NCBI RefSeq assembly: GCF_002813375.1
Contig: NZ_PHUJ01000003.1
Coordinates: 3,534,001 to 3,598,000 of the forward strand
DNA from: Pseudonocardia alni
GTDB taxonomy: Bacteria; Actinomycetota; Actinomycetes; Mycobacteriales; Pseudonocardiaceae
Reading direction: 5' to 3'
Length of the DNA: 64,000 nt
The notes under the pieces were generated by a model that had not been told where the DNA came from, did no database searches, and worked only from the letters and a program-made list of their open reading frames with translations. Positions 1 through 64,000 of this stretch are shown here, piece after piece (positions within the stretch are counted from its first letter, which is position 1; each line of letters opens with the position of its first letter). Made by a program: the position numbers and the translations under genes.

Positions 1-2
1 GT

Positions 3-476
3 GTCGTCGGCACGGCCATCACCGCCGACCTCGGCGCCCGCCGCATCCGCGACGAGATCGACGCCATGGAGGTCCTCGGCGTCGACCCGATCCGGACGCT
101 GGTGCTGCCGCGGGTGCTGGCCTGCACGATCATGACCGCCGTCCTGGACATCCTGGCGCTGGTCGTCGGCCTGGTCAGCGGCTACGTCGCGGCCGGCCCG
201 ATCTTCGACGCCAGCTACGCCGGCTACTACGGCTCCCTCTTCGACCTGCTCAACACGGTCGACCTCTGGGGCAGCGTCGCGAAGTGCGCCCTCTACGGCC
301 TGATCATCGGTGTCGTCTGCTGCTACATCGGTCTCAACGCCAAGGGCGGACCGATCGGCGTGGGCAAGGCGGTCAACCAGGCGGTCGTCATCTCGTTCGC
401 CGGCGTCTGGGTCATCAACTTCGTGTTCACGCTGACCATGCTCGGCCTGAACCCGCAGATGAGCGTCTACAAGTAG
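3..476 (+). CDS. MlaE/YrbE-type ABC permease, first of pair (5' truncated)
   Basis: Integral membrane permease subunit of a Mce lipid importer. The reading frame is open from base 3, so the gene starts upstream of the window and only about 157 C-terminal residues are seen. The family loop with DEIDAMEVLGVDPI lies at the start, followed by several hydrophobic segments and the conserved tail GLNAKGGPIGVGKAVNQAVV, typical of MlaE/YrbE proteins. The second permease follows after 12 bases with a GGAGG ribosome site, so both are cotranscribed. By family knowledge the pair forms the inner-membrane channel for substrate passed by the Mce proteins. The product class is secure; the substrate is unknown. 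Confidence 0.93.
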   Translation, partial: VVGTAITADLGARRIRDEIDAMEVLGVDPIRTLVLPRVLACTIMTAVLDILALVVGLVSGYVAAGPIFDASYAGYYGSLFDLLNTVDLWGSVAKCALYGLIIGVVCCYIGLNAKGGPIGVGKAVNQAVVISFAGVWVINFVFTLTMLGLNPQMSVYK

Positions 477-488
477 GGAGGAGGGGAC

Positions 489-1370
489 ATGACACAGCTC
501 GACGACCGTGGCTCCGGCCGCGGACCCGAGGAGCCCGAGCTCCGGGCACCCGAGAAGCAGGGCGTGGACGTCAGCTTCTCCTCCATCACGGGAAAGCTGA
601 AGACCGGCCTGAACGAGGCCGGTGACATCGGCCGGTTCACCGCCGACGTCGTCCGGGACTTCCCGGACATGTTCCGCCGCTACGTGCCCGAGGTGTTCCG
701 CCAGGCGGGCATTCTGATCTTCAGCTCCGCGCTGATCATCTGGTTCATGATGTTCATCATGGGCGGGCAGTGCGGCCTGGAGGCCAGCTACACGCTCAAG
801 CAGATCGGCGCCCCGCTGTACTCCGCGGTGTTCGACGCCTACTGCGGACTGCGCGAGCTGTCGCCGTACATGTGGGGCTGGATCCTCGCGGCCAAGGTCG
901 GCTGCGGCTACGTCGCCGAGATCGGTTCCATGCGGATCTCCGACGAGATCGACGCCATGGAGGTCATGGGCATCAAGTCCAAGTCCTTCCTGGTCGGGAC
1001 CCGGATCGCGGCCACCGTGATCGCCGTGCCGTTCATGTACTTCGTCGGTCTGGCCATCCTCTACCTGGCCATGTACCTGGTCACGGTGGTGAACCTGGGC
1101 GGCGTCTCACCCGGCGGGTTCCTGTACCTGTTCTGGCTCTACCAGAGCCCCTACGACATGATCGCCGCCCTCACCAAGGTCATGGTCGAGTCCATCGTGA
1201 TCGTCGGGGTGGGCCTCTACTACGGCTACAACGCCACCGGTGGCCCGGTCGGCGTGGGCCGCGCCACCGCCAAGTCGATGATCATCAACCTGGTGCTGAT
1301 CTCCGCGATCGGCGCGATCGGCACCCTGGCCTTCTGGGGGCTCGACACGAACTCCCCGATCGCCAACTGA
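489..1370 (+). CDS. MlaE/YrbE-type ABC permease, second of pair
   Basis: Second permease of the Mce importer, 293 residues. A hydrophilic N-terminal extension of about 70 residues precedes a hydrophobic segment (about 74-92), and further membrane segments follow. The family loop DEIDAMEVMGIKS is at about residues 151-163, and the conserved end YYGYNATGGPVGVGRA is present. An ATG start with GGAGGAGGGG upstream supports this start. It follows the first permease by 12 bases. A 320-base gap with a hairpin separates it from the ATPase gene, so downstream expression may be partly uncoupled. It probably pairs with the first permease as a heterodimer. Confidence 0.95.
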   Translation: MTQLDDRGSGRGPEEPELRAPEKQGVDVSFSSITGKLKTGLNEAGDIGRFTADVVRDFPDMFRRYVPEVFRQAGILIFSSALIIWFMMFIMGGQCGLEASYTLKQIGAPLYSAVFDAYCGLRELSPYMWGWILAAKVGCGYVAEIGSMRISDEIDAMEVMGIKSKSFLVGTRIAATVIAVPFMYFVGLAILYLAMYLVTVVNLGGVSPGGFLYLFWLYQSPYDMIAALTKVMVESIVIVGVGLYYGYNATGGPVGVGRATAKSMIINLVLISAIGAIGTLAFWGLDTNSPIAN

Positions 1371-1690
1371 GTCCCTCCGGGGCCCGCGCCGCCACATCCC
1401 CTGCGGCCGGGCCCCGGAGTCCCGCACTCCGACGACATCCCCGCCCCCGACGAAGACCCCCCCACCACGGCCCGGCCCTCCCCAGCCGGCCACGGACCGG
1501 ACGTCGCTCCCCCGCCCGGTCCATCGCACCGCGCCCGCTCCCCGGATCGCAGTGCTCGTTCCCCGTACCACCGCAGGACGCGTACGCCGCGTCCACGGTC
1601 CCCGGAAGCCTCCGGGGACCGCTCCCGCAGCACGTGATCCGCGTGCCGGCTCCCCCGCGCCGGCACGCGCCAGGTCGTCCAGGAGGATCA
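1371..1690 (+). other. 320-base intergenic stretch with hairpin inside the mce operon
   Basis: No convincing gene is seen here. Bases 1375-1386 (CTCCGGGGCCCG) and 1408-1419 are perfect inverted repeats with a 21-base loop, just after the second permease stop. This could be a terminator or an attenuator that lowers expression of the ATPase and Mce genes relative to the permeases. A clean AGGAGG ribosome site at 1681-1686 serves the next gene. A promoter for the ATPase gene may lie here, but I cannot point to a convincing one. Confidence 0.5.
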
Positions 1691-2593
1691 GTGACCTCGC
1701 CGAACCAGCCGCGGCACACGCCATCGGGCTCCGAGTACCCCACCCAGCAGATTCCACCCGTCCACGACGGGGGGACCCAGGCCACGGCCACCCGTGGCCC
1801 CGGCTGGTCGACCGAGACCCGGGAGTTCCGGTACGGGACAGACCCGATCCTGCAGGTCGAGGGGCTCGCCAAGTCGTTCGGCAGCACCCAGATCCTGAAG
1901 AACATCAACTTCAACTTCCAGCACGACGCCATCACCACCGTGCTGGGCCCGTCCGGTACCGGTAAGTCGGTGCTGATCAAGCACCTGGTCGGCCTGCTCG
2001 CCCCGGACCGCGGCGCGGTCTACGTGGGCGGCGTCGACATCTGGTCGATGAGCGAGAACGAGCGCTACGACATGCGGACCCGGTTCGGGGTCTGCTGGCA
2101 GGACGGTGCGCTGTTCGGCTCGATGAACCTCTACGACAACGTCGCCTTCCCGCTCCGCAAGCACACGCGGATGTCGGAGAAGGAGGTCGAGAAGACGGTC
2201 ATGACCGCGCTCGACGAGGTCGGTCTGGCCAAGGCGGCGCACAAGGCGCCGAACGAGGTGTCCGGTGGCATGAAGAAGCGCGCCGGCTTCGCCCGCGCGC
2301 TGGTGATGAACCCCGACATCGTGCTGTTCGACGAGCCGGACTCCGGTCTCGACCCGGTCCGTACCTCGCTGCTCTGCGACATCATCATGGACGTCCACAA
2401 CCAGCACGGTGGGACGTACCTGCTGGTCACGCACGACATCAAGACCGCCCGCAAGGTCAGCGACTACGTCGGACTGATCTGGAAGGGCGAGGTCGTCCAC
2501 TACGGACCGGCGCACGAGGCGTTCGAGCACCAGGACCCGTTCGTCAAGCAGTTCCTCGCGGGGCAGTCCGCCGGACCCCTCGGGATGGACTGA
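1691..2593 (+). CDS. MlaF/MceG-type ABC ATPase of the Mce importer
   Basis: Cytoplasmic ATPase that powers the Mce importer, 300 residues from a GTG start with AGGAGG five bases upstream. All catalytic motifs are intact: Walker A GPSGTGKS near residue 86, a Q-loop glutamine in CWQDGALFGS, the signature VSGGMKKR near 190, Walker B IVLFDEPDSGLDP near 212 and the H-loop histidine in LVTHD near 245. The reading frame is open well upstream, but the sequence before 1691 does not look like family sequence. In mycobacteria this subunit (MceG/Mkl) is encoded away from mce loci; here it sits between permeases and Mce proteins. The first Mce gene starts one base after its stop. Confidence 0.95.
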   Translation: MTSPNQPRHTPSGSEYPTQQIPPVHDGGTQATATRGPGWSTETREFRYGTDPILQVEGLAKSFGSTQILKNINFNFQHDAITTVLGPSGTGKSVLIKHLVGLLAPDRGAVYVGGVDIWSMSENERYDMRTRFGVCWQDGALFGSMNLYDNVAFPLRKHTRMSEKEVEKTVMTALDEVGLAKAAHKAPNEVSGGMKKRAGFARALVMNPDIVLFDEPDSGLDPVRTSLLCDIIMDVHNQHGGTYLLVTHDIKTARKVSDYVGLIWKGEVVHYGPAHEAFEHQDPFVKQFLAGQSAGPLGMD

Positions 2594-2594
2594 G

Positions 2595-3881
2595 ATGAGC
2601 GGACTCCTGGGCAAGCTCGCCGCCGGGATGGTGGCGCTGCTCGTGGTGGGGGGTGTGTTCGTCGCCGTCGGCGGCACGCAGCCCTACACGGTCAGCGCCG
2701 TCCTGCCGGCAGGCAACCCGAACCTCATCCCCGGTGCGCCGATCTACATCGACGGCTTCCAGGCCGGGGAGATCTCCTCCGTCCGGCCCGAGGAGGGCCA
2801 CGCGGTCGTCGAGTTCACCGTCGACGACGGCCTCGCCCCGCTGCACGCCGGCGCGTTCGTCCACGTCCAGTGGAAGGCCGTCGTCGGTGAGCGCCTGCTG
2901 TTCGTGCAGGACGGTCCCAAGGACTACGCCGAGATCCCCAGCGGCGGCATGGTGCAGGGCGACTTCCCGAAGCCGACCGAGGTCGCCGACGTGCTCGCCG
3001 CCCTCGACGAGCCCACCCGGGCGCGCCTGACCGGCCTGGTCGGGACCCTGCAGAACACCGTCACCGGGCACGAGCAGGACCTCAACGCCACCGTGAACAC
3101 CGCCGGACCCGCGCTCGCCGCGGTCGGCAACGTGCTGCGCGGCATCGGCACCGACGGTCCCGCGATCTCCAAGCTGGTCACGGACCTGAACGGCACCGTC
3201 GACACCCTGGCCCGGCGCCAGCAGGACCTCGGCGCCGTCGTCGACGAGCTGGGCACCAGCGCCCGCGCGACGGCCGCCCAGCGCGAGCAGCTGCGCGCCG
3301 CGCTGGCCAAGCTGCCCCCGACGTTGCGCACCGCGCAGGGCACGCTGAACAAGGTCCCCGGCGTCACCGACGAGGCACTGCCACTGCTGGAGGACCTGCG
3401 CCCGGCGACGGAGAAGCTGCCCGGCGTGTCCGCGCAGCTCGCCCCGCTGCTGCAGGACCTGCGGCCGCTGGTCGCCGACCTCAAGCCCACCCTCGAGGCG
3501 GCGTCGGCGCTGCTCGACCGCACCCCCGGCCTGCTCGACTCCTCGAACCGCGCGCTGCCGGGCCTCGCCGAGACCGCGGGCGGCTACGCGCCGGTGCTCG
3601 AGGCGCTGCGCCCCTACACCCCCGAGGTCGTCGGGTTCCTCTCCACGTGGGGCTCCGCCGCCCAGAACTTCGACTCGAACGGCCGTTACATGCGGATCTT
3701 CGCGCAGGCCGGCCCCGCCACGCCGGTCATCTACCCGCCGGGCGTCACGCCGCCGGGGATCGTCCCCAACCCGAACCCGGCCCCCGGCTCGGCCGACGAG
3801 ACCTCCGGCAACGGCGAGCAGAACCCGGGCGCGCCGCTCCTGCCGCAGCTCGGTGACGCCAGCGGGGAGGGTCCGCGATGA
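2595..3881 (+). CDS. Mce family substrate-binding protein, position 1 (MceA-like)
   Basis: Membrane-anchored lipid-binding subunit of the Mce complex, 428 residues. One N-terminal hydrophobic helix (about 8-26) is followed by the MlaD/Mce domain at about 35-115 (IPGAPIYIDGFQAGEISSV). A long helical region with repeated Leu-Pro-Gly and Leu-Pro-Leu-Leu spaced motifs leads to a Pro/Gly-rich tail of about 50 residues. In the family, six such proteins assemble a tube carrying hydrophobic substrate across the envelope. It starts one base after the ATPase stop and overlaps the next gene by four bases. The MceA label rests on position only. Confidence 0.93.
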   Translation: MSGLLGKLAAGMVALLVVGGVFVAVGGTQPYTVSAVLPAGNPNLIPGAPIYIDGFQAGEISSVRPEEGHAVVEFTVDDGLAPLHAGAFVHVQWKAVVGERLLFVQDGPKDYAEIPSGGMVQGDFPKPTEVADVLAALDEPTRARLTGLVGTLQNTVTGHEQDLNATVNTAGPALAAVGNVLRGIGTDGPAISKLVTDLNGTVDTLARRQQDLGAVVDELGTSARATAAQREQLRAALAKLPPTLRTAQGTLNKVPGVTDEALPLLEDLRPATEKLPGVSAQLAPLLQDLRPLVADLKPTLEAASALLDRTPGLLDSSNRALPGLAETAGGYAPVLEALRPYTPEVVGFLSTWGSAAQNFDSNGRYMRIFAQAGPATPVIYPPGVTPPGIVPNPNPAPGSADETSGNGEQNPGAPLLPQLGDASGEGPR

Positions 3882-5272
3882 GCTCGACCCTGGGCTTCTC
3901 CCGCTGGCGGATCCTCGCCGTCGGCCTCGTCGCGCTCCTCGCGGGCACCGGCGCCGCGGCCGGCATCTCGAACGCCGAGTCCGGCCGGATCGTGATCGCG
4001 GAGTTCACCGACGTCAGCCCGATCCTCGCCGGCCAGCAGGTCAAGATCAACGGTGTCACGGTCGGCGAGGTGGGCCAGCTGCAGTTCGACCCGCAGCGCA
4101 AGGTCGCCGAGGTCCCGCTCCGCGTCGACGCGCGTGCCCTGCCGATCCACTCCGACGCGAAGGTGACCGTCGCCCCGGTCTCGCTGCTCGGTGAGCGCTT
4201 CCTCAACCTGAACACCGGCACCCCGGGCTCGCCCGAGCTGCCGATGAACACGCCGATCGGTGTCGAGCGGACCGGCCAGGAGGCCGACCTGCAGAACATC
4301 CTCGACACCCTCGACGACCCGACGGCCGGCGCGTTGGCCGCGCTGGTCACCACGCTCGGCCAGGGCACGCAGAACAACGGTGAGAACATCCAGAAGACCC
4401 TCGCCGCGCTCGCCCCGGCCATGAAGGACACCAACCAGCTCGTCGGTGTCCTGTCCGACCAGAACGAGCTGCTCGGCCGGGTCATCGACCAGGTCGAGCC
4501 GGTCACCGGCGCACTCGCCGTCGACCAGGGCAGACGGCTCGACGGCCTGGTCGCCTCGACCACGTCGCTGCTCGACACCACCTCCGCCCGCGACGCGCAG
4601 CTGCGCGGCACCCTGCAGGAGCTCCCCAGCACCCTGGCCGCGGCCCGCGCCACCCTCGGCGAGCTCGCCGGCACGGCGCAGTCCACCGCGGTCACCCTGG
4701 GCAACCTGCGGCCGACCACCGACAACCTGGTGGACATCAGTCGCGAGCTGCAGCGCTTCGCCGACTCGGCGGACCCGGCGCTGGCCTCGGCCGACCCGGT
4801 CCTGGACCGGGCGAGCGAGCTGCTCGACCAGGCGCAGCCGGTCGCCGCGGAGCTCCGGGCCGCGGGCCCGGACCTGCAGCGCACCGTCACCGGCGCCGAG
4901 CCGATCGTGCGCGACCTCAACGGCAACCTCGGCAACGTCCTCGGCTTCATCCGGAACTGGGCGCTGACCACCAACGAGAAGGACGGGCTGTCCCACTACT
5001 TCCGGGCCAGCTACGTGCTCAACGGCGACCCGGTCACCGGCTTCGCGCCGGGCGGTCTGCCGGACGCGGCCCCCGCGCCCGCGCCCGACGCCACCCCCAA
5101 CGAGCAGGTGAACCAGCCCGCCCCGTCCCAGCCGGGACCGGGGACCGCGGCCCAGCCGGGCCAGGACTCCAACACCCTGCTGCAGAGCCAGCCCACCCCC
5201 GAGAGCAGCGCCACCGGGCTCAGCCCCGAGCAGGAGCAGGGCGCGCTCGGAACACTGCTGGGAGGCCAGTGA
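3878..5272 (+). CDS. Mce family substrate-binding protein, position 2
   Basis: Second Mce protein, 464 residues. It has an N-terminal membrane helix near residues 10-30, an MlaD/Mce domain near 38-120 (ILAGQQVKINGVTVGEV and LLGERFLNLNTG), a long helical region, and a low-complexity Pro/Gln/Ala tail from about residue 390. The start codon overlaps the previous stop as ATGA, consistent with translational coupling. It is part of the six-subunit envelope tube inferred for the operon. Assignment to the family is firm; the subfamily letter is not tested. Confidence 0.93.
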   Translation: MSSTLGFSRWRILAVGLVALLAGTGAAAGISNAESGRIVIAEFTDVSPILAGQQVKINGVTVGEVGQLQFDPQRKVAEVPLRVDARALPIHSDAKVTVAPVSLLGERFLNLNTGTPGSPELPMNTPIGVERTGQEADLQNILDTLDDPTAGALAALVTTLGQGTQNNGENIQKTLAALAPAMKDTNQLVGVLSDQNELLGRVIDQVEPVTGALAVDQGRRLDGLVASTTSLLDTTSARDAQLRGTLQELPSTLAAARATLGELAGTAQSTAVTLGNLRPTTDNLVDISRELQRFADSADPALASADPVLDRASELLDQAQPVAAELRAAGPDLQRTVTGAEPIVRDLNGNLGNVLGFIRNWALTTNEKDGLSHYFRASYVLNGDPVTGFAPGGLPDAAPAPAPDATPNEQVNQPAPSQPGPGTAAQPGQDSNTLLQSQPTPESSATGLSPEQEQGALGTLLGGQ

Positions 5273-6633
5273 TGGCGAGTGCCAAGCCCAAGCGCGGCGC
5301 GCGCTTCCGGTCCGGCCTGATCGGCCTGCTGATGTTCGTCGCGGCCGGCTTCTTCCTCTACGTCGCGCTGACCGCCCAGAAGGGTCTCCCCTTCGCCCAG
5401 CACGAGTTCCGCACCGCGGCCGTGTCGGACACCGGTGACCTCGCCGTCGGCAACGACGTCCGGGTCGGCCAGGTCCGGGTCGGGCGCGTCGACGACATCA
5501 CCCTCGCCGACGGCGTCCCGCAGGTCCGGATGCAGCTCGACGACGCCGCCACGCAGGTCTTCAAGGACGGCTCGGCCACGGTGACCGGCCGGTCCGGTCT
5601 CGGGCAGCAGTACCTGGACCTCGACATCGGCAGCGAGCCGGCCGGCGTCCTCGGTGAGGACGAGGTCCTGGCGGTGCAGCGCTCCCGCAGCGCCGTGCAG
5701 CTGCTCGACCTGGCCAAGGTCTTCGACCCGGCCACCCAGGACGCCTCGCGCTCCGCGCTGCAGGAGCTCGGCAACGGCGCCGCCGGACACGGCCAGGACC
5801 TGCAGGACGTGGCGAAGGCCGGTCCGCAGATCCTGCCCTCGCTCGGCACGACCGCCCGGTCGCTGTCGGTCGACGGCGGTCGCGACCTGACCTCGATGCT
5901 CCAGTCCCTGGAGAGCCTGTCCTCGCGCTTCGCCGGCCGGGAGCAGGAGATCTCCTCCCTGGTCGGGCAGCTCGACACCACGCTGGCGGCGATCAACGCG
6001 GACAAGGGGAAGGCGCTCGCCGACACCCTGGACATCGCCCCCGAGGCGCTGCCCGCCGCCCGCCGGGCCCTGGAGGACCTGCAGCAGCCGCTCGCGTCGA
6101 CGAACTCGGCGATGACGCAGCTGCAGCCGGGCGCCCGCTCGCTCGGCGACTCCACCCCGGACCTGCGGGGCGTGCTGGTCGAGGCCCCGACGCCGCTGGA
6201 CAAGCTGCCCGGCGTCTCGGACTCGGCCGAGCCCGCGCTCGGCTCCCTGACCCCCGCCGTCGCCGACGCGCGCCCCGTCGCGCCGAAGGTGACCCAGGGC
6301 GTCGGGTTCGCGAACACCCCGCTGCAGGTCCTGGCGCCCTACTCGCCGGAGATCGCGCAGTGGTTCACCCACGCCAGCTTCGCGCTGTCCGACGGCGACG
6401 CCGCCGGCCACCACCTGCGGTTCACGCTGATGGTCCGGCCGGAGTCCTTCGCCGGTGCGGCGGGCCTGCCCGACCCGACCCGGGCGAGCGACCCCTACCC
6501 GGCCCCCGGCCAGGCGCCGAACGACGCCTCGCTGGGCCTGCTGCCCGCCCCGGGCCCGTCCAACCGGACCCCGGAGGAGCAGCCCGGTCAGGGCGACAGC
6601 GCCGCCGGTGGCGGCCTTCTCGGAGGTAACTGA
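5272..6633 (+). CDS. Mce family substrate-binding protein, position 3
   Basis: Third Mce protein, 453 residues from the ATG at 5272, which overlaps the previous TGA by one base and has GGAGG seven bases upstream; a GTG at 5269 is an alternative. A basic N-terminus and membrane helix (about 15-37) precede the Mce domain (VGNDVRVGQVRVGRV, then SGLGQQYLDLD near 105-115). A long helical region and a Gly/Pro-rich tail ending in a Gly-rich LLGGN motif follow. Similar tails are seen on several Mce proteins of this operon and may contact cell-wall components; that role is inference. Confidence 0.92.
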   Translation: MASAKPKRGARFRSGLIGLLMFVAAGFFLYVALTAQKGLPFAQHEFRTAAVSDTGDLAVGNDVRVGQVRVGRVDDITLADGVPQVRMQLDDAATQVFKDGSATVTGRSGLGQQYLDLDIGSEPAGVLGEDEVLAVQRSRSAVQLLDLAKVFDPATQDASRSALQELGNGAAGHGQDLQDVAKAGPQILPSLGTTARSLSVDGGRDLTSMLQSLESLSSRFAGREQEISSLVGQLDTTLAAINADKGKALADTLDIAPEALPAARRALEDLQQPLASTNSAMTQLQPGARSLGDSTPDLRGVLVEAPTPLDKLPGVSDSAEPALGSLTPAVADARPVAPKVTQGVGFANTPLQVLAPYSPEIAQWFTHASFALSDGDAAGHHLRFTLMVRPESFAGAAGLPDPTRASDPYPAPGQAPNDASLGLLPAPGPSNRTPEEQPGQGDSAAGGGLLGGN

Positions 6634-7964
6634 TGACCGCCCCCGCCTCGACGCCGCGGCTGCGGCGCCGCCTCCCGCTGTGGGTGGCCGCGCTCGCCGT
6701 CATCGGCCTGATGCTGGTGTCACTGGCCCTGGGTCTGTACAAGCCCCAGGTGAAGACGCTGATGGCGAAGCTGACCGGCTCGCCGACCCGCACCATGCAC
6801 TTCTCCGCGAACCAGTTCCTGTTCGAGGACGCGTCGAAGGCGAAGGTGGCGGGCGTCGACTCCGGCGTCGTCTCCTCGGTCGACCCGGCCCCCGACGGCG
6901 GTGCGATCGTGACCGTCGTCGTCGACCCGGAGGTCGTCGAGGCCGTCGGCGACCAGCCGTCGGCGCGGCTGCGGCCCACGACCCTGCTGTCCGGCCTGTT
7001 CTACATCGACATCGTCCCGGGCGGTGACCGCTCCGCGGAGTGGACCGAGCAGATCCCGGTGGACCGCACCCGGCTGCCCACCGAGCTCGACGACGTCGCC
7101 GAGCGGCTGCAGCCCGACGCGCTCGAGGGCGCGACGACCGCGATCACCCAGTTCGACGAGACCCTCGGCAACGCCGGCGGCAACGAGGCGCTGCACGAGC
7201 TCCTCGCCGCCGCGCCGGGGACCCTCGGCCCGGGTGCCGGGGTCATCGAGTCCCTGCGCGGCACCCAGCCGGAGAAGGACCTGACCGACGTCGTGCGGGG
7301 CCTGCAGCGGACCACCGGGGCGCTCAACCGCGAGCCCGGCCAGCTGGACGGCATCGCCGCGAACCTGCAGGACACCACGCAGGTCATGGCGGAGACCTCC
7401 GGCCCGGTCGCGGACGCGATCAACCGGCTGCCCGGGGTGCTCGACACCACCGACGCCGGCCTGAAGCGGCTGAACGTCTCGCTGGACAAGCTGCGCGACA
7501 CCGCGGGCCCGGCCCGGCCGGCGGTCCAGGAGCTCGACGGGTTCCTCGGCCGCGCCGAGCCGGTGCTGGCCGACGCCCGTCCGCTGGTGTCCGACCTGCG
7601 CGCCGCGCTGGTCGACACCCGGCCGCTGGTCGAGGGCCTGATCCCGGCCAGCGAGGGCGCCACCCGGGTCCTCGACGACCTGCCCGCTCCGCTGGAGCGG
7701 CTCAACGGTCCGGTCCTGGACTCGCTGAACACCCCGTTCGTCGGGGAGGGCCCCTACTCCGCGGTCGACAGCCGCGGTGTCCCGCTCAAGGACGAGGTCG
7801 GCCACATGTTCTCGAACCTGAACAAGACCGGCGCCTACGTCGACCCCAACGGGCACGCGGTGTCCTTCCACCCCGGACCCGGGCTCGGCACCGTGCCCGG
7901 CCTGGGCTCGGTGAGCCTGGAGAACATGTTCCAGCAGATCTTCCACGGGACGGGTGGTCGATGA
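6633..7964 (+). CDS. Mce family substrate-binding protein, position 4
   Basis: Fourth Mce protein, 443 residues, starting with an ATG that overlaps the previous stop by one base. The membrane helix is at about residues 14-34 and the MlaD/Mce domain follows (DASKAKVAGVDSGVVSSV, TTLLSGLFYIDIVPGG). The helical region carries repeated predicted turns, and the C-terminus is less Pro-rich than in its neighbours, with a Phe/Gly-rich end. It overlaps the next gene by four bases (ATGA). Its role as one ring of the Mce tube is from family knowledge. Confidence 0.92.
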   Translation: MTAPASTPRLRRRLPLWVAALAVIGLMLVSLALGLYKPQVKTLMAKLTGSPTRTMHFSANQFLFEDASKAKVAGVDSGVVSSVDPAPDGGAIVTVVVDPEVVEAVGDQPSARLRPTTLLSGLFYIDIVPGGDRSAEWTEQIPVDRTRLPTELDDVAERLQPDALEGATTAITQFDETLGNAGGNEALHELLAAAPGTLGPGAGVIESLRGTQPEKDLTDVVRGLQRTTGALNREPGQLDGIAANLQDTTQVMAETSGPVADAINRLPGVLDTTDAGLKRLNVSLDKLRDTAGPARPAVQELDGFLGRAEPVLADARPLVSDLRAALVDTRPLVEGLIPASEGATRVLDDLPAPLERLNGPVLDSLNTPFVGEGPYSAVDSRGVPLKDEVGHMFSNLNKTGAYVDPNGHAVSFHPGPGLGTVPGLGSVSLENMFQQIFHGTGGR

Positions 7965-9259
7965 TGACGGCAACTCCCACGCCCCAGCAGGACGCACCGC
8001 GGGGCCTCGGTACCCGGGTGCGCTCGGCCGTGGACCGGGTCCGCAACGAGCCGGGCCTGGGCCGCAACGTCATCGCGCTCGCCGTGGTGATGGTGCTCGG
8101 CCTGGTCTGCGGGGGCTACATCCTGTCCCAGCAGCGGTTCGTCACGCCGTGGGCGAACGAGACGATGCTCTATGCGACCTTCTCCGAGACCCCGGCGCTC
8201 GCCCCGGGCCGCGGCCAGGAGGTCCGGATGTCCGGCGTCCCGGTCGGTGACATCCGCTCCTCGGAGCTGACCCCAGAGGGCACCGGCCGGGTGCTCCTGG
8301 CGATCGACCGCAACGACTACGACGGCCCCGTCTACGACAACGCCACCGTGGTCCTGCGGCCGAAGAGCCCGCTCAACGAGATGTACATCGAGATGGACCC
8401 GGGCACCCCTGCCGGCCGGGTCCTCGACGACTACGGCGTGCTCCCCGTCGCCAACGCGAAGCCGCCGGTGCAGATCGACGCGGCCCTGGCCCACCTGGAC
8501 CAGAACGCGCTGGCCGCGGTGCAGTCGCTGCTGGAGGCCTCCGACGTGGCGCTGGCGACGGCGCCGCAGGACCTCCCGCAGGGCGTGCGCGCCACGACCG
8601 AGGTGGTCAACCGGCTCAAGCCGGTCGTCGACCAGCTCGACCTGCGGCGCGAGAACCTCGCCCGGCTGGTCACCTCGATCGGGCAGCTGTCGACGGCCGT
8701 CGGCGGCGACGAGAAGCGGCTCACCACCCTGGCGAACTCGCTGTCGACCACGCTGAGGACGGTGTCCGCGCAGAGCCAGGCCCTGCGGGACTCGCTGAAC
8801 CAGCTGCCCGGCGTCGTCGACAACCTGGGCGCGGCCACCGGCAACGTCCAGCAGCTGTCCGACCAGCTCGACCCGACCCTGGACAACGTCCTGGCCGCCT
8901 CGGAGCAGCTGCCCGACGCCCTGGACCGGCTGACCGACACCGTCGACACGCTCGACACCACCGTCGACAAGGCCCGCCCGGTCGCGCAGAAGCTCAAGCC
9001 GGTCGCGGCGGACCTGCGTCCGTTCGTGAACGACCTGAACGGCACGCTGCCCGCGCTGGAGGAGATCTCCGGCCGGCTCGACCCGGTCACCGCGGGCCTG
9101 GAGCAGTACCTGCCGGACCTGAACGCCTTCGTCTACCAGACGTCGTCGGTCACCAGCCTGCGCGATGCCAACGGCGGCATCCTCCGCGGTCTGCTCCAGT
9201 TCGGCCCGACCACCATCCCGGCGCCCGGCGCCGACGAGCTCACCCAGACGCCCCGGTAA
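7961..9259 (+). CDS. Mce family substrate-binding protein, position 5
   Basis: Fifth Mce protein, 432 residues from the ATG at 7961, which overlaps the preceding TGA by four bases; a second ATG follows at 7964. A hydrophilic N-terminus of about 35 residues precedes the membrane helix (ALAVVMVLGLVCGGYIL). The Mce domain follows (PGRGQEVRMSGVPVGDI). The fifth protein of mycobacterial mce operons is often a lipoprotein. Here the only Cys near the N-terminus sits inside the helix with Val at -1, so a proper lipobox is not evident. Confidence 0.92.
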   Translation: MMTATPTPQQDAPRGLGTRVRSAVDRVRNEPGLGRNVIALAVVMVLGLVCGGYILSQQRFVTPWANETMLYATFSETPALAPGRGQEVRMSGVPVGDIRSSELTPEGTGRVLLAIDRNDYDGPVYDNATVVLRPKSPLNEMYIEMDPGTPAGRVLDDYGVLPVANAKPPVQIDAALAHLDQNALAAVQSLLEASDVALATAPQDLPQGVRATTEVVNRLKPVVDQLDLRRENLARLVTSIGQLSTAVGGDEKRLTTLANSLSTTLRTVSAQSQALRDSLNQLPGVVDNLGAATGNVQQLSDQLDPTLDNVLAASEQLPDALDRLTDTVDTLDTTVDKARPVAQKLKPVAADLRPFVNDLNGTLPALEEISGRLDPVTAGLEQYLPDLNAFVYQTSSVTSLRDANGGILRGLLQFGPTTIPAPGADELTQTPR

Positions 9260-9274
9260 GGAGGTGACCCCCGG

Positions 9275-10702
9275 ATGAAGATCCCCCATTCCGCGCTCCC
9301 CGCGATCAGGACGGCGATCCTGCTCGCCTTCACCGCGGCGTCGGCGTTCGTGTTCCTGTTCTTCTGGACCTCGGTCGGCGGTTACGTGCCCGGCTACACC
9401 CAGGAGCAGTACACGACGGCGTTCCACGTCGACAAGGTCAACAACCTGGTCCCGCAGTCCGACGTCACCCTCAACGGGGTGAAGGTCGGCAAGGTCCTGA
9501 CCGTCGAGGCGACCCCGGACGGGCGCGCCGAGGTGGTCGTCAACATGACCGACGACAACGCCATCCCGCTGCATGAGGGCGTCACCGGCCGGATCAACTC
9601 GAAGACGCTCGTCGAGGAGACCTACGTGTCCCTCGTCGACGGCCGCGGTGCCGAGCTGCCCGACGGCGCCCGGCTGCCCGACGGCGCCGTGCAGTCCGCG
9701 GTGCTGCTCGACGATCTGATCCGGACGCTGCCCGACGACCGCCGCGTCGCGCTGGCCTCCACCCTGCAGTCGCTGGGTGCGGCCACGAAGGACACCCAGG
9801 CGGGCGTCGACGGCGCACTGGCCGGCCTCGGCCAGCTCGGCCGCGAGGGCGGGACCGCCCTCGACGCGCTCGCCGCGCAGTCGAAGGACCTCGAGCAGCT
9901 GTCGCAGAACACCGCCGCGGTGCTCGCCGCGCTGGACGTGCAGCGCGGCCGCATCGCCGACCTGGTGACCGACGCCAACCTGGTCACCGAGGTCACCGCG
10001 AACAGCCGCACCGACCTGGAGAACACCATCCGGGAGCTGCCGCCGACGCTGAAGGCGGCCAACGACGCCAGCGACGACCTGTCCCGGCTCGCCGGCGGGC
10101 TCGGCCCGGTCGCGGCGAACCTGGACCGGGCGGCGCCCGCGCTCAACGCGGCGCTGAACGAGCTCCCGGCGACCACCCGCGACCTGCGCGGGCTGCTGCC
10201 CTCGCTCGACGCGACCCTGGGCAAGGCCCCGGTCACCCTGGACCGGGTCCCGCAGTTCTCCGACGACCTGCGCGCCCTGCTGCCCGAGGCCGACCGGGCC
10301 CTGCTCCAGCTCAACCCGATGCTGGAGTACCTCAAGCCCTACGGCGGCGACATCTACCAGTTCTTCACCAACTTCGGTGAGACGGTGTCGCGCGGTGACG
10401 CCAACGGCACGCTCCTGCGCGTGATGCTGGTGTTCCACGCCCAGTCGTTCGCGGGCAACCCCGTCCCGCTCAACGACATCCCGCCGCTGGACGACAACAA
10501 CCCGTACCCGCGGCCGGGCACCCAGGTCGGCCCCGAGGACGACGCGCCGCCGCCGCAGGTGGCCGACCCCGGACCGGCGAACGACTCGCCGCCCCCCGGA
10601 CCGGCCCCGACCGTCGGGCCGCAGCCCGAGGGCGACGCCGCCCGCGGCGACGCGCCGGCGCCGGAACCGTCCGGCGGTGGGCTCCTGGGGCTCGGCGGAT
10701 GA
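9275..10702 (+). CDS. Mce family substrate-binding protein, position 6
   Basis: Sixth and last Mce protein, 475 residues. It is the only Mce gene after the first that is not overlapped by its predecessor: a 15-base gap contains the strong ribosome site AAGGAGGTGA, which may boost its translation. The membrane helix is at about residues 9-31, and the Mce domain follows (VPQSDVTLNGVKVGKVL). A long helical stretch leads to a Pro/Asp-rich tail ending in GGGLLGLGG. It overlaps the MmpL-like gene by four bases, tying the tube subunits to that transporter. Confidence 0.93.
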   Translation: MKIPHSALPAIRTAILLAFTAASAFVFLFFWTSVGGYVPGYTQEQYTTAFHVDKVNNLVPQSDVTLNGVKVGKVLTVEATPDGRAEVVVNMTDDNAIPLHEGVTGRINSKTLVEETYVSLVDGRGAELPDGARLPDGAVQSAVLLDDLIRTLPDDRRVALASTLQSLGAATKDTQAGVDGALAGLGQLGREGGTALDALAAQSKDLEQLSQNTAAVLAALDVQRGRIADLVTDANLVTEVTANSRTDLENTIRELPPTLKAANDASDDLSRLAGGLGPVAANLDRAAPALNAALNELPATTRDLRGLLPSLDATLGKAPVTLDRVPQFSDDLRALLPEADRALLQLNPMLEYLKPYGGDIYQFFTNFGETVSRGDANGTLLRVMLVFHAQSFAGNPVPLNDIPPLDDNNPYPRPGTQVGPEDDAPPPQVADPGPANDSPPPGPAPTVGPQPEGDAARGDAPAPEPSGGGLLGLGG

Positions 10703-13158
10703 CCCGCCCGTCCCGCACGACCCTCGAAGGGCGTAGGGCCGCACTCGCGGCCCTGCGCCCTTCGGGGCGTTCCGCGCTGGGTCTGATCATGGTCCTCGCC
10801 CTGGTGGCGCTGACCGTGGCGGGCGTGTCCCGGGTGAAGGTCGAGACCGGGGTCGAGTCGTTCCTGCCGTCGTCGGACCCGTCGGTGCAGCGCTACACCG
10901 AGCTCGCCCGGTCCTTCGGCGGCGACCCGATCGTCGTGCTGCTGCGCGCCCCGCAGGCCCCCGGCCTGCTCGAGCGGGACGTGCTGCCCCGGGTCCTCGG
11001 GGTCGAGGGGCAGCTGTCCCAGCTGCCCGACGTCGCGTCGGTCTACGGCCCGGCGACGACGCTGAACCAGCTGGCGTCGCAGTCGCAGAAGCTGCTCGCC
11101 GAGCTCACCGGCCGCCGCGACGGCCTGCAGCGGGCCGCGGCGATCACCGCCGAGCAGCGCGGGGAGGACCCGGTCGCCGCCGGGAACGCGGCCGTCGCGG
11201 CCTTCGACGCCCGCTACGGCCCGCTGATCGTGCAGGGCCTGCCCGTCGGGCTGCCGACCCTGCGCAACCAGCGCTTCATCGACCACTCGATCATGGGGTC
11301 CGGGGGTGAGCCGCGCCCGCAGTGGCGCTACGTCGTCCCCGACCAGCGGTCGCTGGCGATCCTGGTCCGGCCCCGCGAGGGACTCGACCAGGCCGGTACC
11401 GAGCAGCTCGTCGCCGCGGTGAACGCGACCGTCACGCAGGCGCAGCTGCCCGCCGAGGCGACCGTCTCCGGCGTCCCCGCGATCACCGCCTCGCTCGGCA
11501 CCGCGGTGGACCGGGAGGCGCCGGTCCTCGGCGCGGTCGCGGTCGTCGCGATCGGGCTGTGCCTCTTCGTGGTGCCCTGGACCCGACGGCGACGGCGGCT
11601 GATCCCGCTCGCGGTCACCCTGGCCGCGACCGCGGCGACGCTGGCCGTGCTCGGCTGGGCCGGGCGACCGGTCTCGCTGGGCGTGGTCGCGTTCCTGCCG
11701 GTCCTGGTCGGGCTCGGCAGCTACTACCCGACCTACTTCGCCCGCGGGGCGCGGCCGCGCACGGTCGTCGTCGTCGCGGCGGGGACGGCGGCCGGTTTCG
11801 GTGCGCTGCTGCTGTCGCCGCTGCCGTTCGTGCGCGACCTCGGGTCGACCCTGGCCCTGGGTGTCGCGTTCGCGGTGGCGCTCGGCTGGTTCGTCTACCG
11901 CCCCGGTGGCTGGGCCGGACCGGACCGCCCGTCCGACGCACCCGCCGGCGGTGCACCCGACAGCGCCGCACCCGCCGGCGGTGCACCCGACAGCGCCGCA
12001 CCCGCGGGCGGTGCACCCGCCGTCGACGGGGCCGCCGACGGCACCGCCGCCGGCGGCGCCGGGGGCGAGGTCCCCGCCGGCGCCGACGAGCCGATCGCGC
12101 GGCCGGGCCGGTCCCGGCTGGTCGCGGTCGTGCTGGCGGGGCTGGTCGCGGTCGGGGGCTGGGCCACGCTGCCCTTCCTGCCCCTGCAGACCAGCGTGGA
12201 CGCGCTGTCGGCCGGGCTGCCCGCCGTCGACGACGCCACCCGGGTCGAGCAGGTCCTCGGGTCCGGCGGCGAGCTCGCCGTCGTGCTGCGCTCCACCGAC
12301 GGCACGGGCGACGTGCTCACCCCGCAGGCCTGGGAGTGGATGACGACCGCCCAGCAGGGGATCGTGCGGCTGCACGGCGACGAGGCACGCCCCGCGCTCT
12401 CGGCGCCGTCGCTGCTGTCGTTCCTCGGCCCCACCCCGGACCAGGAGCAGATCCGCGCCGGGGTCCGGCTGCTGCCCCCCTACCTCACCGGGGCCGTGCT
12501 GCGGCCCGACGGCCAGGTCGCGGTGCTGTCGTTCGGGGTCCGGCTCGACGACCTCGACCGGCTCCGGGACCTCACCGACGCGATCGCCGCCGAGCTGCCC
12601 CCGGCCCCGCCCGGCTTCCTCGCGGAGGTGTCCGGGCTGCCCGCCGTCGCGGTGCAGGGCTACGAGCTGGTCTCCGCCGACCGCTACCTGGCCGGTACCG
12701 CCGGCCTGGTCGCGGCGGCCCTGGTGCTCGCGGTCGGGCTGCGGCACCGCCGCGACGCGCTGCGCGCCGCGCTCGCCGCCGTGCTCGCGACCGGCGCGAA
12801 CCTGTTCCTGCTCTGGGCGTTCGGCATCCCGCTGAACCCGCTCACCGTCGCGCTCGGGTCGCTGACCGCCGCCGTCGGCTGCGAGTTCACCGTGATGACC
12901 TGCGACGCCGTCCGCACGCGCGACCCGCGCCTGCGGACCGCGGTGACCCTGGCGGCCCTCACCTCGGGCACCGGGTTCGCCGTGCTGGCGCTGTCCGACC
13001 TCGCCCTCATGCGCGAGTTCGGGCTGCTGCTGGCGCTGTCCGTACTGCTGTCCTACCTGGCCGCGCGCCTGGTGGTGCGGGCGTTCCCGCCCGCACCGGC
13101 CGGGGTCGGGATCTCCGGGAGTACCCCCGCCCCGGAGAAGCTCGTTGGAGTGATGTGA
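10699..13158 (+). CDS. MmpL-like RND family transporter
   Basis: Large inner-membrane transporter, 819 residues, of the RND/MMPL superfamily. An N-terminal helix (about 25-45) is followed by a first extracytoplasmic domain (ETGVESFLPSSDPSVQRY), a helix bundle near 270-400, a second extracytoplasmic domain and a second bundle near 660-810 (LGSLTAAVGCEFTVMTCDA, typical of MMPL). The linker after the first bundle is an Ala/Pro/Gly repeat encoded by a 30-bp tandem repeat. The gene sits directly behind six Mce genes and before a foldase gene. Joint work with the Mce importer is inferred from operon structure. Substrate unknown. Confidence 0.9.
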   Translation: MTRPSRTTLEGRRAALAALRPSGRSALGLIMVLALVALTVAGVSRVKVETGVESFLPSSDPSVQRYTELARSFGGDPIVVLLRAPQAPGLLERDVLPRVLGVEGQLSQLPDVASVYGPATTLNQLASQSQKLLAELTGRRDGLQRAAAITAEQRGEDPVAAGNAAVAAFDARYGPLIVQGLPVGLPTLRNQRFIDHSIMGSGGEPRPQWRYVVPDQRSLAILVRPREGLDQAGTEQLVAAVNATVTQAQLPAEATVSGVPAITASLGTAVDREAPVLGAVAVVAIGLCLFVVPWTRRRRRLIPLAVTLAATAATLAVLGWAGRPVSLGVVAFLPVLVGLGSYYPTYFARGARPRTVVVVAAGTAAGFGALLLSPLPFVRDLGSTLALGVAFAVALGWFVYRPGGWAGPDRPSDAPAGGAPDSAAPAGGAPDSAAPAGGAPAVDGAADGTAAGGAGGEVPAGADEPIARPGRSRLVAVVLAGLVAVGGWATLPFLPLQTSVDALSAGLPAVDDATRVEQVLGSGGELAVVLRSTDGTGDVLTPQAWEWMTTAQQGIVRLHGDEARPALSAPSLLSFLGPTPDQEQIRAGVRLLPPYLTGAVLRPDGQVAVLSFGVRLDDLDRLRDLTDAIAAELPPAPPGFLAEVSGLPAVAVQGYELVSADRYLAGTAGLVAAALVLAVGLRHRRDALRAALAAVLATGANLFLLWAFGIPLNPLTVALGSLTAAVGCEFTVMTCDAVRTRDPRLRTAVTLAALTSGTGFAVLALSDLALMREFGLLLALSVLLSYLAARLVVRAFPPAPAGVGISGSTPAPEKLVGVM
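11941..12019 (+). repeat. 30-bp in-frame tandem repeat, about 2.6 copies
   Basis: Two perfect 30-bp units (11941-11970 and 11971-12000) plus a partial third with one substitution (12001-12019) lie inside the MmpL-like gene. Each unit encodes ten residues (PAGGAPDSAA register). The repeat falls in the cytoplasmic linker between the two membrane halves. Copy number may vary between strains without breaking the frame. Confidence 0.9.
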
Positions 13159-14276
13159 TGCGACTGAAGTCCACACTGGCGTGGATCGCCGGCGCCGCCC
13201 TCGACCGTGTCCGGACCACCTGGACCGGCCGGATCGTGGCGGGCGTCCTCGTCCTCGCCCTCGTCGCCGGGATCGGCGGCGGGGTCTGGTGGAAGATGCA
13301 GCAGGTACCCGACGGCGCGGCGCTGGCCGTCGGCGACCGGGTCGTGACCGTCACCGACCTCGACGACCGGGTGCAGACCCTGCGGGCGCTCTACGGCGTC
13401 CAGCCCCCGGTCGAGGACCCGGTGCGGATGGACGGCTTCCGCCGCGACGCCGCCAAGGCCGTCGCGCTGAGCATGGTGCTGGAGGACCGGGCGGCCGAGA
13501 TGGGCGTCGGCATCGCCGACGCCAAGGTCCGCCAGACCCTCGACGAGTACATCACCCAGCAGCTCGGCAACGGCCCCGGCGCCCGTGACGACTTCGTCCA
13601 GGTCCTGGGCAACGTCGGCACCACCGAGGACAAGGTGATGACCGAGGTCCGCCAGCAGATGGTGGTCGGCGAGCTGTTCGACCGGGTCACCAAGGACGTC
13701 GCCGTCACCGACGACGACCTGCGCGCCGACTTCCCGAAGTACGCCGAGCGGCTCGGCACCCCCGAGAAGCGCGACCTGTCCAACATCGTGGTCGCCAGCA
13801 AGGAGGCCGCCGACAAGATCGCGGCCGACCTGCGGGGCGGTGCCGACTTCGCGACCGTCGCGCGGGCCAGCACCATCGACAACGCCACCCGGGCGAACGG
13901 CGGCGCGCTCGGCCCGATCAGCGCCGACCAGCTGCAGCCCGACTACGCGAAGGCCGCCTTCGAGACCCCGGCCGGCCAGGTCTTCGGGCCGGTGCAGAAC
14001 CAGTTCGGCTGGAACGTCGGCCGGTCCGGTGCGGTGACCCCGGGCGTCCCGGCGAACTTCGACCAGGTGCAGGACCGGCTCCGCGAGCTGGTGCTGTTCG
14101 ACCGGCGGATCACCGTCTGGGGCCAGTGGATGAACGACTCCCTGCGCGGGGGCGACGTCCGCTACGCCGACGACTACCGCCCCGCCGACCCGGACACCGC
14201 CCCCACCGGGGCGAGCCCCGGCCTGCCCTCCGGTACGCCGCAGACCGTCCCGCCCGCACCCGGTGGTGGCGGGTGA
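13158..14276 (+). CDS. Membrane-anchored parvulin-type peptidyl-prolyl isomerase (PrsA/SurA-like)
   Basis: Predicted extracytoplasmic foldase, 372 residues. The ATG overlaps the MmpL-like stop by three bases. An N-terminal helix (about 26-48) anchors it. A SurA-N-like helical region follows (residues 60-190), then a PpiC/parvulin domain at about 195-300 with the characteristic stretches RDLSNIVV, GADFATVARASTIDN and GGALGPI. The C-terminus is Pro/Gly-rich. Cotranscription with Mce proteins and the MmpL-like transporter suggests it folds the exported parts of this importer; that is inference. A general foldase role is the alternative. Confidence 0.85.
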   Translation: MRLKSTLAWIAGAALDRVRTTWTGRIVAGVLVLALVAGIGGGVWWKMQQVPDGAALAVGDRVVTVTDLDDRVQTLRALYGVQPPVEDPVRMDGFRRDAAKAVALSMVLEDRAAEMGVGIADAKVRQTLDEYITQQLGNGPGARDDFVQVLGNVGTTEDKVMTEVRQQMVVGELFDRVTKDVAVTDDDLRADFPKYAERLGTPEKRDLSNIVVASKEAADKIAADLRGGADFATVARASTIDNATRANGGALGPISADQLQPDYAKAAFETPAGQVFGPVQNQFGWNVGRSGAVTPGVPANFDQVQDRLRELVLFDRRITVWGQWMNDSLRGGDVRYADDYRPADPDTAPTGASPGLPSGTPQTVPPAPGGGG

Positions 14277-14494
14277 GCCCCGTCTGGGGCCTCCTGAGCT
14301 TCGCCGGTGTCGGCGTCCTGCTCGCCCTCATGGGGTGGGCGGGACGCCGGCACGCGGCCGCGCTGGGTGCCGTCCCGGGGATGCCCGCCGAGCTGCAGCA
14401 GCACCGGATCGCGGTCATCCGCCGCGGCGCGACGGCCTGCCTGGTCGTCGGGGTCGCGTTCGTCGTGATCGGGGTGCTGGTCCCGCTGGTGTGA
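14273..14494 (+). CDS. Small two-helix membrane protein at the end of the mce operon
   Basis: A 73-residue protein starting at a GTG that overlaps the foldase stop by four bases. It shows two hydrophobic segments, about residues 4-22 and 53-72, joined by a basic loop. I do not recognise a named family. Its place as last gene before the terminator and its coupling to the foldase suggest an accessory membrane subunit of the importer, but nothing in the sequence shows a function. Confidence 0.7.
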   Translation: MSPVWGLLSFAGVGVLLALMGWAGRRHAAALGAVPGMPAELQQHRIAVIRRGATACLVVGVAFVVIGVLVPLV

Positions 14495-14517
14495 GCCGGC
14501 CGCGGCACCGTCACCCA

Positions 14518-14555
14518 CGGGAGAGCCCCGGCCGGACCCGGCCGGGGCTCTCCCG
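14518..14555. terminator. Bidirectional hairpin terminator
   Basis: Bases 14518-14535 and 14538-14555 form a perfect 18-bp inverted repeat with a two-base loop. It lies between the convergent ends of the mce operon and the lipoprotein gene, so it can stop transcription from both sides. Confidence 0.85.
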
Positions 14556-14561
14556 TGCGGG

Positions 14562-15050
14562 TCAGCGGACGGCGGGTGCCGGGACGGGGTCGCCGTTCGG
14601 GTTCAGCGGCAGCCAGGTCCCGCCGAAGGCCTCGACGCCCTGGCCGGTCACCGCACCCGGCGTCGTGTCGCCCGCGAAGCGGTGCAGGACGTGCCCGGCG
14701 TAGGTCACCTGCTCGCCGCCGGCCGTCGCGGTGGTGCCGATGACCTCGGTGCGCAACGGGTTCAGCGCCGGGCGGGCGGGGTGCGGCACCCCCTCGGCGA
14801 CGTAGGCAGGCCACTGCGCGAGGCACTCGCCGGCGCACTCCCCGGCCGGGACGCGCGCGTAGAGCACCCGGCCCTGCCCGTCGGCGAGCACCGCGCCGGC
14901 CGTCGAGGTGACCACGTCGATGGTCGTGCCGGCGCCGGGGAGCGTGAACGCCCGCTCGGTGCCCGCGGGCTCGGCGGACGTGCAGGCGCCCAGGGACAGG
15001 GCGGCCGCGGCGAGGAGCAGCGCGACGCGGTGGCGGGACGGGGCGGGCAC
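14562..15050 (-). CDS. Secreted-repeat lipoprotein (COG4315/PF03640-like)
   Basis: Predicted surface lipoprotein, 162 residues, from a GTG at 15050 preceded by GGAGGA. A signal peptide ends in the lipobox LGAC (Cys near residue 21). The mature part shows two copies of the secreted-repeat pattern: ADGQGRVLYARVPAGE with ECLAQWPAY, then AGHVLHRFAGDTTPGAV with GGTWLPLNPNG. These match the family of short lipoproteins of unknown function found in actinobacteria. Upstream in-frame codons do not look like protein of this family. It ends against the mce operon terminator. Confidence 0.85.
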   Translation of the reverse strand: MPAPSRHRVALLLAAAALSLGACTSAEPAGTERAFTLPGAGTTIDVVTSTAGAVLADGQGRVLYARVPAGECAGECLAQWPAYVAEGVPHPARPALNPLRTEVIGTTATAGGEQVTYAGHVLHRFAGDTTPGAVTGQGVEAFGGTWLPLNPNGDPVPAPAVR

Positions 15051-15085
15051 GGTTCCTCCGGGCGGTGGGGGTGGCGGGCTGCGGC

Positions 15086-16024
15086 TCAGCGGGTGAGCAG
15101 CAGGAACAGGCAGTACGAGGTGACCATCGCCAGCACCACCAGCGCGGGCACCAGCAGCCGCGGGTCGAGCTCGATGGTGCGGGAGCCGCGGCGCGGCCCG
15201 TCCAGCTCGGCGCGGGTCGCGTCCGGGTCGGGCGGGCCAAGGAAGTCCGAGATCCGGAAGCGGCGGTCGAAGTCGTCGGAGTCGGCGACACCGCGCAGCA
15301 GCTCCGACGGCGGCCCGCACGCCACGATCCGGCCGTGGCACAGGATCGCGACGGTGTCGGCGAGCTCCCGGGCCAGCGCGATGTCGTGCGTGGTGACCAG
15401 CACCGTGGCCCCCGAGCGCGCGTGCTGCTCGCGGACCGCGGCCACCAGCGTGCCCGCGTGGGCGGAGTCCAGACCGGTCTCCAGCTCGTCGAGCACCAGC
15501 ACCGGCGCCTCGACGGCCAGCGTACGGGCGATCGCCAGCCGCTTGCGGCCGTGCGCGGGGAGCTCGGACGGGAGCGCGTCGGCCCGGTCGTGCAGCCGCA
15601 TCTCGCGCAGCCGGTGCATCGCGACCCGCTCGACGCGCTCGGGGGACATGCCGCGGCCGTCGAGGGCGTAGGTCAGGTTCTCGTAGACCGACAGCGAGCC
15701 GAACAGCGACGACTCGAACACCGACGGCCCGCCGAACAGCACGCTCATGCCGCGTCGCAGCCGTCGCAGCTGCGCCTCGCCCGCCGCGTGCACGTCGACG
15801 CCGTCGACGGTCACGGTGCCCCGCCCCGGGGCGACGAGCCCGGCGAGGTGGCGGACCAGCGTCGTCTTGCCCGACCCGGACGGGCCCATGACGACCGTCA
15901 CGGTGCCGGGCGCCAGGTGCAGGCCCAGGCGGAACAGCACCGGGGTGTCGTCGATCATCGTGGTGACGTCGGTGAAGTCGATCGTGGGCCCGCGGGGCGG
16001 CTCGTCCGGCACGGGTCCCGTCAT
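15086..16024 (-). CDS. MlaF-like ABC ATPase with degenerate motifs and a C-terminal membrane helix
   Basis: A 312-residue ATPase-like protein related to MlaF. Walker A GPSGSGKT near residue 50, Walker B VLVLDELETGLD near 180 and the H-loop TTHD are kept. The Q-loop glutamine position reads GG (MSVLFGGPSVFES), and the LSGGQ signature is replaced by LPAHGRKR. A basic linker leads to a C-terminal hydrophobic helix (about residues 290-310), which MlaF proteins lack. A similar protein is encoded at 25691-26614. It may be a regulatory or membrane-tethered partner of the importer rather than a normal motor. ATG 16024 is used; GTG 16027 is possible. Confidence 0.8.
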   Translation of the reverse strand: MTGPVPDEPPRGPTIDFTDVTTMIDDTPVLFRLGLHLAPGTVTVVMGPSGSGKTTLVRHLAGLVAPGRGTVTVDGVDVHAAGEAQLRRLRRGMSVLFGGPSVFESSLFGSLSVYENLTYALDGRGMSPERVERVAMHRLREMRLHDRADALPSELPAHGRKRLAIARTLAVEAPVLVLDELETGLDSAHAGTLVAAVREQHARSGATVLVTTHDIALARELADTVAILCHGRIVACGPPSELLRGVADSDDFDRRFRISDFLGPPDPDATRAELDGPRRGSRTIELDPRLLVPALVVLAMVTSYCLFLLLTR

Positions 16025-16137
16025 CACACCAGTGGACGACGACGGCCCGGAGGGCTCGTCCCCCGGCGGGGGTGACTCCCTCTCCCGGAGTGGGTGTCCC
16101 TGCGCGCGCGGGGCCCCGCCGGGCGTCGCGCGCGTTC

Positions 16138-16143
16138 TAGCCT
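16138..16143 (+). promoter_or_regulatory. Probable -10 box of a leaderless promoter
   Basis: TAGCCT ends six bases before the ATG at 16150, the spacing expected for a leaderless actinobacterial transcript. The same TAGCCT box stands seven bases before the TetR gene start on the other strand at 25602. Confidence 0.5.
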
Positions 16144-16149
16144 GCGCCC

Positions 16150-16569
16150 ATGAGCGAGCAGGTGCAGAGCCGGACCACGATGCCGTGGGCGCTGGTCGTG
16201 TCGGCCGCCGCGTGGATGCTGACCGCGGTGCTGCTAGCCGTCGCGTGGACGGGGCTGCGGCCGGAGTCCACGGTCGACGAGGACACCGCGAGCACGCTGG
16301 CCGGACAGGGCGCGCCGGTCGTCGAGACCGGCTCGGGCGCGCCGTACCCCCCGTGGCTGCTGCTCGTGCTCGCCGTGCTGCTCGTCGTGGCGGGGGCCGC
16401 CCTGGCGCTGCGCCGCCGCGCGGGCCGTTACCCCGCGGTCGTCCTGTCCGTTGTGTCGGTGGTGCTCCTCGCCGCGGCGGGGCGCTGGGAGACGATCCCG
16501 GCGATGGTGCTGCTGGTGGTGGGGACCGTCCCGCTGCTGATGCCCTCGGCGCTGCGACACCTGCGCTGA
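16150..16569 (+). CDS. Hypothetical membrane protein, about four helices
   Basis: A 139-residue protein with hydrophobic segments near residues 13-32, 67-85, 94-108 and 113-128 and short basic loops. No family is recognised. It appears to be transcribed from a leaderless promoter and lies between the ABC ATPase gene (divergent) and another small membrane protein, ahead of the acyl-CoA synthetase. It may belong to the uptake side of the catabolic locus; this is context only. Confidence 0.65.
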   Translation: MSEQVQSRTTMPWALVVSAAAWMLTAVLLAVAWTGLRPESTVDEDTASTLAGQGAPVVETGSGAPYPPWLLLVLAVLLVVAGAALALRRRAGRYPAVVLSVVSVVLLAAAGRWETIPAMVLLVVGTVPLLMPSALRHLR

Positions 16570-16629
16570 CGCACTCGTGGGGGACCCGGTGCCGGTTCCC
16601 CGCACGAGCCGACCGAAAGGAGGCCCGGA

Positions 16630-17019
16630 GTGGCCGTGCCGGGGTTCGACTGGTTCTCCGACCGTGTGGACTGGATCAGCCTGGTCCGCGGGGCCTCACT
16701 GGCCTTCAGCGTGCTGGTGATCGGCGGTCTCGCCGCGCCGCTGGGCTCACAGATCCCGGTGGTGGGCCCGGCCTGGCTGATCATCACCGCGGTCGTCGCG
16801 TTCGTGCTGGCCGGCTACCGGATCGGCGACGCGCTCGACCCGCGCGTGCACGGGGCCGGTGCGGCCGTCGCGGGCTACGCGCTGGTGCTGCCGCTGGTGG
16901 TGCTCGGCACCGGCACGCTCGACCCGCTGCAGCTGGTCCTCACCGCGGCGACCGCGGTGGTCATGGGCGCGATCGCCGGGCACCTCGCGGGCCGCAACCG
17001 GGACCGCCGCACCGCCTGA
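16630..17019 (+). CDS. Hypothetical membrane protein, about four helices
   Basis: A 129-residue protein from a GTG with a strong AAAGGAGG site six bases upstream. Four hydrophobic segments are visible (about 20-36, 46-64, 75-92 and 97-117), with Gly/Ala-rich packing and a basic C-terminus. No named family is recognised. It precedes the acyl-CoA synthetase by 140 bases, in a leader that shares a motif with the SCP2-like gene leader. Confidence 0.65.
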   Translation: MAVPGFDWFSDRVDWISLVRGASLAFSVLVIGGLAAPLGSQIPVVGPAWLIITAVVAFVLAGYRIGDALDPRVHGAGAAVAGYALVLPLVVLGTGTLDPLQLVLTAATAVVMGAIAGHLAGRNRDRRTA

Positions 17020-17159
17020 GAGCGGCCGCGCCCGAGTGGGGGAGGAACCACCCCCTCGGGAGGGATGCCGGGTCACGCAGCGTGCCGACACGATGCGGGC
17101 TGCGACGGCGGGGCCTCGCCCGCGCCGTTCCGACCCACCCTCGAAGGGGAGAGCAGCCC

Positions 17160-18704
17160 GTGTTCCCAGGCATCCATGCGCGCACCCGGCCCGACCACCC
17201 CGCGGTGGTGCAGCCCGAGACCGGCCGCACCACGACCTACGCCGAGCTCGACGACCGCTCCCGCCGGATCGCGCACGTGCTGCGCGACGCCGGCCTGCGT
17301 CGCGGCGACCACGTCGCCTTCGTGTCCGACAACGCCCCGGAGGTCTTCGAGATCTACTGGGCCGCATTGCGCTCCGGCCTCTACGTCACCGGGATCAACC
17401 ACCACCTGTCCCCGGACGAGGCCGCCTACATCGTCACCGACTGCGGCGCGCGGGTCCTGTTCGCGTCGGCGGCGAAGCGCGAGCTCGCCGAGGCCCTGGT
17501 GGAGCGGACCCCCGGCGTCGAGCGCCGCTTCGCCTTCGGGGGTGCGGTCGAGGGCTACGAGTCCCTCGGCTCGGCGATGGAGCTCGCCGCGGACGGGCCG
17601 CTGCCCGAGCAGCCCCGCGGCGCGGACATGCTCTACTCCTCGGGCACCACCGGCCGGCCCAAGGGCATCAAGCCCGCGCTGCCGACGATCCAGGTGGACG
17701 AGCCCGGTGACCTCTACACCGCGGTGTTCGGGCCGATGTACGGCTTCGGCGAGGAGACCGTCTACTACTCGCCGGCCCCGGTCTACCACGCCGCGCCGCT
17801 GCGCTTCGGCGGCATCGTGCACGCCCTCGGCGGCACCGTGGTCATGGCGCAGAAGTTCGGGGCCGAGGAGGCCCTCGGGCACCTGGAGCGCTACCGGGTC
17901 ACGCACGGCCAGTTCGTCCCGACGATGTTCGTCCGGATGCTCAAGCTCCCTGACGAGACACGCAGCCGTCACGACGTCTCCTCGCTGCGCGTGGCGGTGC
18001 ACGCCGCCGCGCCGTGCCCGGTCGACGTCAAGCAGAAGATGATCGACTGGTGGGGCCCGGTCCTGCACGAGTACTACTCCTCGACCGAGGGCAACGGCGT
18101 CACCTTCATCGACTCGGCGGCGTGGGCGGCCAAGCCCGGCTCGGTCGGCAAGGCAGGCCTCGGCGTCATCCGGATCTGCGACGACGAGGGCACCGAGCTC
18201 CCCACCGGCGAGGTCGGCACCGTCTACTTCGAACGCGACGTCCCGCCGTTCGAGTACCACAACGACCCCGAGCGGACCCGCGAGGCGCGGCACCCTGACC
18301 ACGAGAACTGGTCCACCACCGGCGACGTCGGCTACCTCGACGAGGACGGCTACCTGTTCCTCACCGACCGCAAGGCCTTCATGATCATCTCCGGCGGGGT
18401 CAACATCTACCCGCAGGAGGTCGAGGACGTCCTCACCCTGCACCCCAAGGTCTACGACGTCGCCGTCATCGGCGTGCCCGACGCCGAGATGGGCGAGCAG
18501 GTCAAGGCCGTCGTGCAGACCCCCGAGGGCGTCGAGGGCTCCCCGGAGCTCGAGGCCGAGCTGCTGGAGTTCGTCCGCGAGCGGATCGCGCGCTACAAGG
18601 CCCCGCGCAGCGTGGACTTCACCGCGGAGCTGCCCCGCAGCGCCACCGGCAAGCTCGTCAAGGGCGATCTGCGCAAGCAGTACACCGAGGTCGCCCCCGC
18701 CTGA
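17160..18704 (+). CDS. Acyl-CoA synthetase (AMP-forming, ANL superfamily)
   Basis: Activates a carboxylic acid to its CoA thioester through an acyl-adenylate; 514 residues from GTG 17160 with AAGGGGAG upstream. Motifs are in order: P-loop YSSGTTGRPKGIK near 158-170, the A5 region YYSSTEGNG near 305, GDVGYLDEDGYLFLTDRK near 385-402 and the C-terminal hinge and lysine region ATGKLVKGDLRK near 497. Length and motifs fit fatty or steroid side-chain CoA ligases. With the P450, alcohol and aldehyde dehydrogenases downstream, it would finish conversion of a hydrophobic alcohol or alkane to an acyl-CoA. Substrate not determined. Confidence 0.92.
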   Translation: MFPGIHARTRPDHPAVVQPETGRTTTYAELDDRSRRIAHVLRDAGLRRGDHVAFVSDNAPEVFEIYWAALRSGLYVTGINHHLSPDEAAYIVTDCGARVLFASAAKRELAEALVERTPGVERRFAFGGAVEGYESLGSAMELAADGPLPEQPRGADMLYSSGTTGRPKGIKPALPTIQVDEPGDLYTAVFGPMYGFGEETVYYSPAPVYHAAPLRFGGIVHALGGTVVMAQKFGAEEALGHLERYRVTHGQFVPTMFVRMLKLPDETRSRHDVSSLRVAVHAAAPCPVDVKQKMIDWWGPVLHEYYSSTEGNGVTFIDSAAWAAKPGSVGKAGLGVIRICDDEGTELPTGEVGTVYFERDVPPFEYHNDPERTREARHPDHENWSTTGDVGYLDEDGYLFLTDRKAFMIISGGVNIYPQEVEDVLTLHPKVYDVAVIGVPDAEMGEQVKAVVQTPEGVEGSPELEAELLEFVRERIARYKAPRSVDFTAELPRSATGKLVKGDLRKQYTEVAPA

Positions 18705-18780
18705 CGGACGCGCCGCGACGGTCACCGCGCGGAACCGTCCGTCACGCACCGTGCATCCGTAGGGAGCACGGAACCACCCC

Positions 18781-18811
18781 CCGGGAGCGATGTGACCCCC
18801 CTCGCTCCCGG
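18781..18811. terminator. Hairpin between acyl-CoA synthetase and SCP2-like gene
   Basis: CCGGGAGCGA (18781-18790) and its exact complement (18802-18811) form a 10-bp stem with an 11-base loop. It could terminate the synthetase transcript or be part of a regulatory leader, since its left side overlaps a motif also found upstream of the synthetase gene. Confidence 0.45.
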
Positions 18812-18880
18812 ACAGCATTCGTACCACCGACGGCGCCCGCTTCCGGGCGTCGGCACCCAGCACTCAACGAGGAGATCGAG

Positions 18881-19288
18881 ATGGGCTTCTTCGCCGACAG
18901 CAACGAGGTCGACAAGTACATCGGCGGCGTCTTCCGCGCGGCCAACGACCACCCGGAGTCGGGCCCGAAGATGCGTGCCGCCGGCATCAACCTGCGCGTG
19001 CTCTACACCGACCCGGACACCGAGATGTGGGTCAAGATGAACGAGCCCGCCATGGAGGTCCACACCGGCGCCGACGAGGACAAGGCCGACATCACGCTGA
19101 TGATGCGTGCCGACACCGGCGACAAGTTCTGGCGCGGTGAGTACAACCTCGCCGTCGGTCTCGCCAAGGGCGAGGTCAAGGCCAAGGGCCCGGTCAACAA
19201 GATCCTGAAGCTGGTCCCGCTGACCAAGCCGCTGTTCCCGATGTACCGCGAGCTGGTCGCCGAGAAGGACGCGACCGCGAGCGCCTGA
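18881..19288 (+). CDS. SCP2-like sterol carrier domain protein
   Basis: A 135-residue single-domain protein with GAGGAG before the ATG. The sequence follows the SCP2 fold pattern: polar N-terminus, DPDTEMWVKM, then a turn leading to ADITLMMRADTGDKFWRGE and a glycine- and lysine-rich stretch GLAKGEVKAKGPVNKILK. SCP2 domains bind lipids or acyl-CoAs in a hydrophobic pocket. Its place between the acyl-CoA synthetase and dehydrogenase genes suggests it shuttles or presents the hydrophobic intermediate. It has no catalytic domain. Confidence 0.85.
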   Translation: MGFFADSNEVDKYIGGVFRAANDHPESGPKMRAAGINLRVLYTDPDTEMWVKMNEPAMEVHTGADEDKADITLMMRADTGDKFWRGEYNLAVGLAKGEVKAKGPVNKILKLVPLTKPLFPMYRELVAEKDATASA

Positions 19289-19327
19289 TCCGCCTCACCC
19301 GAGCGAAGAGGAAGGGACGCCGACGAG

Positions 19328-20379
19328 ATGGCGACCATGAAGGCGGTCGTGCTCCGCGAGCCGCACAAGATCGAGGTCATGGAGGTCCCCAAGCCGGAGA
19401 TCACCGACCCCGGTGACGTGCTGATGCGCGTCGACCTCACCGCGATCTGCGGGACCGACCTGCACCCCTACGAGGGCCGGATCGTGATCGAGGACGACGT
19501 CGTCCTCGGCCACGAGTTCCTCGGCACCATCGAGGCGGTCGGGTCCGGGGTCACCCTGATCTCCGAGGGCGACCGTGCCGTCGCGTCGTGCGTCGTGAGC
19601 TGCGGCAGCTGCTACAACTGCCGCCGCAACCGGCCCGGCCAGTGCTTCGGCACGATGATCTTCGGTCTCGGGGTGACCTTCGGCAACCTGTCCGGCGGCC
19701 AGGCCGAGTACGTGATCGTGCCGAACGCGGACCGCACGCTGCGCAAGCTCAGCGACGAGGGCAAGGGCAACGACGAGGACAAGCTCTTCGTCGGCGACAT
19801 CATGGCCACCGGCTACGAGGCCGTGCGCAAGTTCATCCAGCCCGGCGACACCGTCGCCGTGGTCGGGGCCGGCCCGGTCGGGCTGTGCGCCGCGATGGCC
19901 GCGGACGTGCTCGGCGCGTCGCAGACGATCGTGGTGGACAAGGTCCCGGCCCGGCTCAAGGAGGCGGAGGCGATCGGGGCGGTCCCGGTCAACGCCGACG
20001 AGACCGACCCGGCCGAGGCCGTGCAGGACCTCACCGACTGGCGCGGGGCGGACGTCGTGATCGACGCCGTCGGCCACCCGTCGGCGCTGCTCTCCGCCTG
20101 CTCGCTCGTGCGCTCCGGTGGTGCGATCTCGATCCCCGGCGTCTACACCGAGGACTCCATCGAGCTGCCGTTCGGCGACCTCTACCTCAAGGGCGTCACC
20201 ATCTCCCAGGGCGTCGCCAACATCACCAACTACATGGACGAGACGCTCGCGCTGATCGCCGCGGGCAAGCTCGACCCGAGCCGGTTCATCTCGCACCGGA
20301 TGCCGATGTCGCAGGCGACGGAGGCGTACCGGATGTTCGAGGAGCGCGAGGCCACCAAGATCGTCCTGGACCCCACCGC

Positions 20380-20383
<4 letters not shown>
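19328..20383 (+). CDS. Zinc-dependent alcohol dehydrogenase (MDR family)
   Basis: Oxidises an alcohol to an aldehyde or ketone with NAD(P); 351 residues. Catalytic zinc ligands lie in ICGTDLHPYEG (Cys near 39) and GHEF (near 61). The structural zinc loop CGSCYNCRRNRPGQC is complete near 94-108. The Rossmann motif GAGPVGLCA is near 180. It overlaps the aldehyde dehydrogenase by four bases (ATGA), so the two steps are coupled. In this cluster it likely oxidises the alcohol made by the P450. Substrate not shown by the sequence. Confidence 0.93.
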
Positions 20384-21903
<1,520 letters not shown>

Positions 21904-21917
21904 GGCCGTCGACCCCG

Positions 21918-21953
21918 GGGTCCTCCCGGCGCCCGCCCGCGCCGGGAGGACCC
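21918..21953. terminator. Hairpin terminator after the aldehyde dehydrogenase
   Basis: GGGTCCTCCCGGCGC (21918-21932) and its exact complement (21939-21953) form a 15-bp stem with a six-base loop, 14 bases after the stop codon. Confidence 0.8.
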
Positions 21954-22093
21954 CCCTCCCTCTCCCGTTGGGGGTACGACGTCGCCCTCGCGGGGAGACG
22001 CCCCGCTCCCACCCGTCTCCGCACACTGTTCCCGACCGTGTGTCACCAGCTTTCCGCCCGCGGAGCACCCCGCCGGGCTCGGAGGAGATCCCG

Positions 22094-23437
22094 ATGACCG
22101 CCACCTTCGACGCCACCGACTTCGAGTCGGAGATGTTCGACCCGGACGCCGTGGACATGATCCCGGCCACCAGCGAGGGCAAGCCCGAGCACTACCCGGT
22201 CGACATCTCCACCAAGGCGTTCTGGAACCAGACCTCCGAGCAGCGTGAGGAGACCTTCAAGGTCCTCCGCGCCGAGCAGCCGGTCTCCTGGCAGCGCCCC
22301 GTCGACGACGCGGTCACCCCCGACCCGGACGACCCCGGCTACTGGGCCGTGGTCAGCCACGCCGACATCGTGAAGGTCTCCCGGGACAACGACACCTACG
22401 TCTCCGGCCAGGGCGTGCTGTTCGACCTGCTCCCGCCGATCTTCCTCGAGCTGACCCAGTCCTTCCTGGCGATGGACAACCCGAAGCACGACCGGCTGCG
22501 CAAGCTGGTCGCCTCGGCGTTCACGCCGAAGCAGATCAAGCTGATCGACGACAAGATCGCGCTCGCCGCGAAGGAGGTCGTCGACGGCGTCGTCGCCGAG
22601 ACCTCCGGCGAGATCGACTTCGTCACCAGCGTCGCGAAGGTCCTGCCCACCCGGATCTTCTGCGACATCATGGGCATCCCTGAGCACCTGCGCGAGGCCA
22701 CCGAGAAGAACGCGGCGGACATCGTCGCCTGGGCCGACGACGAGGTGCTCGCCGGTCGCCAGGCCGACGAGGTGCAGGTGCAGGCCGCGACCAACCTGCA
22801 CGACATCGCCACCGAGCTGATCGAGCTCAAGACCGCCGAGCCCTCCGACGACCTGATCACCTCGCTGATCAACGCCGAGGTCGACGGGCAGAAGCTCGAC
22901 GAGTTCGAGATCGGCTCGTTCTTCGTGCTCATGGCCGTCGCCGGCACCGACACCACCCGGCACACCTCGTCGTTCACCGTCCGCGCCTTCACCCACTTCC
23001 CCGAGCAGAAGCAGTGGCTCATGGAGGACTACGACGGACGCATCAACAACGCCATCGACGAGTTCGTCCGGTACGCCTGCCCGGTGATGACCTTCCGTCG
23101 CACTGCGGTCGTCGAGACCGAGCTGGGCGGCAAGAAGATCGTCCCCGGCGACAAGGTCGTCATGTTCTACCCGTCGGGCTGCATGGACGAGAAGGTCTTC
23201 GACAACCCGGAGCAGTTCGACCTGTCGCGGGAGAACGCGAAGGCGCACACCGGGTTCGGTGGCGGCGGTGTCCACTTCTGCCTCGGCAACCAGCTCGCCA
23301 AGTCCATGCTGAAGGCGCTGTTCCGCGAGCTGCTGTTCCGCATCCCGCAGTTCGAGGTCGGTGAGCCCGAGCTGCTGGGCACCAACTTCATGCGCGGGGT
23401 GAAGCGCATGCCGTTCCGATTCTCCCTGGAGAAGTGA
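22094..23437 (+). CDS. Cytochrome P450 monooxygenase
   Basis: Haem monooxygenase, 447 residues, with GGAGGAGAT ahead of the ATG. The I-helix motif AGTDTTRHTSS is near residue 283, the ExxR pair is EFVR at about 323-326 and the haem-binding loop is FGGGGVHFCLG with the thiolate Cys near 396. It is soluble, as usual for actinobacteria. A 3Fe-4S ferredoxin overlaps its stop and a ferredoxin reductase follows, giving a complete electron chain. With Mce import and alcohol/aldehyde oxidation nearby, hydroxylation of a terpenoid, alkane or steroid side chain is plausible; the sequence alone does not decide. Confidence 0.95.
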   Translation: MTATFDATDFESEMFDPDAVDMIPATSEGKPEHYPVDISTKAFWNQTSEQREETFKVLRAEQPVSWQRPVDDAVTPDPDDPGYWAVVSHADIVKVSRDNDTYVSGQGVLFDLLPPIFLELTQSFLAMDNPKHDRLRKLVASAFTPKQIKLIDDKIALAAKEVVDGVVAETSGEIDFVTSVAKVLPTRIFCDIMGIPEHLREATEKNAADIVAWADDEVLAGRQADEVQVQAATNLHDIATELIELKTAEPSDDLITSLINAEVDGQKLDEFEIGSFFVLMAVAGTDTTRHTSSFTVRAFTHFPEQKQWLMEDYDGRINNAIDEFVRYACPVMTFRRTAVVETELGGKKIVPGDKVVMFYPSGCMDEKVFDNPEQFDLSRENAKAHTGFGGGGVHFCLGNQLAKSMLKALFRELLFRIPQFEVGEPELLGTNFMRGVKRMPFRFSLEK

Positions 23438-23637
23438 TGGGTCTTCGTATCGAGCTGGACGAGAGCAAGTGCAGCGGCCTCGGCCTCTGCGAGGCCGAGG
23501 CGCCGGAGCTGTTCGAGGTACGTGACGACGGGTCGCTCGACATCCTCGACGCCACCCCGTCCGACGAGCACCGCGCGGCCTGCGAGGCGGCGATCGCCTC
23601 CTGCCCGACCGAGGCCCTGCGCCTCGTCGAGAGCTGA
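23437..23637 (+). CDS. [3Fe-4S] ferredoxin partner of the P450
   Basis: A 66-residue electron carrier starting at the ATG that overlaps the P450 stop by one base (GTG 23434 is an alternative). Cys12 and Cys18 are spaced C-x5-C and Cys56 is followed by Pro, the pattern of single 3Fe-4S ferredoxins that serve actinobacterial P450s. A fourth Cys (49) is not in a ligand position. The acidic surface (EAEAPELFE) fits docking to redox partners. Confidence 0.93.
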   Translation: MGLRIELDESKCSGLGLCEAEAPELFEVRDDGSLDILDATPSDEHRAACEAAIASCPTEALRLVES

Positions 23638-23713
23638 CCGACCCCGTCACACCACACCGCAGACGCCGGGGGCCGCCACCCCCGGCGTCCGCTCGATCCC
23701 GAGGAGGACCACC

Positions 23714-24931
23714 GTGGAGCACCTCGTCGTCGTCGGGGCGTCGCTCGCCGGGATCCGTGCCGTCGAGTCCGCCCGCCGGGCCGGCCACACCGGCCGGATC
23801 ACGCTGGTCGGTGCCGAGCGCCACCTGCCCTACGACCGGCCCCCGCTGTCCAAGGCGTTCCTGGACGACACCGGTTCCGAGCCGGCCGACCCGCGTTACC
23901 GGACCGAGGAGCACCTGCGTGAGGAACTGGGGGTGGAGCTCCGCCTGGGCAGCCCGGCGACCTCACTGGACACGACCGCGGAGCTGATCGGGATCGGCGA
24001 CGGCTCCGAGCTGTCCTACGACGCGCTCGTCGTCGCGACCGGGGGAGCGGCCCGGATGCTGCCCGGCACCGGGGAGCTGTCCGGCGTGCACGCCCTGCGG
24101 ACCTGGGACGACGCGCTCGCCGTGCGCTCCGCGCTGGATGCGGGCGCCCGCACCGTCGTGATCGGTGCCGGGTTCATCGGCTCGGAGGTGGCGAGCTCGG
24201 CGCGCAAGCGCGGCCTGTCCGCCACGATCGTCGAGACGCTGCCGGTCCCGCTGGTCCGCTCGGTCGGCGCGGACATGGGCACGGCCTGCGCCGACCTGCA
24301 CCGCGAGCACGGTACCGACCTGCGCTGCGGCGAGACGGTCGACGGGCTGGAGTCCTCCGCCGACGGCGCCGTCACCGGCGTCAGGCTGGGCTCGGGCGAG
24401 GTGGTCCCGGCGGACCTCGTGGTCGTCGGCATCGGCGTGTCGCCCTGCACGGACTGGCTGGAGGGATCCGGCGTCGAGCTGCACGAGCGGGACCGGGGCG
24501 TCGTCGCCGACGCCACCCTGCGCGCCGCCGACGGCGTGTACGCCGCGGGCGACGTCGTGCACTTCCCGAACCACGTGTTCGACGGCGAGGTCATGCGCCT
24601 GGAGCACTGGACGACGGCCGCGGAGCAGGGTGCGCTGGCCGCGAAGAACGCGCTCGACCCGGAGAACGCCACCGAGCTCGGGACCGTGCCGTACTTCTGG
24701 TCGGACTGGTACTCCAGCCGGATCCAGTTCGTCGGCCGCCCGGCCGCCGACGAGATCCGGGTCGTGTCCTCCGAGCTGGGCGACGACCGGTTCCTCGCGC
24801 TCTACCGGCGCGGGGACCGGCTGGTCGGGACGATCACGATCGACCGGCCCACCCAGATCATGAAGTACAAGCGGCTGATCTCGAAGCGCGCGAGCTGGGC
24901 CGAGGCGCTGGAGTTCGCCGGGGTCTCCTAG
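23714..24931 (+). CDS. FAD-dependent ferredoxin reductase
   Basis: Transfers electrons from NAD(P)H to the ferredoxin; 405 residues from a GTG with GAGGAGGACC upstream. The FAD Rossmann motif is degenerate at the N-terminus (VVVGASLAGIRAVESARRAG), followed by RPPLSKAFL. The NAD(P) Rossmann motif is VVIGAGFIGSEVASSARKRG near 153. The FAD ribityl motif VYAAGDVVHF is near 275. The C-terminal reductase domain follows. Its stop TAG shares the palindrome CTAG with the stop of the TetR gene on the other strand. It completes the P450 electron chain. Confidence 0.93.
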   Translation: MEHLVVVGASLAGIRAVESARRAGHTGRITLVGAERHLPYDRPPLSKAFLDDTGSEPADPRYRTEEHLREELGVELRLGSPATSLDTTAELIGIGDGSELSYDALVVATGGAARMLPGTGELSGVHALRTWDDALAVRSALDAGARTVVIGAGFIGSEVASSARKRGLSATIVETLPVPLVRSVGADMGTACADLHREHGTDLRCGETVDGLESSADGAVTGVRLGSGEVVPADLVVVGIGVSPCTDWLEGSGVELHERDRGVVADATLRAADGVYAAGDVVHFPNHVFDGEVMRLEHWTTAAEQGALAAKNALDPENATELGTVPYFWSDWYSSRIQFVGRPAADEIRVVSSELGDDRFLALYRRGDRLVGTITIDRPTQIMKYKRLISKRASWAEALEFAGVS

Positions 24932-25602
24932 CCGTCGGTGCCGGTCGTCCGGTCGGCGTCGTCGATGTCGAGCATCCGGCGGGCCAGTCGCTTCCAGCTC
25001 GGGAGGTGCGGCTCGGTCACCGGGTCGCGGGGGTGGATCGCGTAGGTCATCGCGACCCCCCGCATGCTGGTGAACAGCAGGTCACGGCACTCGTCGAAGT
25101 CGGGGTGGCTGGACAGCACCGGCCCGAACATCGTCGCGACCACGTGGGTCACCGCGACGCCCAGACGTCGCTCGGCGGGGAACAGCTCGTTTCGGATGTC
25201 GGTACTGGTGCGGGCGGCGACCCACAGCTCCATCGACGCCCAGAAGTACGGCTGGGCGAAGGTGCCCCACAGCAGCTCGACGGCCCGGTCGCACCGTTCG
25301 GGCCCGGTGGTGCGGCCGTACTCCGAGCCCAGGACCCACTGCTCCATGTCGGCGATCTGCTCGACGACCAGGTGCTGCGCGGCGGCGATGAGCAGGGACT
25401 CGCGGCTGGGGAAGTGGTGCAGCAGCCGGCCGCGCGACACCCCGGCGCGCCGCTGCACGGTCACGGTCGTGGAGTGCGCGTAGCCGTTCTCGAACAGCTC
25501 CTCGAGGGCCGCGGCGAGGATGATCGCCCGGCTGCTGGCCCGGCGTTCGCCCTGGGTGCGGCGGGGCCGGGGCGGGCGTGGTTCGTCCACGGGGGAGACC
25601 AT
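24928..25602 (-). CDS. TetR-family transcriptional regulator
   Basis: Probable repressor of the catabolic locus, 224 residues. The N-terminal helix-turn-helix reads ILAAALEELFENGYAHSTTV to GVSRGRLLHHFPSRESLL, a standard TetR pattern, and a ligand domain follows. I prefer the ATG at 25602 because a TAGCCT box stands seven bases before it, as in a leaderless promoter; an upstream ATG at 25656 would leave only about 34 bases before the divergent gene. Palindromes AGGCTAGCCT (25610-25619) and ACCCTAGGGT (25660-25669) lie in the divergent region and are candidate operators. Ligand unknown. Confidence 0.88.
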   Translation of the reverse strand: MVSPVDEPRPPRPRRTQGERRASSRAIILAAALEELFENGYAHSTTVTVQRRAGVSRGRLLHHFPSRESLLIAAAQHLVVEQIADMEQWVLGSEYGRTTGPERCDRAVELLWGTFAQPYFWASMELWVAARTSTDIRNELFPAERRLGVAVTHVVATMFGPVLSSHPDFDECRDLLFTSMRGVAMTYAIHPRDPVTEPHLPSWKRLARRMLDIDDADRTTGTDG

Positions 25603-25671
25603 GCGGGGCAGGCTAGCCTCCGGCCGCACAGCGGATGTCTGTACACGCTGCTCCACCCGACCCTAGGGTTC

Positions 25672-25689
25672 GTCACCCGAGGGGGTGAC
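25672..25689. promoter_or_regulatory. 18-bp dyad at the start of the second anchored ATPase gene
   Basis: GTCACCC (25672-25678) and GGGTGAC (25683-25689) form a perfect dyad around four bases, immediately before the ATG at 25691. Together with ACCCTAGGGT at 25660-25669 it makes a compact regulatory region between the TetR and ATPase genes. Binding by the TetR protein is a guess. Confidence 0.45.
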
Positions 25690-25690
25690 G

Positions 25691-26614
25691 ATGATCGACG
25701 ACGTACTGGTCCCGACGGCACCGGCGGTCTCGTTCCGCGCGGTCCGGATGTCCTTCGACTCCGAGCCCGTGCTCGAGGGGATCGACCTCGAGCTGCCACC
25801 CGGCCGCACGACCGTCCTGCTCGGTCCGTCCGGCGTCGGCAAGACGACGTTGGTGCGGATCCTGCTCGGGCTCTACGCGCCCGAGTCGGGCGAGACCCTG
25901 GTGGACGGTCACGCGGTCGCCGGTCTGCGTGACGCCGAGCTGGCCGGGCTGCGCCGCCGGATGGGGGTCCTGCTCGGCGGGTCCTCGGTCTACGACGCGT
26001 CGCTGTTCGCGTCGCTGACGCTGTTCGACAACGTCGCCTACCCGCTGCGGGCGGCCGGGGCGCCCGACGCCGACGCCGCGACCTGGCGGATCCTGCACGA
26101 GTTCGACCTGGCCGACCACGCCACCGCGCTGCCGTCGGCGGTGTCGGCGGGGCAGCGCCGGCGGGCCGCGCTCGCGAGGGCCCTGGTCGGCGCGCCGCAG
26201 CTGCTGGTGCTCGACGACCCCGGGCCGGCCATGGACCTGCACAACCGCGAGCAGGTCGTGCGCGCCGTGCGCCGGCGTGCCGCGGACGCGACGGCACTCG
26301 TCGTCACCCACGACCTGGACCTGGCACGGGACCTGGGTGACCGGGTCGCGCTCCTGCTCGGCGGCCGGATCGTCGCCGACGGCCCGGTCGACGAGGTGCT
26401 CGGCGGGATCACCACCGCCGCCGACCTGGACGCCCGGTTCGGCGTGCGGGCGTCGCTGCCGGTGGCCTCCGCGGCCGAGCAGGCGGCGCTCGCGCGGCGG
26501 GCCCGGCGGCAGGGGCTCGGCGAGGCGCGGCTGCTCATGGGGGTGCTGCTCGTGATGCTCGCGTTGCTGTCGCTGGCCCTCGGCTCGGGCATGGTGGCGA
26601 ACCCGGCGATCTGA
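25691..26614 (+). CDS. MlaF-like ABC ATPase with degenerate motifs and a C-terminal membrane helix (second copy)
   Basis: A 307-residue relative of the protein at 15086-16024. Walker A GPSGVGKT is near residue 48 and the H-loop VVTHD is kept. The Q-loop position reads GG (MGVLLGGSSVYDA), the signature is VSAGQRRRAALARAL, and Walker B ends LVLDDPGPAMD, with Asp in place of the catalytic Glu. A hydrophobic C-terminal helix is at about 282-300. The ATG at 25691 follows GAGGGGG; GTG 25685 is an alternative. It is divergent from TetR at the far end of the catabolic locus. Reduced or absent ATP hydrolysis is inferred. Confidence 0.8.
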   Translation: MIDDVLVPTAPAVSFRAVRMSFDSEPVLEGIDLELPPGRTTVLLGPSGVGKTTLVRILLGLYAPESGETLVDGHAVAGLRDAELAGLRRRMGVLLGGSSVYDASLFASLTLFDNVAYPLRAAGAPDADAATWRILHEFDLADHATALPSAVSAGQRRRAALARALVGAPQLLVLDDPGPAMDLHNREQVVRAVRRRAADATALVVTHDLDLARDLGDRVALLLGGRIVADGPVDEVLGGITTAADLDARFGVRASLPVASAAEQAALARRARRQGLGEARLLMGVLLVMLALLSLALGSGMVANPAI

Positions 26615-26639
26615 TCCCGGCCCGGTCGTCCGGGACGGA

Positions 26640-27239
26640 TCAGCGGACGGGGCCGGGCTCCCGGCGCCGGACCTGCTCGACGACGGCGGCGGCCGCCGGC
26701 TCGGTGACGTCGCGGTTGAACGGCAGCCTCGCCAGCGCCGCCCCCATGGCGCAGGTGTTGCTCAGCGCGGAGAAGGTGAGCCCGGCGCCGATGCCGCCCG
26801 CGAGCAGCCGCAGCTTCGGTGTGGCGAGGCGTCCGCCGAGAATCCCGGTCAGCACCAGGGACCCGGCGACGAGCCGGACCTGCCGCTCCAGGGCCCACGC
26901 GGTGCGCCCCCGCACGACCTCGTGACCTGCGGCGACCCAGGCGGCCACCCCGCCGTCGAGCACGTGGGCGCGGTCCAGCCCGGCGGCGGCCAAATGCCTG
27001 CGGCCCTGCTCGGCCCGCACGCCGGACTGGCAGACGAGCACCAGCGGCGACGACGGGTCGTCGAGGTGGCGGGCGAGCTCGGCCGTGTGCTCGGCGAGGG
27101 TGTTCAGCGGGACGTGGTACGAGCCGCGGATGTGCTGCGCCTCGAACTCGGCGGCACTGCGCACGTCGATGACCAGCGGCTCGGACCACTCGCGCAGGGC
27201 TGCGGGGGTCACGGTGCGGGTGGTGGGCTGGGCGGTCAT
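26640..27239 (-). CDS. Rhodanese with C-terminal membrane hairpin (YgaP-like)
   Basis: Sulfurtransferase, 199 residues. The rhodanese domain spans about 8-110, with LVIDVRSAAEFEAQHIRGS and the active loop CQSGVR carrying Cys70. A DUF2892-like region with two hydrophobic segments follows (about 118-160), as in E. coli YgaP, placing the enzyme at the inner membrane. A Cys in the second segment (SNTCAMG) is noted. A TACCCCAGGGGGTA operator sits 34-47 bases upstream of the ATG, so a CsoR/CstR-type persulfide or metal sensor probably controls it. The start is supported by AAAGGG upstream. Confidence 0.9.
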   Translation of the reverse strand: MTAQPTTRTVTPAALREWSEPLVIDVRSAAEFEAQHIRGSYHVPLNTLAEHTAELARHLDDPSSPLVLVCQSGVRAEQGRRHLAAAGLDRAHVLDGGVAAWVAAGHEVVRGRTAWALERQVRLVAGSLVLTGILGGRLATPKLRLLAGGIGAGLTFSALSNTCAMGAALARLPFNRDVTEPAAAAVVEQVRRREPGPVR

Positions 27240-27272
27240 GAGAACCCTTTCGGAGGAGTGGGACCGTCAATA

Positions 27273-27286
27273 TACCCCAGGGGGTA
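27273..27286. promoter_or_regulatory. CsoR/CstR-like operator, copy 1
   Basis: TACCCCAGGGGGTA, a dyad with flanking AT pairs (TATA on the left). It lies 34 bases upstream of the membrane rhodanese start. CsoR-family regulators (copper sensor CsoR, persulfide sensor CstR) bind G/C tracts flanked by TA of this form. Two near-identical sites are at 37106 and 42675. Confidence 0.7.
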
Positions 27287-27373
27287 CTTCTGGGACCACA
27301 TGGCGGGACGCCGGTAACGCATCCCGGGGTCCGCTTCGATCTGCAGAGTGAGGTCGGGACGTGAGGCGGGTGC

Positions 27374-27775
27374 ATGGGCAGGAACGGGCCGTACGAGCGG
27401 TACTACGCGGAGCGCGAGGCCTCCGGGCAACGCACCGTGCTGTGGCCATGGGTGCTGCTCGCACTCGTCGTGCCGTTGCTGCTGGTCCGGTCGTTCGTGG
27501 TGGCCGACGAGCCCGCCGGGGCGACGGCGACCCACCAGGCCGCGCCGGCGCCCGCGCGCGAGGCCGGGCAGGGCGTCCACCGGGCCGGGACCGACATCGA
27601 GCCCGGCACCTGGGCCACGGACGGCCCGGGATCCGGCGCCGAGTGCGGCTACACGCGCACCGCGGCCGACGGTGTCGAGATCGCCAGCGCCCGGCTGCAC
27701 GGCGCGGCCGCCGCACGGTTCCTGGACGGGGAGTCGGTCGTCCTCACCGGGGGCTGCACCTGGACGGCCGACTGA
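27374..27775 (+). CDS. Membrane-anchored hypothetical protein
   Basis: A 133-residue protein with a charged N-terminus, one membrane helix (about 24-40), an Ala/Pro linker, and a small outer domain with AGTDIEPGTWATDG, two Cys (CGY and GGCTW) and a repeated Gly pattern. The outer domain resembles C-terminal domains of actinobacterial lipoproteins of unknown function. Its stop is six bases from the stop of the convergent YeiH-like gene. Function unknown. Confidence 0.65.
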   Translation: MGRNGPYERYYAEREASGQRTVLWPWVLLALVVPLLLVRSFVVADEPAGATATHQAAPAPAREAGQGVHRAGTDIEPGTWATDGPGSGAECGYTRTAADGVEIASARLHGAAAARFLDGESVVLTGGCTWTAD

Positions 27776-27781
27776 CCGGGG

Positions 27782-28843
27782 TCACAGGGTTCCGGTCACC
27801 GCCTGCAGCAGCAGGCTGCTCGCCCCGACCAGGATCCACAGACCCGCGCCGAGCAGCAGCGGACGCGGACCGGCGCGACGGAGGTCGGACAAGCGCATCG
27901 ACAGCCCGATCCCGGCCAGCGCCGTCGTGATCAGGAACGTGCCGAGCGTGGTGATCGCCGGGTGCCAGGCCTCGGGCACCAGTCCGGCGCTGGTCAGGGC
28001 GGAGGCGACGGCGAACCCGATCAGGAAGGTCGGGACGAGCTTGCGCCACGGGAGCGAGTGGGTCCGCTCGCCGGCCGCTTCGGCATCCCGCCGGGCGACC
28101 CGGGTGGCGAGCACGAGGACGATCGGGATCAGCATCAGTGTCCGGGCCAGCTTCACGATGACCGAGTAGGGCCCGGCGTCACCGCCGTAGGCGTATCCGG
28201 CGGCGACGACCGAGGACGTGTCGTTGATCGCCGTGCCCGCCCACAGGCCGAAGGCGTGCGGTGCCAGGCCCATCAGGTGGCCGAGCTGGGGGAAGGTCAG
28301 CACGGCGACCACGTTGAAGGTGAAGATCGTGCCGATGGCGTAGGCGACCTGCGACTCCTTCGCCCGGATCACGGCCTGGGTCGCCGCGATGGCGGACGCG
28401 CCGCAGATCGCGGTACCGACGCCGATGAGGAGCTGGGCGTCGCCCCGCACCCCGAGCAGTCGTCCGAGTCCCCAGGCGCCGGCGAGGGCCACGGCGAGCG
28501 TGCCGAGCATGACCGGCAGCGAGGTGAGTCCGACGTGGGCGATCTGGGCCAGGGACGACGTCAGGCCCAGCACCACGATCGAGGTCTGCAGGACCGGACG
28601 GGAGGCGAAGGCCAGCCCGGGCCGGAGCCGGTCGCCGGGCCGGAGCACGGTCGCGACGAGCACCCCGAGCACGATCCCGAACACCGGCCCGCCGATCACG
28701 GGTATCTCGGTCCCGGCCGCCGTGGCGACGGCGGCGACGACCAGCGCGACGGCGAGTCCGGGGAGATGGTCGCGGGCCCGGTCGGTGAAGGACGCGGTGG
28801 GTGCGTCGGTGGTCGAGGAGGCACGATCGGCGGTGGGCGCCAT
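27782..28843 (-). CDS. YeiH/UPF0324-type putative sulfate exporter
   Basis: Integral membrane protein of the Cons_hypoth698 (putative sulfate exporter) family, 353 residues with about ten hydrophobic segments. The family signature GTAICGASAIAA is near residues 140-152, and GLWAGTAINDTSSVVAAG is near 195. The ATG has GGAAGG upstream. The perfect palindrome AATGTACGTACATT lies 25-38 bases before the start and contains a TACATT that could act as -10 on this strand, so the GntR protein encoded at 38367 likely represses it. A role in exporting sulfite or sulfate is from the family name, not proven. Confidence 0.88.
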   Translation of the reverse strand: MAPTADRASSTTDAPTASFTDRARDHLPGLAVALVVAAVATAAGTEIPVIGGPVFGIVLGVLVATVLRPGDRLRPGLAFASRPVLQTSIVVLGLTSSLAQIAHVGLTSLPVMLGTLAVALAGAWGLGRLLGVRGDAQLLIGVGTAICGASAIAATQAVIRAKESQVAYAIGTIFTFNVVAVLTFPQLGHLMGLAPHAFGLWAGTAINDTSSVVAAGYAYGGDAGPYSVIVKLARTLMLIPIVLVLATRVARRDAEAAGERTHSLPWRKLVPTFLIGFAVASALTSAGLVPEAWHPAITTLGTFLITTALAGIGLSMRLSDLRRAGPRPLLLGAGLWILVGASSLLLQAVTGTL

Positions 28844-28867
28844 GGTGCGGACCTTCCGGTCGACGTC

Positions 28868-28881
28868 AATGTACGTACATT
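28868..28881. promoter_or_regulatory. GntR-type operator AATGTACGTACATT (perfect palindrome)
   Basis: A perfect 14-bp palindrome between the YeiH-like gene (25 bases away) and the divergent MshC-like gene (about 96 bases away). Three further copies of AATGNNCGTACATT occur in this window, one over the promoter of a GntR/UTRA gene. Confidence 0.8.
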
Positions 28882-28977
28882 ACGCCGTGAAACGGTGGAC
28901 CGCCCGTGATCACGATGTCGACGACCGGTCCGGGGAGCCCTTCCCCGGGCGTCGGGGAATCGGTGAGGATGGCCGGT

Positions 28978-30126
28978 ATGGACCAGTTCGAGGCGGACGG
29001 CACGGTCGGGAGCGACGGGGGTGGAGGCGCCGCGTTCGCGCTGGCAGGGGCGTCGCTGCCGCTGTCGGCGCCTGCCCGGGTCTACGTGTGCGGGATCACC
29101 CCCTACGACGTCACCCATCTGGGGCACGCCTCGACGTTCGTCTGGTCCGACGTGCTGACCCGGGTCGTGCGGGCGACCGGCATGCCGACCCGGGTGGCCC
29201 GCAACGTGACCGACGTCGACGACGTCCTCACCCGTACCGCCGCCGAGCGCCGGGTCGGCTACGACGAGTTCGGCCTGCGCCAGGAGTTCTGGTTCGACCG
29301 CACCATGGCCGACCTCCAGGTGGCCCCGCCCGACCACGCCCCGCACGCGCGCCACCACGTGAAGCACGTGATCGCGCTGGCCGCGGTGCTGCTGGCCACC
29401 GGCGCCGCCTACGAGCGCGACGGCGCGGTGTACTTCCGTGGCGCCGGCGTCCCGGACGCGGCGGGCCTGGACCGCGACACCGCACTGGCCCTGTCCGCCG
29501 AGTACGGCGACGATCCCCGCGACCCGCACCGGGACGACCCGTTCGACGTGCCGCTGTGGAAGCCCGCCGACGGCGACCACCCGGCCTGGCCGAGCCCGTG
29601 GGGGCCGGGACGCCCGGGCTGGCACGCCGAGTGCGCCGCGATGGCCCTGGCGACCCTCGGTGGTGTCGTCGACGTGCTCGCGGGCGGCGCCGATCTGGCG
29701 TTCCCGCACCACGCGTACCAGTCGGCGATGGCCGCGGCCGCGACCGGCGCGGGCCTGTTCGCCCGACGTGGGTTCCGGGCCGGGATCGTGTCCGTCGACG
29801 GTGCCAAGATGGCCAAGTCCACCGGCAACCTCGTGCTGGTGCAGGACCTGCTCGCCGACACCCCGGGGGCCGCGGTGCGGCTGTTCCTGCTGGACCGGCC
29901 GTGGGCACAGCCGTGGGAGTACCGGTCCGAGGACCTCGCGCTCGCGACCGGCCGGCTGGAGGAGCTCTATGTCGCAGCGGGGCGCAAGCCCGGTTCGGCC
30001 GCCGCGGTGGACGCGGTGCGCGACGCGCTGCTCGACGACCTCGACGTGCCCCGCGCGGTGGGGACGGCGCTGGAGGCGGGCGGCGAGGCGGCCCGTGCGG
30101 TCATCCGTACCCTGGCCCTGCAGTAG
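28978..30126 (+). CDS. MshC/CysRS-like cysteine ligase paralogue
   Basis: A 382-residue class I synthetase-fold enzyme. Zinc and cysteine ligands of the CysRS/MshC family are visible: Cys38 in VCGITPYD, Cys near 217 in WHAECAAM and His in FPHH. The HIGH-like motif is HLGH (47-50) and the KMSKS-like motif is KMAKS near 277. There is no anticodon domain, as in MshC, which joins cysteine to GlcN-inositol in mycothiol synthesis. I chose ATG 28978 with GAGGA eight bases before; GTG 28906 is possible. Being divergent from a sulfate exporter behind a sulfur-regulon operator suggests a specialised copy. True MshC is the alternative. Confidence 0.78.
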   Translation: MDQFEADGTVGSDGGGGAAFALAGASLPLSAPARVYVCGITPYDVTHLGHASTFVWSDVLTRVVRATGMPTRVARNVTDVDDVLTRTAAERRVGYDEFGLRQEFWFDRTMADLQVAPPDHAPHARHHVKHVIALAAVLLATGAAYERDGAVYFRGAGVPDAAGLDRDTALALSAEYGDDPRDPHRDDPFDVPLWKPADGDHPAWPSPWGPGRPGWHAECAAMALATLGGVVDVLAGGADLAFPHHAYQSAMAAAATGAGLFARRGFRAGIVSVDGAKMAKSTGNLVLVQDLLADTPGAAVRLFLLDRPWAQPWEYRSEDLALATGRLEELYVAAGRKPGSAAAVDAVRDALLDDLDVPRAVGTALEAGGEAARAVIRTLALQ

Positions 30127-30137
30127 CAGGAGGTGCG

Positions 30138-30500
30138 GTGGCCGGTCTGGGTGAGCTCGAGAGCCGTGTGATGGCGGCCCTGTGGGACGCCGACGGCCCC
30201 CGGACCGTCCGTGCCGTCCACACGGCGCTCGCCGCGGAGCGGCCGCTCGCCTACACGACGGTCCTGACCGTGCTGGACAATCTGCACGGCAAGGGCTGGG
30301 TGCGCCGCGAGCGCGCGGGGCGGGCCTGGGTCTACACCCCGGCGCGGGCGCGCGAGGAGGCCGGCGCGGAGATGCTGCGCGACATGCTCGACTCGCTCGG
30401 CGACCCGCGCGGTGTCCTGCTGCACTTCGCCCGCGGGATGGACGAGGGGGAGTCGGAGTTCCTGCGCCGGGCCCTGTCCCGCGAGCGGGACGGCCCGTGA
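30138..30500 (+). CDS. BlaI/MecI-family repressor
   Basis: A 120-residue winged-helix repressor from GTG 30138 with AGGAGG upstream. The pattern GELESRVMAALWDADGPRTV, followed by the recognition helix TTVLTVLDNLHGKGWVRRER, matches BlaI/CopY proteins. Its stop overlaps the start of an M56-type peptidase gene by four bases, the classic BlaI-BlaR order. Two BlaI-like operators stand between the peptidase gene and the DsbA-like gene at 31474-31513, so that redox operon is the likely target. Confidence 0.93.
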   Translation: MAGLGELESRVMAALWDADGPRTVRAVHTALAAERPLAYTTVLTVLDNLHGKGWVRRERAGRAWVYTPARAREEAGAEMLRDMLDSLGDPRGVLLHFARGMDEGESEFLRRALSRERDGP

Positions 30501-31435
30501 CCGTCGCCCTCGGTCTGCTGCTGGCCGCGGTCGCCTTCGGTGTCACCGGGCCCGCCTACCTGCGGCCGACCGCGGACCCGCGGGTGCATCCGGGCCTCGC
30601 CCTGTCCGCCTGGGTGGTCACGCTGCTCGCGGCGGCGGGGTCGGCGGTCACCGCCGCCGCGGTGCTCGTGCTGCCCGACCCGTCCGTGCCCGACGGGATG
30701 CTGGGAGTCGCGGTCGTGTGCTGGCGCGCGCTGGCGCGGGGCACCGACGTCCCCTGGCTGCTGCTGGTCCGGCTCCTCGTCGGGGTCACGCTGCTGGCCC
30801 TGCTGGCCCGGGTCGCGGTCCTGTTCGCGGCGTCGCTGCGTCGGCAGCGACGGCACCTGACCGACCGGTCCGGAGCGTTGCGTGCCGTCGCCGAGGTCCG
30901 CGACGGCGTCTGGTGGATCCCGTGCGACGACCCGGTCGCGTTCTCCCTCGGCGGCGGTCGCCGGGGGATCGTCGTGGCCGCCACCGGTCTGCGCCGCCTC
31001 GGCCCCGGGGCCGTCGACGCGGTCCTCGCACACGAGCGCGCCCACGTACGGGGCCGTCACCACCTGGCGGTCGCGCTCGCCGTCGCCGCCGCGGACGCAC
31101 TGCCCCGGGTCCCGCTGTGCCGCGCGGCGCCGGGGGCGGTCGGGGTGCTGTGCGAGCTCGCCGCCGATGCGGCGGCGGTCCGCCGGCACGGCCCCGCAGC
31201 GGTCCGCGCCGCGCTCGCCGGGACGGCGGGGCGGACCGTGACGCCGCGCGGCGCGGTCGGGTTCGACGCGTTCCCCGAGGTGCGTCGCTCCTGGCTCGAC
31301 CCGCCCCGGTCGGCCCTCCTGCGCGGCGACGGCGCCGCGGCCCGGCTGCTGACCGGTGCGGTGGCCCTGGTGCCCGCGCTGCTGCCCGCGGCCGGTGCGG
31401 TCGCCCTGGTGCTCGCGGCCTGCCTCGCGCCCTGA
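30497..31435 (+). CDS. BlaR1/M56-like membrane zinc peptidase
   Basis: A 312-residue membrane protein with helices near 4-22, 35-60, 85-112 and a C-terminal pair near 275-310. The zinc site HERAH is near residue 178, followed by VRGRHH and a helical region with ELAADAAAV that supplies the third ligand Glu. It lacks the large penicillin-sensing domain of BlaR1, so it is probably a minimal M56 protease that cleaves the BlaI-type repressor on an envelope signal. It overlaps the repressor gene by four bases. Confidence 0.88.
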   Translation: MTVALGLLLAAVAFGVTGPAYLRPTADPRVHPGLALSAWVVTLLAAAGSAVTAAAVLVLPDPSVPDGMLGVAVVCWRALARGTDVPWLLLVRLLVGVTLLALLARVAVLFAASLRRQRRHLTDRSGALRAVAEVRDGVWWIPCDDPVAFSLGGGRRGIVVAATGLRRLGPGAVDAVLAHERAHVRGRHHLAVALAVAAADALPRVPLCRAAPGAVGVLCELAADAAAVRRHGPAAVRAALAGTAGRTVTPRGAVGFDAFPEVRRSWLDPPRSALLRGDGAAARLLTGAVALVPALLPAAGAVALVLAACLAP

Positions 31436-31473
31436 GGGTCTGCGCCCCCTATTGACCGGACATTCACACCGCT

Positions 31474-31513
31474 CTACTACCGTGTTCGTAGACAGCTACT
31501 ACTCGGATAGTAG
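31474..31513. promoter_or_regulatory. Two tandem BlaI-like operators over a promoter
   Basis: CTACTA-N6-TCGTAG (31474-31491) and CTACTA-N6-TAGTAG (31496-31513) are separated by four bases. A TTGACC at 31452-31457 with TACTAC at 31475-31480 (17-base spacer) gives a possible -35/-10 pair overlapped by the first site. The second site ends 12 bases before the DsbA-like ATG. The adjacent BlaI gene is the obvious candidate binder. Confidence 0.75.
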
Positions 31514-31525
31514 AAAGGGGCCGGC

Positions 31526-32269
31526 ATGGGACGCACGACCGGCAATCTGGAGCGCCGGGGCCGGCAGCGGGACGTGACGATCGTCGTCGTCCTCGTCGTG
31601 TTGGCCCTGGGGCTGATCGGCTACCTCGTTCTCGGGGCCACCGGTGGCGACGACGCCGCCCCGCCCGCGACGCCGGGGCAGTCGGCCGACGCCGGGCAGC
31701 CGGCCGTCGGCCCGCTGGGCGACATCGCCCGTCGCGAGAAGGGGGATCCCGCCGCGCTCGGCCGCACCGACGCCCCGGTGGTGATGGTCGCCTTCTCCGA
31801 CTACCGCTGCCCGTTCTGCGCGAAATTCAGCCGGGACACCGAGCAGCAGCTCGTGGACGAGTACGTGCAGGACGGCAGGCTGCGCATAGAGTGGCGCGAC
31901 TTCCCGATCTTCGGGCCGGAGTCCACGCTGGCCGCCCAGGCCGGTCGGGCCGCGGCGATGCAGGGCCGGTTCTGGGAGTTCAACACGGCGGTCTTCGCCG
32001 ACAGCCCGGAGCGTGCCCACCCGGACCTGCCCGAGGACACGCTCGTCGCCTACGCCGAGAAGGTCGGTGTCCCCGACATCGCGAAGTTCCGGACCGACAT
32101 GCACGGGCCCGAGGCGGCGCAGGCGGTGCAGCGCGACCTCGACGAGGGGTCGGCGCTCGGGGTGCCCAGCACCCCGGCCTTCGTCGTGAACGGGCACCCG
32201 CTCATGGGGGCCCAGCCCGTCGCCGAGTTCCGGGCGCAGATCGACCAGGCGCTGGCGGCCACGCGGTGA
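31526..32269 (+). CDS. DsbA-like membrane-anchored thiol oxidoreductase
   Basis: Extracytoplasmic thiol-disulfide oxidoreductase, 247 residues. A membrane helix (about 17-37) and a Pro/Gly linker lead to a thioredoxin/DsbA fold with the CPFC active site at Cys95-Cys98 and the cis-Pro loop LGVPSTPAFVVNG near 212-224. AAAGGGG precedes the ATG. It overlaps the CcdA-like gene by four bases and lies directly behind the two BlaI-like operators. It probably oxidises or isomerises exported protein thiols. Confidence 0.93.
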   Translation: MGRTTGNLERRGRQRDVTIVVVLVVLALGLIGYLVLGATGGDDAAPPATPGQSADAGQPAVGPLGDIARREKGDPAALGRTDAPVVMVAFSDYRCPFCAKFSRDTEQQLVDEYVQDGRLRIEWRDFPIFGPESTLAAQAGRAAAMQGRFWEFNTAVFADSPERAHPDLPEDTLVAYAEKVGVPDIAKFRTDMHGPEAAQAVQRDLDEGSALGVPSTPAFVVNGHPLMGAQPVAEFRAQIDQALAATR

Positions 32270-33126
32270 GCGGTATCGGTCTGCCGGCGGCCTTCCTGGG
32301 CGGGCTGCTCTCCCTGGTCAGCCCGTGCGCGGCGCTGCTGCTGCCGTCGTTCTTCGCCTACGCCTTCGACCGCGTCGGCACCCTGATCGGCCGCACGCTG
32401 ACCTTCCTGGCAGGCCTGCTCGTGGTGCTCGTGCCGCTCGGCGCCGGGGTGGCCCTGGTCGGGGACCTGCTGACCCGCTACCGCGGCCTCGTCACGACCC
32501 TCGGTGGGCTGCTCCTGATCGTGTTCGGCGTTCTCGCGGTCCTCGGCATCGGGTTCGCCAGCTCCTCCGCGGCCCGGGCCGCAGGGCGTATCCGGGTCTC
32601 GGGCCCGTTGTCGACCTTCGCGCTGGGCACGGTCTACGGACTGGCCGGGTTCTGCGCCGGTCCACTGCTCGGCAGCGTCCTGACGGTCGCCGCGATCGGG
32701 GCCGAGCCGGGCTACGGCGCGGCGCTGCTCGCCGCCTACGCGGTGGGGATGGCCGCCCCGCTGTTCGTGCTGGCCCTGCTCTGGGACCGCTTCGGGCTGG
32801 GGCGCAGGCCGTGGCTGCGCGGCCGTGAGATCACCCTCGGCCCGTTGCGCACCCACACGACGAGCCTGGTCTCGGGGCTGCTCTTCATCGGCATCGGGAT
32901 GCTGTTCCTGCTGACCGACGGGACCGCCGGGATCATCGCGCCCACCACCGTCGACCAGCAGGCCGACGCCCAGGTCGCGATCCGCGACCTGGTCGGCGGG
33001 GTGCCGGACGCCGTCGTCCTGCTCGCGATCGTCCTGCTCGCGCTGGTCGTCGCGGTGGTCAGGCTGCTGCGCTCCCGTCGCGGCGCCGGCACCGCCGCCG
33101 AGCGGGACCACGAGGAGGCCCGGTGA
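32266..33126 (+). CDS. CcdA/DsbD-type transmembrane thiol-electron carrier
   Basis: Membrane protein of 286 residues that by family carries reducing equivalents across the membrane. Paired cysteines of the family lie in SLVSPCAALLLPS (Cys21) and GLAGFCAGPLLGS (Cys130), within symmetrical helix hairpins. About eight hydrophobic segments are seen. The GTG start overlaps the DsbA-like stop, and its end overlaps the next gene by four bases. It would keep the DsbA-like protein or another exported thiol protein reduced. Confidence 0.9.
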   Translation: MSGIGLPAAFLGGLLSLVSPCAALLLPSFFAYAFDRVGTLIGRTLTFLAGLLVVLVPLGAGVALVGDLLTRYRGLVTTLGGLLLIVFGVLAVLGIGFASSSAARAAGRIRVSGPLSTFALGTVYGLAGFCAGPLLGSVLTVAAIGAEPGYGAALLAAYAVGMAAPLFVLALLWDRFGLGRRPWLRGREITLGPLRTHTTSLVSGLLFIGIGMLFLLTDGTAGIIAPTTVDQQADAQVAIRDLVGGVPDAVVLLAIVLLALVVAVVRLLRSRRGAGTAAERDHEEAR

Positions 33127-33596
33127 ACGCGCTCGACGCACTGCGCGCCTGGACCGTCCGGCACTGGACCGTCGCCACGGTGTCCGCGGTCGCGACGGCC
33201 GTGGTCATGGCGGTCCCGACGGCCGTGCTGTCGAACCCGTGGTTCTGGCGTGAGGTCCCGACCCCGGCCTGGGCCTACCCGGTCCTCGCGCTGGTCGCGA
33301 TCCTGTCCGGGCTGGTCGCGGCCACCTACGTCCGGAGCCCCGACGGGCCCGGCGGCCGCCGCGCCTCGGCAGGCGCGCTGCTCGGCTTCTTCGCCGTCGG
33401 CTGCCCGGTCTGCAACAAGCTCGTCCTGCTGGTGCTCGGCTACGCCGGGGCCATGACGTGGTTCGAACCGGTCCAGCCGTTCCTGGCGGTGCTGGCGGTG
33501 GCCGGTATGGCCGCGGCGCTGCGGGCCCGGCTGCGCGGGGCGCTGGCCTGCCCGGTGCCCGTGGCGACACCCCGGTCCTCGGAGGAGATCCCGTGA
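33123..33596 (+). CDS. Membrane protein with an intramembrane CPVC motif
   Basis: A 157-residue protein with four hydrophobic segments (about 20-37, 52-69, 85-106 and 117-133). The motif GCPVCNKL (Cys94, Cys97) lies inside or at the edge of the third helix, a thioredoxin-like CxxC in a membrane setting. The family is not named to my knowledge. Being coupled by four-base overlaps to a CcdA-like gene and an L,D-transpeptidase gene points to thiol redox in the envelope. A VKOR-like quinone link is possible but not shown. Confidence 0.75.
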   Translation: MNALDALRAWTVRHWTVATVSAVATAVVMAVPTAVLSNPWFWREVPTPAWAYPVLALVAILSGLVAATYVRSPDGPGGRRASAGALLGFFAVGCPVCNKLVLLVLGYAGAMTWFEPVQPFLAVLAVAGMAAALRARLRGALACPVPVATPRSSEEIP

Positions 33597-34096
33597 ACAC
33601 CCTGCTGCGTCGTGCCCTGACCGTCGTCGCCACCGGCGGCGTCCTCGTCGGAGGCGCCGGTCTCGCGTCCGCCGCCGGCGACGCGTCCGAGGCGCCGGCG
33701 CCCCCGGCGAGCACGGCGACGCCGTCCGGTGCCGCTGTCCCCGGCACCCCGTGCACCGCGTCGGCCGATGCCTGCGTCGACCTGGCCTCGCACACGGCGT
33801 GGCTGCTCGACGACGGCGAGGTGACCCGGACGGTCCCGTTCCTCGACGGCGACCCGCGCAGTCCCACCCCCGTGGGGACGTTCGCGGTCGACTGGAAGGC
33901 GCAGAACTACCACAGCCGCGAGTTCGACGCGGACATGCCGTTCTCGGTGTTCTTCGCCCCGGGCGGCATCGCCTTCCACGAGGGATCGCTCGAACGACCG
34001 TCCGCCGGGTGCGTGCACCTCGGGAAGCCGGACGCGGTCGCGTTCTTCGACGCGCTCGAGGTCGGTGACCAGGTCCAGGTCCGCCGCCCGTCCTGA
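33593..34096 (+). CDS. Secreted L,D-transpeptidase (YkuD domain)
   Basis: Cell-wall cross-linking enzyme, 167 residues from a GTG overlapping the previous stop. A signal peptide ends near residue 28. The catalytic domain is short, with PTPVGTFAV near 91-99 and the catalytic motif HEGSL...SAGCVHL (His129, Cys140). The usual SHGC is SAGC here. Two more Cys (54 and 61) precede the domain and could form a disulfide served by the DsbA-like protein. Membership in the BlaI-controlled operon links wall repair to thiol redox. It ends four bases from the convergent methyltransferase gene. Confidence 0.9.
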   Translation: MNTLLRRALTVVATGGVLVGGAGLASAAGDASEAPAPPASTATPSGAAVPGTPCTASADACVDLASHTAWLLDDGEVTRTVPFLDGDPRSPTPVGTFAVDWKAQNYHSREFDADMPFSVFFAPGGIAFHEGSLERPSAGCVHLGKPDAVAFFDALEVGDQVQVRRPS

Positions 34097-34100
34097 CCCG

Positions 34101-34727
34101 TCAGGCCCGGGTCGCGGTCAGCTGGACCATCGCCCCGATCGGTCCCCACGACGGCGTGGCCGGGAACCGCTCGACGGTGCCGGGCACGAACCCGGCGGCG
34201 GTGACCGCGGCCTCGGTGTCGCGGTCGAGCCGGCACCCCGCGGCCATGCGTTCCCAGAGCGGGGCCAGTCGCCGTCGCCAGGTCGCGGGCCGGCCGTGCC
34301 CGACGACGTGCTCGATCGCGACCAGCCGCCCGCCCGGGCGCAGTACCCGGTGCGCCTCGGCCAGTGCCCGCGCCGGGTCGGGGACGGTGCAGAGCACGAG
34401 GGTGAAGACGACCGCGTCGACCGAGCCGTCGGCGGCCGGCAGAGCATCGGCGCCCGCCCCGCTCACCGTGAGCGGGGCGGCGCAGGACCCGGCCCGGTCG
34501 CGCAGCCTGCGGCGCATGGCCGGATCGGGCTCGAGGGCGATGACCTCGTCGGCGTCACGGTAGTACGGCAGGTTGGCGCCGGTACCCGCGCCGACGTCGA
34601 GGACGCGGCCGGTCAGGTCGCCGACCAGCGCCGCCCGGCGCGGGCCGAGAACCCGGCGTTCGACGGGGTCGAGGACGCGGTCGTACAGCGCGGCGAAGAC
34701 GCGGTGTCCACCGGTGGGCACGGACAT
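34101..34727 (-). CDS. SAM-dependent methyltransferase (class I)
   Basis: A 208-residue Rossmann-fold methyltransferase. Motif I is VLDVGAGTGANLPYY near residues 42-56, the acidic loop ALEPDP follows, and post-motif II reads VVFTLVLCTVPDPARAL and RVLRPGGRLVAIEHV, as in UbiE/methyltransferase-11 proteins. I use ATG 34727 because TACCGT stands six bases before it, as for a leaderless promoter; ATG 34775 is an alternative. Substrate unknown; small thiols or lipids are possible given the neighbours. Confidence 0.82.
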   Translation of the reverse strand: MSVPTGGHRVFAALYDRVLDPVERRVLGPRRAALVGDLTGRVLDVGAGTGANLPYYRDADEVIALEPDPAMRRRLRDRAGSCAAPLTVSGAGADALPAADGSVDAVVFTLVLCTVPDPARALAEAHRVLRPGGRLVAIEHVVGHGRPATWRRRLAPLWERMAAGCRLDRDTEAAVTAAGFVPGTVERFPATPSWGPIGAMVQLTATRA

Positions 34728-34800
34728 CTGCGAACGGTAGCGGTTCCGGGCACCCTTCCGACGATGACCGGTCATTGTTGCCGTCCGGGGGCGGTAGGTC

Positions 34801-35670
34801 TCAGGCCGCGCCGGGACGCCCGACCCGCCGCAGCGGACAGCTCGCGACCCACGCGGCGCAGCCCGCCATCGACACCGCGACGGCGGCCAGGACGAGCAGG
34901 CCCGGCACCCGGATCGCGTCGGGCGCCTGCTGGACCAGCACGAACGCCCCCATCGCGAGCACGAACCAGCCGAACCCGCGCCGCAGGGCGTCGGCCGGGA
35001 TGCGGCCGACCAGCCGGGTACCGGCGAGGCTGCCGAGCACCGCCGCGACGGTGATCGCGCCGACGACGGTCCAGTCGAGCGAGACGGTGGTGAGGTAGCC
35101 GGCCAGGCCCGCGAGGGACTTGAGCGCGATGACCAGCAGCGACGTCCCGACCGCGACCCCCATCGGGAGCCCGCCCAGCAGTGCGAGAGCCGGGACGACC
35201 AGGAACCCGCCGCCGGCTCCCACGAGACCCGTCACGAGTCCGACGACGGCACCGTCGAGCAGGACCCGGGGGACCGGGAGCTCGCGGTGCTGCTCCGCCG
35301 GATCGATCTCCCGGCGGCCCCGCAGCATCGCCACGGCGGTCACCGTCATCATGAGGGCGAACGCGACCAGCAGGACCTGTGCGGGCAACCGGGCGCCGAC
35401 GAGCCCGCCGGCGAACGCGCCGGCCATGCCCGCGACCCCGAAGGTCAGGCCCGTCCGCCAGCGCACGCGTCCTGTACGGGCGTGCCCGGCCGCGCCGACC
35501 GCCGCGGTCACCCCGACGACGACCAGTGACGCCGCGATGGCCTCGCGGGCGTCGAGCCCGGCCACGTAGACCAGCAGCGGCACCATGAGGATCGAGCCGC
35601 CGCCGCCGAGGACGCCCAGCGACAGGCCGACCACGACCGAGAGCGCCAGGGTCAGGGCGACACTGGTCAC
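34801..35670 (-). CDS. TauE/SafE-family sulfite/anion exporter
   Basis: Membrane exporter, 289 residues from a GTG four bases after the stop of the persulfide dioxygenase gene. The repeated TauE motifs GVLGGGGSILMVPLLVY near 18 and LVGAGGGFLVVPALALL near 150 mark the two symmetrical halves. In Staphylococcus a TauE protein accompanies the CstA/CstB persulfide-detoxifying genes. Here it likely exports the sulfite made by the upstream enzyme. A C-terminal segment with two Cys (MAGCAAWVASCPLRR) is additional. Confidence 0.9.
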   Translation of the reverse strand: MTSVALTLALSVVVGLSLGVLGGGGSILMVPLLVYVAGLDAREAIAASLVVVGVTAAVGAAGHARTGRVRWRTGLTFGVAGMAGAFAGGLVGARLPAQVLLVAFALMMTVTAVAMLRGRREIDPAEQHRELPVPRVLLDGAVVGLVTGLVGAGGGFLVVPALALLGGLPMGVAVGTSLLVIALKSLAGLAGYLTTVSLDWTVVGAITVAAVLGSLAGTRLVGRIPADALRRGFGWFVLAMGAFVLVQQAPDAIRVPGLLVLAAVAVSMAGCAAWVASCPLRRVGRPGAA

Positions 35671-35674
35671 GACG

Positions 35675-37057
35675 TCACCTCGTCCCCGCCGGGTCGACGA
35701 TCGGCAGGCCGGCGGGCTCGGCGTTGCCGAAGGCGTCGTCGATCGCGACGACCTCGATCCCGCGGGCGTCGAGCAGTCCGGCCACGACGGCGGCCCGGTA
35801 GCCACCGGCGCAGTGCACCCAGACCGGCCCGGCCGGGACCTCGTCGATCCGGTCGAGAACCTCGTGGATCGGGATCCCGACCGAGCCCTCGACGAATCCG
35901 TCCGCCCGCTCGGGGTTCCGGCGGACGTCCAGCACCGACGGGCGCGCACCACGGTCGTACTCGGCCGCGAGGTCGGCGAAGGTGGCCTGACGGAAGCTGC
36001 GCAGCGGGGTCGGTCCGGTCCAGTCCTCGGGCTTGCCGGTGGCCACGGCCGCGGGCCGGTCGATCCCGATCCGGACCAGCTCGCGCTGGGCGTCGGCCAC
36101 GTCGGCCGGGCTCTCGCCCAGCAGGGTCACCGGGGTCCCCCACGGCATGAGCCAGCCGAGGTAGGTCACGAACTGCCCGCCGAGACCGATGTTCACCGTC
36201 CCCGCGACGTGTCCCGCCGCGAACGCGGTCCCGGTGCGCAGGTCGACGACCCACTCGCCCGCGTCGATGCGACGTCGCAGCTCGGCGGGGTCGGCCTCGG
36301 CCGGGGTGGAGAGGTCGATCTCGTCCGGGCCCGCGGAGTTCGCGGGGCCCATGTGGGCGTAGTACGCGGGGAACGCGTCGAGCCCGGCCAGCAGCTCGCG
36401 GACCCACTCGTCCTGCTCGCGGATCAGCGCGGGGTTGGCCGCCTTCTCCGCGCCGATGGTGCTCGCGGTGCCGGTGGCCTGGGCGGCGGAGCAGAAGCTA
36501 CCGAAGCCGTGGGTCGGGAAGATCTCCGTCGCGTCGGGCAGCTCCGCGGCGAGCCGCCGCGCGGAGTGCCACTGGGCGTGGGCGAGCGTGTCGGTGTGGT
36601 CGGGTCCCAGCAGATCGGGACGGCCGGTGGAGCCGTACAGGAGCGATCCGCCGGTGAACACGACCGTCGGCTCGGCGCCGGGCACGGAGCCGTCGGAGAC
36701 GGCGAACGACAGGTGGGTGTGGGTGTGTCCCGGGGTGTGGAGGACCCGGACGTGCATCGTGCCGACCTCGACGACCTGACCGTCGCGGACGCCGACGCGC
36801 TCGAAGGAGACCGGGTCGTCCGCGTTCAGGAGGTACTGCGCTCCGGTCGCGCGGGCCAGCTGGACACCACCGGTGACGTAGTCGTTGTGGATGTGGGACT
36901 CGAACACGTGGGTGATCCGGACGCCCGCCTCGTCGGCGGCGGCGCGGATCCGGTCGTGGTCGCGCTGGGGATCGACGACGAGGGCGACCTCGCCGTCGTG
37001 CGCCAGGTAGCTGCGGTCGCCCAGGCCGGGCGTCTCGACGGTCAGAACGGTGATCAT
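35675..37057 (-). CDS. CstB-like persulfide dioxygenase-rhodanese fusion
   Basis: Oxidises low-molecular-weight persulfide to sulfite and carries sulfane sulfur; 460 residues. The metallo-beta-lactamase dioxygenase domain has HIHND (His55, His57, Asp59), His111 and His183. A pseudo-rhodanese domain near 250-340 lacks an active Cys (loop LLGESPADV). A C-terminal rhodanese near 355-450 has Cys416 in HCAGGYR. The domain order matches CstB. Two operators of different types stand upstream (37106 and 37140). It is cotranscribed with the TauE-like gene. Catalysis is by analogy with CstB and ETHE1. Confidence 0.9.
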   Translation of the reverse strand: MITVLTVETPGLGDRSYLAHDGEVALVVDPQRDHDRIRAAADEAGVRITHVFESHIHNDYVTGGVQLARATGAQYLLNADDPVSFERVGVRDGQVVEVGTMHVRVLHTPGHTHTHLSFAVSDGSVPGAEPTVVFTGGSLLYGSTGRPDLLGPDHTDTLAHAQWHSARRLAAELPDATEIFPTHGFGSFCSAAQATGTASTIGAEKAANPALIREQDEWVRELLAGLDAFPAYYAHMGPANSAGPDEIDLSTPAEADPAELRRRIDAGEWVVDLRTGTAFAAGHVAGTVNIGLGGQFVTYLGWLMPWGTPVTLLGESPADVADAQRELVRIGIDRPAAVATGKPEDWTGPTPLRSFRQATFADLAAEYDRGARPSVLDVRRNPERADGFVEGSVGIPIHEVLDRIDEVPAGPVWVHCAGGYRAAVVAGLLDARGIEVVAIDDAFGNAEPAGLPIVDPAGTR

Positions 37058-37105
37058 GTCGGGTTCCGGTCCTCTCTCGGAGACGGCGGCCCCGTCGGCC
37101 GCTGA

Positions 37106-37119
37106 TACCCCTGGGGGTA
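37106..37119. promoter_or_regulatory. CsoR/CstR-like operator, copy 2
   Basis: TACCCCTGGGGGTA, 49 bases upstream of the CstB-like start. It differs from copies 1 and 3 only at the centre. A GntR-type site lies 21 bases further upstream, so the promoter appears to have two inputs. Confidence 0.75.
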
Positions 37120-37133
37120 CGTTCGGTCCAACT

Positions 37134-37397
37134 TCACCAAATGAACGTACATTCCTGCTGCACAGTGTGACGTGTCCCATTCGCCCGGAACAGGGGGGAG
37201 TCCTCCGGTATCCCCGCCCGGTCGCCCGTGTGGGTTGCCTCGGCCCGTGCCCGGGGCACGAGGTGCGGGTGGTGCAGATCGAACGCCGGCCGCTCGGACC
37301 GGATGCGCGGCAGCTCGTGGACGTTGTGCCACGGTGGCGGGCGGGTCGTCGCCCACTCCGGCGAGTTGGCGAACCCCCACGGGTCGTCGGCGTGGAC
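37134..37397 (-). pseudogene. Remnant of the C-terminal end of cytochrome c oxidase subunit I (ctaD-like)
   Basis: In the frame ending at the TGA at 37134-37136, the minus strand reads [17 protein letters not shown], then [20 protein letters not shown] and [14 protein letters not shown]. This pattern (DPW...LEWATS.PPP.HN...[12 protein letters not shown]) is the conserved C-terminal tail of actinobacterial CtaD. No start codon or membrane part precedes it; it begins at a junction with rhodanese-derived sequence in another frame. Only about 60 residues are recognisable. I read it as a rearrangement scar, not an active gene. Confidence 0.75.
37140..37153. promoter_or_regulatory. GntR-type operator AATGAACGTACATT
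   Basis: A copy of AATGNNCGTACATT, 83 bases upstream of the CstB-like start and overlapping the tail of the cytochrome oxidase remnant. It lacks one base of perfect dyad symmetry. Confidence 0.75.
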
Positions 37398-37683
37398 CTG
37401 CCGGCACGGCCTGACCGGCCACCTCGGCGAACCGGCCGCCGAGGCCCACGTCGACCGAGCGCGGGAGGTGTGCGGCGGCGAAGTCCTGCGGATCGCGGGT
37501 GTCGAGCAACACGGCGCCGCCGCGGACCAGGTCGTCGGCCTGCGACAGCGACAGCGCCGGGACCCGCGAGGTCTCGTCGAGCACCGGCCGGGACTCGCGG
37601 CAGCGCTGCGCGGCGTGCGCGACGTACATCGGCGCCACCGACCGGCCCTCGGTCACGGCGGCGACGAAGGCGCTGTCGTCCAC
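37398..37683 (-). pseudogene. Truncated MBL-rhodanese fragment behind a GntR operator
   Basis: A GTG at 37683, seven bases from an AATGATCGTACATT operator, opens about 95 residues that resemble the linker and first half of a rhodanese from a CstB-like protein: [41 protein letters not shown] and [16 protein letters not shown]. The dioxygenase part and the rest of the rhodanese are missing; the frame then runs on out of register through the ctaD remnant to 37054. The operator upstream suggests it was once a regulated paralogue of the gene at 35675. Confidence 0.65.
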
Positions 37684-37690
37684 CGGTTAG

Positions 37691-37704
37691 AATGATCGTA
37701 CATT
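37691..37704. promoter_or_regulatory. GntR-type operator AATGATCGTACATT
   Basis: Third copy of the AATGNNCGTACATT site, seven bases before the GTG of the rhodanese fragment on the minus strand. Conservation next to a broken gene suggests either recent decay or continued use of the promoter. Confidence 0.7.
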
Positions 37705-38346
37705 TAGGCCACCGTACGCCGAGGGGCGGTGGGTCGCTCCCGGCGAGCCGGGCTGTTGCGTGGCGCGTGCCCGCGTGGTGTCGTGGTCCTCGTGTGCCCC
37801 ACAGCTCCGTCGGTCGATCGCGGCTTCGTCGTGTGCCTGATCGCCACCGACCAGCTGTCGGTCGACGACCGTCACTGTCGTCGGGGAGTCCGGGCGGCCC
37901 GGTAGGACCGGCGCCGCTCCTTCCGTCCCGACCCACCGGAATCCCGGAGCGACCGTGCGCACATCCGTCCGTCCTGACATGTCCCGCCCCGTGGCGGCCG
38001 CCTTCGACGGCGAGCCCGCTGCCGCTCGCCCGTCTCCGGCGGAGGCGCCGCCGCCCGTGGACGCGCCGGGCGACAGGGGTCCCAACGGTCACCCCGAGGG
38101 TGGTGCCCGCCCCGGCCTGCTGGGCCGGGTGTCGGTGGCGGTGCGGGCCGCGCACCGGGCCGGCGTGCCGTTCTGACGCCCGTCCGGGTCGACGTCCGGT
38201 AGGGACCCGGGCCGGTCCCGGCCGGGTCCTGTTCCGACCGGCCTCACGTGCCGGTCGGCATCCGGCCGGCGGCTCCTCGTGCACGGTCCCGATGGCGCCA
38301 TCGACGTGGTGTGCGGCACGGCCGGGGGACTTGCCCGACGGGGTTA
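37705..38346. other. 642-base stretch without a convincing gene
   Basis: No recognisable protein is seen on either strand. The best short frame is a GTG at 37955 to 38176 on + (73 residues, Pro/Ala/Gly-rich, ending in RAAHRAGVPF), without a ribosome site or family; I give it little weight. A GC-rich inverted repeat around 38206-38230 could end transcription ahead of the GntR promoter. The region lies between two GntR-type operators and may be decayed sequence like its neighbour. Confidence 0.4.
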
Positions 38347-38360
38347 AATGACCGTACATT
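38347..38360. promoter_or_regulatory. GntR autoregulatory operator AATGACCGTACATT over the -10 box
   Basis: Fourth copy of the site. Its right half TACATT ends six bases before the GTG of the GntR gene, the spacing of a leaderless -10. A bound repressor would therefore block its own promoter and with it the rhodanese and TauE-like genes downstream. Confidence 0.8.
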
Positions 38361-38366
38361 CAAGGG

Positions 38367-39176
38367 GTGTCCGACACCGAGACCGATGCCCCCGGCCCCG
38401 CCGTCATCCGGCGCGAGCCCGGCCGCCTCCTCTGGGAGCAGCTGCTCGACGACCTGCGGCGCCGCCTCGACGTGGACGCGTTCACCGACGGTTTCCCCGG
38501 CGAGCTGGCGCTCGTGGAGGAGTACGGGGTCAGCCGGCACACCGTGCGGCAGGCGGTCAAGGTACTGCGCGACGAGGGCCGTGTCGTCGGGACGCGCGGA
38601 CGCCCGTCGCGTCAGGCCGAGCCGGTGGAGATCGCCCAGCGGCTCGGCGCCCTCTACAGCCTGCACGAGTCCGTCCGCGCGATGGGACTCGAGCAGCAGA
38701 GCGTCGTGCGGGCTCTGGACACCCGCGCCGACGGCGTGATCGCCGCCCGGCTCGGGCTCGAGGAGTCCACCCCCCTGGTGCACCTCGAGCGCCTGCGCTT
38801 CGCCGGCGGCGACCCACTCGCTCTGGACCGCGTGTGGCTCCCGCACGACCTCGCCGCCCCGCTGCTGACGGCGGATTTCACCACCGGCGCGCTCTACGAG
38901 CGTTACGCCGAGCTGTGCGGGGTCGTCCTCACCGGCGGTGAGGAGACCATCCAGCCCATCCTGCCCACCCCCGCCGAACACCGGTTGCTGGGCGGCAGCC
39001 CGTCCACCGCCGCGTTCTCGGTCCGGCGACTCGGCCGCGCCAAGGGTCGCCCGGTGGAGTGGCGCCAGACCCTCGTCCGCGGCGACCGGTTCGTCCTGCG
39101 TGCTGACTTCTCCACCAAGGACGGCTACCAGCTCGACCTGCTCGGCTCCCCCGACCGGAAGGACCCACGACGATGA
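38367..39176 (+). CDS. GntR-family regulator, HutC/UTRA type
   Basis: Repressor-type protein, 269 residues. The N-terminal winged helix runs about 12-80 (WEQLLDDLRRRLDVD, then LVEEYGVSRHTVRQAVKVL and GRVVGTRGRPS). A UTRA effector domain spans about 100-255 (LVHLERLRFAGGDPLALDR). The GTG start directly follows an AATGACCGTACATT operator. It overlaps a rhodanese gene by four bases, which overlaps a TauE-like gene. Sister operators at the YeiH-like and CstB-like genes imply a sulfur-oxyanion regulon. The effector is unknown; sulfite, thiosulfate or a persulfide-derived metabolite are candidates. Confidence 0.92.
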   Translation: MSDTETDAPGPAVIRREPGRLLWEQLLDDLRRRLDVDAFTDGFPGELALVEEYGVSRHTVRQAVKVLRDEGRVVGTRGRPSRQAEPVEIAQRLGALYSLHESVRAMGLEQQSVVRALDTRADGVIAARLGLEESTPLVHLERLRFAGGDPLALDRVWLPHDLAAPLLTADFTTGALYERYAELCGVVLTGGEETIQPILPTPAEHRLLGGSPSTAAFSVRRLGRAKGRPVEWRQTLVRGDRFVLRADFSTKDGYQLDLLGSPDRKDPRR

Positions 39177-39514
39177 CCACGCCCGACCAGATCCCGCAGA
39201 CCGACCCGGTGGACGCCCGTGAGCTCGCGGCCGGCGGTGCCCTGCTCCTCGACGTCCGTGAGCCGGCCGAGTGGAGCGCCGGGCACATCGAGGGCGCGGT
39301 GCACACCCCACTCGGCGAGCTGGACCCGATGGCGTTCGACCGGGACCGGATGGTCGTGGCCGTCTGCCGCTCCGGGAACCGGTCCGGCAAGGCCGCCGCG
39401 GCGCTGGCCGACGCCGGCGTCGACGTCCGGAACCTGGCCGGCGGCATGACGGCCTGGTCCGAGGCCGGCCTCCCGTGCGTCGACGACGACGGTGAACCCG
39501 GGACCGTCGCGTGA
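39173..39514 (+). CDS. Single-domain rhodanese
   Basis: Sulfurtransferase of 113 residues. ALLLDVREPAEWSAGHIEGA is followed by the active loop CRSGNR with Cys65 and LAGGMTAWSEAG. It is cytosolic, with no membrane part. Its start overlaps the GntR stop (ATGA) and its stop overlaps the TauE-like gene start. It likely moves sulfane sulfur between thiols ahead of oxidation and export. The loop sequence is typical of thiosulfate or persulfide rhodaneses. Confidence 0.92.
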   Translation: MTTPDQIPQTDPVDARELAAGGALLLDVREPAEWSAGHIEGAVHTPLGELDPMAFDRDRMVVAVCRSGNRSGKAAAALADAGVDVRNLAGGMTAWSEAGLPCVDDDGEPGTVA

Positions 39515-40380
39515 CCGGCGTCCTGGCCGGAGCGCTGGGCCTGGTCGTCGGGCTCGTCATCGGGACCCTCGGCGGCGGTGGCGGCGTGCTCGCCGTGCCC
39601 GCGCTGGTCTACGCGCTCGGCCAGGACGCCCGCACCGCCACCACCGGCAGCATCGTCATCGTCGGCATCATCGCCGCCGTCGGCGTCCTGGCCCGGCTTC
39701 GAGGGCGCACGATCGACTGGCGGACCGGTGTCGGGTTCGGGATCGTCGGCGTGCCCACCGCCTGGGCGGGGTCGCTGCTCAACCGTGCCGTGCCCCAGCC
39801 CGTCCTGCTGCTGTCCTTCGCGGCCCTCACCCTCGCCATCGCCGTGCTGATGCTGGTCAAGGGCGGGGCGTCGGCGCAGCAGGCCGACGGCGCGGCGCTC
39901 GCGGAGACCGGCGCGGTGTCCGGAGGGGGGCCGGCACCCCGCACCGCCGGGGGCCCGGGGACGGCCGGCGCGACCGCCGTCCTCGCGGCCCCCGCGCGAC
40001 GGTCGGTGGCCCGCCGTGTCGGCAAGATCGTCGCGGCCGGCTCGGTCGTCGGCTTCCTGACCGGGTTCCTCGGGGTCGGCGGCGGGTTCCTCGTCGTCCC
40101 GGCCCTGACCATGCTCATGGGCCTGTCGATGCCCGCGGCGATCGGCACCTCGCTGCTCGTGCTCACCTTCAACTCGATCAGCTCGCTGGGCGCCCGGATC
40201 GGGCACCTCGACCTGGACTGGGCGGTCATCGGGCCGTTCGCCGCGGTCGCGGTGCTCGGCGCGCTCGGCGGCAAGCTCGTCGCCGACCGGATGTCGGGCG
40301 CGGCGCTCAACCGGACGTTCGCCGGGCTGCTCGTCGTCGTCGGGCTGTTCGTCGGGGTGCAGAGCCTGCTCGCCCTCTGA
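39511..40380 (+). CDS. TauE/SafE-family sulfite/anion exporter (second)
   Basis: Membrane exporter of 289 residues from a GTG overlapping the rhodanese stop. The two family motifs are GTLGGGGGVLAVPALVY near 18 and GFLGVGGGFLVVPALTM near 185. A longer cytoplasmic loop of Ala/Gly/Pro (about 115-165) separates the halves. It is the second TauE protein within 6 kb, here in an operon with the GntR regulator and a rhodanese. A hairpin at 40430-40474 lies between this gene and the convergent TDT-family gene. Confidence 0.91.
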   Translation: MTGVLAGALGLVVGLVIGTLGGGGGVLAVPALVYALGQDARTATTGSIVIVGIIAAVGVLARLRGRTIDWRTGVGFGIVGVPTAWAGSLLNRAVPQPVLLLSFAALTLAIAVLMLVKGGASAQQADGAALAETGAVSGGGPAPRTAGGPGTAGATAVLAAPARRSVARRVGKIVAAGSVVGFLTGFLGVGGGFLVVPALTMLMGLSMPAAIGTSLLVLTFNSISSLGARIGHLDLDWAVIGPFAAVAVLGALGGKLVADRMSGAALNRTFAGLLVVVGLFVGVQSLLAL

Positions 40381-40429
40381 CCGCCCCCGGGACCGCGCCG
40401 TTGTGGCTCTCCGGCCCCTCCGGGTGCTC

Positions 40430-40474
40430 CCAGGGGAACTCTCGTTGCCCTAGAAGCCCCGATGGTTCCCCTGG
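40430..40474. terminator. Hairpin between convergent exporter genes
   Basis: CCAGGGGAAC (40430-40439) and GTTCCCCTGG (40465-40474) form a perfect 10-bp stem with a 25-base loop between the TauE-like and TDT-family gene ends. Confidence 0.6.
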
Positions 40475-40509
40475 AAGCAGCCGGCGGGTGGCGGGAAGGG
40501 GGGCGGTGG

Positions 40510-41679
40510 TCAGGACGCGGGGGCGAGCAGGTGCCCGCGGACCAGCGCACCGTGTGCCGTCCGGGCCGCGACCACGGCCCACGCCGCGACGAGCAGCCCG
40601 TAGAGCGCCACCGCCACCACGGCGAGCGCCGGTGTCCCCAGCCGGGCCGCGAGCAGGTTCGTCCCGGTCACGCAGGTGCCGAGCGGGAAGGTGAAGCTCC
40701 ACCAGGTCAGCGCGAACGGCAGCCCGCGCCGCGCCGTCCGGACGGTCACCGCGGCCGCCAGCGCCATCCACAGCATCGCGAACCCCCAGGCCGGCACGCC
40801 GTAGAGCACGGCGAACACGGCGGTGCCGATCGCGAACGGCTCCGGCAGCGTGTCCGGCGCGACGTTCGCCAGCAGACCCGCCGCGGTGACCGACTGGCCG
40901 AGCGGGCCGAGGACGATCCACAGGGTGGGGACGGTCGCGGCCGGGCCGGTCCCGTGCACGACCAGCCGGTTCCAGATCTGCGGGAGCAGCGCGAGCGTCG
41001 CGAACAGGCTCATCCCGAACAGCGCGTAGCAGGCGAGCAGCAGCGTCGCCCGGCCCGGCCCCGGGGCGAGGTGGGCGACGAGCAGGGCGCCGTCGGCCGC
41101 CGACACCATCGGCGGCACGACCGGCATCAGCCAGCCGCCGAACGCGGCGTCCGGGCCGATCTCGTGGCGGGTGATCATCAGGTAGGGCACGCCGACGGCG
41201 GTGACCAGGCCGAACGCGGTGCCGGTCAGCCACAGCGTCCAGCTCGTGGCGAGTGCGGCCGTGGCACCGAGGACCGGGATCCCGAACTGGACGGCACCGG
41301 CGCCGACGGTCATCAGGGCCATCGCGACGGCGCCGTAGAACTGCACGGCGACCGGATCGGCCGCGTGCCCGCGGGCCCGGGCGGGGAAGCGCAGGCGGTG
41401 CGCCGCGGTCGCCACGACCAGCACGACGAGCAGGACCGAGGCCAGCCCCCACACCGTGGTGCCCCAGGCCGTCAGGACGGGCGAGCGCAGCGGCAGCGTG
41501 GCGACCGCGCCGCCGACGATCCCGGTGCCCATCACCGACGCGAACCAGTTGGGTCCCAGCGACGAGACGGCGTCGCCGGGGCGGTCGAGGTCGCGCAGCA
41601 GCCCGATCCGGGCGAGCGCGTGCGGCCGCCGGGGCAGGGCCCCGACCTCGGCTGCGGGGCGGTCCAGGTGGGTCGTCAT
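40510..41679 (-). CDS. TDT-family exporter (TehA/SLAC1/Ssu1 superfamily)
   Basis: Ten-helix membrane protein of 389 residues. Family stretches include SLGPNWFASVMGTGIVGG near 40-57 and WWSFTFPLGTCVTGTNLLA near 328-346. The superfamily includes plant SLAC1, tellurite-resistance TehA and the yeast sulfite pump Ssu1. Among sulfur genes and divergent from a LysR gene, sulfite efflux is a fair inference. I use ATG 41679 with GTGGAGA upstream; an in-frame ATG at 41739 would touch the LysR promoter. Confidence 0.87.
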   Translation of the reverse strand: MTTHLDRPAAEVGALPRRPHALARIGLLRDLDRPGDAVSSLGPNWFASVMGTGIVGGAVATLPLRSPVLTAWGTTVWGLASVLLVVLVVATAAHRLRFPARARGHAADPVAVQFYGAVAMALMTVGAGAVQFGIPVLGATAALATSWTLWLTGTAFGLVTAVGVPYLMITRHEIGPDAAFGGWLMPVVPPMVSAADGALLVAHLAPGPGRATLLLACYALFGMSLFATLALLPQIWNRLVVHGTGPAATVPTLWIVLGPLGQSVTAAGLLANVAPDTLPEPFAIGTAVFAVLYGVPAWGFAMLWMALAAAVTVRTARRGLPFALTWWSFTFPLGTCVTGTNLLAARLGTPALAVVAVALYGLLVAAWAVVAARTAHGALVRGHLLAPAS

Positions 41680-41750
41680 GGTCTCCACGGTGCGCGCGGC
41701 AGGCGCCGGACGGTACCCGTCGCCGGGTTGCGAAGTCATAAGCTGTGGTT

Positions 41751-42641
41751 GTGGCTCTGTCTCCGCGTGTGGCCGACCTCGTGCCCTACGACCTGCTGGT
41801 CTCCGTCGCGACCCTGGGGAGCATGGGCAGGGCTGCCGTGGCGCACGGCGTCTCCCAGGCCGCGGTCAGCGCCCGGATCAGGAGCCTGGAGTCCGCGCTC
41901 GGGCTGACCCTGCTGGAGCGGTCCCCGCGGGGCACCCGGCTCACCCCGGACGGCGCGCTGGTGGTGGAGCGGGCCCGGGCCGCGCTCGACGCCGCGCACG
42001 CTCTCGACGAGGGGGTCGCCGCGCTGCGGACGGACCGCGCGGCCCGGCTGCGGGTGGCGGCCAGCGTGACGGTCGCCGAGTACCTCCTGCCACGCTGGCT
42101 GGTCGCGCTGCGGGCGGAGCTGCCCGGTACCGCCGTCACCCTGACCTCGCACAACACGGCCGAGGTGGTCGACGACGTCCGCTCCGGGGACGCCGACCTC
42201 GGCTTCGTCGAGGGGCCCGAGCTGCCCGCCGACCTCGACGGCCAGGTCGTCGCGCGGGACCGGCTGGTGCTCGTCGTCGCTCCGGACCACCCGTGGGCGG
42301 GGCGCCGGGCGGTGGACGCGTCCCGGCTGGCGTCGACCCCGCTGGTGGCCCGGGAGCCCGGGTCGGGCACCCGCGACTTCCTGGAGCGTGCGCTGGGCGC
42401 CCTGGCCCCGCCGGTGCTGGAGCTGGGATCGACGACGGCGATCAAGAACGCCGTCGCCGGCGGGGCGGGTCCCGCGGTGATCAGCGGCCTCGCCGTCGCG
42501 GCCGAGGTCGCGGCGGGGACGCTGCGGACGGTGCCGGTGCGCGGGGCGGACCTGCAGCGACGGCTGCGGGCGGCCTGGCGCCGCGGCCGGGCACCGTCGG
42601 GCCCGGCGCTGGTGCTGGTGCGGATCGCGTCACGACGCTGA
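41751..42641 (+). CDS. LysR-family regulator
   Basis: A 296-residue activator or repressor. The winged helix is at about 10-70 (LGSMGRAAVAHGVSQAAVSARIRSL read across the turn), with the LysR linker FERSPRG-like stretch LLERSPRGTRLT. A periplasmic-binding-like effector domain follows. TAAGCT at 41739-41744 lies six bases before the GTG at 41751, supporting a leaderless start there; GTG 41745 is an alternative. Its position opposite the TDT-family exporter gene makes that gene its likely target, as in YeiE/YeiH-like pairs. Confidence 0.9.
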   Translation: MALSPRVADLVPYDLLVSVATLGSMGRAAVAHGVSQAAVSARIRSLESALGLTLLERSPRGTRLTPDGALVVERARAALDAAHALDEGVAALRTDRAARLRVAASVTVAEYLLPRWLVALRAELPGTAVTLTSHNTAEVVDDVRSGDADLGFVEGPELPADLDGQVVARDRLVLVVAPDHPWAGRRAVDASRLASTPLVAREPGSGTRDFLERALGALAPPVLELGSTTAIKNAVAGGAGPAVISGLAVAAEVAAGTLRTVPVRGADLQRRLRAAWRRGRAPSGPALVLVRIASRR

Positions 42642-42674
42642 TCCCGGACATGCGCGACGGCGTATCCTCGAGGG

Positions 42675-42688
42675 TACCCCCGGGGGTA
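42675..42688. promoter_or_regulatory. CsoR/CstR-like operator, copy 3 (perfect palindrome)
   Basis: TACCCCCGGGGGTA, a perfect 14-bp palindrome, 37 bases before the ATG of a small Cys-rich protein. It matches the sites at 27273 and 37106. Confidence 0.75.
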
Positions 42689-42725
42689 TTCAGCCGACCG
42701 GGACCGATATGAGGAGACGATCGCG

Positions 42726-42893
42726 ATGTGCCGACGCGCCACCTGCCGGAACTGCGGCATGGTCACCTGGCAGGGCTGCGGGCAGCACGTGGACCAGGTC
42801 ATGGCCGGTGTGCGGCCGGCCGAGCGCTGTCGCTGCGCGCCGGCCGAGCGCTCCGGCGGCGGCCTGCTCGCGAGGTTGTTCGGCCGGTCCTGA
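42726..42893 (+). CDS. Small cysteine-rich protein, zinc-ribbon-like
   Basis: A 55-residue protein with Cys at 2, 7, 10, 18, 35 and 37: CRNCGMVTWQGCGQH followed by ERCRC. GAGGAG stands about ten bases upstream. The pattern CxxC...CGxH...CxC suggests a metal or sulfur-binding small protein; similar short proteins occur in actinobacteria but have no function I know. It is immediately downstream of a CsoR/CstR-like operator, the same control inferred for the rhodanese and persulfide dioxygenase genes. Confidence 0.75.
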   Translation: MCRRATCRNCGMVTWQGCGQHVDQVMAGVRPAERCRCAPAERSGGGLLARLFGRS

Positions 42894-43018
42894 GCGGGAC
42901 CTCCGCCCGACGATCGTCAGGCCGTGCGCGGCGGCGTCGGCGAGGTACTCCCTCCTCACCGGCGACACGCGGTGAGCGGATCCCGCCGGCGCCCGTCGGC
43001 GCCGGCGGGACGGGCGGG

Positions 43019-43420
43019 TCAGGCGACCTTCGGTCGCTGCTCCACGACCTCGGACCGGTAGCTCTCGATGATGTCCATGAACTCGGTGTGCTCCGGCGTG
43101 GGCACCCCGCAGAAGTTCAGCGTCGAGGAGATCTCCAGCGCGACGGCGTCGAACTGCTCGTCGGTGATCTCCAGCGTCTCGTGCGCGGTGATCATGTCCA
43201 TGCCCGGGTAGCACCGCGGGCCGCCCGCGGCCTGCACCGACCAGGCCGTGACCAGGAACTTGTAGCCGGGGGCGTTGGCCGGGTCGCCGTGGTGGGCGTG
43301 CACCCCTTCGTTCGCGTTGACCGAGGCGTTCGCGAAGAGCCGGTCGACCAGGATGTCGACCGCCCCGGCGATCGCGTAGATGCCGCCGAGGCGGTCGTAC
43401 AGGGACTGCTGTTCGGGCAT
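43019..43420 (-). CDS. Group I truncated haemoglobin
   Basis: Haem protein of 133 residues with LYDRLGGIYAIAGAVDILVDRLF at the N-terminus (read as two short family motifs), a Gly pair GGP, and the proximal His80 in MITAHETLEITDEQFDA. The ATG at 43420 has GGGAG eight bases before; the frame is open further upstream without family sequence. Group I globins (trHbN) bind oxygen and nitric oxide. Sulfide also binds such globins, so placement at the edge of a sulfide-detoxifying island is worth noting. Confidence 0.9.
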   Translation of the reverse strand: MPEQQSLYDRLGGIYAIAGAVDILVDRLFANASVNANEGVHAHHGDPANAPGYKFLVTAWSVQAAGGPRCYPGMDMITAHETLEITDEQFDAVALEISSTLNFCGVPTPEHTEFMDIIESYRSEVVEQRPKVA

Positions 43421-43513
43421 GACGACGCTCCCACTCCGTTGTCGGGACCCGATCACAATCCCGGGTGGTGCGGGTGTCGTCAATAGTGCACAACCGGTTT
43501 CCCGGCCGTACGG

Positions 43514-46500
43514 TCAGTCGTCGACCGCGTGCTGCCCGTGTCCAGGGCCGTAGCCGGTCAGCGACGGGACCTGGGCCCGCAACCCGGACGGCAGGTGCCG
43601 GGCCAGGTCGTCACGGGCGTCCGCGCCGAGGCTGCGGGCCAGGGTGTCGAGCACCGCGACCGAGGCGTTGGTGGCCCAGGCGACGTCGTGCAGCTCCAGG
43701 TACTGCTGCACCCGCGAGAGGAACACCTCCTCGGTGAACGGCTGGGCCAGCACGGGCACGACCGAGACCGGGACCGCGGGCTCCGCCGGCGCGCGGTGGT
43801 CGGGCACCGGGGCGTCGTCCGCCTCCGGCTCGGCGGGGTTCCCGCCCCAGCGCTCACCCGGGGCCACCTGCTCGCCCTTCATCAGGAACGAGTCGGCGGC
43901 CAGCGTCGCGCCGTCGCCGATGTCGGTGGAGTAGTGCACGAACGCCCGCACGCCGACGGCCACGCCGTCGCCGACCCGGATCCGGCCGGACTCGAAGCGG
44001 CCGTCCTCCAGCGAGTGGCACTGCAGGACCGACCCGGAGTTGAGCACGACGTCGTCGCCGAGGGAGACCAGGCTCTTCTCCGGCAGGGCGGCGCCGTCGT
44101 CGAAGACGCGCCTCCCGGCGCGCAGACCGGCCAGGCGGTTGCGCCACACGAGCAGCGGGGTCCCGGCCAGCACCGGCCGGACGTAGAGCTTCCAGAGCCG
44201 CTCGTGGAACCAGAAGTAGCGGTCGTAGATGGACGCGGTGCGCGGCTGCAGGCCGCGGAAGCCGAGCGTCGCGCGCTCCAGCAGCGCCGACCACACCATG
44301 AGCAGCAGCGGGCCGAGGAACACGGCCGGACCGAGGGCCCACAGCCCCCACACCGGCCAGAGCGCCACCGAGATCCCGAGCGGGACCAGCGCGACCGCGA
44401 CGCCGAGGGCCCGCAGCAGAACCGTGACGACCAGCGTCGAGGCGTTGTAGCGGTTCTTGGAGCGCAGCCGGCGGGCCAGTTCCTCGTCGGTGGCCGGATG
44501 GTTCGGGTGCGGCCCCGCGCCGGTGCGCGGGATCTCCATCGGCGGCGAGCCGAGCAGGCCGACCCCGGTCCGCACCGGCCCGTCCACCGGGACCATGACC
44601 TTGGTCGCGAGCAGCACGTCGTCGCCGATCCGGGCGTCCGGCGGCAGGTGCACGTCGTTGCCGACGAAGTTGTCCCGGCCCAGCCGCACCGGGCGGATCC
44701 GGAACGAGTCGTGCGACAGCTCGGTGTTCATCATCCGCAGGCCGTCGGACACGATCGTCCCGGTGCCGACGCGGGCGTGCCGCGGCGACTCCTGGCGGAG
44801 CTGGGTGCCGAAGTTCGACCCCGTCTGCCGCAGGTCGTCCAGGTCGTAACCGAGGCCCTTCAGGTAGCCGGTGATGAACGAGCTGTCGCCGAGCAGCAGC
44901 ACCAGGAACCGCGCGTTCGACACGCCGGTCACGATCTGCTGGGCGACGTGGCGCACGCCGTAGAGCGGGAAGGTGCGGTCGACCGGCACGAACAGGGCGG
45001 CCAGCCTCGGCAGGGTCAGCACGGCGAGCACGCCCACCAGCAGGGCGGCCACGACCAGCGCCACCACCGCGATCGCGCCGATCAGGAAGAACCACCAGTG
45101 CGCGCCCATGTCGGCACCGGTCAGCCCGATCAGCCCGGCCACCTGCGGGGCGAAGCGGGCGAACAGGCCGACGAGCAGCGCGAACACCGCCGTCGCGACG
45201 GCCCAGGACAGCCCGGCGAACACCGCCGAGTAGACGACCCGGCGCAGCCGTCCCGCGCCGACGGCGTCGGGCCCGCGGTAGTCCGAGCCGGACGGACCGG
45301 CGGGCGAGCCGTGCCAGACCTCGCCGGCCGGGACGGTGACACCGGGGCGCAGCGCCGAGGCGTGGCCCAGCTGCGACCCGTCCTGCATCCAGGTCCGGAT
45401 GTCGAGCACGGCGGCCTCGCCGACCACGCAGTCGTCGCCGACGCCGACCGGACCGAACTCCAGCGCACCGGGCACGGCCCGGTAGCCCTGCAGCGACGCC
45501 TCCGGGTGCACGATCGTGCGGGCGCCGACCCGGACGAGGTCGGTGGCGACCGGGACGGCCCCGAACAGGGCGCTGCCGCGGCCGATCCGCGCGCCGAGCA
45601 GCCGCAGCCAGGCGGTGTACAGCGGGGTGCCGACGGCCAGCGCCATCGGGTTGGTCCGGATCAGCGTCGAGACGACCCAGAACCGCAGGTGGGCGGCGCC
45701 CCACAGGGGCACGGTCCGTTCGCGGAAGCGGCCGACGAGCGTCCACTTCGCGAGCACCGGCAGCAGCACGACGGCGACGAGTACCCCCGCGGTCCACAGC
45801 GCGGCCCGGCCGGTGAGCGACACCGCGTCGGGCGCGGTGGAGATCCAGCGGTAGCCGAGGACCAGTACCGCGGCGGCGGCGAAGCCGGACGCGAGCAGGA
45901 ACAGCAGCTGCGCGATCCCGGTCAGCGCGTGCGCCACCGGGCGGGCGCGCACCGGCTCGACCGGTTCGGCGGCCACGGTCGGTACGACGTCGCCGAGCGC
46001 GGCGGCGAGCCGGCGCACGGTGGGGTGGCGGTAGACGTCGCGTGCGGACACCGACGGCAGGTCGTCACGACGGCGCACGGCGGCGGCGAACCCGGCCAGC
46101 AGCAGCGAGGTGGCGCCGAGCTCGTCGAAGAAGTCGGCCTCGACCGAGATCTCGGCGGGCTCGACCCGCAGCGCGGTGGCGAGCTCGGCGACCAGGCCGC
46201 GCTCGACGTCGGTCGCCGGGCCCACGACCGGGCCGGTCGCGGCCACACGGCTGCCGGTCGGCGCGGGCAGGTTCTTGCGGTCCGCCTTGTCGCTGGTGGT
46301 CATCGGGATGAGCTCGAGGTGCTCGAGGTAGGCGGGCACCATGTAGGACGGCAGCCGGTCCTGCAGGCGGGCCCGCAGGTCGGTCGGCGGTTCCGCGCCG
46401 CGGACCAGGCTGTAGTAGCCGACGAGCTCCTTCGTGCCGGGCGTCGGCTCGAACGTGTCCACCACGGCCATCGCGACCGACGGGTGGTCCTGCAGCACGG

Positions 46501-47986
46501 CCTCGATCTCGGAGAGCTCGATGCGGTAGCCGCGGATCTTGACCTGCAGGTCGATGCGGCCCCGGTACTCGATCTCGCCGTCGGCGTTGATCCGCGTGAG
46601 GTCCCCGGTGCGGTAGATCAGCCCGGACGGGTTGTTCGGCAGGTCGACCGGGGCCGGGACGAACACCTCGGCGGTCTTCTCGTCGCGGTTGAGGTAGCCG
46701 TCGGCCAGCCCCACCCCGGCGACGGCCAGCTCCCCGGTCTCGCCGAACGGCAGCACCCGGGTCGGGTCGGTGGTGTCCAGGACGAGGGCGGCGTAGGTCG
46801 GCAGCGGCCGCCCGATCGTCACCGGCCGGTCCGGGTGGACCTGCGCCATCGTCGCGGTGACGGTGGCCTCGGTGGGGCCGTAGACGTTGAGGAAGCGGCG
46901 CTGCGGGGTCCACCAGCGACGGATGAGGTCCTGCGGGCAGGCCTCGCCGGACACGAGCAGGAAGCGCAGGTCGTCGAGGTCCGCCTCGACGGTGGCCAGC
47001 AGCGTCGGCACCACGCACATCGCGGTGACGCGGCGCTCGATCAGGAAGTCGTGCAGGTCCTCGCCGACCAGCGACACCCCGGCCGGCTTGGGGACGAGGG
47101 TGGCGCCGGTCAGGAACGAGGTCCAGATCTCCTCGACGGAGAAGTCGAAGGCCAGGGTCAGGCCCTGGTACATGCGGTCGTCGGCGCGGACGCCGTACTC
47201 GTCGGCGGCGACCCGCACGAAGTTGCAGATCGCCGGGTGTCCGATCACGACGCCCTTGGGCCGGCCGGTGGAGCCGGAGGTGTAGATCAGGTAGGCGGGG
47301 TGCTCGCGGCCCGGTGCGCGACGACTGTCCGACCCGAGCCGCTCGTCGGAGCAGGCGGCGATGTCGGCGGCAGCCGCACCGGTGACCGAGAGGATCTCGA
47401 CGTCGCCCCGCACGGGGTCGCCGACCTTCGCCAGCGCGCTGTCGGTGACCAGCAGCAGACCGGCCGCGGAGTCGGAGAGGATGAACGCCACGCGGTCCGC
47501 GGGGAAGCCCGCGTCCATCGGGACGAAGGTGGCCCCGGTCTTGAGCACCGCGAGCATGGCGGTGTAGCTCTCCACCGGGTCGTCGAGCAGCAGCCCGACG
47601 ACGTCGCCGGGGCCGGTGCCGCGCCCGCGCAGGTGCCGGGCGAGACGGTTGGTGCGCCCGTCGAGGTCGCGGTAGGTCAGCGTGGCGTCGCCGGTGTCGA
47701 CGGCGACGGCGTCCGGGTGGTGGTCGACGGCCTCCTCGAACACCTCGGCGAGCTGCTCGCCGGGCCGGGCCCGGGAGGCCTCCAGGGCCGCCCCGGGGAC
47801 GAGCACGCGGTCGTCGAGCGGCACGGCGCCGCGGCGGGGGCGGGGGCTCGGTATCGGACGGCGGGTCGGCGAGGGGCGGTACGGCAGGTCCCGGCGGATC
47901 ACCTGGGGCTGCCCCGGCTGCGTGGCGCGGTCGTCGCCGCCGTCGACCCCACCGGTGAGGGCCGACCGGTTGGACACGTCGGACAT
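43514..47986 (-). CDS. Pls/PosA-family NRPS-like membrane synthetase
   Basis: A 1490-residue protein. An adenylation domain (about 60-600) has A3 YTSGSTGRPKG near 235, A5 YGPTEATVT near 365, A7 YRTGDL, A8 KIRGYRIELSE near 485 and the A10 lysine in SDKADRKN. A carrier domain follows with the Ser in LGATSLLL near 624. The rest holds six or so membrane helices and three segments of hexapeptide-like repeats (GDDCVVGE, IGDDVLLATKV, VSLGDDVVLNS). There is no condensation or thioesterase domain. This matches the terminal architecture of epsilon-poly-lysine synthetase-like proteins. Product unknown; an amino-acid homopolymer or surface conjugate is possible. Confidence 0.9.
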   Translation of the reverse strand: MSDVSNRSALTGGVDGGDDRATQPGQPQVIRRDLPYRPSPTRRPIPSPRPRRGAVPLDDRVLVPGAALEASRARPGEQLAEVFEEAVDHHPDAVAVDTGDATLTYRDLDGRTNRLARHLRGRGTGPGDVVGLLLDDPVESYTAMLAVLKTGATFVPMDAGFPADRVAFILSDSAAGLLLVTDSALAKVGDPVRGDVEILSVTGAAAADIAACSDERLGSDSRRAPGREHPAYLIYTSGSTGRPKGVVIGHPAICNFVRVAADEYGVRADDRMYQGLTLAFDFSVEEIWTSFLTGATLVPKPAGVSLVGEDLHDFLIERRVTAMCVVPTLLATVEADLDDLRFLLVSGEACPQDLIRRWWTPQRRFLNVYGPTEATVTATMAQVHPDRPVTIGRPLPTYAALVLDTTDPTRVLPFGETGELAVAGVGLADGYLNRDEKTAEVFVPAPVDLPNNPSGLIYRTGDLTRINADGEIEYRGRIDLQVKIRGYRIELSEIEAVLQDHPSVAMAVVDTFEPTPGTKELVGYYSLVRGAEPPTDLRARLQDRLPSYMVPAYLEHLELIPMTTSDKADRKNLPAPTGSRVAATGPVVGPATDVERGLVAELATALRVEPAEISVEADFFDELGATSLLLAGFAAAVRRRDDLPSVSARDVYRHPTVRRLAAALGDVVPTVAAEPVEPVRARPVAHALTGIAQLLFLLASGFAAAAVLVLGYRWISTAPDAVSLTGRAALWTAGVLVAVVLLPVLAKWTLVGRFRERTVPLWGAAHLRFWVVSTLIRTNPMALAVGTPLYTAWLRLLGARIGRGSALFGAVPVATDLVRVGARTIVHPEASLQGYRAVPGALEFGPVGVGDDCVVGEAAVLDIRTWMQDGSQLGHASALRPGVTVPAGEVWHGSPAGPSGSDYRGPDAVGAGRLRRVVYSAVFAGLSWAVATAVFALLVGLFARFAPQVAGLIGLTGADMGAHWWFFLIGAIAVVALVVAALLVGVLAVLTLPRLAALFVPVDRTFPLYGVRHVAQQIVTGVSNARFLVLLLGDSSFITGYLKGLGYDLDDLRQTGSNFGTQLRQESPRHARVGTGTIVSDGLRMMNTELSHDSFRIRPVRLGRDNFVGNDVHLPPDARIGDDVLLATKVMVPVDGPVRTGVGLLGSPPMEIPRTGAGPHPNHPATDEELARRLRSKNRYNASTLVVTVLLRALGVAVALVPLGISVALWPVWGLWALGPAVFLGPLLLMVWSALLERATLGFRGLQPRTASIYDRYFWFHERLWKLYVRPVLAGTPLLVWRNRLAGLRAGRRVFDDGAALPEKSLVSLGDDVVLNSGSVLQCHSLEDGRFESGRIRVGDGVAVGVRAFVHYSTDIGDGATLAADSFLMKGEQVAPGERWGGNPAEPEADDAPVPDHRAPAEPAVPVSVVPVLAQPFTEEVFLSRVQQYLELHDVAWATNASVAVLDTLARSLGADARDDLARHLPSGLRAQVPSLTGYGPGHGQHAVDD

Positions 47987-48107
47987 GACACCGGCCTACC
48001 CCTTCCCGCGGGGACGGAAAGTGCAGGTCGGGCGTGGCGATCATCACTCGCAAACCGATGAACCCCGGTCGGGTGGAGTGCGTAGCCAGACGAGGGGTCC
48101 GCCGTCG

Positions 48108-48824
48108 TCAGGGCGGCGACGACGACCCGTGGACCGTCCGGAACAGCGTGTCGACGAGATCGATCCCGAGGTCATGATCATGGTCGGCCGGGAGGTCGAC
48201 ACCGTGGTCGTGGAACCACGAGGGCGGGGCCTCCGGGTGCGGGCCGACGACACCGACCGCGCCGTCACCGCACCGGGTGACGCAGGCGGCCACCGTGCCG
48301 TCGGCGTATGTGGCCAGGATCTCGGTCTCCGCGAGCGCCCGGCGTGTCGGCCGGATCACGCCCCCGTCCTGGAAATACATCCGTCGTTCGGCTCCGCGCC
48401 AGCGGACCGTGACCAGGGCCGGGTCCGGGGTGCACGGATCGGCCCCCGGACGGGACCAGTACTCGTCGACGGCGAGGCCGACGAGGTTGAGGAAGCCGCG
48501 CTCCACCAGGAACGCGCCCATGCAGACGCCCAGGTAGCACCCGCCCCCGTGGACGAACCGGCGGATCGCGCCCTTGTCCGCGCGCAGCCGCCGGAACGCG
48601 GCCTCGTCGTCGCCGGAGGCACCGGGGTGGGCGAACAGCACCGTGTCCGGGTCGGACAGTGCCTCCCGCAGCGGACGGTCGCCCGCCGGGCCCGCGGTCC
48701 GGACGTCGAACCCGTGCCCGCTGCGGCGCAGCAGGTCGGCGACGGCCTCGGTGTCGTCGGTGTGGTCGCCGGCCGACGGCCGGGTCCAGGCGTCGGCGAG
48801 CACGACGGCGACCGGCCGGCTCAT
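48108..48824 (-). CDS. BPL_N-type glutamine amidotransferase-like protein
   Basis: A 238-residue protein with a class I glutamine-amidotransferase fold like the N-terminal domain of eukaryotic biotin ligases: a nucleophile-elbow motif GGGCYLGVCMGAFL near 113-126 (Cys122 as the likely nucleophile), FAHPG earlier and a His late (GVVGPHPEA). The partner domain of biotin ligase is absent. Start ATG 48824 overlaps the upstream gene stop by four bases. Function is unproven. Confidence 0.8.
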   Translation of the reverse strand: MSRPVAVVLADAWTRPSAGDHTDDTEAVADLLRRSGHGFDVRTAGPAGDRPLREALSDPDTVLFAHPGASGDDEAAFRRLRADKGAIRRFVHGGGCYLGVCMGAFLVERGFLNLVGLAVDEYWSRPGADPCTPDPALVTVRWRGAERRMYFQDGGVIRPTRRALAETEILATYADGTVAACVTRCGDGAVGVVGPHPEAPPSWFHDHGVDLPADHDHDLGIDLVDTLFRTVHGSSSPP

Positions 48825-49261
48825 CCGGAGCGCTCCGGTACGGCCGGGGCGTCCACCAGGTGCGCGAGCAGGTCCCGGACGCCGCCGGGCACGGCCACCT
48901 CCACCGGCCGCCACGACGACGGCACCCGGTCGACCGGCAGGAAGGTGTCCGGCCCGCGCCGCCCCCGCGCGAACAGCGCGGCGCCGGAGTTGATCCGGGT
49001 CACGAGCACCCGGTCGCCGTGCGCGGCCAGCAGCGACGCGGTGTCGACGGTGAGGACGACGCCGTGCTCGGGGTGGTGCAGCCGCACCGCCCGCGGGCGA
49101 CGCGTGGTCAGCAGCCGTTCCCGCTCGTCGCCGGTCACCCCGAACAGGTCGAGCAGCCCCGCGACCGGCAGCAGCCCGTGCGTGGCGATCCCGGGCCACG
49201 ACGCGGCGGGCGTGGTGTGGAACAGACGCGGCGCGCGGCGGACGAGATCGTCGGGGTGCAG
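48821..49261 (-). CDS. DUF7002-like protein with a probable non-canonical start
   Basis: A protein of up to 146 residues. Family-like sequence (HPDDLVRRAPRLFHTT, HGLLPVAGLLDLFGVTG) begins right after a CTG at 49261, with no ATG, GTG or TTG before it in frame until the preceding gene ends two bases away. The nearest canonical start, GTG 49138, would cut off this conserved part and leave 105 residues. CTG initiation coupled to the STAS gene stop is the simplest reading. It overlaps the BPL_N-like gene by four bases. Function unknown. Confidence 0.6.
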   Translation of the reverse strand: MHPDDLVRRAPRLFHTTPAASWPGIATHGLLPVAGLLDLFGVTGDERERLLTTRRPRAVRLHHPEHGVVLTVDTASLLAAHGDRVLVTRINSGAALFARGRRGPDTFLPVDRVPSSWRPVEVAVPGGVRDLLAHLVDAPAVPERSG

Positions 49262-49263
49262 AC

Positions 49264-49683
49264 TCAGGCCCCCAGGGCCGTGTCGAGATCCGGGTACCAG
49301 GTGATGACCTGGTCCAGCCCGGTCATCCGCACCGGCCGGATCACCGCACGGTTGCCCGGGCCGGTGACCCCGTCGAGACGGACCCCGGCCTCACCGGCCG
49401 CCCGGGAGGACCGGACCACCGCGGTCAGACCGTGCGACCCGAGGAATCCGACGCCGGACAGGTCCAGCAGGGCCCGCGCCGGTCGCGTCTGGTGGAGCAT
49501 CTCCGACATCCGGGCCCGGATCGCCTCGGCCTCGGCGAGGTCGACGTCACCGATCACCTCGAGGACGGTCACACCGGGCGCCGGGGTGTGCTCGCGCAGG
49601 CTCACCCGGGAGTGCGGCTCCGGCCAGCTGCCCGTGTGGCCGAGCCGCCGGCGGCCGGGCTCGGCCGACGTCACGACGGCCAC
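49264..49683 (-). CDS. STAS-domain anti-sigma factor antagonist-like protein
   Basis: A 139-residue protein with a STAS fold: VTVLEVIGDVDLAEAEAI, then ARALLDLSGVGFLGSHGL, where the Ser of GSHGL occupies the phosphorylation position, and a C-terminal ITWYPDLDTAL. An N-terminal extension of about 30 residues is polar. By family it would bind an anti-sigma kinase in its dephosphorylated state. It is followed within two bases by the DUF7002-like gene. No partner kinase is seen nearby. Confidence 0.88.
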   Translation of the reverse strand: MAVVTSAEPGRRRLGHTGSWPEPHSRVSLREHTPAPGVTVLEVIGDVDLAEAEAIRARMSEMLHQTRPARALLDLSGVGFLGSHGLTAVVRSSRAAGEAGVRLDGVTGPGNRAVIRPVRMTGLDQVITWYPDLDTALGA

Positions 49684-49848
49684 CCGGATTCGGGCACGGC
49701 TCGCCCACGACCCCGCCCGCCGGATGGTGCGGGGCCGGATGTCCGGGGACGTACGGCCGAGTTTCCGATGGGTTCACCGTACCGGGCGCCGGGTCGTTGT
49801 CCACCGGTCGACCTGCGGGATCCCGTCCGGGGAGAGAGTCTTCACCGG

Positions 49849-51144
49849 GTGACCACCTCCACATCACCGCGCCCCCCGGACCCGGCCGGCGACGGCGCCG
49901 TGGCCGTCGTGCGGCGTGCCCGCGTCCCCGGCCACGACGGCGCCGTCGACATCGTGATGTCCGGCGGCAGGATCCGGTCGGTGGGTGCCCCGGCCCCCGC
50001 CGGGGCACCCGGTACCGACGCGGGGGACCGGCTCGTCGTCGGCGGTCTCGTCGACGCGCACCTGCACCTGGATAAGGCGCTCACCGCTGACCGCTGCTCC
50101 TGGTCCGGCGGCACCGTCGACGACGCGATGGCCGAGACCGCGGCGATGAAGGCGGACTTCACCGTCGACGACGTCGCCGCCCGCGCCGGGGCCGTCCTGG
50201 CGTCCTGCGTCGCGCACGGCACCACCCGGGTGCGGACCCACGTCGAGCTCGACCCGACCGTCGGGCGACGCGGGCTGGAGGGTGTGCTGGCGGCCGCGGC
50301 GGACTGGGCCTGGGCCGTCGACGTCGAGGTCTGCGTGTTCGCCCAGGACGGCCTGACCGGCTCGCCGGAGACGGCCCGGCTGCTCGACGAGGCGCTCGCC
50401 GGGGCCCGCGCGGCGGGCCGGCGCGCGGTCGTGGGCGGCGCCCCCTACGCCGACGACGACCCCGCGGGCCAGCTGGACCGCGTGTTCGGGCTGGCCGCGG
50501 ACCACGACGCCGACGTCGACCTGCACCTGGACCTGTTCGACGGCACCGCCGAGGGCGCGCTGATCGGCACGGTGTGCGACCTGACCGAACGGGCGGGGCT
50601 CGGCGGCCGGGTCACCGCGGGCCACGGCACGGCGTGGTCGTTCCTGGAGCCCGAGCAGCGCGCCGCGGTGCTGGACCGGTGCGCCGGGACGGGGGTCGGC
50701 GTGGTCTCCCTGCCGTCGACGGACCTGTTCCTCACCGGCCGGGAGACCGGCGCCGGGGCGCCGCGCGGGGTCGTCGTGCTGGACCGGCTCGTCGAGCGCG
50801 ACGCCGCGGCCGCGGTGGCCACGAACAACGTCCGCAACGCCTTCACCCCCTACGGCGACGGCTCCCTGGTCCGCATGGCGAACCTCTACGCCAACCTGAC
50901 CCACCAGGCGTCGCCGGAGCAGCTGTCGGCCTGCCTGGACCTGGTCGGCCCGCGCGCCGCCCGGGTGCTCGGCACCCCGGCCGCCGCCACCGGGGTCGTC
51001 GCGGGGGCCCCGGCCGACCTGGTCTGCCTCGATGCACCCGACCCGGGCACGGCGGTCGCCGCCGTCGCACCGGTCCGCTGGGTGCTGAAGGGCGGTCGCC
51101 GGACCGTCACCGGCGCGGCCGTGGAGCTGCACCCACCGGTGTGA
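49849..51144 (+). CDS. Amidohydrolase, cytosine-deaminase-like
   Basis: Metal-dependent hydrolase or deaminase of 431 residues from a GTG. Metal ligands appear in DAHLHLDK (near 70), the His of VDLHLDLFDG near 225, and GHGTAW near 260; the Asp is probably in LPSTDLFL near 288. A composite beta-sandwich domain encloses the barrel at both ends, with APADLVCLDAP near the C-terminus. The pattern fits cytosine deaminase or AtzC-like N-acyl hydrolases. The next gene, a quinone-oxidoreductase-like MDR, follows after 47 bases. Substrate unknown. Confidence 0.88.
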   Translation: MTTSTSPRPPDPAGDGAVAVVRRARVPGHDGAVDIVMSGGRIRSVGAPAPAGAPGTDAGDRLVVGGLVDAHLHLDKALTADRCSWSGGTVDDAMAETAAMKADFTVDDVAARAGAVLASCVAHGTTRVRTHVELDPTVGRRGLEGVLAAAADWAWAVDVEVCVFAQDGLTGSPETARLLDEALAGARAAGRRAVVGGAPYADDDPAGQLDRVFGLAADHDADVDLHLDLFDGTAEGALIGTVCDLTERAGLGGRVTAGHGTAWSFLEPEQRAAVLDRCAGTGVGVVSLPSTDLFLTGRETGAGAPRGVVVLDRLVERDAAAAVATNNVRNAFTPYGDGSLVRMANLYANLTHQASPEQLSACLDLVGPRAARVLGTPAAATGVVAGAPADLVCLDAPDPGTAVAAVAPVRWVLKGGRRTVTGAAVELHPPV

Positions 51145-51191
51145 CCCGGCTCATCGGTGCAGGCGATCGCGCAGCGGGAACGCTGCCCGAC

Positions 51192-52139
51192 ATGAGCACA
51201 CGTGAGGGCAGGGCCGTGCGGTACGACCGCTACGGCGGCGTCGACGAGCTGTACGTGACCGGTGTCGGGTTCGACGGCCCCGGTCCGGGCCGTGTGCTGG
51301 TCGAGGTGCACGCGGCCGGGATCAACCCGGGCGAGACCGCGCTGCGCGAAGGCGTGTTCGCCGAGTCCTGGCCCAGCACGTTCCCCAGCGGGCAGGGCAG
51401 CGACTGGGCCGGGGTCGTCGCGGCGGTCGGGGAGGGCGTCACCGACGTCGAGCCCGGCGACGACGTCTTCGGCTGGACCGACGACCGCGCCTCCCAGGCC
51501 ACCCACGTCGACGTGCCCGCCGAGCAGGTACTGCGCCGCCCGGCCGGTCTTGACGTCGCGACGGCCGGTGCGCTCTACATCGCCGGGACGGCCGCGGCCG
51601 CGTCGGTCGCGTCGGTGGACCCGCAGCCGGGGGAGACGGTCGTCGTCGCCGGTGCCGTGGGCGGGGTGGGGCAGATCGCGGTGCAGCTGCTGACGCTGCG
51701 CGACGTGGAGGTCGTCGGGATCGCCTCCGAGCGCAACCACGACCGGCTGCGCGAGCTGGCCGTGACCCCGGTCGCCTACGGGTCCTCGCCCGAGGAGACG
51801 CTGGCGAACCTGCGCGCCGCGACGCCGGACCGGGTGCACGCCGTCGTCGACCTCGTCGGCGGCGGCTACGTCGCGCTCGCCCGCGAGCTCGGTGTCGCCC
51901 CGGAGCGGATCAACACGATCATCGACTTCGAGGGTGCGCAGGCCCACGGCGCCGCCACCCGGGGCACCGCCGACTCCGAGGGCCGCGACGACCTCGCCGC
52001 GCTCGGCGCGCTCGTCGCCGACGGGGCCCTGCAGGTCGCGATCGCGGCCGGGTACCCGCTCGACGGGGTCCGCGAGGCCTACACCGAGCTGGAGAAGCGG
52101 CACACCGCGGGGAAGATCGTCCTGCTGCCGCAGGAGTGA
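51192..52139 (+). CDS. MDR-family NADPH oxidoreductase (quinone reductase-like)
   Basis: A 315-residue medium-chain reductase without the structural zinc loop. The N-terminal GroES-like part has GINPGETALREGVF and GQGSDWAGVVAAVGEGV near 60-80. The nucleotide motif VVAGAVGGVGQIAVQL lies near 155. The C-terminal HTAGKIVL is typical of quinone oxidoreductases. It has 47 bases to the amidohydrolase and 55 to the F420-type enzyme, so the three may form one unit. Confidence 0.9.
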   Translation: MSTREGRAVRYDRYGGVDELYVTGVGFDGPGPGRVLVEVHAAGINPGETALREGVFAESWPSTFPSGQGSDWAGVVAAVGEGVTDVEPGDDVFGWTDDRASQATHVDVPAEQVLRRPAGLDVATAGALYIAGTAAAASVASVDPQPGETVVVAGAVGGVGQIAVQLLTLRDVEVVGIASERNHDRLRELAVTPVAYGSSPEETLANLRAATPDRVHAVVDLVGGGYVALARELGVAPERINTIIDFEGAQAHGAATRGTADSEGRDDLAALGALVADGALQVAIAAGYPLDGVREAYTELEKRHTAGKIVLLPQE

Positions 52140-52194
52140 TCCGACGCCTGCCGGGAACCCCGCCGGGGCCACCCCCGAGGAGAGGACACCCGTC

Positions 52195-53151
52195 GTGCAG
52201 ATCGGCTTCAAGCTCTTCGCCGAGGCCCACACGCCGCAGGAGATGGTCCGCCAGGCCGTCCGGGCGGAGGAGGCCGGTTTCGACTTCGTCGAGATCTCCG
52301 ACCACTACCACCCGTGGCTGGAGAGTCACGGGCACTCCGGGTTCGCCTGGTCGATCCTCGCCGCGATCGCGATGCGGACCGAGCGGATCGGCCTGGCCAC
52401 CGGGGTGACCTGCCCGACGATCCGCTACCACCCGGCGATCATCGCCCAGGCCGCGGCGACGACCGCACTGCTGTCCGACGGCCGGTTCACCCTCGGCGTC
52501 GGCTCCGGCGAACAGCTGTCCGAGCACATCACCGGACACCCGTGGCCGGTCGTCGGGGTGCGGCACGCCATGCTCCGCGAGGCGCTGGAGATCATCCGGC
52601 TGCTCTGGTCCGGCGGCTACCGCACCTACCGCGGCAACCACCTGTCCATCGAGGACGCGCAGGTGTTCGACCTGCCGGACACACTGCCGGACATCGTCGT
52701 CGCCGCGGGCGGGCCGAAGGCGGCGCGGATCGCCGGTGAACTGGGCGACGGCCTCTTCGCCACCGAGCCCCGCACCGACCTGATCGACGCCTACACCGCG
52801 GCCGGCGGGACCGGCTCCCGCTGGGCCGAGGTCCCGCTGGCCTACGCCGGCACCGTCGACGCCGCGCTGGAGTCCGCGCACCGGCTGTTCCGGTTCGGCC
52901 CGACCGGCTGGAAGATCCAGGCCGAGCTGCCGAACGTGCGCAACTTCGAGGCTGCGACGGCCTTCGTCCGCAGGGAGGACATGGCCGACGCGTTCGGGGC
53001 GGGCCCGGACGTCGAGACCCACGTCGCGACGGTGAAGGGCTTCGCCGACGCGGGCTACGACCGGCTCGCACTGATCAGCGCCGGACCGGACGTCGAGGAG
53101 TTCTTCGCGTTCTTCGAGGGTGAGCTGGCGGGCCGGCTGCGCGCGCTCTGA
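52195..53151 (+). CDS. LLM-class F420-dependent oxidoreductase
   Basis: A 318-residue luciferase-like TIM-barrel enzyme of the F420 subgroup, starting at a GTG with GAGGAGAGG upstream. Family stretches are IGFKLFAEAHTPQEMV at the N-terminus, ISDHYHPWLESHGHSGF near 38-54, GVTCPTIRYHPAIIAQA near 72-88 and FTLGVGSGEQLSEHITG near 98-114. It resembles the TIGR03557 group and F420-dependent glucose-6-phosphate dehydrogenase relatives. It implies the host makes coenzyme F420. Substrate unknown. Confidence 0.93.
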   Translation: MQIGFKLFAEAHTPQEMVRQAVRAEEAGFDFVEISDHYHPWLESHGHSGFAWSILAAIAMRTERIGLATGVTCPTIRYHPAIIAQAAATTALLSDGRFTLGVGSGEQLSEHITGHPWPVVGVRHAMLREALEIIRLLWSGGYRTYRGNHLSIEDAQVFDLPDTLPDIVVAAGGPKAARIAGELGDGLFATEPRTDLIDAYTAAGGTGSRWAEVPLAYAGTVDAALESAHRLFRFGPTGWKIQAELPNVRNFEAATAFVRREDMADAFGAGPDVETHVATVKGFADAGYDRLALISAGPDVEEFFAFFEGELAGRLRAL

Positions 53152-53163
53152 CGCGCAGGCGGC

Positions 53164-54033
53164 TCACCGGCCCAGTGGCCGGCGCAGTCGTGCGAACAGC
53201 CATGCGGCGGCGCCGGCCGCCAGGACCAGGTGCAGCGCGACCTCCGCCCAGTGCAGCGGCCAGCGGTCGGTCGCAGGGTGCACGAGCACGTAGTTCCCGT
53301 CGATGCCCGCGGCCCGCAGGCAGGCGACGTCGTCCTGGGTGCAGCCGGTGCCGGACGCACCGCTGCGCAGGCCACCACCGGTCAGGGTGTAGCCGGAGTC
53401 GAGACGTTGTTCCCCGGCGCCCGAGGAACCCCCCAGCGGGAGCGGGCCGGTCCGCAGCCGGGGCGCGACCATGTGGCCCCGCAGGGCCGTGATCGCGACC
53501 TCGGTCACGACGACGGTCGCGAGCGTCAGCACGGACGCGGCCAGGACCCGGCGCAGCAGCAGCCCCGTCAGTACACCGATCGTGAGCGCGGACAGGGTGC
53601 GGGCGAGCGGGACGAGCCCGGTCGCGGCGACGGTGCGCGCGTCGTGCCAGGGTTCGGTCGCGGCGAGACCCGCGTACACCGCGGCCGCGGTGACCACGGT
53701 CGTGACGGCGACGCCCCCGCCGACGAGCAGGGCCGAGCCCGCCCAGCGACGCCGGGACACGGACTGGGTCAGCAGCAGCACGTGCGTGCCACGCTCCAGG
53801 TCACCGGCCAGCAGGGGAGCCCCGAGGAACGCCCCCACCAGGGCCGGTGCCGCGAGCACCAGGTACCCGGCGACGTCCGACACCGGGTTCTCGATCACCC
53901 CGAACGGGTCGCGGGCGACGGTGTCGAGTGCGTCCACCGCGGCCAGCACGACGAGCGCCAGGCACAGTGCGACCCCCAGCCCGGCGGTGACGAGCAGCGC
54001 GCCGCGGTGGGTGCGCCAGACGACCCACGTCAT
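53164..54033 (-). CDS. ABC transporter permease-like membrane protein
   Basis: A 289-residue protein with six hydrophobic segments (about 13-33, 56-78, 105-126, 143-160, 165-187 and 262-283). A long external loop near 190-260 contains two Cys pairs. It overlaps the ATPase gene by four bases and is last in the GntR-ATPase-permease operon, which has the layout of YtrA-controlled ABC-2 systems that respond to wall-active agents. Direct permease homology is weak by eye; position carries the call. Confidence 0.8.
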   Translation of the reverse strand: MTWVVWRTHRGALLVTAGLGVALCLALVVLAAVDALDTVARDPFGVIENPVSDVAGYLVLAAPALVGAFLGAPLLAGDLERGTHVLLLTQSVSRRRWAGSALLVGGGVAVTTVVTAAAVYAGLAATEPWHDARTVAATGLVPLARTLSALTIGVLTGLLLRRVLAASVLTLATVVVTEVAITALRGHMVAPRLRTGPLPLGGSSGAGEQRLDSGYTLTGGGLRSGASGTGCTQDDVACLRAAGIDGNYVLVHPATDRWPLHWAEVALHLVLAAGAAAWLFARLRRPLGR

Positions 54034-54908
54034 CGGGACCGCTCCCGCCCGGCGGCCGCGCGGAGATGACCCACGACCACCTCCAGCAACCCCGGGGCGT
54101 GCGCCCGCCACCCGGCGGGCGGCTCCGGCCGGCTGCGGCCGCGGACGAGGACGGTCTGCCCGCGACCGTGCACCCGCTGCTCGACGACGGTGTGGTCGTC
54201 CGGCCAGCCGGTGTCCCCGGCCGGACCGTCGAGGATCCGGTGCTCGGCCAGCAGGTCGTCGATGTCGGCGTCGATCAGGACCCGCCCGCGGTCGAGGAAC
54301 AGCAGCCGGTCGCAGCTGTCCTGCAGGTCCTCGACCTCGTGCGAGGCGAGCACCGCGGTCGCCCCGGTGCCCGCGACGTGCGCGGTGACCGCGGCCAGCA
54401 CCCGGCGGCGGGTCAGCGGGTCGAGCCCGGCCAGTGGTTCGTCGAGCAGCAGCAGGTCCGGCCCGGGGCCCAGGACCAGCGCGAGCGCGAGCACCGCCCG
54501 TTGCCCGCTCGAGAGCGCCGCCGTCCGGCGCTCCGCCGGGAGCTGCCCGGTGAGGTCGGCGACCCGGCGGTCGTCCCAGCGGCCGGGGTTGAGCGCCGCC
54601 CCCAGCCGCAGCGTCTCGGCGACGGTGAAGTCGTCGGGCAGCGGCTTCGACGGAGCCAGGTGGCCGACCGCCGGGTGCGGCCCGCCGGTGGGCACCGGTG
54701 CACCGAGCACCTCGGCGGTGCCCTCCGTCGGGAGGTCGAGCCCGGCCAGCAGGCCGAGCAGCGTGGACTTCCCGGCGCCGGGGGCGCCCGTCAGGGCGAC
54801 GACGGAGCCGGGCTCGACGGTGAGCGAGCAGTCGCGCAGCGCCGGGGTCCCGCCGAAGCGGCGGCCGAGCCCGGAGGTGCGCACCGCATCGGTCGTGGCG
54901 GTGGTCAT
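54030..54908 (-). CDS. ABC transporter ATPase (ABC-2 type)
   Basis: A 292-residue ATPase. Walker A reads GAPGAGKST near 40, the signature is LSSGQRAVLALAL near 132, Walker B DLLLLDEPLAGLDP near 152 and the H-loop ASHEVED near 188. A C-terminal extension of about 80 residues follows. The Q-loop region reads LAPSKPLPDDF and lacks an obvious Gln. It overlaps the GntR gene upstream and the permease gene downstream by four bases each. Confidence 0.9.
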   Translation of the reverse strand: MTTATTDAVRTSGLGRRFGGTPALRDCSLTVEPGSVVALTGAPGAGKSTLLGLLAGLDLPTEGTAEVLGAPVPTGGPHPAVGHLAPSKPLPDDFTVAETLRLGAALNPGRWDDRRVADLTGQLPAERRTAALSSGQRAVLALALVLGPGPDLLLLDEPLAGLDPLTRRRVLAAVTAHVAGTGATAVLASHEVEDLQDSCDRLLFLDRGRVLIDADIDDLLAEHRILDGPAGDTGWPDDHTVVEQRVHGRGQTVLVRGRSRPEPPAGWRAHAPGLLEVVVGHLRAAAGRERSR

Positions 54909-55297
54909 GCGTCTCCTCGGTCGTAGTGCCGGTCGAGGGCTGCACGCACCAGCGCGTCGGCCTCCTCCCGGGACAGCCCGGTCGTGACGGCGCGGGCCGC
55001 CCAGTCCTCGAGCTCGGCCCGTAGCGGCGAGTTCGTGGCGGGCCCCGAGGCCGTGGCGTCGGGGCGGACGAAGGTCCCGACACCGCGCTTCGCCTCGACC
55101 AGCCCGTCCCGCTCCAGCTCCCGGTAGGCCTTGAGCACGGTGTTCGGGTTGATCGCGGTGGCCTCGACGACCTCACGGGCCGTCGGCAGCCGGTCCCCGG
55201 CCCGCAGCGTGCCCAGCAGCAGCGCCTCCCGCGTCTGCCGGACGATCTGTGCGTACGCAGCCACCCCGGAGCGCCGGTCGATCCGGTACTCGATCAC
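54905..55297 (-). CDS. GntR-family regulator, YtrA type
   Basis: A 130-residue repressor with a winged helix at about 10-75 (YAQIVRQTREALLLGTL, LPTAREVVEATAINPNTVLK, GLVEAKRGVGTFV) and only a short helical tail, which is the YtrA group. GTG 55297 has GAGGAGG six bases upstream; the frame is open for ten more codons. It leads the ABC operon and probably represses it; no clear operator was picked out in the short leader. Confidence 0.92.
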   Translation of the reverse strand: MIEYRIDRRSGVAAYAQIVRQTREALLLGTLRAGDRLPTAREVVEATAINPNTVLKAYRELERDGLVEAKRGVGTFVRPDATASGPATNSPLRAELEDWAARAVTTGLSREEADALVRAALDRHYDRGDA

Positions 55298-55333
55298 CGG
55301 TGCCTCCTCTCCGGACGGTGGTGCCACATCATG

Positions 55334-55420
55334 CGGGCCGGGTGCCGATCCCCCACCGGCACCCGGCCCGGCGGACGGCCGGCGCTCCCCGGATCCCCTC
55401 CGTCCGGGGAGCGCCGGCCG
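55334..55420. terminator. Two tandem perfect hairpins
   Basis: A 14-bp stem (55334-55347 with 55357-55370) and an 18-bp stem (55376-55393 with 55403-55420) stand back to back. The second is placed to end transcription of the secreted-protein gene, whose stop is at 55425. The first may lie in the leader of the GntR operon. Confidence 0.8.
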
Positions 55421-55424
55421 TGGC

Positions 55425-55784
55425 TCAGGCGATGATCCCGCAGCTCAGTCGCGTCTCCTCGGCGGCGGGCCGGACGTCGCAGTAGGTGCGCAGATCCGGG
55501 TTGAGCAGTGTCCGCTCACCGATGGTCACCCCGTTCTCGCTGACCACGATCCGCTCGTAGCCGCCGCCCTCGGTCGGGATGTCGCTCCGGCCTCCGGCGG
55601 GAAGCGTGAAGGAGTACCCGCTCCCGTGGGGGCCCAGGACCGTCACGTCCACCGGTCCGTGGCCCGACGTGACCGTCAGGGGTGTCGGGTCGATGGTGAC
55701 CGGGTCGGCGACCGCGGTGCCGGTGGCGCCGCCCATCGCGATCGCGGCGGCCAGGAACCCGATGATCGTGCGTCGTGCGTGCAT
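55425..55784 (-). CDS. Small secreted protein of unknown function
   Basis: A 119-residue protein with a clear signal peptide (MHARRTIIGFLAAAIAMGG..., cleavage after AVA near 26). The mature part is predicted beta-rich with two Cys (TYCDV and LSCGI) that could pair. No family is recognised. A 32-bp palindrome lies 31 bases upstream of its start and is a strong candidate for control. Confidence 0.75.
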   Translation of the reverse strand: MHARRTIIGFLAAAIAMGGATGTAVADPVTIDPTPLTVTSGHGPVDVTVLGPHGSGYSFTLPAGGRSDIPTEGGGYERIVVSENGVTIGERTLLNPDLRTYCDVRPAAEETRLSCGIIA

Positions 55785-55814
55785 GTCGTGTCTCCCCCTC
55801 GGTGTCGCCTGATT

Positions 55815-55846
55815 CCTGCTTTCACTAGTTAACTAGTGAAAGCAGG
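55815..55846. promoter_or_regulatory. 32-bp perfect palindrome in a divergent promoter region
   Basis: Bases 55815-55830 (CCTGCTTTCACTAGTT) are followed directly by their exact complement to 55846. The AT-rich core ACTAGTTAACTAGT contrasts with the GC-rich surroundings. It sits between the secreted-protein gene (start 55784, minus) and the quinone-oxidoreductase gene (start 55909, plus), so one bound dimer or tetramer could control both. MarR- or TetR-type sites look like this; the binder is not evident. Confidence 0.85.
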
Positions 55847-55908
55847 GAAGCGCAACCCCTCCGGTCGGAGGGGGCGGCGCGTGTCCGGCGGGCGGCAGGG
55901 TGGCGGCC

Positions 55909-56889
55909 ATGAACAGGGTCGTTCGCTTCACCGAGCTCGGCGGTCCCGAGGTGCTGACGGTCGTCGAGGAGCCGGTGCCGCAGCCGGGGCCGGGGGAGGC
56001 CGTCGTCGCCGTCGAGGCGATCGGGCTGAACCGGGCCGAGTCGATGTTCCGGCGCGGTGAGTACATCGAGCCGACCCGGCTCCCGGCCGGTCTGGGCTAC
56101 GAGGCCGCGGGCACCGTCGCCGCCGTCGGCGCGGGCGTGGACCGCTGGTCGGCGGGGGACCCGGTGAGCATCGTCCCGGCGTTCTCGATGAACGACCACA
56201 CCGTCTACGGCGACCATGCCCTCGTCCCGGCCCGTGCCCTGGTCCCGCGGCCGGTGGACGCGGTGACCGGGGCCGCGACCTGGATGCCGTTCCTCGTCGC
56301 CTACGCCGGGCTGCTCGAACCGCGCGTCCTGCAGCCGGGCGACCACGTGCTGGTCACGGCGGCGTCGTCGAGCGTGGGGCTGGCGGCGATCGCGACCGCG
56401 AACCGGATCGGCGCCGTCCCGATCGCCACCAGCCGCAGCCGCGCCAAGGCGCAGGCGCTGCTCGACGCCGGGGCCGCACACGTCGTCGCCACCGGGGAGG
56501 AGGACCTGGTCGCGCGCTGCCGGGAGATCACCGGCGGGCGGGGCCTGGACGTCGTGTTCGACGCCGTCGCCGGACCCGCCGTCGAGACGATGGCCGACGC
56601 GGTCCGCCCGGACGGCACGATCGTCATCCACGGCAGGCTCTCCGGTGAACCGACGATCTTCCCGACGGCGACGCTGCCCGACCTCGTCGTCCGCTCGTTC
56701 ACCCTGTTCGCGATGACCCGCGATGCCGAACGCCTGCGCCGGGCGGCCGCGTTCGTCGCCGCGGGGATGCGCGGTGGGGACTTCGCCCCACAGGTGGACC
56801 GGGTGTTCGACGGGCTCGACCAGGTCGTCGCCGCGCACGAGCACCTGGAGTCCAACGCCCAGGTCGGGAAGATCGTCCTGCGGCCCTGA
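55909..56889 (+). CDS. Zinc-independent MDR oxidoreductase (quinone reductase-like)
   Basis: A 326-residue MDR enzyme with GLNRAESMFRRGEYIEPTRL and GLGYEAAGTVAAVGAGV near the N-terminus, then the nucleotide motif VLVTAASSSVGLAAIA near 145 and the QVGKIVL C-terminus. It lacks the structural-zinc Cys loop. ATG 55909 is preferred over GTG 55900. It lies opposite the secreted-protein gene across the 32-bp palindrome, which suggests inducible expression. It is distinct from the enzyme at 51192. Confidence 0.9.
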   Translation: MNRVVRFTELGGPEVLTVVEEPVPQPGPGEAVVAVEAIGLNRAESMFRRGEYIEPTRLPAGLGYEAAGTVAAVGAGVDRWSAGDPVSIVPAFSMNDHTVYGDHALVPARALVPRPVDAVTGAATWMPFLVAYAGLLEPRVLQPGDHVLVTAASSSVGLAAIATANRIGAVPIATSRSRAKAQALLDAGAAHVVATGEEDLVARCREITGGRGLDVVFDAVAGPAVETMADAVRPDGTIVIHGRLSGEPTIFPTATLPDLVVRSFTLFAMTRDAERLRRAAAFVAAGMRGGDFAPQVDRVFDGLDQVVAAHEHLESNAQVGKIVLRP

Positions 56890-56898
56890 CCGGGCGGC

Positions 56899-58311
56899 TC
56901 AGCCGTCCAGCTTCGACGGGTCCAGGGTCGCCTTCTTGACCCCGAGCCTGCGGTTGAGCAGCAGCGTGATCCCGTAGAGGACCAGGCCGAGCAGGAGCAG
57001 CAGCCCGGCCAGCTCGTACTGGATCGCGTCCCGCCCGGAGAACGGCAGGACCAGGTACAGGCTGGCGACGGCGCCGACGACCGGCAGGCCGGGCGGGGCC
57101 CGGAAGTGGTCCTCGGGGATCCGGTCGCGGCGAAGCACCAGCACCGCGATGTTGACGATCGTGAACACGGCGAGCAGCAGCAGCGAGGTCGTGCCGCCGA
57201 GCGCGGAGACGACGTCGGAGTCCGAGTCCAGCGACACGTAGCTGATCAGCGCGAACGAGATCAGCGTGGTGAAGATGATCGACACCCACGGCGTGCGGCG
57301 GAACGGGTGCACCCGTGCCAGCGGCTTGGGCAGCACGGCCTGGTTGGCCATCCCGTAGAGCAGCCGCGAGGCCATCAACATGTTGATCAGCGCCGAGTTG
57401 GCGACGGCGAACATCGAGATGAACGGCAGGACCAGGTCGGCCGGGATGCCGGGCGCCCCGGCGCGGACGACCTCGACCAGCGGCGTCTCGCTCGCCGCCA
57501 GCGGGCCGACCGGGACCAGCGCCACCGCGCAGATGGCGACGAGCACGTAGATGACCCCGGTGATGGTCAGCCCGGTGATCATGATCCTGGGGAAGATCCG
57601 GCGCGGCTCGTGGCACTCCTCGGCCATGTTCACCGAGTCCTCGAAGCCGACCATCGCGAAGAACGCCAGCGAGGTCGCCGAGGTGACCGCCAGGAACACC
57701 CCCTTGTCCTCGGGGGTGTCGAAGGCGACGACCCGCGACCAGTCGGCGTCGCCGCCGGCGATCGCGTAGAGCCCGATCAGGATCACCAGGAGCAGGCCGG
57801 AGAGCTCGACGATCGTGAGCACCACGTTGACCTTCACGCTCTCGCCGACGCCGCGGAAGTTCACTGCCGCGACCAGCAGCATGAATCCCAGCGCGATCAG
57901 CACGATGCCGCCGTTGCCCAGGTCCAGCCCGAAGCCCTCGTTCAGGTTCGCCGCGAACGCCCGCGACGCCGTCGACGCCGAGGTGATCCCCGAGCTCATC
58001 ACCACGAAGGTGACCATGAACGTCAGGAAGTGGATGCCGAACGCCTTGTGCGTGTAGAGCGCCGCGCCCGCCGCCTGCGGGTACTTCGTGACCAGCTCCA
58101 GATAGGAGAACGCGGTGATCATGGCGACGGCGAAGGCGACCAGGAACGGCACCCACGCCGCCCCGCCGACCTCCTCGGCGACCTGGCCGACCAGGGCGTA
58201 GATGCCCGTACCCAGGATGTCGCCGACGATGAACAGCAGCAGGAGCCTGGGCCCCATGACCCGCTTCAGCGCGGGCCCGTCCTCCGCCGTCGACGTGGTG
58301 GCGTCCGCCAT
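56899..58311 (-). CDS. APC-family amino acid permease
   Basis: Twelve-helix amino acid or amine transporter of 470 residues. It starts at the ATG at 58311 with GGAGGGG upstream; the frame is open to 58410 without membrane protein features. Family stretches are GDILGTGIYALVGQVAEEVG near 30-50, FSYLELVTKYPQAAGAALY near 75-93 and FFAMVGFEDSVNMAEE near 212-227. The substrate is not evident. It ends ten bases from the MDR gene stop on the other strand. Confidence 0.93.
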   Translation of the reverse strand: MADATTSTAEDGPALKRVMGPRLLLLFIVGDILGTGIYALVGQVAEEVGGAAWVPFLVAFAVAMITAFSYLELVTKYPQAAGAALYTHKAFGIHFLTFMVTFVVMSSGITSASTASRAFAANLNEGFGLDLGNGGIVLIALGFMLLVAAVNFRGVGESVKVNVVLTIVELSGLLLVILIGLYAIAGGDADWSRVVAFDTPEDKGVFLAVTSATSLAFFAMVGFEDSVNMAEECHEPRRIFPRIMITGLTITGVIYVLVAICAVALVPVGPLAASETPLVEVVRAGAPGIPADLVLPFISMFAVANSALINMLMASRLLYGMANQAVLPKPLARVHPFRRTPWVSIIFTTLISFALISYVSLDSDSDVVSALGGTTSLLLLAVFTIVNIAVLVLRRDRIPEDHFRAPPGLPVVGAVASLYLVLPFSGRDAIQYELAGLLLLLGLVLYGITLLLNRRLGVKKATLDPSKLDG

Positions 58312-58490
58312 CGTGGTGCGCTCCCCTCCGCGGCGGCCCGTGCCGCCCGCGACCGGCTCAGCCTGGTGGGGGGTTCGTGCCGTGTCGAGTCGAAAGGGTG
58401 GAGTGTTCATCTGGAGGGCGCGTGTGTGGCCCCGCTCACGTGGCGTTCACTGTCCGGCGTGCGCTCGTCGCAGGAGCCGGAGGTCGCCGT

Positions 58491-58733
58491 GTGTACCGCT
58501 ACCGAGTGATCGCCTGTCTCGTCCCGCCGGAGGCCCTGCTCCAGGCCGGCATGTGGCCGGACGTGCCGATGTTCATGGTCGCCCGCGGCGACGTGGTGCG
58601 GATGCGGATCGCCGACGGCAGCGGCGCGGTGCACCCCGACGCACCTGTCGGAGGGCCTGATGGCGCACCTCGTGTACGAGGGGGTGCCCACGCCGTACCG
58701 GGTCGGCGGCCGTCGGGCAGCGACCCGGAGTGA
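58491..58733 (+). CDS. Small hypothetical protein, possibly frameshifted
   Basis: An 80-residue frame from a GTG with GGAGG six bases before it. The first part (RYRVIACLVPPEALLQAGMW, VPMFMVARGDVVRMRIADGS) looks like real protein. After about residue 52 the sequence becomes Gly/Arg/Pro-rich, while another frame reads HLSEGLMAHLVYEGVPTPYR, more protein-like, as if one extra base sits near 58645. No family recognised. It could be a decayed gene or an active one with a sequencing error. Confidence 0.4.
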   Translation: MYRYRVIACLVPPEALLQAGMWPDVPMFMVARGDVVRMRIADGSGAVHPDAPVGGPDGAPRVRGGAHAVPGRRPSGSDPE

Positions 58734-58739
58734 GCAGGC

Positions 58740-59327
58740 TCAGCCGCGGTGCCGGGACCGGCGCGGGGTGTCCGGGTAGGGCTCGGGGTAGCCGTCGTCG
58801 ACCGGGCCGGGCTGCGGCGGCTGCGACGCGTGCGACGGGGGCACCGGACGGCCCTGCGGCGGGCCGGACGGCATCGGCGGCGCCGGCACCGTCGGCTGTC
58901 CGACGGCGCGGGGTGCGGGGGCGAGGGCTCGCTCGCGGTCCCGCTCGGCCTGGTCGCGGAGCAGGTCGCGGATCTCCTTCAGCAGGTCGAGGTCGGTCTC
59001 CAGGGCCGGGTCCCCGGCGTCGCGCTTGCGGCGCTCCTGGAGCCACTTCATCGGGAAGACGACCAGGAAGTAGATGACCGCGGCGGTGATCAGGAACGTG
59101 ATGACGGCGTTGAGGAAGCTCGCGTAGTCGAGCTGCACCTCGTCGGTCAGCGGGATCGTGCCCGGGGGCACGGCGTTCTCCCCGCCGGAGAACAGCCGGA
59201 GCAGCGGCTCCAGGAACGCCTTCGTGAAGGCGGTGACCACGGCCGTGAACGCCGCACCGATGACGACGGCGACCGCCAGGTCGATCACGTTGCCACGCAG
59301 CAGGAATTCCTTGAAGCCCTTCAGCAC
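58740..59327 (-). CDS. mscL: Large-conductance mechanosensitive channel MscL
   Basis: Tension-gated channel that releases solutes on osmotic downshock; 195 residues from GTG 59327 with GAGGAG upstream. The N-terminal amphipathic segment and TM1 are GFKEFLLRGNVIDLAVAVVI (about 3-22), the periplasmic loop contains PPGTIPLTDEVQLDYASFL, and TM2 is near 77-97 ending in FPMKWLQERR. The C-terminal helix bundle is followed by an unusual Pro/Gln-rich tail of about 60 residues, making it longer than the usual 130-150 residues. Confidence 0.95.
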   Translation of the reverse strand: MLKGFKEFLLRGNVIDLAVAVVIGAAFTAVVTAFTKAFLEPLLRLFSGGENAVPPGTIPLTDEVQLDYASFLNAVITFLITAAVIYFLVVFPMKWLQERRKRDAGDPALETDLDLLKEIRDLLRDQAERDRERALAPAPRAVGQPTVPAPPMPSGPPQGRPVPPSHASQPPQPGPVDDGYPEPYPDTPRRSRHRG

Positions 59328-59488
59328 GCCGGAGCACTCCTCGAGATCGGGTCGGGGGCGGGGGTGGGTCCGGCGAAGGAGGCTAACCGGACCGTGACCT
59401 CCGCGCCGGGCCTGCGCCCGCACGGTGCGGCCCGGCGCGGCGGACGGGACGCGCCGGTCGACGGGCGGCCCGGGCGCGGGGTCGCGGG

Positions 59489-60259
59489 TCAGGCGGTGGG
59501 CCCGGTCCCGGCGTCCGGGCCGCGCTCCCCGGCGGGGCCCTGCGGGGTGACCGGGCGGGCCGCGATGAGCCGGTCCAGGAAGTCCCCGGCCTCGCGGGCG
59601 GCACGGTCCACGTCGCCGTCGGCGATGGCCTCGACGATCCCGGTGTGGGAGATGTCGTCCTCGGTGCCCGCGGTGCCGGGCATCGTGGTCTTCACACTGT
59701 CCGCGACCGCCTCCACCACACCCCGGTAGAGCTCGACGAGCAGGCCGTTGCCCGCACACCGGACGACGGCCACGTGGAAGTCGGTGTCCGCACGGGCCGC
59801 GCGCTCCAGGTCCGCGGCGTCCGGCTGCTCCCCGCGACGGCCGTACGCCGCGACGGCCGCGACGGCCCGGTCACGCCCGGCCAGCGCCGCCCGCAGGACG
59901 GTCAGGTCGGCGTCGGTCCGGCGGGCGGCCGCCATCCGGGCCGCCTCGACCTCCAGGGTGCGTCGGACCTCCAGCACCTCGCGCAGCTCCGGGCCGCACA
60001 GCGTGCGCAGCGCCCCGGACAGCTCGGTGGTGGCCCGCACGTAGGTGCCGTCGCCCTGACGCACCTCGAGCAGGCCGCCGTGGGCGAGGGCGCGGACGGC
60101 CTCGCGGACGGTGTTGCGGCCGACCTCCAACGACGAGGCCAGCTCCGACTCCGGCGGTATCCGGGCACCGACCGGCCACTCCCCGCCGGTGATGGCGGAA
60201 CGGAGCTGGTCGATGACCTGGTCGACCAGGCCACCGCGGCGCGCTGTGACGAGAGGCAC
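59489..60259 (-). CDS. GntR-family regulator, FadR/FCD type
   Basis: A 256-residue regulator. The winged helix has LVDQVIDQLRSAITGGEWPV and ELASSLEVGRNTVREAVRAL, then an all-helical FCD ligand domain with DTDFHVAVVRCAGN near 160 and a late His (DDISHTGIVEAI) for metal or carboxylate binding. GTG 60259 has GGAAGGA upstream; ATG 60283 is a second option. It is divergent from the MFS transporter gene with about 50 bases between, and likely controls it. Confidence 0.9.
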   Translation of the reverse strand: MPLVTARRGGLVDQVIDQLRSAITGGEWPVGARIPPESELASSLEVGRNTVREAVRALAHGGLLEVRQGDGTYVRATTELSGALRTLCGPELREVLEVRRTLEVEAARMAAARRTDADLTVLRAALAGRDRAVAAVAAYGRRGEQPDAADLERAARADTDFHVAVVRCAGNGLLVELYRGVVEAVADSVKTTMPGTAGTEDDISHTGIVEAIADGDVDRAAREAGDFLDRLIAARPVTPQGPAGERGPDAGTGPTA

Positions 60260-60308
60260 CGGATCATCCTTCCATCCGAACATCCTACGTCTGTAACAAT
60301 ACTGTTTC

Positions 60309-61553
60309 GTGAGCATTGCTGAGCAGGAGACACGCGCGGAGGAGACCATCGCCACCGGACGGGCCGAGGAGACCGGGCCGTCGCGTCGCGGTGCGCTCGT
60401 CGGGACCCCGCTGCTCGTCGTGGGGGTGGCACTCGCCGCCTCGAACCTCCGCCCGGCCGTGACCTCGATGTCCTCGGTGCTCGGCGAGGTCCGTGACGGC
60501 CTCGGTGCCTCCGCGGTCTGGACCAGTGTGCTCACCGCGGTGCCCACCATCTGCTTCGGCCTCGCCGCGATCGCCGCGCCGCTGCTCTCCCGCCGGCTCG
60601 GCATGGCCCGCGCGATCGGCCTCGCCATGGCGGTGCTGACCGCCGGGCTCGTGCTGCGCGTCGTCGACGGCCCGTGGGTCGTGCTCGGCGGCACCTTCGT
60701 CGCCGCGGCGGGCATCGCGATCGGCAACGTGCTGATCCCGGTCGTGGTGAAGCAGTCCTTCCCGCACGCCGTCGGCCGGGTCACCGGCGTCTACACCGCC
60801 GCGCTGGCCGCGGGCGGTGGGATCGGCGCCGCGTTCACGCCGCCGCTGGAACCGCTGCTCGGCGGCTGGCGCGGCGCGGTCGGGGCGTGGGCGCTGCTGT
60901 CGCTGGCCGCGCTGGTCGTCTGGACGATCGGGGCCCGGCACGGTGAGCCGGAGCCGGTCGTGCGCGCCGCCGACGCGGAGGAGCGGCGCCCGATGGTGCG
61001 CCGGCCGCTGGCCTGGGTGGTCACCGCGTTCTTCGGGCTCCAGGCCTGTGTCGCCTACGTCGCGATGGGGTGGCTCTCGGAGCTGTTCGTCTCCGTGGGG
61101 GTCACCCGCACCGACGCCGGGCTGATGCTCGCCCTGATCAACCTGATCGGCATCCCGCTCAGCTTCGTCATCCCGCCGATCGCGCTGAACCGGGCGTCGC
61201 AGTCGGGCTGGATCGTCGGGCTCGCCTGCTGCTCGCTGGCCGCCGTCGCCGGACTCGCGATCGCCCCGGCCGCCGCGCCCTGGCTGTGGACGGTCCTGCT
61301 CGGCGTCGGCATGGCGGTCTTCCCGCTGGGGCTCGGCGTGATCGCGCTGCGCACCCGCGAGGCCGCAGAGACCACCGACCTGTCGGCGATGGCGCAGGGC
61401 TTCGGCTACCTCATCGGCGCGACCGGCCCGTTCCTGTTCGGGATCCTGCACGGGCTCACCGGCTCCTGGACGCCGTCGCTGGTGCTGCTCGGCGCGGTGA
61501 TCGTCGCCGAGATGGTGCTGGGCTGGGTCGCGGGGCGCCCGCGCTACGTCTGA
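60309..61553 (+). CDS. MFS transporter, CynX/NimT family
   Basis: Twelve-helix transporter of 414 residues. The CynX/YycB group signature ASNLRPAVTSMSSVLGEV is near residues 44-61, with AIGNVLIPVVVKQSFPHAVG near 139-158 and the second-half motif MGWLSELFVSVGVTRTDAG. The group includes cyanate and 2-nitroimidazole transporters. It starts at a GTG a few bases after TACTGT, possibly leaderless. The divergent FadR-type gene is its likely regulator. Substrate not known. Confidence 0.9.
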   Translation: MSIAEQETRAEETIATGRAEETGPSRRGALVGTPLLVVGVALAASNLRPAVTSMSSVLGEVRDGLGASAVWTSVLTAVPTICFGLAAIAAPLLSRRLGMARAIGLAMAVLTAGLVLRVVDGPWVVLGGTFVAAAGIAIGNVLIPVVVKQSFPHAVGRVTGVYTAALAAGGGIGAAFTPPLEPLLGGWRGAVGAWALLSLAALVVWTIGARHGEPEPVVRAADAEERRPMVRRPLAWVVTAFFGLQACVAYVAMGWLSELFVSVGVTRTDAGLMLALINLIGIPLSFVIPPIALNRASQSGWIVGLACCSLAAVAGLAIAPAAAPWLWTVLLGVGMAVFPLGLGVIALRTREAAETTDLSAMAQGFGYLIGATGPFLFGILHGLTGSWTPSLVLLGAVIVAEMVLGWVAGRPRYV

Positions 61554-61712
61554 GGTCCGCCCGTGCGGCGCCGGGCCGCTGATATATGAGAGCCCCCGGT
61601 GCCGCGTCCGGCGTCGTGGGCCCGGTGTACCGTCGTGACCGTCCGATCTCCCGGCGCATCCCCGCCCGGCGGGGGCCCGAGATCGGGGTCCTCGATCCGT
61701 CAGGGAGTACTC

Positions 61713-62975
61713 GTGACCGACACCGCCCTTCCCCCGGCCGGGGACACGGCGCGGCTGGTCGACCAGACCGGCCCGTACTTCGGCCGTTTCGGTGGCCGCT
61801 ACGTTCCGGAGGCGCTGGTCGCCGCGCTGGACGAGCTCGAGCGGGCCTACCACACGGCCATGTCCGACGAGGCCTTCCAGGCCGAGCTCGCCGAGCTGCA
61901 CCGCACCTACTCGGGCCGCCCGAGCCTGGTCACCGAGGCGCCGCGGTTCGCCGCGCACGCCGGGGGTGCGCGCATCCTGCTCAAGCGCGAGGACCTGAAC
62001 CACACCGGCTCGCACAAGATCAACAATGTGCTGGGGCAGGCGCTGCTCACCAAGCGCATGGGCAAGACCCGGGTCATCGCCGAGACCGGTGCGGGCCAGC
62101 ACGGCGTCGCCTCGGCCACGGCCGCCGCCCTGATGGGCCTGGAGTGCGTCGTCTACATGGGCGAGGTCGACACCGAGCGCCAGGCGCTCAACGTCGCCCG
62201 GATGCGCATGCTCGGAGCGGAGGTCCGCCCGGTCACCTCGGGCACGCGGACCCTCAAGGACGCGATGAACGAGGCCATGCGCGACTGGGTCACCAACGTG
62301 GCCGACACGCACTACCTCATCGGCTCGGTCGCCGGGCCCCACCCGTTCCCGGCGATGGTGCGCGACTTCCAGCGGATCATCGGCGTCGAGGCGCGGCAGC
62401 AGGTCCAGGACCTCACCGGTGCCCTGCCCGACCTGGTCTGCGCCTGCGTCGGCGGCGGCTCCAACGCGATGGGCATCTTCCACGCGTTCCTCGACGACAC
62501 CTCCGTCGAGCTGGTCGGCTTCGAGGCCGGCGGCGACGGCGTCGACACCCCGCGGCACGCCTCCTCCATCGGCGGCGGTGACGTCGGCGTCCTGCACGGC
62601 TCGCGCAGCTTCATCCTCCAGGACGAGGACGGCCAGACCCGCGACTCGCACTCCATCTCCGCGGGCCTGGACTACCCGGGCGTCGGCCCGGAGCACTCGT
62701 GGCTGCACGACATGAGGCGCGCCCGCTACGAGTCGGTCACCGACGCCGAGGCGATGGAGGCCTTCCGCCTGCTCTGCCGCACCGAGGGCATCATCCCGGC
62801 CATCGAGAGCGCGCACGCGCTGGCCGGTGCGCTGCGCGAGGCGACGCGCCTGGGCGAGGGCAAGGTCGTGCTGGTCAACCTGTCCGGCCGTGGCGACAAG
62901 GACGTCGACACCGCCGCGAAGTACTTCCAGCTGATCGACGACGAGGGCAACGCCGTGACGGACGGAGCGGTCTGA
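61713..62975 (+). CDS. trpB: Tryptophan synthase beta subunit
   Basis: PLP enzyme that condenses indole with serine to tryptophan; 420 residues from GTG 61713 with AGGGAG upstream. The PLP lysine is in HTGSHKINN near 102, the catalytic Glu in [13 protein letters not shown] near 124, the phosphate loop is GGGSNAMG near 250 and the C-terminal Ser site is [10 protein letters not shown] near 396. It overlaps trpA by one base (TGATG). The usual trpC partner is not immediately upstream; an MFS gene is. Confidence 0.97.
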
Positions 62976-63769
62976 TGGGCAGCGTGGCGCAGCGGATCGA
63001 GCAGGTCCGCGCCGAGGGCCGGGCCGCGCTGGTCGGCTACCTGCCGGTCGGCTACCCGACCGTCGAGGGCTCGGTCGAGGCGATGCGGGCGATGGTCGCG
63101 GGCGGCGTCGACGTCGTCGAGATCGGCCTGCCCTACTCCGACCCGCTGATGGACGGCCCGGTCATCCAGCGCGCCACCCAGCAGGCGCTGGACAACGGCG
63201 CCCGCTCCCGCGACGCGTTCACCGCCGTCCGCGGGGTCGTCGACGCCGGTGCCCCGGCGCTGGTCATGACCTACTGGAACCTGATCGACCGCTACGGCAT
63301 CGAGCGGTTCGCCGCCGACCTCGCCGCGGCCGGCGGCTCCGGCCTGATCACGCCCGACCTGCTGCCCGACGACTGCGACGAGTGGCTGGCGGCGTCGGAG
63401 TCCCACGACCTGGACCGGGTCTTCCTGGTCGCCCAGACCACCACCCCCGAGCGGATGCGGATGACCGTCGAGGCCAGCCGCGGCTTCCTCTACGCCGCCT
63501 CGCTGATGGGCGTCACCGGGGTCCGCTCGGTGGGCGTCGAGGCCCGTGACCTGGTCGCCCGCGCGCGCGAGGTCGCAACCCTGCCGGTGTGCGTCGGCCT
63601 GGGTGTGCGGACCGCCGAGCAGGCGGCCGACGTCGCCTCCTACGCCGACGGCGTCATCGTCGGGACGGCGTTCGTGCAGGCGCTGGAGTCCGGCGGGCCG
63701 TCGGCGGTCGAGTCGCTCGCCCGCGAACTCGCCGAGGGCGTCCGCGCCGCGGAGCGCGTCTCCGCCTGA
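62975..63769 (+). CDS. trpA: Tryptophan synthase alpha subunit
   Basis: Cleaves indole-3-glycerol phosphate to indole, which is channelled to TrpB; 264 residues. The catalytic Glu is in DVVEIGLPYSDPLMDGP near 48 and the catalytic Asp is in the same stretch (SDPLMDG). Substrate phosphate loops GLITPDLL and GVRTAEQAADVA follow. Start ATG overlaps the trpB stop by one base, coupling the two subunits. A hairpin follows 11 bases after the stop. Confidence 0.96.
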   Translation: MGSVAQRIEQVRAEGRAALVGYLPVGYPTVEGSVEAMRAMVAGGVDVVEIGLPYSDPLMDGPVIQRATQQALDNGARSRDAFTAVRGVVDAGAPALVMTYWNLIDRYGIERFAADLAAAGGSGLITPDLLPDDCDEWLAASESHDLDRVFLVAQTTTPERMRMTVEASRGFLYAASLMGVTGVRSVGVEARDLVARAREVATLPVCVGLGVRTAEQAADVASYADGVIVGTAFVQALESGGPSAVESLARELAEGVRAAERVSA

Positions 63770-63780
63770 CCCTCCTCCAG

Positions 63781-63815
63781 CGGCCGCGTCCGCCCCTCGT
63801 GGGCGGGCGCGGCCG
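63781..63815. terminator. Hairpin after trpA
   Basis: CGGCCGCGTCCGCCC (63781-63795) pairs with GGGCGGGCGCGGCCG (63801-63815) apart from one G-T type mismatch, with a five-base loop, just after trpA. The remaining bases to 64000 show no gene I can support. Confidence 0.75.
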
Positions 63816-64000
63816 TCGTGTGTCGTCGGGCCGTCGGTCGCAGCTCCCGACCGGCCACCGGCCGACCGACCGGCCGTCCGCGGCGGTCCCGCCGGGCTCC
63901 GGGGCGCCCGGGGCTGCCGCCTCCGGCTGTGCCGGCGTGCCCGCCCGCGCCGCCGGAGGCCGACTGCACGGGACCAGCGGTGGTCGCGCGCGGTGAACGT

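What the first reader, a model, noticed from the sequence alone, without database searches (positions are those of the whole stretch)
15086..26614. Two membrane-anchored MlaF-like ATPases lacking the Q-loop glutamine bracket a catabolic locus
Proteins at 15086-16024 and 25691-26614 share Walker A and H-loop but have GG in place of the Q-loop Gln, degenerate signature motifs and a C-terminal membrane helix. The second also has Asp for the catalytic Glu. The normal ATPase of the Mce operon (1691) has all motifs. They look like a distinct subfamily that may regulate the Mce importer or replace its ATPase for one substrate.
Basis: partly seen in the sequence, partly recalled or inferred. Interest (0 to 1): 0.78.

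Follow-up and report, generated by a model that had tools for sequence, protein, structure and literature searches.

The report
Membrane-tethered Mce ATPase look-alikes missing motifs
These two genes belong to a small, conserved branch of the ATPases that power Mce lipid importers: its members keep the ATP-binding parts, have lost several parts needed to split ATP, carry a membrane anchor, and usually sit beside an importer that has its own normal ATPase, so they may be regulators rather than motors.

Summary
The proteins at 15086-16024 (minus strand; "AbcA") and 25691-26614 (plus; "AbcB") are Mkl/MceG-type nucleotide-binding domains with Gly-Gly in place of the Q-loop Gln, altered signatures and a C-terminal hydrophobic helix. 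They are not decayed copies: all 23 full-length relatives aligned share the GG (varied synonymous codons), intact Walker A, Walker B Asp and H-loop His, and the helix. The branch (100/100) was found in only two genera of one family among the genomes sampled. A type A gene lies near yrbE at 15 of 20 loci, and at all 15 a Gln-containing Mkl/MceG ATPase is encoded too. In one genus 13 of 14 genomes with the gene have a strong YrbE match, against 7 of 48 without. Two genomes have two Mce loci, each with its own AbcA and MceG. Replacement of MceG is therefore unlikely. Best idea: an ATP-binding, membrane-tethered pseudo-ATPase that docks on YrbE or MceG and tunes the importer; an asymmetric-subunit role is the main rival. 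No function was tested. The pair is unusual: type B occurs at only 4 of 20 loci.

The parts
15086..16024 (-). AbcA: Q-less, membrane-anchored Mkl/MceG-type ATPase-like protein, clade A
25691..26614 (+). AbcB: Q-less, membrane-anchored Mkl/MceG-type ATPase-like protein, clade B (Asp for the catalytic Glu; A-loop Phe kept, milder signature change)
489..1370 (+). YrbE permease (MlaE, PF02405); the end of a second YrbE-like frame at 3-476
   Evidence: (172.8 bits) for 489-1370; 3-476 by position and by similarity among loci
1730..2593 (+). canonical MceG/Mkl ATPase of the Mce operon, all motifs present (start approximate)
2595..10702 (+). six Mce-type substrate-binding proteins
   Evidence: for five of them (MlaD or Mce4_CUP1); the one at about 7964-9259 by position and similarity among loci
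10699..13158 (+). MMPL/RND-type membrane protein
13158..14276 (+). SurA/PpiC-type foldase
14562..15038 (-). Lipoprotein_15 protein just downstream of AbcA on the same strand (start approximate)
16150..17019 (+). two small hydrophobic proteins without a Pfam family (16150-16569, 16630-17019)
17160..23637 (+). catabolic genes: acyl-CoA synthetase, SCP2-like protein, zinc alcohol dehydrogenase, aldehyde dehydrogenase, CYP268-like P450, ferredoxin
   Evidence: the aldehyde dehydrogenase was named by reading the sequence, not by a family search
23714..24931 (+). ferredoxin reductase
   Evidence: named by reading the sequence; similar genes at several loci
24928..25656 (-). TetR-type regulator, divergent from AbcB with about 34 bases between the starts

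Best explanation
AbcA (and, where present, AbcB) is a membrane-tethered pseudo-ATPase paralogue of MceG that serves as an accessory regulator of a Mce lipid importer. Shown by sequence: kinship with Mkl/MceG, conserved loss of the Q-loop Gln and of the signature core with ATP-binding motifs kept, a C-terminal hydrophobic helix, linkage to Mce operons that keep their own MceG, and gene orientation mostly opposite to the operon. Inferred: it binds ATP but hydrolyses it poorly or not at all, and it docks through its nucleotide-binding-domain surface either on YrbE (competing with MceG, as Mce1N does in mycobacteria) or on MceG itself (through the retained MceG-like C-terminal segment), so that the amount of AbcA or the ATP level sets importer activity to match the neighbouring lipid-oxidation genes.
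For: GG in 23 of 23 members, with four different codons at the first Gly and two at the second, so the amino acids look held by selection. Walker A, Walker B Asp and H-loop His invariant in the same 23. Hydrophobic C-terminal stretch in 23 of 23 (best 19-residue mean hydropathy 2.4-3.4) against 0.2-0.6 in 18 MceG rows, one of them (G129) cut short and two identical. yrbE in the fetched stretch at 15 of 20 loci, with a Gln-containing Mkl/MceG-type ATPase at all 15. Opposite strand to the Mce genes at 14 of 15. Co-occurrence with a strong YrbE match: 13 of 14 against 7 of 48 genomes, and 3 of 3 against 0 of 15 in the second genus. Separate AbcA and MceG at each of two Mce loci in G100 and in G155. 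AbcA distances follow MceG and YrbEB distances over 14 loci (r 0.82). Best Foldseek matches are MlaF, with M. smegmatis MceG close behind. Precedent: the membrane protein Mce1N binds YrbE1B and displaces MceG (PMC10517005, sections 9 and 10 read).
Against: No interaction or activity was tested. Five of 20 loci show no yrbE: G101, G112 and G153 have none in about 75 kb each, and two G147 contigs are short (4.4 and 19 kb). Seven of 20 yrbE-bearing genomes of the genus lack the gene, so Mce does not need it. The distance correlation may partly reflect shared ancestry of the genomes; no unlinked control gene was run, and MceE gave only r 0.40. 10 of 19 clade A rows, AbcA included, keep the catalytic Glu, so weak hydrolysis is not excluded. 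VIA-align does not single out MlaF among ABC domains.
Confidence: 0.42

Rival explanations
1. AbcA is a stoichiometric, asymmetric subunit: it pairs with MceG (or with AbcB where present) as a heterodimer on the YrbEA/YrbEB permease, giving unequal ATP sites, as in heterodimeric ABC proteins with a degenerate site.
For: The permease is itself a pair of YrbE proteins. Clade A keeps a C-terminal segment that aligns with MceG's C-tail, and in MlaF such an extension holds the dimer together (PMC7367683, passages). Clades A and B differ in what they lost: A-loop aromatic in 19 of 19 A and 0 of 4 B; catalytic Glu in 9 of 19 A and 4 of 4 B; signature core further changed in A.
Against: AbcA is on the opposite strand to the Mce genes at 14 of 15 loci, so it is not simply co-transcribed with its supposed partner. 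By inference an AbcA-MceG pair would have a defect in both composite sites. Clade B is absent from 16 of 20 loci.
Confidence: 0.25
2. AbcA belongs functionally with the P450/lipid-oxidation genes (for example as an ATP-dependent sensor or scaffold at the membrane), and its closeness to Mce is indirect because both serve the same substrate.
For: At G101, G112 and G153 AbcA is near ferredoxin-reductase, FadD, TetR or P450 genes without yrbE in the fetched stretches. A divergent relative with GA instead of GG in G112 (L094) sits among acyl-CoA dehydrogenase-like and FadD-like genes with no Mce gene seen in 20 kb.
Against: Those three genomes do hold yrbE elsewhere. The catabolic genes vary more between loci than the Mce operon does.
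Confidence: 0.18
3. AbcA/AbcB is an alternative motor that replaces MceG for one substrate (part of the first reader's suggestion).
For: Kinship with Mkl/MceG and linkage to yrbE/mce; Walker A, Walker B Asp and H-loop His kept.
Against: Every linked locus also has a Gln-containing Mkl/MceG-type ATPase. Q-loop Gln lost and signature core SGG broken in 23 of 23, catalytic Glu replaced by Asp in 13 of 23.
Confidence: 0.06
4. The two genes are decayed, functionless duplicates of MceG.
For: Motif losses; faster divergence than MceG (mean distance 0.78 against 0.29); the G129 copy looks frame-disrupted.
Against: Uniform GG with synonymous codon turnover, invariant ATP-binding motifs, Q-loop and signature blocks more conserved than the protein as a whole (entropy 0.96 and 0.97 against 1.38), conserved position across two genera.
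Confidence: 0.03

Closest known systems
MceG / Mkl (Rv0655 family), the ATPase of actinobacterial Mce importers
   Same: Same branch of nucleotide-binding domains; linked to yrbE and mce genes; fold match to M. smegmatis MceG, 8fed; a related C-terminal segment after the domain in clade A.
   Different: About 30% identical; no Q-loop Gln, longer Q-loop, broken signature core, added C-terminal hydrophobic helix; present in addition to MceG.
MlaF of the E. coli MlaFEDB phospholipid transporter
   Same: Best Foldseek match of both models (6xgy); has a C-terminal extension after the ABC domain.
   Different: MlaF's extension ends in a short helix that grips the neighbouring MlaF (PMC7367683, passages), not in a membrane helix. 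That MlaF is a soluble sole motor is recalled.
Mce1N (MSMEG_0959 / Rv0513), negative regulator of Mce1
   Same: A membrane protein with a cytoplasmic domain that acts on the YrbE-MceG contact; a model for how AbcA may work.
   Different: Mce1N has two membrane helices followed by a small C-terminal cytoplasmic domain, not an ABC domain (PMC10517005, section 9).
Heterodimeric ABC proteins with a degenerate nucleotide-binding site
   Same: Loss of catalytic motifs with ATP-binding motifs kept.
   Different: From search listings only (PMC7756269 and PMC7544095) and recall: the usual hallmark is loss of the catalytic Glu; here the Q-loop Gln is lost throughout and a normal ATPase is encoded as well.
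Gln-retaining relatives in two genomes of another family (L106, L107)
   Same: Same 5-residue-longer Q-loop, Asp at the catalytic position.
   Different: Q-loop Gln kept (VVLQGTLPF), no C-terminal hydrophobic helix in the sequences read, no mce gene found in 20 kb.

Membership tests
MceG/Mkl Mce ATPase | Falls within the branch of nucleotide-binding domains that holds Mkl/MceG | tested here: met
   One branch (100/99) joins Mkl/MceG, the Gln-retaining relatives, two other rows (L014, L047) and clades A and B against 20 other ABC domains. MlaF itself was not in the tree.
MceG/Mkl Mce ATPase | Walker A and Walker B present | tested here: met
   Walker A residues and Walker B Asp invariant in 23 of 23
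MceG/Mkl Mce ATPase | ABC signature LSGGQ with at most one mismatch (criterion in PMC1810536, passage): AbcA | tested here: not met
   LPAHG, 4 mismatches
MceG/Mkl Mce ATPase | The same signature criterion: AbcB | tested here: inconclusive
   VSAGQ has 2 mismatches, but so has the window's canonical MceG (VSGGM), so the literal count does not separate them. The core SGG is kept in 20 of 20 Mkl/MceG rows and in 0 of 23 members.
MceG/Mkl Mce ATPase | Q-loop Gln | tested here: not met
   Gly in 23 of 23; Gln in 20 of 20 Mkl/MceG rows compared
MceG/Mkl Mce ATPase | Genomic association with yrbE/mce | tested here: met
   15 of 20 loci; co-occurrence 13 of 14 against 7 of 48 genomes
MceG/Mkl Mce ATPase | No membrane helix | tested here: not met
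   C-terminal helix 289-312 in AbcA and 261-301 in AbcB (lower confidence), hydrophobic stretch in 23 of 23
MceG/Mkl Mce ATPase | ATPase activity that drives Mce uptake | not testable with these tools
   needs purified protein and uptake assays
Mce1N-type regulator | Two membrane helices followed by a small cytoplasmic domain | tested here: not met
   One C-terminal helix on a full ABC domain
Mce1N-type regulator | Binds YrbEB and displaces MceG | not testable with these tools
Heterodimeric degenerate-site ABC subunit | Pairs with a catalytically competent partner domain | not testable with these tools
   no complex prediction; AbcB absent from 16 of 20 loci
NCBIfam curated families | Reaches the curated cut-off of a specific ABC family | tested here: not met
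   Best hits AbcA 126.6 bits against cut-off 330 and AbcB 133.5 against 264.85; the best 25 of 174 and of 184 families were shown, none at its cut-off. Both pass the general PF00005.

The most novel reading that the evidence does not exclude
A lineage-specific class of ATP-binding but non-hydrolysing, membrane-anchored copies of the Mce motor that compete with or pair with MceG on YrbE. The importer would be throttled by a pseudo-ATPase made from its own motor, with a second paralogue (AbcB, beside a divergent TetR gene in the window) as a substrate-responsive counterpart at some loci.
Probability: 0.3. Interest if true: 0.75.

Novelty: new variant of a known kind. Interest (0 to 1): 0.52.

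Why it matters
Mce importers bring lipids into actinobacteria, and how they are switched on and off is poorly known; one published regulator acts by keeping the motor off the permease. A conserved branch of motor look-alikes that kept ATP-binding motifs, lost the Q-loop Gln throughout, gained an anchor and stays beside the real motor would be a second, independent way to do it. It gives a concrete set of proteins to test.

Tried and rejected
Decay was tested by conservation of motifs and codons and rejected. An alignment error at the Q-loop was considered: L106 and L107, with the same longer loop, have Gln at the column where the members have the first Gly, so the Gly really replaces the Gln. 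Wider spread was sought in samples of 100 family, 397 order, 394 class and 396 phylum genomes; beyond genera g1 and g42 the only hits were the two Gln-retaining ones. The last three scored only 5 candidates per genome, all four used strict cut-offs, and one search used AbcB alone, so weaker relatives could be missed. No match in plasmids at E 1e-30; 18 pattern matches but no confirmed relative in viral contigs. The one scan of genome contigs gave 56 loci with ABC ATPases; of 48 stretches tried, 45 were usable and none of those showed an LLGG-type loop where the loop could be placed, so they served only as outgroups and as rows for folding. Of the 24 strong members the G129 copy (partial, apparently frame-disrupted, GG present) was left out of A2; L094 (FGAN in place of VLLGG; G112) was kept in the first tree and the combined alignment but not in the counts of 23. 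In the own genus 16 of 62 genomes passed the cut-off, but in G102 and G107 only canonical Gln-containing ATPases did, hence 14. The VIA-align comparison ranked CbiO first (Z 30.4), MlaF fourth (28.9), and did not list MceG among its 50 rows. The literature searches listed no paper whose title or abstract start describes such proteins; only 6 to 20 of the matching papers were listed per search. The P450's resemblance to CYP268A2 rests; two papers opened for that enzyme's substrates held only citations of it.
Full report
What is there. A Mce importer operon runs along 3-13158 on the plus strand: two YrbE permeases, a canonical Mkl/MceG ATPase (about 1730-2593), six Mce proteins and an MMPL-type protein, followed by a SurA/PpiC-type foldase. 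On the minus strand lie a Lipoprotein_15 gene and AbcA (15086-16024). Then come two small hydrophobic proteins, an acyl-CoA synthetase, an SCP2-like protein, an alcohol dehydrogenase, an aldehyde dehydrogenase, a P450 closest to CYP268A2 among solved structures (446.9 bits), a ferredoxin, a ferredoxin reductase, a TetR gene on the other strand, and AbcB (25691-26614). The aldehyde dehydrogenase and ferredoxin reductase were named by eye.

The observation. AbcA is the best match of AbcB in its own genome (44%, 179 bits; next best 33%, 119 bits; the reverse search was not run). Each is about 30% identical to the window's MceG. Predicted structures (mean pLDDT 89.8 and 88.8) show an ABC domain followed by a C-terminal helix, confident in AbcA and less so in AbcB.

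A real subfamily. A profile of five sequences found strong relatives in 14 of 62 genomes of the own genus and 3 of 18 of a second genus of the same family. Of 24 strong members 23 are full length and were aligned: 19 of clade A and 4 of clade B. GG is invariant in these 23, with four different codons at the first Gly and two at the second. Walker A, the Walker B Asp and the H-loop His are invariant. The catalytic position is Glu in 10 (all clade A) and Asp in 13 (9 clade A, 4 clade B). The A-loop residue is Ile, Leu or Arg in 19 of 19 clade A rows and Phe in 4 of 4 clade B rows. The signature core SGG, kept in 20 of 20 Mkl/MceG rows, is broken in 23 of 23. The last 60 residues hold a strongly hydrophobic stretch in 23 of 23, and in none of 18 MceG rows, one of which was cut short.

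Descent. In a tree with 22 assorted ABC domains, two of these rows (L014, L047), the Gln-retaining relatives, Mkl/MceG and clades A and B form one branch (100/99) against the other 20, and A plus B form a clade (100/100). A first tree with more members agrees (95/88, with L094 inside). The best Foldseek matches of both models are MlaF structures, with M. smegmatis MceG close behind; VIA-align does not separate MlaF from other ABC domains. Two genomes of another family in the phylum sample (G433, G537) have relatives with the same 5-residue-longer Q-loop but with the Gln still there and Asp at the catalytic position. If these are near the stem, the loop lengthened before the Gln was lost; the trees leave their exact place open. 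Samples of order, class and phylum found nothing else above the cut-offs.

Surroundings. I fetched stretches of 4 to 40 kb around 19 further clade A genes, about 75 kb for three of them, and compared all 20 loci, the window included, with the window's proteins. A yrbE gene is in the fetched stretch at 15 of 20. The other five are G101, G112 and G153 (those genomes hold yrbE elsewhere) and two G147 genes on short contigs. All 15 linked loci also contain an Mkl/MceG-type ATPase with its Gln; at G129 it is of the stand-alone Mkl type and about 23 kb from yrbE. AbcA is on the opposite strand to the Mce genes at 14 of 15; G100a is the exception. Genomes G100 and G155 each have two Mce loci with their own MceG and AbcA. 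Clade B occurs at 4 of 20 loci (window, G042, G161, G165); at the last three it lies about 2 kb from AbcA. Across the own genus 13 of 14 genomes with the gene have a YrbE match at 1e-60, against 7 of 48 without (Fisher p 1.1e-7, not corrected for kinship); G129, the exception, has a divergent yrbE about 14 kb from AbcA. In the second genus it is 3 of 3 against 0 of 15. Over 14 loci pairwise distances of AbcA follow those of MceG (r 0.82), YrbEB (0.82) and MceA-C (0.81-0.85), and those of MceE less (0.40); each p 0.0002 by 5000 permutations; MceD and MceF were not run. Shared ancestry of the genomes can produce part of this.

How it may work. A canonical ATPase stays at every linked locus, so AbcA does not stand in for a lost motor. 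With Gly for the Q-loop Gln and a broken signature core throughout, efficient ATP hydrolysis is unlikely (inference from general ABC biochemistry), while ATP binding looks preserved. In mycobacteria Mce1N, a membrane protein, binds YrbE1B and keeps MceG off, and its over-expression lowers fatty acid uptake (PMC10517005, sections 9 and 10); [quoted passage not shown] MceG and MlaF dimers use C-terminal extensions that reach to the partner (PMC9882608, a preprint, and PMC7367683; passages); clade A keeps a segment that aligns with MceG's C-tail before its hydrophobic helix. I therefore think AbcA most likely docks on YrbE or MceG as a tethered, poorly active look-alike and tunes the importer (0.42). 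An asymmetric-subunit role is the main rival (0.25), then a role tied to the P450 genes (0.18). Every interaction and activity step is inference.

Membership and novelty. By descent these proteins belong with Mkl/MceG. By the Q-loop, and for AbcA by the published signature criterion (at most one mismatch; PMC1810536, passage), they do not qualify as a working MceG; for AbcB the literal count does not decide, since the window's own MceG has as many mismatches. They reach no cut-off among the NCBIfam families shown. Seven literature searches listed nothing that describes them, within the limits of an open-access library and capped lists. I rate them a new variant of a known kind, interest 0.52.

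Noticed in passing
window 10699-14276: An MMPL/RND-type gene and a SurA/PpiC-type foldase follow the six mce genes; the foldase follows the mce genes at 11 of the 15 linked loci, and at three of the others the fetched stretch ends before the place. A foldase as a standing partner of Mce operons may deserve a look.
   Followed up: partly
window 16150-17019: Two small hydrophobic proteins without a Pfam family; a relative of the second is in 17 of 62 genomes of the genus, also close to yrbE in genomes without AbcA such as G102, G104, G107 and G144.
   Followed up: partly
window 14562-15038: A Lipoprotein_15 gene just downstream of AbcA; related genes lie next to AbcA at G042, G050, G127, G137, G161 and G165.
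   Followed up: partly
L148 (G112:C2:610000-629999), about 9021-9944: A more divergent relative (same gene as L094) with FGAN at the Q-loop and no obvious C-terminal hydrophobic helix, among acyl-CoA dehydrogenase-like and FadD-like genes, no Mce gene seen.
   Followed up: partly
L149, L150 (G433, G537): Relatives with the longer Q-loop, Gln kept and Asp at the catalytic position, with no mce gene found in 20 kb.
   Followed up: partly
window 24928-25691: The TetR gene and AbcB are divergent with about 34 bases between the starts, suggesting shared control of AbcB.
   Followed up: no
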